From positions 1 through 33,268 of the forward strand of contig NZ_BAJV01000023.1 in assembly GCF_000613885.1 (NCBI RefSeq): DNA of 33,268 nt, in the 5' to 3' direction. This stretch comes from Asaia prunellae JCM 25354 (lineage in GTDB: Bacteria; Pseudomonadota; Alphaproteobacteria; Acetobacterales; Acetobacteraceae). The notes under the pieces were generated by a model. The model ran no database searches and was not told where the DNA came from. It saw nothing but the letters and a program-made list of their open reading frames with translations. Positions within the stretch are counted from its first letter, which is position 1. Each line of letters begins with the position of its first letter. The position numbers were made by a program, and so were the translations under genes. This document shows, one piece after another, positions 1 through 33,268 of the stretch.

Positions 1-1
1 C

Positions 2-523
2 CGCCCGATGGTCATCCCTATGGCCTTTGCGAGAAGCGGATCGACGCTTTACATTCACGGGGCATCAAAAACCCGACTGATGGGGCTGGATGGGCAGAAA
101 CTTTGTCTGATCGTGACCCATCTGACCGGGATCGTGGTAGCCCGCTCTTCCTTTCACCATTCCGTCAATTACCGCAGTGCTGTCATACATGGTGAAGCCC
201 GCAGGGTGACCGGCGAGGAACATCATTGCGCGCTCGATGCGATTACCAATCATCTTCTGCCCGGTCGAACCAGTGAGTTGCGCGCGATGACAGCGCAGGA
301 GCTCAAGGCGACGGGCGTGATTGCGCTCGAAATCGAGGCCGCCAGTGCCAAGATACGTACGGGGCCGCCCGTTGAGGACCCGGTCGATCTTCCTTCGACG
401 CTCTGGGGCGGCGTCGTGCCTGTCGTGACGGCCTTGGGTACTGGCATTCAGGATGCCCATACTCCGGAAGGCGTGCCTCTGCCGGCGTCGATACGCGCGG
501 CCCAGGCAAAATTCGTTGCCTGA
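2..523 (+). CDS. FMN-binding pyridoxamine 5'-phosphate oxidase family protein (5' end cut off)
   Basis: The frame is open from the first bases of the window, so the true start lies upstream and the first ATG at 8 is internal. The visible part has features of the split-barrel flavin-binding family related to pyridoxamine 5'-phosphate oxidase: a strand VIPMAFARSGSTLYIHG, then VVARSSFHHSVNYRSAVIHG, which forms the core of the barrel. Such proteins bind FMN and act as small cytosolic oxidoreductases; the substrate cannot be read from sequence. The tail contains a Trp-Gly-Gly-Val-Val-Pro motif usual in this subgroup. It converges on the LacI-type gene 24 bases downstream. The family assignment is fairly safe, the specific reaction is unknown. 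Confidence 0.8.
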   Translation, partial: RPMVIPMAFARSGSTLYIHGASKTRLMGLDGQKLCLIVTHLTGIVVARSSFHHSVNYRSAVIHGEARRVTGEEHHCALDAITNHLLPGRTSELRAMTAQELKATGVIALEIEAASAKIRTGPPVEDPVDLPSTLWGGVVPVVTALGTGIQDAHTPEGVPLPASIRAAQAKFVA

Positions 524-546
524 GTTCTGCTCCGGGAGAGAGATAT

Positions 547-1587
547 TCAGACGCCGGAAGGGTGGGGTAAATTCAGGGAGGTAATGATCTGGGCAGGACT
601 GGGGAGGGCATTGATGCTTGCAGGGCGAAGACGGTTGGCTTCGATCAGAAGCTGACAGGCCTGGAGCATGTCCGCCCCCAGATCATGATGAAGAATTGCC
701 GTCAGCGTCCCATCTGCAAGAAGTGCCCTGTTATCCCTGTCCAGATCATGACCAATAAAGACTCGCGGTATCCGGTTGCATTTCTCAAGTGCTGCCGCGA
801 TTGCCTTGTTGCCTCCTCCGATCGAATAGATGGCCTCGATTCCGGGATGGGCAAGAAGAGCCTGTTCGACAAGGTCATAGGTCCGCCAGTCGAGGCCGTT
901 ACCCTCTCCTAGGGAAACAATACCCAGATGAGGTGCATGACAGGCGAGATAATGCCGAAAGCTGTGTTCCCGTTCTTCCTCTCCCTTGAATCGGGCGCTG
1001 GACACGACGACGAGTACCGAACTCTCCGCATAAAGCAGACGCGGCATCCATCCTGCAATAAGCCATGCCGCCGTGCTGCCCGCTCCATGGTTATCGAGGC
1101 CAATATAGGCCAGACGGTCGCTGCCATGGAGATCGGTCACAAGGGTGATGACAGGAATGCGAGCCCGGGCACAGGCCCGGATTTCCTCGCGAATGGCTGG
1201 ATGATCCGGGGCCTTTAGAAGGATGCCATTCGAACCGCGTTTGCGGATACGTGCCATAATGGCGGCTGTCTCCCTGCCTGTCGCTGTCTCGCTCAGATGC
1301 GCACGTACGCGCAGGGCGATAGGCAGCAATGCGGGCAGTTGGGCTTCAAGTGCCATCCGGACGGCAGAAGAGAAGCGGTTTGGCGCCTCCATCAACAGAT
1401 CAATGACCATCCGGCTGCCTTGCAGGGAGTTTTCGAGGCTCTGGCGTGAGAGCTCGTCCATGGCCTGATACACGCGTCGTCTTGTGGCGGGACGTACGCC
1501 CTCTCGATCATGCAGTACACGGTCCACGGTGGCGAGACCAACACCAGCCTGTCTCGCAATATCCTTGAGGGGATGTTTGTCAGCCAT
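547..1587 (-). CDS. LacI-family transcriptional regulator
   Basis: 346 residues, normal for the family. An N-terminal helix-turn-helix (about residues 7-30, LKDIARQAGVGLATVDRVLH) is followed by a hinge and a periplasmic-binding-protein-like effector domain with strands such as IPVITLVTDL and AYIGLDNHGAGSTAAWLI (about 60-340). The VDRVLHDREGVRPAT variant of the recognition helix is typical of the subgroup with a Peripla_BP_4-type sugar-binding domain, so a sugar or polyol effector is likely (inference). The gene is divergent from the dioxygenase at 1730 with 142 bases between them, so it probably controls itself and that gene. The start is the ATG at 1587, preceded by AAGAAGG. Direct repeats and a small inverted repeat in the intergenic region could be its operator. 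Confidence 0.88.
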   Translation of the reverse strand: MADKHPLKDIARQAGVGLATVDRVLHDREGVRPATRRRVYQAMDELSRQSLENSLQGSRMVIDLLMEAPNRFSSAVRMALEAQLPALLPIALRVRAHLSETATGRETAAIMARIRKRGSNGILLKAPDHPAIREEIRACARARIPVITLVTDLHGSDRLAYIGLDNHGAGSTAAWLIAGWMPRLLYAESSVLVVVSSARFKGEEEREHSFRHYLACHAPHLGIVSLGEGNGLDWRTYDLVEQALLAHPGIEAIYSIGGGNKAIAAALEKCNRIPRVFIGHDLDRDNRALLADGTLTAILHHDLGADMLQACQLLIEANRLRPASINALPSPAQIITSLNLPHPSGV

Positions 1588-1635
1588 ACCTTCTTCCTGA
1601 GGTGTTTTTGAGGTGTTTCAGGTCTGTGGAGGGCA

Positions 1636-1651
1636 ATTACAAAACCGTAAT
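1636..1651. repeat. Small inverted repeat between the divergent LacI-type and dioxygenase genes
   Basis: ATTAC and GTAAT flank six bases, giving a 16-bp dyad in the 142-bp divergent region. Close by, TGAGGTGTTT occurs twice in tandem at 1598-1607 and 1609-1618. Either could be bound by the neighbouring LacI-type regulator. Neither is long enough to exclude chance. Confidence 0.25.
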
Positions 1652-1729
1652 CTCATTGTGTCGTCTCTCGAGGGCCGATGGGCAAGGGGCCCGTGGCGGG
1701 AAAAGGGGGACAGGACCGGAGTGTAAACA

Positions 1730-2926
1730 GTGAAGCCCAATACTCTCTCTGAAAAAAAAACGGATCAGAACTGGTATTCGCCAGATTCCGTATCGCTTGA
1801 AGATCTGAAAATCCTTACGGGTCAGAAAGTTACTCTGCGTGATTACCCTCTTGCCTCTGATATCGGAGGTGGACAGGTCCCTCTCTATGATTGCGCTGCG
1901 TTGCGTCGTCTTTTGGCTCAGCCGGAAGGCAGGTGCCGCATCATGGCCGAATGGGTTTCCGCACTTAAAGACGGGCCGGGTATCATCGTGCTGAAACAGG
2001 CTTTCGACGATGTCGAGGCTTTGGATCACGTTACCGTCCAGTTCGAGAAGCTGATTGCCAATGAACGGCGGAATGGCATGGAAACAGGCGATCACTTCGC
2101 CAAAAAGGGAGCAAATGACCGCGTCTGGAACGCTCTCGAAAAGCTGTGCCTGCTCGATCCCGAAGGTTTTGTCCGTTATTACGCCAATGACATGATCGCG
2201 CTTGTCAGCGAAGCCTGGCTCGGTCCAGCCTATCAGATCACGTCACAGGTCAATGTGGTCAATCCCGGTGGTGAGGCACAATCCGTCCATCGTGATTACC
2301 ATCTTGGCTTCCAGTCTCCCCAACAGGTGAGTCAATATCCCGCGCATGTTCATGCTCTTTCACCTTTCCTGACCTTGCAGGGAGCGGTGGCGCATTGTGA
2401 CATGCCGCTCGAAAGCGGACCGACGCTGTATATGCCGTTTACCCAGAAATATGGCCCCGGCTATCTGGCGACGCAGACCCCGGAGGTGAGGGAGTGGTTC
2501 AACGAGAATTATCTCCAGCTTCCCTTGCACAAGGGTGATGCTGTTTTTTTCAGCCCGGCATTGTTTCACGCTGCGGGGAGTAACCGTTCCAGAAGCACAA
2601 GGCGGATGGCCAATCTCCTTCAGGTGTCGTCCGCATTCGGACGGGCGATGGAGAGTATGGATCGGGCCCGTATGGCCCGTGCTTTGTATCCGGTGCTGCA
2701 GGAACACAACCGGGACCAAAGCCTTGCACAGGAGGCAATTGGCCGGGTCATTGCCGCAAGTGCGGAAGGCTATGCCTTTCCGACCAATCTCGATCGCGAC
2801 CCACCGATTGGTGGGTTGGCACCGCAAAGTCAACAGGCCCTGTTCCGTCAGGCGCTGGAGGAAAACTGGGCAGAGGCGCGTTTCGTCGAAGCGCTTGCAG
2901 AACGGGTCAGAAGCACACTGACCTGA
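1730..2926 (+). CDS. Phytanoyl-CoA dioxygenase (PhyH) family protein, Fe(II)/2-oxoglutarate-dependent
   Basis: 398 residues. The double-stranded beta-helix iron site is visible: the proximal HxD pair is H187 and D189 in SVHRDYH, the distal histidine is H280 in PALFHAAGSNRS, and arginines 286-288 just after it fit the 2-oxoglutarate-binding position. Family members hydroxylate aliphatic carbons with O2, releasing succinate and CO2; the family includes ectoine hydroxylase and phytanoyl-CoA hydroxylase. The substrate cannot be told here. Translation starts at a GTG with GGAG nine bases upstream. It is transcribed divergently from a LacI-type regulator, which suggests substrate-induced control. 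The following operon starts 475 bases further on, on the same strand, so a metabolic link is possible but not shown. Confidence 0.85.
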   Translation: MKPNTLSEKKTDQNWYSPDSVSLEDLKILTGQKVTLRDYPLASDIGGGQVPLYDCAALRRLLAQPEGRCRIMAEWVSALKDGPGIIVLKQAFDDVEALDHVTVQFEKLIANERRNGMETGDHFAKKGANDRVWNALEKLCLLDPEGFVRYYANDMIALVSEAWLGPAYQITSQVNVVNPGGEAQSVHRDYHLGFQSPQQVSQYPAHVHALSPFLTLQGAVAHCDMPLESGPTLYMPFTQKYGPGYLATQTPEVREWFNENYLQLPLHKGDAVFFSPALFHAAGSNRSRSTRRMANLLQVSSAFGRAMESMDRARMARALYPVLQEHNRDQSLAQEAIGRVIAASAEGYAFPTNLDRDPPIGGLAPQSQQALFRQALEENWAEARFVEALAERVRSTLT

Positions 2927-3158
2927 AAGACGAAATGAGCAGGCTGGTCGGGGATTTCTCGCTCCTCGGCCGGTTCAGCCTTTCCGCTGGATTTCGGCTG
3001 TCTCATATCAGCCGCTATAAAAAACTATCTGACTATTCTGTTGTCTAGAAATTTCTTCTCACAAATTATTCATATTACACATCTGTATAGTCAAAAAAAC
3101 TGTAAATCATTGCAAATAAATTATAAATCCTGATGAAAACACGGAATCACAAGCGGAA

Positions 3159-3174
3159 AAGGTTAATAAACCTT
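3159..3174. promoter_or_regulatory. Perfect inverted repeat, possible operator of the HDAC-like operon
   Basis: AAGGTT, four bases, then AACCTT form a perfect dyad about 230 bases before the operon start. It abuts three tandem TTATGT-type units. No regulator gene lies directly beside it, so the protein that binds it, if any, is unknown. Confidence 0.3.
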
Positions 3175-3199
3175 ATGTGAATTATGTATTTTATGTAAT
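3173..3199 (+). repeat. Three tandem 9-bp repeats starting TTATGT
   Basis: TTATGT recurs at 3173, 3182 and 3191 with an exact 9-bp period; the last three bases of each unit vary but are A/T rich (GAA, ATT, AAT). The first unit overlaps the preceding dyad by two bases. The arrangement resembles a small iteron cluster for a regulator, though AT-rich sequence makes such repeats easier by chance. Confidence 0.35.
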
Positions 3200-3401
3200 A
3201 AACATGGTATAGAAGAAAGATCTGTCGGGTATTCCGGTGGGATTGCTGCCATTGCACAGACTTTCTTAATAGAAAACATTTTTATATCGCAATAATTTTG
3301 TAAATATTGCCGGTAATGCCCACAACATGACACGGGCGGCGGCTTCGCTCTGACTGGCAGCTTGTTCGCAGGTTTCCGATAACCAGATACGGAGTAAAAT
3401 C

Positions 3402-4519
3402 GTGAAGCGTACGGGTTTTTTCTCGGATGAGACCTGCTTCTGGCATGTCGGACAGCCGCATGTTGGTCCGCTGCCAGTGGGGGGCTGGGTTCAGCCAACG
3501 GCGGGCGCCAGTCTGCCAGAATCGCCAGACAGCAAACGGCGCCTGAAAAGTCTGCTTGATGTCTCGGGATTATTGGCAGAACTGGTATGCCACAGTGCTC
3601 CGGCCGCGTACGAGGAGGATCTGCTGCGCGTCCATACGCCGGATTATCTGGCCGCTTTCAGCGTCCTGAGCGCTGCCGAGGGTGGTACGATGGGACCGCA
3701 GGCCAGTTTCGGCAAAGGCAGTTACGATTATGCACGCAAATCGGCCGGGTTGGTGATGCGTGCTTTGGACATGGTTCTGGTTGGCGAGCTGGACAATGCC
3801 TATGCGCTCAGTCGACCGCCCGGGCATCATTGCCTGCCTGACCAGGCGATGGGCTTTTGCTTCCTAGCCAATATCCCTATCGCCATTGAGGCAGCGCGTT
3901 TTCGACATGGCATTTCCCGCATTGCCGTCGTGGATTGGGACGTACATCATGGTAACGGGACTGAGGCGATCTTCTATGATCGTGCTGATGTACTGACGAT
4001 TTCGATCCATCAGGAGAATTGCTTTCCTGCAGGCTTCGGCGGCACGGAACGTCGGGGCGTGGGAGCGGGAACAGGATATAATATCAATATCCCGCTCCTG
4101 CCAGGCGGCGGCCATGAGGCGTATGTCGGCGCCATGGAAAAGATCGTGGTGCCAGCTCTGATGGATTATCGTCCGGAGCTGATCATCGTCGCCTGCGGTT
4201 TCGATGCCAATGCGTTCGATCCGCTGGCCCGGATGATGCTGGCGTCACCGACATACCGCTATCTCATGTCACGTATTATGGACGTTGCGGAAATCTGCTG
4301 TGCCGGCAAGGTCGTCGCCGCGCATGAGGGAGGGTATTCCGAGGCCTATGTACCGTTCTGCGGGCAGGCACTGATCGAGACGATGGCCGACCACAAGACT
4401 GCGTCGTGGATGAGATCGAACCCTTTATCGCACTTCAGCAACCTTCCGCCCGCTTCGCGGCCTTTCAGAACATGATTCTGGACGAAATGGCTGCCGGATT
4501 CGGTCTGGCCTCGTCATGA
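3402..4519 (+). CDS. Class II histone-deacetylase-fold amidohydrolase (frameshifted near its 3' end)
   Basis: Zinc-dependent deacylase of the HDAC/acetylpolyamine amidohydrolase superfamily. Bacterial members remove acetyl or other acyl groups from polyamines and related amines in the cytosol. The active site is complete: tandem histidines H142-H143 in RPPGHH, zinc ligands D180 and H182 in DWDVHHGNG and D268 in GFDANAFDP, and the transition-state tyrosine Y312 in EGGYSEAY. Start is a GTG. The frame at the start runs to 4475, but the family-like tail (VVDEIEPFIALQQPSARF) lies in another frame and stops at 4519. Restoring one G at about 4401-4404 (GCGT to GCGGT) gives 372 residues. The stop then overlaps the next gene's ATG (ATGA), supporting the repair. 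First gene of a coupled operon. Confidence 0.87.
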
Positions 4520-5813
4520 TGAAACTCTCACCAACCGACGCAGCCCTGTTCGCACGCCGTCAGGCCGTGATGGGAACCGCCTCTCCCTTGTTTTACGACA
4601 CGCCCCTCCACGCGGTCAGCGCCCAGGGGGTATGGCTGACGGATAGTGCCGGTCGACGCTATCTGGATGCCTATAACAACGTGCCGCATGTCGGACATTG
4701 TCACCCGAGGGTGGTGCAGGCGATCACGGACCAGATTGCGCGCCTTAACATCCACACGCGCTATCTTACCGAACCCGTCGTCGCTTATGCTGAAAGGCTT
4801 GTGGCAACCGTTGATGCACCGCTGAACGTGGTGCAGTTCTGCTGCACCGGCACCGAAGCAAACGAGCTGGCGTTGCGCATGGCGCGCTTCGGTAGCGGGC
4901 AGCACGGCGTTATCGTCAGCGATTTCAGCTATCACGGCAATTCCTCCACGTTGGCAGCACTGACCACCGGCCTGCCTGCTCCCGAAGCCCTTGCGCCGTG
5001 GGTCCGTACAATACGCATCCCCGACGTGACAGGGTGTCCTGCCAGTGAGCATACGGCGATTCTGGCTGAAGCCTTGCGGGCTGTGTCCGACGCCGTCGCA
5101 TCCTTGCAGGAGGCCGGCTACGGCGTCGCGGCACTGCTGCTGGATACCGTCTTTTCGACCGAAGGGTTGAGAGCGGTACCCGAAGGCTATCTGGCTGGTG
5201 CAGTGGCGCGGATCCGTGATGCCGGCGGCTTTTTCATAGGAGACGAGGTACAGCCGGGTTTCGGCCGCACAGGCGGTGTAATGTGGGGATACCAGCGTCA
5301 CGGGATCGTGCCGGATTTCGTGACCTTGGGCAAACCCATGGGCAATGGCCTGCCGGTAGCAGGCGTGATCACGCGGCGTGATCTTCTGGAGTCCTTCGGC
5401 AAGGCCGCGCTCTATTTCAACACGTTCGGCGGGAATCCAGTTTCGGCCGTCGCCGGGTTGGCGGTGATGAATGTTCTGCGCGACGAGGACCTTTTGGCTT
5501 ACGCCCAGCGTCTGGCGCGTGCGTAAAGGACGAACTGGGGACATTGGCGACTAGACATGACGGTATTCAGGATGTTCGCGGCTGCGGTCTGTTTTTTGGC
5601 CTCACGTTCGTTCATCCCGGCACGGGAATCCCGGATGCCGCACGGACCCGGCGCGTCGTGAATGCCATGCGTGAGCACGGCGTGCTGATCAGTCGCATTG
5701 GTCCGGACGACAATGTGCTGAAGATCCGTCCCCCCATGGTCATTCAGGAGGATGAGGCGGCGCTGCTTATCGCTACGCTCGATACGGTTCTGGCCAAGGT
5801 CCCACACCAATGA
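4516..5813 (+). CDS. Class III PLP enzyme of the ammoniophospholyase (AGXT2L) type, frameshifted
   Basis: Fold-type I PLP enzyme. The sequence NNVPHVGHCHP near residue 54, LGKPMGNGLPVA with the Schiff-base lysine K273, cofactor aspartate D243 in IGDEVQPGFGRTG, YFNTFGGNPVS and NVLKIRPPM match the AGXT2L1/AGXT2L2 group. These are not true transaminases: they remove ammonia and phosphate together from O-phosphoethanolamine or 5-phosphohydroxylysine, giving an aldehyde. The first frame stops at 5526; the C-terminal domain (DVRGCGLFFGL onward) follows in another frame. Adding one G at 5521-5524 (GCGT to GCGGT) gives a 432-residue protein of normal size. It overlaps its neighbours by ATGA on both sides. 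The kinase gene next door supports a phospholyase rather than a transaminase role. The substrate is unknown. Confidence 0.87.
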
Positions 5814-6787
5814 ACGAGGCAATGCTGACCGCCGAGGCGATCACTGTGCTTGGGCAATGGACGGGGGGCTGGCAGGTCGAACGTCTGCTCAAGTATCGGG
5901 AGAATGCCGTTTTTGCGGTTTCGGATGCCACGGGGCAGCGCGCAGTGCTCCGCCTGCACCGGCCGGGTTATCACAATGCGGCAGCCCTGCATTCCGAGCT
6001 TTTCTGGATGAGCGCGCTTGTCGCGCAGGGCTTTCCAGCGCCCTCTCCGATCCGTGCAGCAAACGGCGCCATGATCGTGGCCTATGGTACGGGCGCCAGC
6101 GGATTTGCAGACATGATGAGTTGGGTGCCAGGGCGACCTGTCGTCGAGATCGACGATCTGCCGACGCTAACCCGCATCTATGCGACGTTAGGGGACATGC
6201 TCGGACGGATGCACCGCGATGCCGCATACTGGACGCCGCCTGCGGATTTTTTTCGCCCCGCCTGGGACCATGATGCTCTGTTAGGCGAGACGCCCCTCTG
6301 GGGTAATTTCCGTGCGTTTCCTGGCCTGCACGGTGCGGGACGCGAAATAGTGCTGCATGCGGCGGAACGAGCCAGTGAGGCGTTGCGGGCCCTGAGTACC
6401 GGGCCGGCACATTACGGCCTCATTCATGCCGATGCCCTGGCAGATAATGTGATATTTGACGAGCACGCGGGCGTGACACTGATTGACTTCGATGATTGCG
6501 GGCCAGGGTGGTTCCTGTTCGATATTGTAACCTGCCTGTATTTTCATACGCCAGAAGATCGCCTGCCTGTGCTGGAGCGCGCATTCCTGTCCGCTTATCG
6601 TCATCATTTTCATTTCGATACGACCGATCGTGATCACCTCCCGCTGTTCATGTTCCTTCGTGCCCTGACCTATGTGGGCTGGGTACAAAGCCGCCCCGAA
6701 ACCGAGACGGCGAGGGAACTGGGAGATGCTTTCGCGCGAAGGGCGGAGGAACTTGCCCGCGCGTATCTTGTCCATCGCACGGTATGA
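5810..6787 (+). CDS. Aminoglycoside-phosphotransferase-fold small-molecule kinase
   Basis: 325 residues with the APH/choline-kinase fold: an N-lobe with the strand AVLRLHRPG carrying the ATP-contacting positive residue, the catalytic loop HADALADN (H206, D208, N213) and the metal-binding IDFDD (D226, D228, D229). Relatives include hydroxylysine kinase and stress-response kinase/homoserine-kinase II-like proteins, which phosphorylate hydroxyl groups of small metabolites. Hydroxylysine-kinase-like genes are often adjacent or fused to AGXT2L-type phospholyases; here the kinase ATG overlaps the phospholyase stop. The likely job is to make the phospho-substrate that the upstream PLP enzyme cleaves (inference). 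The reading frame is intact, unlike its two upstream neighbours and the transporter downstream. Confidence 0.85.
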   Translation: MNEAMLTAEAITVLGQWTGGWQVERLLKYRENAVFAVSDATGQRAVLRLHRPGYHNAAALHSELFWMSALVAQGFPAPSPIRAANGAMIVAYGTGASGFADMMSWVPGRPVVEIDDLPTLTRIYATLGDMLGRMHRDAAYWTPPADFFRPAWDHDALLGETPLWGNFRAFPGLHGAGREIVLHAAERASEALRALSTGPAHYGLIHADALADNVIFDEHAGVTLIDFDDCGPGWFLFDIVTCLYFHTPEDRLPVLERAFLSAYRHHFHFDTTDRDHLPLFMFLRALTYVGWVQSRPETETARELGDAFARRAEELARAYLVHRTV

Positions 6788-6797
6788 GGAACGGATA

Positions 6798-7978
6798 ATG
6801 CCCTCCAATCCGCCAACATCCTCACATCCTGGCGTCTGGCGTCAGCTTCTGGCGCTCGTAGCCCTGTCCGCCGTGGGATCGGTCATGCCACTGGGGGCGC
6901 CTGCCCTGGCGGGAGTACTGGCACGCGGGTTCGCGCTCTCGCCTTCTCAGGTCGGGCTCTATTTTCTGTCGGAACTGGGGGCGACGAGCCTGGTCAGCCT
7001 TCCCGCTATTCTTCTTGTGCGTTACGTGCCCTTGCGGCGGGCGATGGCGATGGCCGTCGCTGGCTTCGTTGTTTTCAATCTGCTGTCCTGGTTCGCGGGG
7101 TCCTATGCCTGGCTGCTTGCGTTGCGCGTCGGCGCGTCGGCGGCTGGAGGCACCGTGATGATCCTGACCATGACCGGGATCGCCCGCTTGCCACGCCAGG
7201 AAGTAGGGTTTGGCGCCTGGGTCGCAGGACAATTGATGCTGAGTGCGCTTGTCATTCTGGCGTTTCCGGTCATAGCCGATCATATCGGGGTTCAGGGGGT
7301 TTATGTCTTTGTTGCCCTGTTAATGGCAGGTGCGGCGGTAACCCTTCCATGGCTACCGGCTTCCGTCGCGCCTGGTGCAGCCGAGGTGGGTGTGTCGGTC
7401 GACATTCTGGGTACCGGATTGCGCATCGGGGGCGTTCTGCTCTTCTATCTCGCTATCGCTGGCATCTGGACTTTTCTCGAGAAATCGGCGTTGATTCCGG
7501 TCTGTTGCGCGCGCGCGTTGATAGTGCCATGGCCACGGCGGCGTTGTTTGGCATCGTTGGCGGCCTGTGTGCCTCTGCCGTGGGCCGTTGGGTTGACCAG
7601 CGCGGCCTTGGGCACGCAGCGCTGGCACTGATGGCAGGTTATGGTTTGATCGTTGTCGCGCTGCTCGCGCTGATAGGCGACCTGTCGGGGCTACGCTTTC
7701 TGGGGGCGGCCTGCGTTTTCAAATTCGCCTGGACATTCACTGTGCCATTCGTGCTTGCACGTATCGTGCGTCTGGCAAGAGCCATTGAGACGATGGCAGT
7801 CGTCAATCTGACCCTCGGCGCGGGCTTTGCACTGGGGCCGGCTGCCGGGGGGTATGTGCTCCAGACCAGCGGCGGAACGACCCCGCTGCTGCTGGGCGCG
7901 TGTCTGCTGCTGGCAGGATCGGTCCTGCTGATTCTCGTGCGTCATAGGCCGAGGGGGCTGATCGACAACGTGTCATGA
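6798..7978 (+). CDS. MFS transporter (frameshifted)
   Basis: Repaired length 393 residues with about twelve hydrophobic segments, an inner-membrane secondary transporter. The chosen start is the ATG at 6798, ten bases after the kinase stop and preceded by GAGGAAC; the frame is open further upstream, but that part overlaps the kinase gene. The N-terminal half reads to about residue 231 (IAGIWTFLEKSA) and the C-terminal half (DSGLLRARVDSAMATAALFG onward) continues in another frame. One missing G at 7488-7491 (GCGT for GCGGT) explains this, the same sequence change as in the two enzyme genes upstream. As the only transporter in the operon it probably imports the substrate, or exports a product, of the deacylase-kinase-phospholyase set. 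Confidence 0.82.
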
Positions 7979-8052
7979 CAGAGGTTTGTGCGGCGGATGC
8001 TCTTGAACTGAAAGAGGGCCTGATTCTGATCTGTGATCATCCTTGCCGGTAG
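7975..8052 (+). pseudogene. Possible N-terminal remnant of an N-formylglutamate amidohydrolase gene
   Basis: An ATG overlaps the transporter stop (ATGA) and opens a 25-codon frame ending in EGLILICDHPCR before a stop at 8050-8052. The LILICDH strand resembles the start of N-formylglutamate amidohydrolases, where a conserved Cys-Asp-His occurs near residues 15-25. Nothing recognisable of the rest follows. The coupling to the transporter suggests that the operon once had a fifth gene, another amide hydrolase, lost by deletion. This is a short match, so the call is tentative. Confidence 0.35.
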
Positions 8053-8168
8053 TGGTGGGCTCTCGATCAGAACAGGTATGTTTCCTACGCTTCATGCGAT
8101 CACGGCTTTCTCCCATTGGAGCATCGTAATCGCTGCGAGTATGTGAAAACCCCGCCTTTGTGCTTTGG

Positions 8169-8964
8169 TTAGTTCACATCAGCCAATGTGTCATCATCAT
8201 CTCCTCGCCGCCAGTATCCGGCCGCACGTATCTGCGCCCTTGGCACAGCCTCCTCATTCACGAGATGATCGCGCAAGGTGCGTACGACGCTGATCTCCGC
8301 TGCGATCCAGACATGAAGTTTGTCTGTTGCAGGCAGAACGACATGACGCAGCAGGGCGTGGAGGGTCTCATCACCACCCTTCTGGCACCGATGCACCTCC
8401 ATCCAGGCATGGCTGAAAAGCGGATAGGATTTCTCGGTTTCCCGCGTGTCGAGAAGCACAACGGCACGGTGATTGGGGGGGAGGGTTTCAAGCGTGCGGG
8501 CGATGGCAGGCAAGGCCGTATCATCGCCAATCAGCAAGTGACGGGTCAGCGTATCCGGGACGATATGCGATGCTTTGGGGCCCCATGCCAAGTATCTGGC
8601 CTTTTCTGGCCTGAGCCGCCCATCGTGTGGCGGGGCCCTCTTCATGAAGCACGAAATCGATGATCAGCTCACGCTGTTCTTCGTCAAACCGTCTTGGCGT
8701 GTAATCACGGGCGATCACACGTGGGTCATGCACGGCACTGCGATCGGCTCCTATTTCGGGCAGGATCAGCTCGTCACTCCCCGGTTGCGGAAAGAACAGC
8801 TTGACGTGATCATCAGTACCCGCAGTCACGAAATCATGCAGGTCATCTCCCTTGAAGACGATGCGCTGCATTGTGCTGGAGAGAGGGATGATTTCCGCAA
8901 CTTCGATACGTCGAAGCCGCAGGGGGTGGCGTATCTTCGCGGGAATATGCTCCGTGCTGGTCAT
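8169..8964 (-). CDS. Siderophore-interacting protein, NfeF/YqjH-like ferric-siderophore reductase (frameshifted)
   Basis: FAD-dependent reductase releasing iron from ferric siderophores in the cytosol. The N-terminal barrel has the FAD-binding ARDYTPRRF motif; the C-terminal NAD(P)H domain has LLIGDDTALPAIARTLE and ends with the family tail AAGYWRRGDDD. The N-terminal part (8521-8964) and the C-terminal part (8169-8645) lie in different frames that meet at the run GGGGCCCC at 8577-8584. Removing one base gives GMGPKASHIVP and a 264-residue protein, normal for the family. Its ATG overlaps the stop of the upstream PadR gene (ATGA), so the two are translationally coupled. In E. coli the equivalent pair is yqjH (nfeF) and yqjI (nfeR). 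Confidence 0.87.
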
Positions 8965-9590
8965 GACTGGTTTTCCCCTGTGATTTCCAGGGCTGCGCGC
9001 GTGAGTATGGCCGCTATGCGTCGCGCTTCTGCAGGGCTGCAGCCACGGCGGTCATAGAGGGCTGTCTTGATCTTGTGCCGTGCCTTGTGCAGGCCATCCG
9101 CGGCCTCGGGGTCCGCATCATGCAGCCCTGCAAAAGCCTCACGGACCTCGCTCATACGGCTACCGATACGCGCCAGAATATCCAGAATGCGCTCTGCTTC
9201 CGCTCTGTTGCCGGACAGCTGGTCGCAGCCTTGTCTGGTGATGGTGTAGAGTTTGCGCGTACCCTCAGGAGTCACCTCAGCTTGTCCGATTTCCTCAAGA
9301 TAGGTGAGGGCCGGATACACCATGCCGGGGCTGGGTTTATAGAAACCGTTGGAACGCTCTTCGAGCCTGCGGATGATTTCATACCCATGAGCCGGGCTTT
9401 CTTCCAGCAGGGCAAGGATAACGAGCTGAAGCTCCTCGGAACTCAGTTTGCGCCCACCCGGAATGTCGTCGCCGCGATGGCGGCCAAAGCGCCCACCGGA
9501 GCGATGACCCCCATGAGAACGACGGCCCTCACCGGAACCGGCGCCGTCGTGACGGCTGAATGCATGTCGAAAATGATGACGGAAAAGCAT
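8961..9590 (-). CDS. PadR-family regulator with His-rich N-terminus, NfeR/YqjI-like
   Basis: 209 residues. The winged helix-turn-helix (about 50-125, ELQLVILALLEESPAHGYEI, then PGMVYPALTYLEEIGQAEV) is PadR type. Before it lies an extension of about 48 residues rich in His, Arg and Gly (RHHFRHAFSRHDG, SHGGHRSGGRFGRHRGDD). E. coli YqjI/NfeR has a comparable metal-binding extension, senses nickel and represses the ferric reductase gene yqjH. Here the reductase gene follows with an ATGA overlap. A perfect palindrome lies 30-49 bases before the start and a partial copy is closer to the GGAG ribosome site, consistent with autorepression. Metal identity is inferred from the family. Confidence 0.88.
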   Translation of the reverse strand: MLFRHHFRHAFSRHDGAGSGEGRRSHGGHRSGGRFGRHRGDDIPGGRKLSSEELQLVILALLEESPAHGYEIIRRLEERSNGFYKPSPGMVYPALTYLEEIGQAEVTPEGTRKLYTITRQGCDQLSGNRAEAERILDILARIGSRMSEVREAFAGLHDADPEAADGLHKARHKIKTALYDRRGCSPAEARRIAAILTRAALEITGENQS

Positions 9591-9601
9591 TTATATCTCC
9601 T

Positions 9602-9639
9602 GTTATATCTTAAGAGTGTGTTATATCTTAAGATATAAC
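9602..9639. promoter_or_regulatory. Probable PadR/NfeR operator: 20-bp perfect palindrome plus adjacent partial copy
   Basis: GTTATATCTTAAGATATAAC at 9620-9639 is a perfect 20-bp palindrome. A second copy starting at 9602 matches its first 14 bases and then diverges, so the two sites are 18 bp apart. Both lie in the leader of the PadR-reductase operon, the second next to the ribosome-binding site. E. coli NfeR acts on repeated palindromic elements in its regulated promoters. This supports repression of the operon by its own first product. Confidence 0.75.
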
Positions 9640-9730
9640 GCAAGAGTATTCTGCATATGCTTCTTTTTTTCGAAAGGACGTTTCCGCACAGCCCGCTTTG
9701 GCCCGTGAAGACCAAAGCAGGAAAAAGGGC

Positions 9731-11113
9731 TCAGCAGGCCCAGACGGTCTTGATATTCATGAACTCATGCAGGCCGAGTTCAGTCAGTTCGCGGCCATAG
9801 CCGCTGGCTTTCACGCCACCGATGGGGAGGGCCGGGTCAGATGCTGTAATCCGGTTGATGAAAACGCCGCCAGTTTCGATTCGCTGGGCGAGGGTCTGAG
9901 CGAGAGCGGCATCCTCTGTCCACAGACTGGCACCAAGTCCGTAGGCGCTGTCATTGGCCAGGGAGATGGCGTGCTCGACATCGCGTGCTTCGATAAGGCA
10001 GGCAACAGGGCCAAAAAGCTCTTCCTTGAACGCAGTCATATGGCGAGTAATACCTGCAAGAACGGTTGGTTCGTACCAGGCGCCGGGACGATCGACCGCT
10101 TTGCCACCCAGCAGCAGCTGGGCGCCTTCGGAGATGCTGCGCCTGACCTGCTCATGCAACCCGTCACGCAGATCGGCGCGTGCCATAGGTCCTATGAATG
10201 CATCGTCACTGAGAGGGGCCTGCAGTGTCAGGGAACGCGCCTTTTCAAGGAATTTCTGCGCAAAGGCTTCGGCAATCGGTGCTTCGAGTATGATGCGCTT
10301 GGCTGCGATGCAGACCTGACCGCAATTGGCGAAGCGCGCGGCAATAGCCGCATCGACCGCCTTGTCGAGATTGGCCGTGGCGAGAACAATGAACGGATCA
10401 GAGCCGCCGAGTTCGAGGAGTGATTTCTTTCCGTTCTGACCGGCGATCCCGGCAAGGATACGCCCGGCTCGCACACTCCCTGTGACAGTCACGCCGGAAA
10501 TCCGGGAATCGGCAATCACATGGGCGGTCTGTTCCCGGGAGAGGTTGACACTCATGAAAACGTCGTCGAGATCGCATTCGCGGGCGATTTCGTTGAGTAA
10601 TTCGCCGCAACCCAGTGTATTTTCGGCCGGCTTGACGATGAAGCCATTTCCGCCGACCAGAATTGGCACGGCCGCACGGATGATCTGCCAGTACGGAAAA
10701 TTCCAGGGCATGACGGCCAGAACGATTCCGGTTGGCGCATAACTCAGATATGCCTTGCCTACAGGCACGGTCATGGGCTTGTCTCGTAGCAATGCCGGAG
10801 CATGCTGGCCGTACCAGTCGATGACCGAAGCGCATTTTTCGATCTCGGTGCGCGCCGAGCTGATTGTCTTGCCCATTTCCAGGGTTGCCATGCGCGCCAG
10901 TTCATCCTTGCGCTCGCGCAGTCTGGTAGCAAAACGATGCAGCAGATCCAGACGGGCACCCAGGGATTTCGCCCGCCATCCTTCATAGCCTCGCTCAACC
11001 TGACGCAGCGTATCGTGCACCGCGCTGTCAGACAGGAAGGGATAATAGTTCAGGGTCTCGCCGTTGGCTGGGTTGACTGTCGAGACGCCGTCATCGGAGT
11101 GCGGGCTGGTCAT
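9731..11113 (-). CDS. NAD(P)-dependent succinate-semialdehyde dehydrogenase-type aldehyde dehydrogenase
   Basis: About 460 residues, cytosolic aldehyde dehydrogenase of the GabD/Sad type, oxidising succinate semialdehyde or a similar aldehyde to the acid. Visible motifs: the start STVNPANGETLNYYPF, PWNFPYWQIIRAAVPILVGGN in the cofactor domain, ELGGSDPF with the general-base glutamate, ANCGQVCIAAKR with the catalytic cysteine, and the C-terminal INRITASDPALPIGGVKASGYGRE. The frame stays open to 11425, but the start was set at 11113, where GAGGTAG precedes an ATG and family homology begins. It is a single gene with a terminator-free spacer. It could accept the aldehyde made by the phospholyase operon at 3402-7978, but nothing in the sequence ties them together. 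Confidence 0.88.
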   Translation of the reverse strand: MTSPHSDDGVSTVNPANGETLNYYPFLSDSAVHDTLRQVERGYEGWRAKSLGARLDLLHRFATRLRERKDELARMATLEMGKTISSARTEIEKCASVIDWYGQHAPALLRDKPMTVPVGKAYLSYAPTGIVLAVMPWNFPYWQIIRAAVPILVGGNGFIVKPAENTLGCGELLNEIARECDLDDVFMSVNLSREQTAHVIADSRISGVTVTGSVRAGRILAGIAGQNGKKSLLELGGSDPFIVLATANLDKAVDAAIAARFANCGQVCIAAKRIILEAPIAEAFAQKFLEKARSLTLQAPLSDDAFIGPMARADLRDGLHEQVRRSISEGAQLLLGGKAVDRPGAWYEPTVLAGITRHMTAFKEELFGPVACLIEARDVEHAISLANDSAYGLGASLWTEDAALAQTLAQRIETGGVFINRITASDPALPIGGVKASGYGRELTELGLHEFMNIKTVWAC

Positions 11114-11530
11114 GATTTCTACCTCTGGTTGTTGTTTCAATAACGCCATACCTGTTGCGTCGGATTGTCTGACCGGATCAGTCGGGCCCTTGCTTGGCGG
11201 AAGAAGTACCGCCGATAGCCGCCGAGAGTGTTCCGCAAGCAAGGAGCAGATGCTCCCGAACATGACGGAGAAAGCTGTTCTTGGACTATGGTCCGGTTTG
11301 GGTCGCAGGAGTAACATCTCCCGGGAGTGATCTGGCTCCTGTTGTGTTGTCTGGCCTCCTGAGAGGAGGCTGACTGTTTCGTTTTCCTCTGACGGTGTAG
11401 GATGAAAAAAAACCGGCTTCGCCACAATATTTGGTGACTGCCGGTAAGGTCAGGCGTTGCGTCTGTCATCACAGGACCTGTCATTTCCAGCCCCGCCTTG
11501 CGGCGTGCCAGCTCAGGGAGAACACATCTC
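11114..11530. other. Divergent intergenic region between the aldehyde dehydrogenase and EcsC-like genes
   Basis: Roughly 415 bases. The minus frame of the dehydrogenase is open through about 100 codons here but shows no family similarity. A 7-bp hairpin (GCCTCCT, three bases, AGGAGGC) sits at 11354-11370 and a CTCCCGGGAG palindrome at 11318-11327. No gene can be supported. The promoters of both divergent genes must lie here. Confidence 0.5.
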
Positions 11531-12367
11531 ATGGCTCCAGCAACCGGATCAACCTTCTCCGGCATCGGCGAAATCGCTCCTCTCGCCCTCGACAGCGAGT
11601 CCCTGGCGCAGCTTCAGGCGGCTCTTGCCAAGGTTGAACACGGGCGTGGTGTGCTTGTACGTCTGGCTGATCTGATGGGTGGTGCTGTAGGGCAGGCGAC
11701 ACGGCTTGGTATGCAGGGCCTGGGCATGGCGCCCAATATCCAGGCCAAGCTGCAGGGCCTTGCCGAAGCATCCATCACACGGGCTTTCGATGTTGCCATT
11801 CTGGGTATGGCGCAGGAATCTGCCGTCAAGGCTCCAAAATGGCGTGATCCGGCAGCTCAGGCGGCCGTTGCCGTATCCGGGGCGCTCGGTGGTTTCGGGG
11901 GTGTTGTGGGGTTGATGCCTGATATCGGGTTCACGACTCTCACGATCATGCGTGAAATCGCCAGGATTGCGCGTGAGGAAGGCGAGGATCTGTCTGACGA
12001 CGATACCAGGCGGGCCTGTCTTGAGGTTTTCGCTCTCAAAGGTTTTCTCGCCGGTCAGTCGGGCGATGAAAGCGAGCTGGGCTTCTTTTCTGCCCGGGCC
12101 CTTATGCGTGGCAAACCAATCGTTCTACTCATTGCCGAAGTCGCCTCGCATTATGGTATCGGACTGTCGCGTAAATTCGCCCTGCAGATGGTACCTGTAG
12201 CAGGGGCACTCTGTGGTGCTTCCCTGAATGCGGCTTTTCTCTCACATTACCGTGCTGTGGCCCGGGCGCAGTTTACCATCAGACGTCTGGAGCGGCAGCA
12301 CGGACCGATTGTGCGTGATACGGCACAGCATATGCGTCAGACAGGTAGCGTCGACGCGAGTATCTGA
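11531..12367 (+). CDS. EcsC family protein
   Basis: 278 residues. The conserved core is recognisable: AFDVAILGMAQ, AAVAVSGALGGFGGVVGLMPDIGFTT (a Gly-rich hydrophobic stretch around 115-140), then TTLTIMREIARIAREEGEDL, CLEVFAL and the C-terminal VPVAGALCGASLNAAFLSHY hydrophobic segment. EcsC-domain proteins are membrane-associated; in Bacillus EcsC accompanies an ABC transporter, but in Proteobacteria they stand alone and their function is unsettled. The ATG at 11531 was chosen over the upstream TTG at 11498 because GGGAG lies ten bases before it. There is no operon partner on this strand; a small minus-strand membrane protein gene converges on it. Confidence 0.83.
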   Translation: MAPATGSTFSGIGEIAPLALDSESLAQLQAALAKVEHGRGVLVRLADLMGGAVGQATRLGMQGLGMAPNIQAKLQGLAEASITRAFDVAILGMAQESAVKAPKWRDPAAQAAVAVSGALGGFGGVVGLMPDIGFTTLTIMREIARIAREEGEDLSDDDTRRACLEVFALKGFLAGQSGDESELGFFSARALMRGKPIVLLIAEVASHYGIGLSRKFALQMVPVAGALCGASLNAAFLSHYRAVARAQFTIRRLERQHGPIVRDTAQHMRQTGSVDASI

Positions 12368-12381
12368 TCGCAGATCGCTTA

Positions 12382-12400
12382 CCCTGTTGCCGAGACAGGG
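12382..12400. terminator. Weak hairpin between convergent EcsC and small membrane protein genes
   Basis: CCCTGT and ACAGGG pair across a 7-base loop, with a short T-run (CTCTTTC) ten bases further on the plus strand. It lies just after the EcsC stop, where a terminator is expected, but lacks a proper U-tract. Confidence 0.3.
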
Positions 12401-12409
12401 AAGGCTCTT

Positions 12410-12574
12410 TCAATCCGGCTTGCGGGTGTAGAAGATTTCAAAAATACCAACCGGTACAAGCTGGATCGAGAAGATCACTGTCATGACGAAAGCGAGTACC
12501 TGATAATGCGGGGCGATAAAGGCCAGCACAGCGCAGAGCGCAATGCCGATCAGATAAACGAAAGTCAAAGGCAT
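12410..12574 (-). CDS. Small membrane protein of unknown function (54 residues)
   Basis: The frame encodes two hydrophobic helices: TFVYLIGIALCAVLAFIA at about 3-20 and VLAFVMTVIFSIQLVPVGIF at about 26-45, then a charged end EIFYTRKPD. This pattern, with no stop or charged residue inside the helices, is unlikely for noncoding DNA. No strong ribosome-binding site precedes the ATG. It lies between the EcsC-like gene (convergent) and aat (divergent). The family is not recognised. An inner-membrane protein with both ends on the same side is the simplest reading. Confidence 0.6.
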   Translation of the reverse strand: MPLTFVYLIGIALCAVLAFIAPHYQVLAFVMTVIFSIQLVPVGIFEIFYTRKPD

Positions 12575-12680
12575 GCCGGAATCCCATCACAAGCTGGCAG
12601 AAGGATCGGCTATCATAACCAGCTGATAGCCGCCTATCAGAAAGTGTCTGTTGCCGGCGAGTTGCGGCATAATTCCTGTC

Positions 12681-13351
12681 ATGTCTGATCTTTTGACGCC
12701 GGAGCACCTGCTGGGTGCCTATCGCATGGGTGTTTTCCCCATGTCAGAAGGAAGAGACGCTAGGGATATTACCTGGCATCGCCCCCTGGAGCGTGGGGTA
12801 TTGCCCCTGGATTGTCGCTTTCATCTTTCCCGCAGGCTGGCACGAACCGCGCTCCAGGGACGCTTTAGGGTAACCTGTGACAGGTGTTTCGACGAGGTGA
12901 TAGGCTTGTGTGCCGAAACCTCAGGTCGTGATGAGACTTGGATCAGCCAGCGCCTGCAGGGGCATTACAGCCAGTTGCATCGTCTCGGTCATGCCCATTC
13001 GGTAGAGAGCTGGGCGGATGGGACACTGGTTGGCGGGCTTTACGGTGTCAGAATCGGCGGAGCTTTTTTGGCGAGAGCATGTTCTCGCGTTGTACGGATG
13101 CCTCCAAGGTGGCGCTTGTCCACCTGGTCGCCGCACTGCGCCGCAATGGCTTTGCATTGCTCGATACGCAGTTCCCCACGGCTCATCTCGAAACCTTTGG
13201 CTGTCTCACTGTTCCTGATGAGACTTATCGGTTGATGCTGGACCATGCGGTCGGGATTGGGGCATCGTGGAATGAAGATCTTTCGCTGGACAGTCTCCGG
13301 CAGGAGATCATCCGTCTTCGTGAAGGCAGTAATGCCTGGCACGACGTTTAG
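12681..13351 (+). CDS. aat: Leucyl/phenylalanyl-tRNA--protein transferase (frameshifted)
   Basis: Transfers Leu or Phe from tRNA to proteins with N-terminal Arg or Lys, marking them for ClpAP in the N-end rule pathway. Motifs: [15 protein letters not shown] at the N-terminus, the [10 protein letters not shown] strand, [12 protein letters not shown] and then [21 protein letters not shown]. The last block is in another frame: the run of six T at 13064-13069 should be seven to read GGAFFGESMF. With one T added the protein has 223 residues, typical for Aat. In the present frame GCT TTT TTG forms a T-TTT-TTG slippery heptamer, so -1 frameshifting could also restore the protein. It probably heads an operon with the two secreted-protein genes that follow. 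Confidence 0.88.
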
Positions 13352-13362
13352 GAGGGGATAAG

Positions 13363-13995
13363 ATGTCACTATTCCAGGCAAAAGGCGCTGCGGCGTTCTC
13401 TCTGGTGGCTGTTATGGCCGGAGGGGCTACGACAGCGCTGGCACAGCAGCATCCAAGACTGTCACCCGCTCGTGATGTGACGGTGGTCTATTCGGTCCAG
13501 CCCGAGAAGATGTCCACGCCTACCGAGGCAATCGTTCAGTTCAAGGCTGAAGGGGACAAGCTGCGTATCGATGCCCCTGATCATGCAGGCTCGACCATTC
13601 TAGATCGCCCTGCCCAGCGCGTGACGCTGATCATGCACAAGCAGCGTGTCTATACGAGTTTTTCGCCCAATCATGGGCTGCGCAACCCGTTCATGCTGGA
13701 TATGGCGATGCAGTATGCTCCGGACGGGACAAGCTCCGTTGCCGGGCTGGCCTGTAACAAATGGACGATTACTTCGTCTCACGGCAAAGCTACGGCCTGC
13801 GTGACGGAAGATGGCGTGATCCTGAGCGAGGAGGGCGTTGATGCTGATGGTTTGCGTGGCAAGCTCGCAGCGCAGAAAGTGACCTATGGACCGATTGCGG
13901 AAGACCAGTTCGTGCCTCCGACTGATTATCAGCAGATAACGGGTCATATGCCGATTCCCCATGGGGGTGGCCCTCTGAGGTCCAGCAATCCGTGA
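13363..13995 (+). CDS. Secreted protein of unknown function, first of two tandem paralogs
   Basis: 210 residues with a signal peptide (AAAFSLVAVMAGGATTALA, cleavage near residue 27). The mature part is beta-rich, begins DVTVVYSVQPE and has two cysteines in GLACNKWTITSS and TACVTEDGVILSE that may form a disulphide in the periplasm. It resembles DUF4412-type proteins in layout, but a family cannot be named with certainty. AGGAGG overlaps the aat stop and precedes the ATG, giving strong coupled initiation. The next gene starts inside its stop codon (GTGA) and is a diverged copy of it. Confidence 0.75.
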   Translation: MSLFQAKGAAAFSLVAVMAGGATTALAQQHPRLSPARDVTVVYSVQPEKMSTPTEAIVQFKAEGDKLRIDAPDHAGSTILDRPAQRVTLIMHKQRVYTSFSPNHGLRNPFMLDMAMQYAPDGTSSVAGLACNKWTITSSHGKATACVTEDGVILSEEGVDADGLRGKLAAQKVTYGPIAEDQFVPPTDYQQITGHMPIPHGGGPLRSSNP

Positions 13996-14588
13996 TCATT
14001 AAAATTCCTGCTGTTTGCGGTCTTGTTCTCGTTTCATTCACATCAGCTATGGCATCGCCCGGTGATGCAGGTCAGGGTCCGGTGACGACACCCTATGTCA
14101 CGCCACGGGTTGATGTGGATGTGACGTATCAGGCAACCGGGCCTGACGGTCAGGTCTATGCCCAGCGTATGCGGTGGAATGCCGCCCACTGGCAGCAGCG
14201 CCTGGATATGCAGAGCACGGGTCTCATCATGCTGACGGATTACCGGGCTCACCGTCTGTCGGTCGTCGATATGCGCGCCCGGACTTATACTGTATCGGGT
14301 GCGCCGGATGCGCAGTTTGCCCCGCCCGGCCAGCGCGCTGCTGGACAGTGGATCAGAGGGGCTGAAGACCAGGTGGCCAATCAGCCCTGTACCCACTGGA
14401 AATCGACCGATACTGATGGTCGAAATGCCGACTTCTGTTACACTGACAAGGGTGTGCTTCTAGCTGCGACACAGGACGCGGTCCCGCTCGTCCGCGCTAC
14501 CTCCTACGCTGAAATTCCGCAAGGGCCAGAGATTTTCAGAGAACCGGACGGCTTTCATGAAATCAATGCCGTGAAGCTTGCCCACTGA
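13992..14588 (+). CDS. Secreted protein of unknown function, second of two tandem paralogs
   Basis: 198 residues. It begins at a GTG overlapping the previous stop (GTGA) and carries a signal peptide (CGLVLVSFTSAMA). The order of features matches the preceding protein: a DVDVTYQATG strand, an RLDMQSTGLIMLTDY segment, a QPCTHWKS cysteine, an FCYTDKGVLLAAT cysteine and a C-terminal PDGFHEI. This points to an ancient tandem duplication. The two products may pair in the periplasm (inference). A good intrinsic terminator follows, so the aat operon ends here. Confidence 0.75.
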   Translation: MIIKIPAVCGLVLVSFTSAMASPGDAGQGPVTTPYVTPRVDVDVTYQATGPDGQVYAQRMRWNAAHWQQRLDMQSTGLIMLTDYRAHRLSVVDMRARTYTVSGAPDAQFAPPGQRAAGQWIRGAEDQVANQPCTHWKSTDTDGRNADFCYTDKGVLLAATQDAVPLVRATSYAEIPQGPEIFREPDGFHEINAVKLAH

Positions 14589-14605
14589 AGGCAAAGAAAC
14601 GGGCG

Positions 14606-14648
14606 ACGGGCATGATTGAGCAAATATGTTACAATCTTGCCCGTTTTT
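14606..14648 (+). terminator. Intrinsic terminator after the tandem secreted-protein genes
   Basis: ACGGGCATGATTG pairs with CAATCTTGCCCGT over a 13-base loop (12 of 13 pairs), immediately followed by five T. It lies 18 bases after the stop at 14588. Confidence 0.85.
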
Positions 14649-14747
14649 CGTCCTGTTCCGTCCCAAAATCGACACCATATCGACGTTATAAGATTGATGT
14701 CGGACCTGTTCGATTGTTTGGCCTGGTTCGTCGAGGAGATTTCGTCA

Positions 14748-15107
14748 ATGCGTCGTATCCTGAAAATTGGCCTAGCGGCTTTACCTCTGGCAGGTCTTCT
14801 GGGGGGCGCTCCCTTGGCTCATGCACACCCTTATGGTTGGGGTGGCGGTCCCGGCTGGCATGGTGACTGGCGCGGAGATCGTGGCTGGCGACGTGGTGGA
14901 CGTGGCAGTGCTTTTGTTGGTGGACTGGTCGGTGGGCTTGTGGGTGGCGCCGTAATCGGCGCGATGGCACGGCCTTACGCACCACCGCCGCCTGTTATCT
15001 ATGCGCCGCCACCGCCACCGCCTGTTGTTTATCAGCCCCCTCCGCGGGTGGTTTACCCGCCACCGGTTGCGGTCTATCCCTCCTATCCTGCTTACCCCCC
15101 CTATTGA
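14748..15107 (+). CDS. Exported Gly- and Pro-rich protein
   Basis: 119 residues. Start ATG at 14748 with GAGGAG upstream. The signal peptide ILKIGLAALPLAGLLGGAPL ends at AHA near residue 26. It is followed by a Gly/Trp/Arg-rich basic stretch, a hydrophobic glycine-zipper segment (FVGGLVGGLVGGAVIGAMA) and a Pro/Tyr/Val-rich tail with several PPP runs. This layout is common in small outer-membrane-associated or periplasmic proteins of Alphaproteobacteria whose function is unknown. The frame is open upstream to 14616, but that part crosses the preceding terminator. The peroxiredoxin gene follows after 21 bases. Confidence 0.78.
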   Translation: MRRILKIGLAALPLAGLLGGAPLAHAHPYGWGGGPGWHGDWRGDRGWRRGGRGSAFVGGLVGGLVGGAVIGAMARPYAPPPPVIYAPPPPPPVVYQPPPRVVYPPPVAVYPSYPAYPPY

Positions 15108-15128
15108 TTACGAGGTTTCGATTTCATC

Positions 15129-15590
15129 ATGGTAGCTATCGGCGATAGGGCGCCTGCCTTTTCTCTTCCTGCATGCGGTGGCCAGACTATTGGCAGCGAG
15201 GCTCTGAAGGGGCAGCCCTATCTGGTCTATTTCTATCCCAAGGCTGATACGCCGGGATGTACAACACAGGCCTGTGACCTGCGTGACCAGAAGCAGACCC
15301 TGGGTACGCTGGGTCTCAAGGTGATCGGAGTCAGTCCGGATCCTGTCGAAAAGCTCGACCGTTTCGCCAGAAAATATGGCCTTGATTTCATTCTTGCCAG
15401 CGACGAGCAGCATGAGCTTGCCGATCAGTACGGCACGTGGGTTGAGAAAACCAATTACGGCAAAACCTATTTCGGCATGGAGCGCAGTTCGTTTCTGGTC
15501 GATGCAGATGGTGTGATTCGGGCCATCTGGCGCAAGGTCAAGCCCGCCGAGCACGTCGCGCTGGTGACCGAAGCAGCCTCAGAATTGTAG
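15129..15590 (+). CDS. bcp: Bcp/PrxQ-type thiol peroxidase
   Basis: 153 residues, a cytosolic thioredoxin-dependent peroxiredoxin that reduces hydrogen peroxide and organic hydroperoxides. The peroxidatic cysteine is C44 in ADTPGCTTQACD and the resolving cysteine C49 lies five residues later, the atypical 2-Cys arrangement of this subfamily. The active-site Thr (T41) and the later arginine region (YFGMERSSFLVDADG) are present. It starts with an ATG 21 bases after the previous gene, preceded by GAGG. The reading frame is intact and of normal length. Confidence 0.93.
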   Translation: MVAIGDRAPAFSLPACGGQTIGSEALKGQPYLVYFYPKADTPGCTTQACDLRDQKQTLGTLGLKVIGVSPDPVEKLDRFARKYGLDFILASDEQHELADQYGTWVEKTNYGKTYFGMERSSFLVDADGVIRAIWRKVKPAEHVALVTEAASEL

Positions 15591-15605
15591 ATTTCCGGAA
15601 GCATA

Positions 15606-18600
15606 GTGCCGCACGATTTTTTTCATCGTGCGTCCTGGCGGGCGTTCCGTCTCGGGGCGCTTGTAGTAGCCATGCCACTGGCAGTCGTGTTTGTGGCGGT
15701 TACTGCCCTGTTATGGCGTCTTTCCTGCGGACCACTCGAAGTGACATGGGTGGCCCGTCATTTTACTCCGATTACCATACAGGCTGGTGAACAGTCCGGT
15801 CATCCTGCAGGTCGTCTGACCTGGGACAGGGTCTTCCTGAGCTGGAAACCGGGACTGAGGCATGTTCATCCCTTGCTGATGTTTGATGCCCGGGGCCTGC
15901 GTATTCTTCGTCGCGACGGCACAGAAGCTGTTACGATGCGCAATGCCCATATGGCCCTGCGGATGGCGCCTCTTCTGCATGGCTCTTTTGAGCCAACATT
16001 TCTTGATCTTGATAATGCGCGGGTTGTCCTGCGCCGGAATCCCGACGGCGGAGTCGACCTTGACTGGCCGGGAGCAGTACATCGGGCTTCAGGATCCGGC
16101 GGTCTTTCGGTTGCTTTCTTGCATGAAGTGAAGATGCAGGCAGTGACAGTCGTGTTGCGTGATGCTGTATCAGGACATCAGTCAGAAACAGGTGATGTCG
16201 GATTGCGTATCGAGCATGCCGACCTTGCTCGCCCGTCGGTTGCCGATATTGCCGAATGGACCGGCAACCTCATGGGCACCGTTGGTCCTGTCCTCAATCC
16301 GGTCATGCCTTTCTCGGCGCAGGGCACCAGGAAAAGTGAAGGCATCGTCTGGCATGTTCTGTCCGGCCCGGTAATGCCGGATCTGTTTGCCGGACTATTA
16401 CCTCATGCTCGCGCATGGCATGTGCCGGTCACGCTCGATACGCGTTTTCTGCTCTTGCCGATGGCGCAGCAGGGCAAGGCTGCTTTCCCTGTTGCTGATG
16501 CCGTTATCGGTGTCGCTTTTGGCAAGGGAATGATTGATCAACACGATGATCAGCCACTCTCGGTTGCTGATGGCGGTATTTCGGCTCATCTCGCTTTTCA
16601 GGGCCCAAAAGCAGTCATTGATAACGTGCAGGCACGTATCAGCCTGATCGACGACCTGGCACATTCCACAAGTTTTGCAGCCTCCGGCTATCTGACTCTG
16701 GATTCCTTGTCTCAGACCAGGCAGATCGATGCAGAAATTTCAGCATCGGCCACGACACTTGACGTGTCCCATATGGCGGCAATCTGGCCTCGGGTTGTCA
16801 TGAAGGGGGCGCGGCGCTGGGTTACGCGCAATCTGACCAGCGGTACGGGCAGGGGGCTTGCATTCAAAACACGTATCCAGAGCGACTCCGGCTGGGCGAA
16901 ACTTCATCCGGTACAGACGATAGCAGCATTGCAGGTTGATGACGTTACTGTTCACTGGCTGCGGCCCATACCACCGATGCGTCATGTTTCAGCCCGATTC
17001 AGCTTTGCCGGGCCGGATATACTGAAAATCGATTTCTGGGCGGTGTGCAGGCAAGCAGTGATGCCAGAGCTGCTCCTGAGCTGCATCTGGATAACGGGAC
17101 GATGCTGATCAGTGATCTGCTGGATCACGATCAGATCGGCACGATCACCCTGTCAATATCGGGGGATCTTGCAGCCCATCTGGGCCTGCTTGCGCATCCG
17201 AGGCTGCATCTGCTCTCGCGTCATCCCTTGCCCTTCACAAATCCGTCCGGCCCGGTCACTGTCACGGGACAACTCAATCTGCCTCTCTCATCGCATATCG
17301 AGAATGATCAGATTCATGTCGCTGCGGAGGCGAGGTTCAGCAATGTGGCGCTGGGGCATGTCGTGCTGGGGCGCGATCTGACCCAGGCCACGGGCATCAT
17401 GAATGCAACGGAGCGTCATCTGACTCTCTCTGGCCATGGATTGCTGGATAACACCCCGACAACAGCACAGATGGAAGAAAAATTCATCAGTCGGGATGGC
17501 GGGGTGCGCGAACGGGTACATGCTGTCTCTGTCATTGATCAGGCAGCTCTGGACCGTCTTCATATTGCTGGCCAAGTCGTATTTCAGGGGGCAGCACAGC
17601 TTGTCACGGATTATACGGCGCGATTTGATGGTAACGCCGATCTCCTGCTGAATCTCGATCTTGCCGATGCGGCCCTGACCCTTCCTGCCTGGCAGAAAGC
17701 CCAAGGCGACAAGGCCTCGGCCTTGGCTCATCTTGCTCTCACGCGCGGCCAGATCACAGCACTCGACGGAGTTCGGGTAGATGGGCAGGACCTGCATGTC
17801 GAAGGTCATGGCCAGATCGATCAGGGAGTGGTGCGTAGTGTGGTGCTGGACCAGTTCAGGATCGGTCGCTCGACCGGCGATGCCGTAATCGAAGTGCCCA
17901 GTTCAGACGAGGCGCCGGTCAATGTGCACATACGTGCACAGGATCTCGATCTGGTTCCTTTTCTGCATGGCGATAATATCAGGTCTTCTGATGTGGCGGC
18001 AGCTTCATCATCCCAGGATCACGCTGTGCAATCCGCACCTGAAACATGCTGGAATGTCGATCTGGCAACTGATCGCCTGTTCTACAGCAAGACAGGCTTG
18101 TTTGGCGGGGTGGTTGCTCATCTCGAGCATCGTAATCACCGTGTTGAAAAAGTAAGCTTTTCAGCAAAGCAGCCGGTTGCGATACAGGCCCGGCTCATCC
18201 CGAAACCGACCGGACGTTATCTGCAGCTCGATGTCGATAATCTGGGTTTGCTGCTGAATCGTACCGACATGACCAAACGTCTCGAGGGGGGGAGGGCGAA
18301 AGTGACCGGTCGCGTCGGAAATGGCGGCAAAGGCCAGCTGCCACCTTTTGAAGGGGTGATTTCCGTTTCTCCTTTTACCTTCTTGCAACCTCCCGCAGCA
18401 TTGACAGCAGCTACGCGTCTATCAGTTTTCCACTGGTCGCAGGCCAGCAGCGACCGGTTCGAGGTACAGCATCTGCGTCTGCCTGTGACAGTCGCCAATG
18501 ATGTCATGACGGTCCATGATGGGCATCTTGGTAATCCGGCCCTTGGGGCCACGCTGGAAGGTAAAATCGATCTGTCACAAGGTCATCTCGACCTGCGGGG

Positions 18601-18796
18601 AACAGTGGTGCCTGTGTTCGGCCTCAATGCAGCCCCTGGACGCCTGCCCAATATAGGCAAGCTCTTTTCACCTGAAGCGGGAGGTGGTGTGCTGGCGGCC
18701 ACGTTCAACGTATCGGGAACGGCAGGCAATCCGTCTCTCTCGGTCAATCCTTTTGCCATGTTGTTGCCTGGTGTTATGCGTCAGCTTGCCAAGTAA
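15606..18796 (+). CDS. YhdP-like AsmA-superfamily / DUF3971 protein (frameshifted)
   Basis: Repaired length 1063 residues. One N-terminal transmembrane segment (about 15-38, LGALVVAMPLAVVFVAVTAL) anchors a very long beta-rich periplasmic domain. The C-terminal block GTVVPVFGLNAAPGRLPNIG with AATFNVSGTAGNPSLSVNPF is the signature of the YhdP/TamB/AsmA group, thought to bridge the envelope and move phospholipids to the outer membrane. The first frame ends at 17108 and the second carries on from about 17042. One T missing from the run at 17033-17035 restores KIDFLGGVQASSD. Start is a GTG 15 bases after the peroxiredoxin stop with GGAAG before it, so both genes are probably cotranscribed. Confidence 0.8.
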
Positions 18797-18870
18797 CAGG
18801 GCGGAGTCAGTCCTGATCTGGGGGGCAGGGCGTTTCGTCCTGTTTCGGGAAATCAGTAGAGGAGTGCGCC

Positions 18871-20251
18871 ATGCGCGATGACGGCAACGCGGATCTGTTC
18901 GGTACTCCTGCCCCCAGGCCAGAGCCCGTTCCGCAGCAGAATGGAGCGAGGCATCAAGGTACCTCCTCTCCTGATGTTTCGCACCTTACCCAACCCCTGG
19001 CGGATCGGCTGCGACCAAGAGCGCTCTCCGAAGTTGTCGGTCAGGATCATCTGCTTGGTCCGTCAGGGCTGCTTAGTCAGATGCTCAGACGCAATACACT
19101 TCCCAGCCTTATTCTCTGGGGCGGTCCGGGATGTGGAAAAACGACGATTGCCCGTCTTCTGGCACGCGAGGCACGGCTGCGTTTCGAACAGATCTCTGCT
19201 GTGTTTTCCGGTGTTGCAGAGCTCAAGAAAGCCTTTGAAGCCGCGTCGCGTTTCCAGCAGGAAACTGGTCGTGGCACCCTGCTTTTTGTTGATGAAATCC
19301 ATCGTTTCAATCGGGCCCAGCAGGATGGATTCCTTCCCTATGTCGAACGCGGAACTGTCATTCTGATCGGGGCAACGACCGAGAATCCCTCCTTTGCGCT
19401 GAATGGTGCCTTGCTCTCGCGTTGTCAGGTTCTGGTACTCAATCGTCTTGATGATACTGGGCTTGAGAAACTGCTCCAGCGTGCAGAGCAGGAGGCGGGC
19501 AGGGCCTTGCCCCTGACCGAAGATGGCAGAGCCGCGCTGAGGGCAATGGCCGATGGAGACGGGCGCTATCTGCTCAATCTGGTAGAGCAGATCCAGCACT
19601 GCCCGAGAATGAACGGTTGATACGGCGGGTCTTGCCACTGTGGTTGCGCGCAGGGCTGCGCTTTATGACAAGGACCGCGAAGAACATTACAATCTGATAT
19701 CGGCTCTACATAAATCCCTTCGTGGTTCTGATCCTGATGCAGGACTCTACTGGTTTGCCCGTATGCTCGAAGGGGGAGAGGATCCGCGCTATATTGCCAG
19801 ACGCCTGACCCGTTTTGCGGCTGAGGATGTCGGAATGGCCGATCCTTCGGCTTTGCCTCTCGCTGTGGCAGCGTGGGAAACCTTCGAGCGCCTGGGCAGC
19901 CCGGAAGGAGAACTGGCTCTCGCACAGCTTGTGGTCCATCTTGCGACGGCACCCAAATCGAATGCCGTTTACAGGGCCTATAATCAGGCGCGTAAACTGG
20001 CCCGCGAAACCGGCAGTCTCGGGCCGCCTCATCACATACGTAATGCGCCAACCAAGCTTATGAAGAACATTGGTTACGGCAAGGGCTACGAATACGATCA
20101 CGATACGGAGGAGGGGTTTTCAGGTCAGAACTACTTCCCTGATGAGATGGAGCGCGTTGCGCTTTACCAGCCTACCGATCGTGGGCAGGAGCGTGAAATC
20201 AGAAAAAATCTGGACAGGCAGGCTGCAATACGGGCAAGCCGTCGCCCATGA
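18871..20251 (+). CDS. rarA: Replication-associated recombination protein A, AAA+ ATPase (two frameshifts)
   Basis: RarA/MgsA, a clamp-loader-like AAA+ ATPase acting at stalled replication forks. Visible: PLADRLRPRALSEVVGQDHL, Walker A GGPGCGKTT, Walker B LLFVDEIHRFN, sensor-1 GATTENPSF, then the C-terminal tetramerisation part ALYDKDREEHYNLISALHKS and the tail GYGKGYEYDHD. The frame changes twice within 25 bases: a G lost near 19596 (CAGGCA to CAGCA) and another near 19619 (TTGGAT to TTGAT). Adding both gives IQALPENERLDTAGLATVVARR and 460 residues, normal for RarA. GAGGAG precedes the ATG. The stop overlaps the next start (ATGA). Confidence 0.9.
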
Positions 20252-21243
20252 GTGTTACGACCCGAATTGTCAGTGAAGATGAGGCCGATATACGCCTCGA
20301 CCGCTGGTTCCGCCGCCATTTTCCCGATCTTACCCAGGGCGCGCTGCAAAAGCTGTGTCGCACCGGACAGGTGCGCGTTGACGGCAAACGCGTGACAGGA
20401 GCGAGTCGTCTGGCTCCTGGCCAGAGTTTGCGTATTCCGCCTCTCCCGGCTCCTGTGGCTGCGCAGCCAGACCGTCCGGCTGCTCTCGACCCGCAACTGG
20501 CGCGCGAGATCGAGCGTATGGTGATCTATCGCGATGATCATGTGATCGTACTCGATAAGCCGTCCGGACTTCCCACACAGGGAGGGCCCGGAATTACCAA
20601 GCATATCGACATGATGCTCGACGGCTTGCGCGGGGATCTGCATGACCGGCCAAGGCTGGTGCATCGCATTGATCGTGACACATCAGGATTGCTGCTTCTG
20701 GCTCGTACACCCGGTGTGGCGGCCAAGCTCGCTGCTGCGTTCCGTGGCCGTGATGTCGACAAGACCTACTGGGCCATTGTCGTCGGTCGCCCCATGCCTG
20801 GCTCAGGCGTTATTGACCAGCCTCTTGCCAAGCTTGGCGCTGGTAATGGCGCATTGATGATTGCTGCGACGCGTGATGACGAAGATGCCGTTGTGGCCAA
20901 AACCGATTACGAGGTTGTGGATGCTGCAGGCAAAAAGCTTTCCTGGCTGGCCCTCAAGCCTCTGACCGGTCGTACGCATCAGCTGCGTGTGCATTGTGAG
21001 ACCCTGGGCACACCTATTCTCGGTGATCCCAAATATGGTGGGAAGACCGCGCATATGGAGGGATTTGTCGACAGGCTGCACCTCCATGCACGCGCTCTGG
21101 AATTTCCACATCCGGCAGGAGGACGTCTGCGTGTGGCAGCCCCCTTGCCATCTCATATGCGCAACACGTTCAAGGACCTTGGCTTTACGCCGGGTGAAAC
21201 ACCCAAACCCGAACGTATCGGATTCAAGGGAAGCAGGAAATGA
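20248..21243 (+). CDS. RluA-family ribosomal pseudouridine synthase (RluC-like)
   Basis: 331 residues, isomerises uridines in 23S rRNA. An N-terminal S4 RNA-binding domain (IRLDRWFRRHFPDLTQGALQ, about 15-75) precedes the catalytic domain with HRIDRDTSGLLLLAR, catalytic aspartate D142, and later LKPLTGRTHQLRVH and PILGDPKYGG. The S4 domain and DRPRLVHRIDRD fit RluC better than RluD or RluA. It starts and ends in four-base ATGA overlaps, with rarA before it and the AsmA gene after it. The frame is intact. Confidence 0.9.
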   Translation: MSVTTRIVSEDEADIRLDRWFRRHFPDLTQGALQKLCRTGQVRVDGKRVTGASRLAPGQSLRIPPLPAPVAAQPDRPAALDPQLAREIERMVIYRDDHVIVLDKPSGLPTQGGPGITKHIDMMLDGLRGDLHDRPRLVHRIDRDTSGLLLLARTPGVAAKLAAAFRGRDVDKTYWAIVVGRPMPGSGVIDQPLAKLGAGNGALMIAATRDDEDAVVAKTDYEVVDAAGKKLSWLALKPLTGRTHQLRVHCETLGTPILGDPKYGGKTAHMEGFVDRLHLHARALEFPHPAGGRLRVAAPLPSHMRNTFKDLGFTPGETPKPERIGFKGSRK

Positions 21244-23745
21244 AACGTCTGGCTGCCGTACTGATTGTCCTTCTTGTACTGGTGACAGGTCTGGCCGTAT
21301 CGGCACATTTTCTGATTGATCGTTCAAGCCTGAAATCTGACGTTATTGCCGCAGTCAAGCGTCAGACAGGACGCGACCTCACCATGGCGCGGTTTTCAGT
21401 CGGTATTCTTCCCTGGCCTGGTGTCAGCGCGCATGAGGTGACGTTTGCTGACGCAGATGAGGAATCTGGTGCGCTGATGCTGCAGGCGCGCGACATTCGC
21501 GCTTCGATCGCACTGCTCCCCCTCCTCTGGCGTGAAATCCGTCTGGAAAATCTTACAGTACAGCGTGGCAGTGTCAGGCTGCGCCGCGATGATGCCGGCG
21601 TTGCAAACTGGGTTTTCCATCCTGAGTCGGCGAGCCAGCAAACGGCCCGGTCTGGCCCGGCTCACCCTGAGGCGCATTGGGGTCTCAAGATTGGTTCAGT
21701 AAAGCTGGATCGGATGATGCTCTCGCTTGATGATCGCTTCGCCCGTCGTGGCGGGGCCCTGTCGGTTACTCATGCCGAATTTGACGGTCTCGCCTCAAGT
21801 GCACCTTATATTGATATTCATGCTGTTCATGGGCAGACGCCTTTTCATCTGAACGGCCATATTGGTCCGCTGACCCTGTTGCAGGGCGCCAATCCCCCTT
21901 GGGCGCTCAGTCTCGGAGCAACACTTGGCAGGGAAGGGAAGCAGCAGGACTGGCTGAATTTCGACGGTCAGATAAGCGATATGCGTCATATGCGCGGTTT
22001 TACCGGCGTATTGCGCGGGGAAATGGCCTCGCTCAAGGATATTGAATCCCTGTTCCCCAATGCCAACCTGCCGGATCTCAAGGTAGTTGGGGGCGAGATC
22101 GGTATCTTTGATGCCGATCCACAGGGAAGCAATCCAAAGCTTGATCTCTCACGTTTGGGTGTGAACCATCTTCACCTCCATCTCGGTTCTGCACCTGCAT
22201 GGCATGGTGTGACTGTGTCCGATCTTCATGCGGATGCGGAGACGCTGTCCTCTGCCTTGACCGTCACAGCTACGATGCAGGGATCTGTACCATCGCTGGC
22301 CCTGCAGGGCACTTTCGGTACACTGGCACAGGCTGGAACGTCTTGGCAGACGGCTTTGGACACGCCTCTCGCCGTCTCACTTGATGTGCGTGAAGCGGCT
22401 GGACTGGGCAAGCTCAACGGACTGAATGGTCATGTAGCCGGCACAATTGGTGCGACATCTGCCAGGCTTTCCCTTGATGCGAGCGCGGATACCTTGCCCT
22501 TGCGTCAGGCAGCGCTTCATCAGCTGACCCTGAAAGGCGTTTTTGAGCGTGATGAAACCGGAAAAACCCGGATCAAAACGCTGACGCTGAAAAGTCGTGA
22601 AGCCTCGGCTGTTCTTGAGGCAACGACCCGGATTTCATCGCGTCCCGAAATGGATGGTGCACTGCACTTCGAGCATCTCGATCTCGATGCCCTTGGCGCA
22701 TTGTGGAAAAAGACAAAATCCGTCGCAGGAACGCCCTCTGTCCGGCCCGTCCTGCCGACCCCTGTTCCGGTGCCGTCCGCCACGCCTGCCCCTACCACGT
22801 CCGGAGAGCCCTCTTCAGGATCAACTCTGCCTTCAGCACAAAGCATGATGGCCTTGCCGACCAGCAACGCTATCCCGCCTGAAGCGGAACTTTCCTGGGC
22901 CAGGCTGCTTCATGATGGACAGGGTGTGCTGGATATTTCTGCGGACAAGGTACGTTTCAACTCAGCCGATTACACCGGCATTGCTGCCCAGGCGCGTCTG
23001 GACTCTGCACGTCTGACACTGGACTCTGTGAAGGGAAGTGGCAATGGCATGACCCTGTCCGGTCGTGCCATCTATGATATGGGGGTGCGTCCTGCAACGC
23101 TGTCCCTGTCGCTCACGCCCTTTCTGTTCCCTGCAACGCTCGCCCAGAATATGCTGGCCATGCCCGATTTTTTCAGGGGACCACTTATGTTGGTTGGACA
23201 GCTTGAAGCCCATGGCGAGACCAGAGCGGCGTTGATCGCCTCGCTGAGCGGGCATCTCGGTCTTTCCATGGTTGGCGGGACGATTGCGACGACACATCTG
23301 CCCCTACCTTGGCGATTCGGCGCGGGTTCTGCTCTCGCATGGTGATCTCTCGGTGCGTTGCCTTGGGCTGCACGCACAATTTGCCGACGGCCAGGCGCAG
23401 CTTGACACGATTGGTATCGAGGCGGGCGCATTGAGTCTTTCAGGTCATGGAACCTATGGTTTGATGACGCAGAAACTCGATCTGCATCTTCTGCCGCGTG
23501 TGGGTATTGCCGGCACCGGAGCATCCACTGCCGTGCAGGTTACCGGCACCATAGAGGCGCCCCAGGCACATCAGGAGGCCAGTTCCAACGGCCGCTTTGA
23601 AATCACCATTGGAGGCAGTGAGCCGGATACATGCCCGGCGCTGCTGAGTACTGCCAGGGAAAATATTGCAGGTGAGATGGCCCCCGAGCGCAAGAAGCAT
23701 TCAAAGGCCTCTGATCTTCTGCACGGACTGGGATTACTGCATTGA
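21240..23745 (+). CDS. AsmA family protein (frameshifted near the 3' end)
   Basis: Repaired length 834 residues. The N-terminal transmembrane helix (AAVLIVLLVLVTGLAVSAHF, 4-23) is followed by AsmA features: VKRQTGRDLTMARFSVGILPWPGVSA, then IALLPLLWREIRLENLTVQ. A Pro/Ser/Thr-rich linker lies at about 500-535. The AsmA C-terminal block (DGQAQLDTIGIEAGALSLSG, GTIEAPQ) is in another frame. One extra C in the run CCCC at 23301-23304 accounts for this; removing it reads THLPYLGDSARVLL. AsmA-type proteins are inner-membrane-anchored periplasmic proteins involved in outer-membrane lipid homeostasis. This is the second large member of the superfamily within 8 kb. It is coupled to its neighbours by ATGA and TTGA overlaps. 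Confidence 0.85.
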
Positions 23746-24461
23746 GCCAGACACTCAAACGTTTCTGGAAAAAAGTGGATGTCGTATCGGACGAAATCCA
23801 TGGCGGTTATGAGGTGCGTCTGGATGGACGTCCCTTCCGGCTTCCGGGAGGGCATGCGCTCATTCTTGGTTCCAGAGCGCTTGCCGAGGCAATCGCCGAC
23901 GAATGGCGCCAGATTGCACCAGACGCAGCTTTCAGAACTGCCGAGTTGCCACTGACACAGATGGCGGGGACGCAAATCGAGCGTATTTCTCCTGACAAGG
24001 CACAGATCATCGGCGGCCTGATGGCTTATGGTGAGAGTGATCTTCTGTGCTATCGCGCCACAGGACAGCTCGGTGCAGAACAGGATGCCGCTTTCGATCC
24101 TGTTCTTGTACTTTTTGAAGCCCGTTACGGTATCAGACCGCCTGTAACACGCAGTCTGCTGCCGCTTGGTGACGGGTTGAAAGTATCAGAAGCTTATGCA
24201 CTGGCTTTGAGCCGTTTTGATGATGCCGCGCTGACCTGCGCAGCAATATGTGCTCCGGCCACCGGGAGTCTTATTCTGGCGATTGGTCTGGCTGACAGTT
24301 GGGTCGATGCTGAATCCGCCTGTGCCATGGCAAGCCTGGAGGAGCGGTACCAGATGGCACAATGGGGCGAGGATGAGGCTATCCTGCAGGAAATCGACCG
24401 GAATGCACGGGATATTAAGGACGCCTTACGGTTTGTTGCCCTTTCCCATGAAAAAGCGTGA
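23742..24461 (+). CDS. ATP12-family chaperone for F1-ATPase assembly
   Basis: 239 residues. It matches the ATP12 family, which in mitochondria and Alphaproteobacteria binds the F1 alpha subunit before assembly. Features: KRFWKKVDVV at the start, YEVRLDGRPFRLPGG, then ELPLTQMAGTQIERI, LMAYGESDLLCYRA, WVDAESACAMASLEERYQMAQWGED, and RNARDIKDALRFVAL near the end. The start is a TTG overlapping the AsmA stop (TTGA), which gives the expected N-terminus; no ATG is available nearby. It is the last gene of the rarA-to-ATP12 coupled run. Confidence 0.9.
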   Translation: MSQTLKRFWKKVDVVSDEIHGGYEVRLDGRPFRLPGGHALILGSRALAEAIADEWRQIAPDAAFRTAELPLTQMAGTQIERISPDKAQIIGGLMAYGESDLLCYRATGQLGAEQDAAFDPVLVLFEARYGIRPPVTRSLLPLGDGLKVSEAYALALSRFDDAALTCAAICAPATGSLILAIGLADSWVDAESACAMASLEERYQMAQWGEDEAILQEIDRNARDIKDALRFVALSHEKA

Positions 24462-24606
24462 AACGAGGCATGATTTTGCCATGATTGCTGCCTACCTCAG
24501 GGAGCAAGCAAGTCATCACATTAGGTGACTATTGGTTACTGGACCGGATTTGAGGTCAGCTTTAAGACCGGGATTGTAATCAGGCGAAATCGTGCAAGGA
24601 TGACCA

Positions 24607-24780
24607 ATGTCCGCTCGTATTCAATCCGTAATTGACGACCAGATTTCGGCGGAGGCTCTTATTCGCCGGATCCCGTTCAAGGTTCGTTCGGCTCATTTTG
24701 TGGCGCGCTGCGTTCAGAATGTGTGGCTTCTGCTCGCTGCAACGCCTGTCATAGTGCTGATTTGCGCTCTCAAGGGCTGA
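24607..24780 (+). CDS. Small single-helix membrane protein of unknown function (57 residues)
   Basis: The ATG at 24607 has AAGGA six bases upstream, a strong ribosome site. The first 37 residues are polar and basic (MSARIQSVIDDQISAEALIR, then RIPFKVRSAHFVARCV). The C-terminus NVWLLLAATPVIVLICALKG forms one transmembrane helix ending two residues before the stop, like a tail-anchored protein. It lies between the ATP12 gene (145 bases upstream) and the convergent ispDF gene. The family is not recognised. The clean signals make a real gene likely. Confidence 0.6.
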   Translation: MSARIQSVIDDQISAEALIRRIPFKVRSAHFVARCVQNVWLLLAATPVIVLICALKG

Positions 24781-24852
24781 GAGGAACCGAAAATATTTCA
24801 GGGCAGAATTCTGCCTTTTTCCTCGGGACAGTTTTGCTGTGCAGCAGATAAT

Positions 24853-24888
24853 AAAAAAGCCCGGCTCGTGCCGGGCTTTGGTGTTTTC
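24853..24888. terminator. Bidirectional intrinsic terminator (ispDF / small membrane protein)
   Basis: AGCCCGGC and GCCGGGCT pair over a four-base loop at 24858-24877. On the minus strand six U follow directly, ending the ispDF transcript 46 bases after its stop. On the plus strand a T-rich tract (TTGGTGTTTT) follows and can serve the small gene ending at 24780. Confidence 0.9.
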
Positions 24889-24922
24889 GGACCAAATCTG
24901 TTGGCTCTGTGTGGCTACTGGA

Positions 24923-26086
24923 TCAAGGGAGCAGAACCGTAGCGACCGCGGTTGCCGCAATGCCCTCTTCGCGTCCGGTGAAGCCGAGGCGCTCTGATGT
25001 CGTGGCCTTGACCGAAATCCGGTCAACATCAACCTGAAGCAGCGAGGCAAGACGCTCGCGCATGGCCTGGGCATGGGGACCGATCTTGGGACGCTCACAG
25101 ATAAGCGTTACATCGGCATTGATGAGCATGCCACCACGCTGACGGATACGCTCACCGGCATGAATCAGGAAACGCGCTGAATCCATGTCTTTCCACTCAT
25201 TATCAGTAGGTGGAAAATGACGACCGATGTCTCCTTCTGCCAATGCACCATAAATGGCGTCGCACAGGGTATGGATACCCACATCAGCATCAGAATGTCC
25301 GGCAAGTCCACGATCATGGGGTATAGTGATGCCGCAGAGAATCAGCGGACGACCTGTTTCGAAGGCGTGTACGTCATAGCCCAGTCCCGTGCGCGGGAGT
25401 GGGGTTGAGCCGAGCAGTCGTTCCAGACGCACGAGATCCTCCGGTAGGGTCAGTTTGATATTGTCTTCAGCGCCCTGAACCAGGGCCACAGGGTGACCAG
25501 CAGCTTCAAGTAGGGCGGCATCATCCGTAACAGGTCCCTGATGACTGCGGTGTAGCGCCAGTAGAAGGGGAAAGCGGAATCCCTGTGGTGTCTGGGCGCG
25601 CCAGAGCGACTCACGGCAAACGGTTGTATCGACCAGTCCGTCACGCCCGCGTTTGAGTGTGTCGGCTACGGGAACGGCTGGAATAGCACCAGGATGCTTT
25701 TCCAGTGCGCTCAGTACATTCCTTACCACTTCGGCCGGAACATAAGGCCGTGCACCGTCATGGACCAGGACCAGATCAGGCGGTTCCGGCAGCCGGGCAA
25801 GCGCTTCAAGCCCAGCGCGAACGCTATCCTGACGTTCCCGTCCACCTGCAACGGGGGGCAGGGTCTCCAGGCCATCAAGCGCCTGCAGGAGCAAGGGGTC
25901 GTCTCCGACCGGCTGGATAAGGGTCACATGATCACGCAGGGCTTCCGCAGCATGACGAATGACGGTTTTGCCTCCGAGCAGTATGTACTGCTTCGGCATG
26001 GCGGCGAGGCCGGAAGGGACGGCTGCACTGGCATCAGCGAAGCGGCGACCGGAACCGGCGGCGAGAAGAATGGCAGCAATACGCAT
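24923..26086 (-). CDS. ispDF: Bifunctional IspD/IspF of the MEP isoprenoid pathway
   Basis: 387-residue fusion found in many Alphaproteobacteria. The IspD part (about 1-225; [13 protein letters not shown] nucleotide loop, then [14 protein letters not shown] and [13 protein letters not shown]) makes CDP-methylerythritol. The IspF part (about 230-387; [15 protein letters not shown] with the zinc-binding D-x-H, then [21 protein letters not shown] and [18 protein letters not shown]) cyclises the phosphorylated product, after IspE acts. The start was placed at the ATG at 26086 giving [11 protein letters not shown]. The frame stays open upstream to 26161, but that crosses the terminator of the preceding sugar porter gene. 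The frame is intact, as expected for an essential gene. Confidence 0.95.
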
Positions 26087-26132
26087 GGTCTTCAGGGAAT
26101 GCTGATTTGTCACCTGAACGTCAAGCCAAGAA

Positions 26133-26159
26133 AAAGCCCCGCAGAATCTGCGGGGCTCC
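26133..26159 (-). terminator. Intrinsic terminator of the sugar porter gene
   Basis: AGCCCCGCAGA and TCTGCGGGGCT form an almost loopless dyad at 26137-26159, folding as a 9-10 bp GC-rich stem. On the minus strand it is followed by TTTTTC. It lies 32 bases after the porter stop at 26191 and 47 bases before ispDF, separating the two transcripts. Confidence 0.88.
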
Positions 26160-26190
26160 ATCCTCTAAAAACGTGAGGTCCAGCGAGCGA

Positions 26191-27593
26191 TCAGCGACCG
26201 ATATCGCGGAGTCTGACACCCTGATTGAGTTTACGCTCGAGAGCTTCCAGAGAAACGCCGCGTGTCTCCGGTACAAAGGCCAGGGTAACAAGAATGAAGA
26301 CGGCGTTCAGAGCGGCGTAAAGCCAGAACGTATGTGACGGGCCAAGGGCGCCAAGCAGGGTAAGGAACGTAGAGCCACAGCCATATTGGCAATCCAGTTG
26401 GTGAAGGTGGAGCAGGCAATACCGAAATCACGACCCTGCAGCGGCTGTACCTCAGCGCAGAGAACCCAGATCAGCGGACCAGCAGAGAATGCAAAGCCGG
26501 TTATGAACAGCAGAAGCACGGCAACGGAGAGATAATGCATGATTGTGCTGGAATCCTGCCCAAAGGAGAGCAGGACAGCGAGAGCCCCCATGCCGATTGC
26601 CATGATGATGAATCCTGCCACCAGCATCGGGCGACGACCCCAGCGATCGACGAAGCCGATAGCGATGAAAGTTGCAAGCATGTTGACGACGCCGACAATG
26701 GCCGTACCCCACAACTGCCCGTCCTGTCCGAAGCCGGCAACCTGAAAGATGCGTGGGGCATAATACATGACCACGTTGATGCCCGTGAGCTGCTGAACGA
26801 TCTGAAGGCCGATCCCGAGCATGACGGAGCGGCGGAAATTCGGATTTTCCAGGAAAAGGGAGAATCCGCGCTGTTTCTGCTTCAGGCCTTCATGGATATC
26901 CCTGATCTCGTTCTCAGCTTCCGAGCGTGAGGCGCGCAATTCTGTCAGCGTATCAAGGGCTTCTTTGTCGCGTCCCCTTAATACCAGCCAGCGTGGACTA
27001 TCCGGAAGAAAAAGCGACCCGACCAGGAAAACGGCGCCCGGTACGGCCACGATGCCGAGCATCCAGCGCCATGCCCCGATATAGGCGAAAAGAGCATCTG
27101 ATACGAAGGCAAGCAGAATGCCAATCGTGATCATGAGCTGGTAGACCGAAATCAGGCTGCCGCGATGCTGTTCATCTGCCACCTCAGAGATGTAGAGCGG
27201 CGCGACAAAGCTCGCGATGCCGATAGCAAGACCAAGAATCGCACGGGCAATGATCAGAACCGTAACAGAATTGGCACCGACGCAGAACAGGGCGCCCACC
27301 ATGAAGAGCACCGCGCTCAGAACCAGAGCGCGCTTGCGCCCGAGTGTATAGGATAGCCGCCCAGCGCCCAGAGCGCCAACAGCAGCGCCGCACATCATCG
27401 AAGAGACAATCCATTCCTGAGCGTGGATGCTCGCATTGAATTCCTTCGTGATGAATCCAAGCGCGCCGGATATCACGCCGATATCGAGCCCGAACATCAA
27501 CCCTGCCACAGCGGCCAGGATTGCTGCGAGCATCATTTTGCCCACCAGTGGAACCTTCGGTTCGACGGTAGAGGAAGGGAAATCATGACTCAT
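26191..27593 (-). CDS. GalP-like sugar:H+ symporter, MFS sugar porter family (frameshifted)
   Basis: Inner-membrane proton-coupled sugar importer with twelve helices. Sequence resembles E. coli GalP throughout: FGLDIGVISGAL in helix 1, PLYISEVADEQHRGSLISVY, SDALFAYIGAWRWMLG, LPDSPRWLVLRGR, QIVQQLTGINVVMYYAPRIF with the sugar-contacting QQLTG and NVVMYYAP, and FVDRWGRRP. The frame breaks after TNWIANMAV. One C missing from the pair at 26375-26376 (G on the coding strand) restores GSTFLTLLGALGPSHTFW and the tail VPETRGVSLEALERKL, giving 467 residues. The start was set at the ATG at 27593 (MSHDFPSS), with AAGG upstream. Substrate is probably galactose, glucose or a similar hexose. Confidence 0.92.
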
Positions 27594-28072
27594 GAAAGAA
27601 AACCTTAGGCGAGAAAACCGGGAGTGTTTCGTGTGAGCCACAGGATTGCCCAACACCATAAATCCCAGATTGGATGTGACATTCTAGCATCCTGAACGTT
27701 ATTTCAAACCAAATTTGCTGTGACCGATAACATTCGCAACGAAGTGTCTCCAATACGGCGCAGAACGCAGGATCCAGTAGCCGTTCAGGTTTCCTTTTGT
27801 CAGTAATGATTAATTTATCATTAAAATCCTCAACTAACGGGAATTTATTAAAATATAACTATCAAGATATCAATTATATTTGAAGCGTCTCAAAATCCAA
27901 ATATAAACAAACAATATAATCCTTACACATTGTGTATTTTATTAATACTAAATATTCAAATTTCATATATCTCTTACAATAAGCCATTCAATAACTACTG
28001 AAGACATTTATAAATCAATCCTTCATTTCTTGTGCAGGCAGTAACGCCTTTTACACAGCAAGGAATGGTGTC
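27594..28072. other. AT-rich intergenic region upstream of the sugar porter and peptide genes
   Basis: About 480 bases with no supportable gene; 27790-28030 is strongly AT rich. It contains an inverted repeat TAATGAT, six bases, ATCATTA at 27804-27823. Promoters of both divergent genes must lie here. The low GC continues into the peptide gene and the first half of the GGDEF gene, suggesting a segment of different origin. Confidence 0.55.
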
Positions 28073-28288
28073 ATGAAAATTTTTTCGTTTGGCTTTGGTG
28101 CTCTTTCTGTTTTTCTTCTGGCCGGTTCAATCGTGACCACAAACCACAGCAAAGCAGCATCGGGACTGTCCTTGGCTGCAGGTCATAGTGTTGGAACACA
28201 GGTCGCTGTGACGGGACCCCGTCCCCCTAAAGGCCAGACTGTGGATCCGTGCAATATTAACGGTTACTGTGTTGCGGAAAACGGATAA
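28073..28288 (+). CDS. Small secreted peptide with two cysteines (71 residues)
   Basis: AAGGA lies eight bases before the ATG. The first 30 residues form a signal peptide (MKIFSFGFGALSVFLLAGSI, cleavage near SKA-A). The mature product of about 42 residues is Gly/Ser/Val rich and ends with DPCNINGYCVAENG, where the two cysteines could form a small loop. No family is recognised. It precedes, by 117 bases and with no visible terminator, a membrane sensor with a large periplasmic propeller domain, so it could be a ligand or accessory of that sensor. This is conjecture from position only. Confidence 0.62.
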   Translation: MKIFSFGFGALSVFLLAGSIVTTNHSKAASGLSLAAGHSVGTQVAVTGPRPPKGQTVDPCNINGYCVAENG

Positions 28289-28405
28289 TATCATCTGTTT
28301 CTAACGACCAGCCCGAGAAAACAGCTTAGGGTGTGATCGAGCGGATTACAGCTAGTTGTTGAGGGGCTGCCACTGAACTCCGAACGGACAAAAACCTCAG
28401 ACAAG

Positions 28406-31339
28406 GTGGCTATCAAGGCATTGCTGATAGCTGTCTTTGTCTGTGTCCGTTTTGGTGTAGGCAAGATCGGTTATTTCTTGCCACTGTTGGCATGCGCTGT
28501 TTTTTCAGGGCAAGCGCGATCTGACGATATTGCGCTTTCCATGCAGCGATATGCCAAGCAAGACGGAATAGATAACTCCTATATATTTAATATGGCGCAG
28601 GATCGGCAAGGATATCTCTATGTATCCACTCGGCGGTCTGTATATTTTTTTTCAGGATCAAGATTTTACCAGGTCGGTTTGCAGAATATTTCAGATAGTT
28701 CAAACCGGGCAGTAATTGTGAGGCTATTGCCTGATGGAAGAATACTTTTATTTCAGGGGCATGAGGTTAAAGTATCTACTGGATTGACGTCAGTGAGATC
28801 GTCTCCGCTTACTTTATCGTTTCAGAAATTACGCCTTGAACATATTCGTCAGGTTCAGGATGTTTTTCGGGATCGGGCGCGCATCATGGTTGTTGATAGT
28901 CGTGGCCTTCGCGAATGTAACATCACCAATGAACCTGCCTTGTCATGTAAGAATGATATTGTGGCAGGAACCAAAGGAAGTGCAATTTATCAGCTTGGGG
29001 ATAGAACAGTTTTTATTGCGGAAGGGTCTTCCGTTCTGCGTGATATTGATGGAAGAGAAATAATAGACGTTGCGAAATCACAAAGGCCCAAAACCGCACC
29101 TAGTGACCATGTTGAGAACAGTCTTTATTTCTTGCGAGACAGGCACTTGTACCTTCCTGACGGGAAGGGAAATTTTCCTAGTGCTCCTGTTGATTGGTCG
29201 TTCGATTCCGCGCAACTTCTGGATCGCCCGAGTTTTGCAGTGGGTTCTTCTGATACAAAAGTCTTTTTTGACGGGACCTGGTTGCGTAGTTTTAACGGAT
29301 CTTACTGGAGTTTCCTGAATTACGATCTGAGCCGTGAACAGGATCTTTTTTTTGCTTTTGTAGACAGAAACAATCAGCTCTGGACAGAGCAGGACTCGGT
29401 TGAACTTGATAAAATGGTTGGATGGGGAGACTGGGAAAACTTCGATCCTCATAATATCCGGTCGGTATGGTCCGTATTACCAAATGGTGCAGAACAGGTA
29501 ATCTTTACCGGACAGGGGCTTTATTCATTTAGCAGACACGTGCTCGGCAAGCAGATTAAAAACGGGAACTATTTTTTTGCTGAGCGTGACGGACAGAATG
29601 CATTCTGGGCTCCGGTCGATGACAAGGCTCTCTTGCATTGTATTCACATAAAGAACGATTTGACCTGCGACCGTAGTTTTGCTGTCGAGCGCGTGACCGG
29701 TCTGGCGTTTTCAGCCAAAACCTCCACGCTGTGGATTGCGTCAGACGATGGCTTGTTGCGTTGGTCGAAAGACCGCCCTGAACACCTGATGCCTGTTCTT
29801 GATACGCATGGGACTTCTCTCAAGATGGCATCAACCGCTGTCGCATTGAGGGAGGGACGTGTACCCTGGGCTATTATCGGAAATATGCTGTATCGGCAGG
29901 ATCAGAACGGATATTTTCTTCCGGTCGTTACTCACTGGCCAAATGCTCTCGCTTTTATGCCTCTTGTGATACGATTCTCTTCGAAAAACGACTTATGGAT
30001 CGGAGGGGTTAGGGCTCGTAATGGGCTTCTGCATTTAAGGTTGGACGGAGATCGTGTTGCCAAAATAGATCAGGTTGACCCGGCGCTTGTCGGTTCCGAA
30101 CTTGTTTTCAGTCTGCTCTGGGACACAAGGCACCGGCTCTGGGTTGGTACGGAAAATGGTCTTGCAGGATTTGATGGACATCAATGGATCAGGGTAACCA
30201 AGGATGATGGTCTGATCTCGGCGAATATCAACCAGCAGGGTCTGTCCGAAGATCAGGATGGTACAATCTGGATCACCACGTCTCGCGGCGTTTCCCATCT
30301 GATGCATCCTGAACATCTCTTTCTCAAGCAAAACCTGAATCCTGTTTTCGTCAAGGTTATGCTGGGGGAAAGATTATTGCCTGAAAAGGCTGTGTCTTAT
30401 ACGCGTGATCCTCTTATGATCACCCTAGGCACGCTTAATACGGCGCTCGCCTCCACGAGCTATTATCGCTACCGTCTGGATGGTGTGGATCAGAACTGGA
30501 TCACGACTACCACGGGGGAGATCCGGTACAATTTTGTGCCGCCTGGCCATTCACGGCTGATCGTTCAGGCATTGAATGATAACCGGAATCTGGTTTCCGA
30601 TCCTATTGTGCTCGAGATCAGAATGGAGCGCCCCTGGTGGAGCAATTGGCCTCTCATCGCACTTTATATACTGTCGGTTGTAGGGCTGCCTTACACGCTT
30701 AACAAGCTGCGCTTTCGCTATCTGATGAAGCGTCAGCGCCGTCTTGAAGCGCTGGTCGAGGAGCGTACGATGGAGATGCGTGCAGCTCAGGCGGCGCTGG
30801 AGCAACAGGCGCGTCAGGATGGGCTGACAAAGCTTATGAATCGCCGCACTGCGGAAGCCAGTGTCAAAAGGCTTCTCGAGAAACTGTCCCGTCCGGATGA
30901 TCTGGGAATTATGCAGTCAGCCACGCTGGCGTTATTTGATATCGATTATTTCAAGTCGATCAATGATCGCTTCGGCCATGCTATAGGAGATGAAATCCTG
31001 ACGGGAATTGGCGCGCGTCTGTTACAGGCAAAGCGACAGGAGGAGATAATCGGACGGTATGGCGGCGAGGAGTTTCTGATTGTTGTGCAGGGTGACTTTG
31101 TCGAGGCTAAAGCCCGTATAACCGCACTGCTGGCTGTGTTGAGTGATGTGCCGTTTGAAACAAAAGCCGGCACATTATCGATAGGGTGTAGCGCCGGTAT
31201 TGCGCGTACTCGACCGGAGGAAGCCTGGGAGGATGCGCTGGAACGTGCGGATCAGGCGCTATACAAGGCCAAGATCGAAGGGCGAAGCCGTATTATCGTC
31301 AGTGAACGAGACCAAGACGATGAGGACTATCCAGGCTAA
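28406..31339 (+). CDS. Membrane sensor diguanylate cyclase: periplasmic beta-propeller, Y_Y_Y domain, GGDEF
   Basis: 977 residues. A signal/anchor region (LPLLACAVFSGQA, near 30-45) leads to a long periplasmic part built like the two-component-regulator propeller, with repeats such as RLWVGTENGLAGFDGHQW (about 576) and TIWITTSRGVSHL (about 620). A Y_Y_Y domain (YYRYRLDGVDQNW, about 680-740), one transmembrane helix (LIALYILSVVGLPYTL, about 747-765), a coiled linker (RRLEALVEERTMEMRAAQAA) and a GGDEF domain (804-977) follow. GGEEF at 886-890 is intact, so c-di-GMP synthesis is expected. The inhibitory site reads RQEE (877-880), RxxE instead of RxxD. The start GTG is uncertain; a TTG five codons on is possible. 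Its 5' half is AT rich. It ends antisense to apaG. Confidence 0.88.
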   Translation: MAIKALLIAVFVCVRFGVGKIGYFLPLLACAVFSGQARSDDIALSMQRYAKQDGIDNSYIFNMAQDRQGYLYVSTRRSVYFFSGSRFYQVGLQNISDSSNRAVIVRLLPDGRILLFQGHEVKVSTGLTSVRSSPLTLSFQKLRLEHIRQVQDVFRDRARIMVVDSRGLRECNITNEPALSCKNDIVAGTKGSAIYQLGDRTVFIAEGSSVLRDIDGREIIDVAKSQRPKTAPSDHVENSLYFLRDRHLYLPDGKGNFPSAPVDWSFDSAQLLDRPSFAVGSSDTKVFFDGTWLRSFNGSYWSFLNYDLSREQDLFFAFVDRNNQLWTEQDSVELDKMVGWGDWENFDPHNIRSVWSVLPNGAEQVIFTGQGLYSFSRHVLGKQIKNGNYFFAERDGQNAFWAPVDDKALLHCIHIKNDLTCDRSFAVERVTGLAFSAKTSTLWIASDDGLLRWSKDRPEHLMPVLDTHGTSLKMASTAVALREGRVPWAIIGNMLYRQDQNGYFLPVVTHWPNALAFMPLVIRFSSKNDLWIGGVRARNGLLHLRLDGDRVAKIDQVDPALVGSELVFSLLWDTRHRLWVGTENGLAGFDGHQWIRVTKDDGLISANINQQGLSEDQDGTIWITTSRGVSHLMHPEHLFLKQNLNPVFVKVMLGERLLPEKAVSYTRDPLMITLGTLNTALASTSYYRYRLDGVDQNWITTTTGEIRYNFVPPGHSRLIVQALNDNRNLVSDPIVLEIRMERPWWSNWPLIALYILSVVGLPYTLNKLRFRYLMKRQRRLEALVEERTMEMRAAQAALEQQARQDGLTKLMNRRTAEASVKRLLEKLSRPDDLGIMQSATLALFDIDYFKSINDRFGHAIGDEILTGIGARLLQAKRQEEIIGRYGGEEFLIVVQGDFVEAKARITALLAVLSDVPFETKAGTLSIGCSAGIARTRPEEAWEDALERADQALYKAKIEGRSRIIVSERDQDDEDYPG

Positions 31340-31772
31340 AGGCCGGAATCTTCACTTCGAAACGCTCTGATGTTGCAGGGATGATCATGTGATAAACCCC
31401 GCGCATAAAGCCGCATGGCGTAGGCAGGGCAACACCTGATGTATATTCGAAAATCTCGTTCGCAACCAGAACAGGCTGCTCTCCGACTACTCCTTCACCA
31501 TGTATATGATCGGTCTTGCCGCGCCCATCAGTGATTTCCCATGAGCGGCTCACTAACTGGATTGTTTCAGTGCTGCCGTTTTCGATGCAGATATGATAAG
31601 CCCAGGCATGGTGATGCTCTTCTGGCTGAGACTGGTCTTCAAGCCAGAAAATGCGCACCGCTACAGTGATATTTCTTGTTACCGCCTCATAACGCGGTGC
31701 CGCTTCCATGGCCTCCGCGAGGCTCGATTCCGGATCCGCCATAAGGCGGGGAGGGGCGGGCTTGTGCGACAT
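31299..31772 (-). CDS. apaG: ApaG domain protein
   Basis: 157 residues, about 25 longer than E. coli ApaG because of an N-terminal extension. The fibronectin-like ApaG fold is seen from ITVAVRIFWLEDQSQPEEHH onward: WAYHICIENGSTETIQLVSRSWEITDG, HIHGEGVVGEQPVL, FEYTSGVALPTPCGFMRG, YHMI, then FEVKIPAFSLDSP. The biochemical role is unsettled; a link to Co2+ resistance and diadenosine tetraphosphate is reported for the family. The start ATG at 31772 has AAGG upstream, but also sits in the loop of a 7-bp hairpin. Internal ATGs giving MADPESS or MEAAPRY are alternatives. It follows metZ by 36 bases and likely shares its riboswitch-controlled transcript. The last 41 bases overlap the GGDEF gene on the other strand. 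Confidence 0.9.
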   Translation of the reverse strand: MSHKPAPPRLMADPESSLAEAMEAAPRYEAVTRNITVAVRIFWLEDQSQPEEHHHAWAYHICIENGSTETIQLVSRSWEITDGRGKTDHIHGEGVVGEQPVLVANEIFEYTSGVALPTPCGFMRGVYHMIIPATSERFEVKIPAFSLDSPHRLGLVH

Positions 31773-31779
31773 GCCCGCC
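31755..31779 (-). promoter_or_regulatory. Hairpin enclosing the apaG start codon
   Basis: GGCGGGC and GCCCGCC pair across an 11-base loop that contains the apaG ATG; no U-tract follows, so it is not a standard terminator. It could reduce apaG translation or attenuate metZ read-through. Confidence 0.4.
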
Positions 31780-31808
31780 TTGTAGGCTCATGAGGGTGGA
31801 AAAAGCAA

Positions 31809-32996
31809 TCAACCATTCAATGCAGCAAGACCGCGAGCGAGATCGGCGATCAGATCCTGACTGTCTTCCAGCCCGACTGAAAGACGAATAGCGCCGTCGG
31901 TAATGCCGAGGCGTGCGCGTTCGGCGGCGTCGACTTTCGAATGGGTTGTGGTGGCGGGGTGCGTCGCCAGAGAGCGTGCATCACCCAGATTGTTCGAAAT
32001 GGCAATCAGCCTGAACGCGTTGAGGAATCGAAAGGCAGCTTCCTTGCCCCCCTCAACCTCGAAGGCAACCAGTGAACCGCCATTGCTCATCTGCTTGTCA
32101 ACCAGAGCCCGTTGTGGATGCGAGGCAAGACCAGGATAGGCAATACGTGCAATACCCGGTGCGTTCTCCAGGAATTGCGCGACGGCATGAGCATTCGCGG
32201 CCATGGCATTGACGCGCAAAGGGAGGGTCTCAATACCTTTGAGCAGAACCCATGCATTGAAGGGTGAAAGTGCATTGCCGGTATTACGGGTAAAGGGTTG
32301 CAGGACCTCTTCAATCCATTTCTTTGTGCCCAGTACAGCTCCGCCAAGCACCCGACCCTGGCCGTCAATATGCTTGGTGCAGGAATACAGAACGACATCG
32401 GCGCCAAGCGCCAGAGGTTTCTGTCCTATGGGTGATGCGAAAACGTTATCGACCATCAGGAGCGCGCCGGCCTTATGGGCCAACGTGGCTATACGCTCGA
32501 TGTCAAGAATATCGAGCATCGGGTTGGACGGGGTTTCGATCAGGACCGCGCCGGTTGGTACAGAGAGGGCATCTTCCCATGCCGTCCAGTCATCACCGTC
32601 AACAAGAACAGTTTCAATGCCGTATCTGGGGAGAAGTGTGGTGACGATCCAGTAGCAGGAGCCAAAAAGAGCCCGCGATGCTACGACACGATCACCCTGT
32701 TTGAGATGAGAGAGTAAAGCTGAGGAAACGGCGCCCATGCCACTTGCGGTTACAATGCAGGCTTCGGCACCTTCGAGAAGAGCCAGTTTGGTCTGCAGGG
32801 CGTCAGTGGTCGGGTTGCCAAAACGCGAATACTGATAATGTGCGACATCGCCCGTAAAAGTTGCAGCAGCCTGTTCGGCATTGTCATACACAAAGCCCGA
32901 GGTCAGGAAGATTGCCTCACTGGTTTCACCATGTTCAGTACGGCTGATATCCTGATGCAGCAGCTTTGTAGAGGGGCCGTAAGAGTGTTCGGTCAT
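31809..32996 (-). CDS. metZ: O-succinylhomoserine sulfhydrylase
   Basis: 395 residues, a PLP enzyme of the Cys/Met metabolism family that makes homocysteine from O-succinylhomoserine and sulphide. Motifs: YQYSRFGNPT, EGAEACIVTASGMGAVSSAL, LIETPSNPMLDILDI, VDNVFASPIGQKPLALGADVV, and the Schiff-base lysine K208 in SCTKHIDGQGR. The FGSCYW and NTGNALSPFNAWVLLKG segments resemble MetZ more than cystathionine gamma-synthase or MetY. Start is the ATG at 32996 with GGAG nine bases upstream; the frame remains open to 33068, but that is leader. A SAM-II riboswitch in the leader fits a methionine gene. apaG follows closely. Confidence 0.92.
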   Translation of the reverse strand: MTEHSYGPSTKLLHQDISRTEHGETSEAIFLTSGFVYDNAEQAAATFTGDVAHYQYSRFGNPTTDALQTKLALLEGAEACIVTASGMGAVSSALLSHLKQGDRVVASRALFGSCYWIVTTLLPRYGIETVLVDGDDWTAWEDALSVPTGAVLIETPSNPMLDILDIERIATLAHKAGALLMVDNVFASPIGQKPLALGADVVLYSCTKHIDGQGRVLGGAVLGTKKWIEEVLQPFTRNTGNALSPFNAWVLLKGIETLPLRVNAMAANAHAVAQFLENAPGIARIAYPGLASHPQRALVDKQMSNGGSLVAFEVEGGKEAAFRFLNAFRLIAISNNLGDARSLATHPATTTHSKVDAAERARLGITDGAIRLSVGLEDSQDLIADLARGLAALNG

Positions 32997-33068
32997 GGGA
33001 AAACGCTCCAAAATGCATCCGGGTAATCGATGCGATTCTGGCCGTGGAAAACCTGGAATGTAAAACAC

Positions 33069-33132
33069 TCCGGGCCTCTTTAGCGCTGTTGTTTAGCCTC
33101 GCCGCAATCCGGCCTTTCAAATCGCGAGGGAT
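33069..33132 (-). ncRNA. SAM-II riboswitch in the metZ leader
   Basis: On the minus strand CCUCGC (33124-33129) pairs with GCGAGG (33097-33102) as P1, enclosing GAUUUGAAA and GGAUUGC. Downstream follow the conserved CUAAACAACAGCGCUAAAGA and a GGCC (33073-33076) that can pair with the loop GGCC (33111-33114), forming the H-type pseudoknot. The GAUUU, UUGC and GCUAAA elements are characteristic of SAM-II (SAM_alpha) RNAs, which occur in front of met genes in Alphaproteobacteria. High S-adenosylmethionine should lower metZ-apaG expression. Confidence 0.9.
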
Positions 33133-33158
33133 ACCCTCTCTAGGAAGGTAACCCTCAG

Positions 33159-33188
33159 ACTATGCACAAGGCTTGGTCGTTCCGTCAA
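33159..33188 (-). promoter_or_regulatory. Probable promoter of metZ-apaG
   Basis: TTGACG and CATAGT (minus strand) lie 18 bp apart. The -10 element lies about 30 bases before the riboswitch P1 stem, the distance expected for a transcript starting just before the aptamer. Confidence 0.5.
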
Positions 33189-33240
33189 CCAGGGCAGTAC
33201 AATTGCATCGAAATGGAAGTTGCGCTAAAGAAAAAGCAAT

Positions 33241-33268
33241 GCGGGTGTAGTTCAATGGTAGAACGGCA
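33241..33268 (+). tRNA. tRNA-Gly, 5' part only (cut by window end)
   Basis: GCGGGTGTAGTTCAATGGTA followed by GAACGGCA is the acceptor stem and D-arm of alphaproteobacterial tRNA-Gly. The anticodon lies beyond the window, so GCC versus other Gly anticodons cannot be decided. The upstream TACAAT at 33198-33203 may be its -10 element. Confidence 0.85.

What the first reader, a model, noticed from the sequence alone, without database searches (positions are those of the whole stretch)
3402..7978. Coupled deacylase - phospholyase - kinase - transporter operon: candidate uncharacterised amino-alcohol catabolic system
Seen: an HDAC-fold amidohydrolase with complete zinc site, an AGXT2L-type PLP enzyme (NNVPHVGHCHP signature) and an APH-fold kinase are joined by ATGA overlaps, followed by an MFS transporter. 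Known: hydroxylysine kinase and its ammoniophospholyase form a two-step pathway, and bacterial homologs are often adjacent or fused. Inferred: the operon imports an N-acylated hydroxy-amine (for example an N-acetylated hydroxylysine, hydroxy-polyamine or ethanolamine-like compound), deacylates it, phosphorylates the hydroxyl and eliminates ammonia and phosphate to give an aldehyde. An HDAC-fold deacylase feeding a kinase/phospholyase pair is not a pathway I recognise.
Basis: partly seen in the sequence, partly recalled or inferred. Interest (0 to 1): 0.72.

Follow-up and report, generated by a model that had tools for sequence, protein, structure and literature searches.

The report
Operon for breaking down hydroxylated amines
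Four neighbouring bacterial genes look like a small kit that takes in an acyl-capped hydroxy-amine, removes the cap, adds a phosphate and then splits off ammonia; related gene pairs sit beside genes for digesting aromatic compounds, so the natural food may be octopamine-like amines rather than the compounds first proposed.

Summary
The four genes are there in the order described: HDAC-fold amidohydrolase, AGXT2L-type PLP enzyme, APH-fold kinase, MFS transporter. One intact copy, same order and same 4-base overlaps, was found in another genus (L100). In the window the operon fills a 5.3-kb stretch that is 99 or 237 bases long in two same-genus relatives. The PLP enzyme is closest to solved phospho-lyases, the kinase to a chain I identify partly by recall as (S)-1-amino-2-propanol kinase, the deacetylase to HdaH enzymes and propanil hydrolase. 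So deacylate, phosphorylate, eliminate is supported by homology. The substrate is probably not the one proposed: the window kinase lies in a 27-member clade holding all 10 of 74 loci with homoprotocatechuate (hpa) or phenylacetate (paa) markers within 10 kb. I propose N-acylated aryl-ethanolamines such as N-acetyl-octopamine. There is no assay, and the full operon was seen in two genomes only. New variant of a known kind.

The parts
3402..4519 (+). HDAC-fold amidohydrolase (HdaH-like); frame broken between about 4395 and 4475, C-terminal part runs to the TGA at 4517-4519
   Evidence: the intact copy in L100 is closest to HdaH enzymes and propanil/dimethoate hydrolases
4516..5813 (+). Class III PLP enzyme of the phospho-lyase type; frame broken near 5515-5526
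   Evidence: N-terminal piece 53.5% identical over 325 residues to the P. aurescens pTC2 class III protein, which I equate with the solved phospholyase 5g4i from matching length and sequence
5810..6787 (+). APH-fold small-molecule kinase, intact
   Evidence: best solved relative 6ef6, 3.5e-41
6798..7978 (+). MFS transporter, frame broken near 7490
   Evidence: a relative lies next to the HDAC in 13 of 80 named HDAC loci
2927..8206 (.). Stretch of 5,280 bases that corresponds to 99 bases in G1099 (L274) and 237 bases in G555 (L269); holds the operon and intergenic DNA
   Evidence: G+C about 60-62% over most of the genes against about 57% in the flanks
1730..2926 (+). PhyH-type dioxygenase upstream; also present beside the empty site in two relatives, so not part of the insert
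547..1587 (-). LacI-type regulator, possible but untested regulator
9731..11425 (-). Aldehyde dehydrogenase, best NCBIfam hit a succinate-semialdehyde dehydrogenase model (under cut-off); part of the shared genus backbone, could oxidise the aldehyde but is not linked to the operon

Best explanation
The operon breaks down an N-acylated 2-amino-alcohol, most likely an aryl-ethanolamine such as N-acetyl-octopamine, N-acetyl-norepinephrine or N-acyl-phenylethanolamine. The MFS protein imports it, the HDAC-fold enzyme removes the acyl group, the APH-fold kinase phosphorylates the hydroxyl on the carbon next to the amine-bearing carbon, and the PLP phospho-lyase eliminates phosphate and then ammonia to leave an arylacetaldehyde. 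Shown here: gene order, families, closest solved relatives, tree placement and neighbourhood counts. Inferred: every reaction, the acyl group and the aryl group.
For: PLP (L100 copy): best solved match 5g4i 'phospholyase' 1.8e-145, then 6tor ethanolamine-phosphate phospho-lyase 1.4e-94; the next is dialkylglycine decarboxylase 5.8e-51. Kinase: 6ef6 3.5e-41. HDAC (L100 copy): HdaH enzymes 1e-147, dimethoate hydrolase 6.3e-142, propanil hydrolase 2.9e-140; the last two are small-molecule amidases (PMC11532494, passages). Kinase tree of 74 rows: 27-member clade, ultrafast bootstrap 96, SH-aLRT 92, with two or more hpa or paa markers within 10 kb in 10 of 27 against 0 of 47 outside (Fisher 1.2e-5); rows that came from the genome search only: 5 of 13 against 0 of 44 (3e-4). 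PLP tree: window piece, L100, the P. aurescens enzyme (hpa locus), two paa loci, Sphingomonas and Sphingobium form 7 of 48 rows, SH-aLRT 97. A. tumefaciens CFBP7129 plasmid carries PLP-kinase, hpa genes, MFS-HDAC and a 4-hydroxyphenylacetate 3-hydroxylase between 57.5 and 79.1 kb. Sphingomonas formosensis L138: HDAC followed by a TTQ-type amine dehydrogenase whose large subunit is closest to aromatic amine dehydrogenase, PLP-kinase about 8 kb away. Klebsiella aerogenes: MFS-HDAC beside genes annotated monoamine regulon regulator, arylsulfatase and feaB.
Against: No biochemical data. 17 of the 27 clade members had no hpa/paa marker pair within 10 kb (one of them, L097, does have annotated hpa genes that the marker rule missed). 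Neither the window genome nor G621 has PaaA/PaaC or HgmA, and only the window genome has a LigB-type hit, so the arylacetate may not be used as carbon there. The HDAC link is not special to this clade: HDAC within 10 kb in 3 of 27 inside (window, L100, L138) and 3 of 47 outside (L188, L195, L231); a short locus left out of the count, L111, has a 41%-identical HDAC relative about 4.7 kb from its kinase, and in Agrobacterium the distance is about 12 kb. The small subunit of the L138 dehydrogenase fits aromatic amine and methylamine dehydrogenase almost equally (4.4e-47 and 1e-46). By recall, 5g4i was studied with phosphoethanolamine. I fetched several plasmid loci after seeing their annotation; the restricted count leaves them out.
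Confidence: 0.5

Rival explanations
1. Same reaction scheme, but the substrate is aliphatic: N-acylated ethanolamine or 1-amino-2-propanol, giving acetaldehyde or propionaldehyde.
For: Kinase best solved match 6ef6, and PLP second-best match ethanolamine-phosphate phospho-lyase. The PLP enzyme of the Rhodococcus jostii microcompartment locus is 46% identical to the window piece. Shell-gene absence from the window clade is not significant in the restricted rows (0 of 13 against 7 of 44, Fisher 0.19).
Against: A microcompartment shell marker is near 8 of 47 kinases outside the window clade and 0 of 27 inside (Fisher 0.024). The nearest PLP enzymes sit with hpa, paa or amine dehydrogenase genes.
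Confidence: 0.25
2. One reading: N-acetyl-hydroxylysine or an acetylated hydroxy-polyamine.
For: Hydroxylysine kinase and its phospho-lyase belong to the same two families (recalled). Some HDAC-fold enzymes are polyamine deacetylases (PMC11532494, passages). A few neighbours bear polyamine or lysine names: an agmatinase near the kinase of Pseudomonas sp. MPC6, a puuB-named oxidoreductase near the HDAC of K. aerogenes, a LysE-family translocator near the HDAC of Pantoea.
Against: The HDAC is HdaH-like and has PLA where HDAC10 has PEG and bacterial polyamine enzymes PIS. Those names are outnumbered by hpa and paa genes in the neighbour tables I read.
Confidence: 0.08
3. The HDAC is a protein lysine deacetylase that regulates the pathway rather than a step in it.
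For: KpHdaH and VsHdaH of the same sub-cluster deacetylate lysine peptides (PMC11532494, passages).
Against: HDAC and MFS are a recurrent pair (13 of 80 named loci), which fits import plus processing; two members of the sub-cluster are small-molecule amidases.
Confidence: 0.12
4. A decaying operon: the three frame breaks are real and the genes are pseudogenes in this strain.
For: Three breaks in 4.6 kb, a higher density than in the rest of the window.
Against: Five other genes in about 25 kb of the window are split against a same-genus copy that is open (G513), one of them confirmed by Pfam as the two halves of a siderophore-interacting protein in two frames. Pieces after the PLP and MFS breaks still align at 60% and 48% to L100.
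Confidence: 0.2

Closest known systems
Kinase plus phospho-lyase amino-alcohol pathways: (S)-1-amino-2-propanol (RMM/Aaum microcompartment), hydroxylysine (HYKK/PHYKPL)
   Same: APH-fold kinase then class III PLP phospho-lyase giving an aldehyde (these pathways are recalled; the kinase paper was seen only as an entry in the reference list of PMC8007038, and is not held)
   Different: No microcompartment marker in the window's clade, an HDAC-fold deacylase and an MFS transporter in the operon, and a kinase clade linked to arylacetate genes
Phospholyase 5g4i/5g4j (A1RDF1, Paenarthrobacter aurescens; accession recalled)
   Same: Closest solved relative of the PLP enzyme; its plasmid locus also holds a kinase of this family
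   Different: Neighbours are feaB and hpa genes, with no HDAC marker hit in the 24.9-kb stretch; reported substrate, by recall, is phosphoethanolamine
Bacterial classical deacylases, sub-cluster 1b (HdaH, propanil hydrolase, dimethoate hydrolase)
   Same: Closest solved relatives of the deacetylase
   Different: Not described with a kinase/phospho-lyase pair in the passages of PMC11532494 that I saw; the word aminotransferase does not occur in its main text

Membership tests
AGXT2L-type phospho-lyase (ETNPPL, 5g4i) | Closer to phospho-lyases than to other class III enzymes | tested here: met
   L100 copy: 1.8e-145 and 1.4e-94 against 5.8e-51 for the next chain, a dialkylglycine decarboxylase. 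Window piece: 53.5% to the P. aurescens enzyme, 27% to an aminotransferase of the Agrobacterium locus
AGXT2L-type phospho-lyase (ETNPPL, 5g4i) | NNVxHVGH and [TS]R[YF]L motifs (chosen here, not a published definition) | tested here: inconclusive
   Both are in the window piece, but NNVxHVGH is in only 24 of 71 PLP rows and [TS]R[YF]L in 64 of 71, and SRFL turns up in some frame of two of three loci of the other class III genes of the genome
AGXT2L-type phospho-lyase (ETNPPL, 5g4i) | Phosphate release without transamination | not testable with these tools
   Needs an assay
APH-fold amino-alcohol kinase | APH domain with LIHAD..N and DFDD stretches | tested here: met
   PF01636 8.4e-29; LIHADALADNVIF at 204 and VTLIDFDDC at 222 (their catalytic role is recalled)
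RMM/Aaum aminopropanol microcompartment system | Shell gene nearby | tested here: not met
   One shell protein used as marker: 0 of 27 in the window clade, 8 of 47 outside; the marker was not run on the window itself, whose neighbours were read as ORFs and partly by Pfam
HdaH-like classical deacylase, sub-cluster 1b | HDAC fold, zinc site, Gln-rich C-terminal helix | tested here: met
   PFIALQQ in the window and PFIAMQQ in L100 match LLEFIQQQQ of KpHdaH
Polyamine deacetylase (HDAC10/ApaH) | PEG or PIS motif | tested here: not met
   PLA in the window (motifs from passages of PMC11532494)

The most novel reading that the evidence does not exclude
Bacteria have a widespread kinase/phospho-lyase route for beta-hydroxylated aromatic amines (octopamine, norepinephrine, phenylethanolamine), feeding arylacetaldehydes into hpa or paa degradation, and this operon is a self-contained, horizontally moving version for the N-acylated forms, with an HDAC-fold enzyme acting as the deacylase.
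Probability: 0.4. Interest if true: 0.75.

Novelty: new variant of a known kind. Interest (0 to 1): 0.6.

Why it matters
It would give a physiological role to a class of bacterial HDAC-fold enzymes usually studied as protein deacetylases, and a genetic basis for bacterial breakdown of octopamine- and norepinephrine-like amines without an amine oxidase. It also suggests that the solved phospholyase 5g4i, whose gene lies in an hpa region, may have an aryl substrate.

Tried and rejected
Looked for the four-gene set in 80 named HDAC loci (9 kb flanks, some cut by contig ends): 4 of 80 had a close PLP or kinase relative (L138 both, L194 PLP, L188 and L195 kinase), none the full set. In the first 53 kinase loci examined, hpa markers were found in 1 and paa in none; the link became clear only after named plasmid loci and a phylum search were added and the tree was built. 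Of 80 HDAC loci, 1 had two or more hpa markers. Other arylacetate routes in the window genome and G621 were sought: no PaaA/C, no HgmA, one LigB hit in the window genome. PhyH was considered as a pathway member and set aside because it lies beside the empty site in two relatives. FeaB-type aldehyde dehydrogenases at 40% identity or more were near 5 of 13 MFS-HDAC loci against 2 of 67 others (Fisher 9e-4; sets written by hand, counted); the query proteins came from kin of some of these loci, so this is a hint only. Rows dropped before the tree counts: loci under 9,000 bases or with under 7,000 bases on both sides of the kinase, frames with a stop or under 230 residues, and identical proteins (78 places gave 73 rows plus the window); one of 20 places was not fetched. 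Paper searches bearing on octopamine, synephrine or phenylethanolamine breakdown, or on a phospho-lyase with these or with an APH kinase listed no paper on such a route; only open PubMed Central papers are held. No structure prediction was run.

Full report
Observation. The window holds, on the + strand, an HDAC-fold gene (3402 to about 4519), a class III PLP gene (4516 to about 5813), an APH-fold kinase (5810-6787) and an MFS gene (6798-7978). The 4-base ATGA overlaps are real. The HDAC, PLP and MFS frames are each broken once, which the finding did not mention. Against a same-genus relative (G513, L272) five other genes of the window, near 8.2-9.0, 12.7-13.3, 18.9-20.2, 21.0-23.7 and 26.2-27.5 kb, are also split while open there; the first is a siderophore-interacting protein whose two domains lie in two frames. 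Sequencing or assembly error is the simplest cause; it is not proved.

The unit. An intact copy lies in another genus of the family (G621, L100) with the same order and overlaps; its neighbours are an AraC-type regulator, a TonB receptor plug protein, a sulfatase and hydrolases. In the window the operon lies between a PhyH gene and the siderophore-interacting protein gene; in L274 these are 99 bases apart and in L269 237 bases apart, against 5,280 in the window. Five other same-genus genomes show no PLP match at 1e-70, and four show no HDAC match at 1e-60. The four genes therefore look like an acquired, self-contained cassette. Of 249 family genomes, 4 including the window's own had the HDAC at 1e-60; of the other three, L100 has the operon and L120 and L276 have no PLP, kinase or MFS relative in 16.0 and 11.6 kb.

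Enzymes. The L100 PLP enzyme matches solved phospho-lyases far better than any other chain. The window kinase matches 6ef6 best; that this chain is the aminopropanol kinase is my recall, supported only by a title in the reference list of PMC8007038. The HDAC matches HdaH enzymes, dimethoate hydrolase and propanil hydrolase, which PMC11532494 (passages seen) places in sub-cluster 1b and describes as lysine deacetylases or small-molecule amidases. The polyamine motif is absent.

Substrate. A kinase tree of 74 rows places the window in a clade of 27 (ultrafast bootstrap 96, SH-aLRT 92; SH-aLRT 95 in the quick tree). Two or more hpa or paa markers lie within 10 kb in 10 of 27 and 0 of 47 outside; for rows that came from the genome search, not picked by annotation, 5 of 13 and 0 of 44. 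Locus lengths differ, 10 kb is an arbitrary limit, and the markers come from two loci of the clade (L241, L247) that count themselves in the first figure but not in the second. The fewest changes of this label on the tree are 7. A PLP enzyme lies beside 26 of 27 kinases inside and 19 of 47 outside. The PLP tree groups the window piece with L100, the P. aurescens enzyme (hpa locus), two paa loci, and the Sphingomonas and Sphingobium loci, 7 of 48 rows, SH-aLRT 97. Annotated examples are Rhizobium leguminosarum, A. tumefaciens CFBP7129, Mesorhizobium AR07 and P. aurescens pTC2. In Sphingomonas formosensis (L138) the HDAC is followed by an amine dehydrogenase: the large subunit is closer to aromatic amine dehydrogenase (2.3e-50) than to methylamine dehydrogenase (1.5e-44), the small one fits both (4.4e-47, 1e-46), and both lie under the cut-off of the methylamine dehydrogenase models.

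The HDAC side. An MFS relative flanks the HDAC in 13 of 80 named loci. MFS-HDAC pairs lie in hpa regions in Agrobacterium and Rhizobium paknamense; in Pantoea the HDAC lies near hpa genes without the MFS; a pair lies beside monoamine-regulon, arylsulfatase and feaB genes in Klebsiella aerogenes and beside their relatives in Raoultella planticola. Against a special link, HDACs lie within 10 kb of 3 of 27 kinases inside the clade and 3 of 47 outside.

Reading. Import, deacylation, phosphorylation and elimination of an N-acyl aryl-ethanolamine is the reading that fits both halves. In the window genome and G621 no paa or homogentisate genes were found, so there the gain may be nitrogen and acetate, with the arylacetate excreted; this is inference. 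The main weaknesses are the absence of assays, the narrow spread of the full operon, and the 17 of 27 clade members without an hpa/paa marker pair. The corrections made on checking did not call for a change of the odds.

Noticed in passing
L188:2627-6155, L195:6579-10107: A TauD-type dioxygenase (in L188 closest to the NCBIfam models TmpA and gamma-butyrobetaine dioxygenase, under cut-off; the L195 neighbour was judged alike by its first residues), an APH-fold kinase of the other clade and an HDAC lie in a row: an independent kinase-HDAC pairing. In L231 a kinase of the same subclade also lies about 1.1 kb from an HDAC.
   Followed up: partly
window 8100-27600: Five genes are split against a same-genus copy that is open, suggesting many single-base errors in this assembly.
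   Followed up: partly
L241:6266-11827: In several Rhizobiales loci the PLP-kinase pair follows a Tm-1-like protein, a HAD hydrolase and a second class III aminotransferase, next to hpa genes; the role of the first three is unclear.
   Followed up: no
L248:1501-9984: Rhodococcus jostii RHA1 pRHL2 has a kinase of this family and a class III PLP enzyme beside microcompartment shell genes.
   Followed up: no
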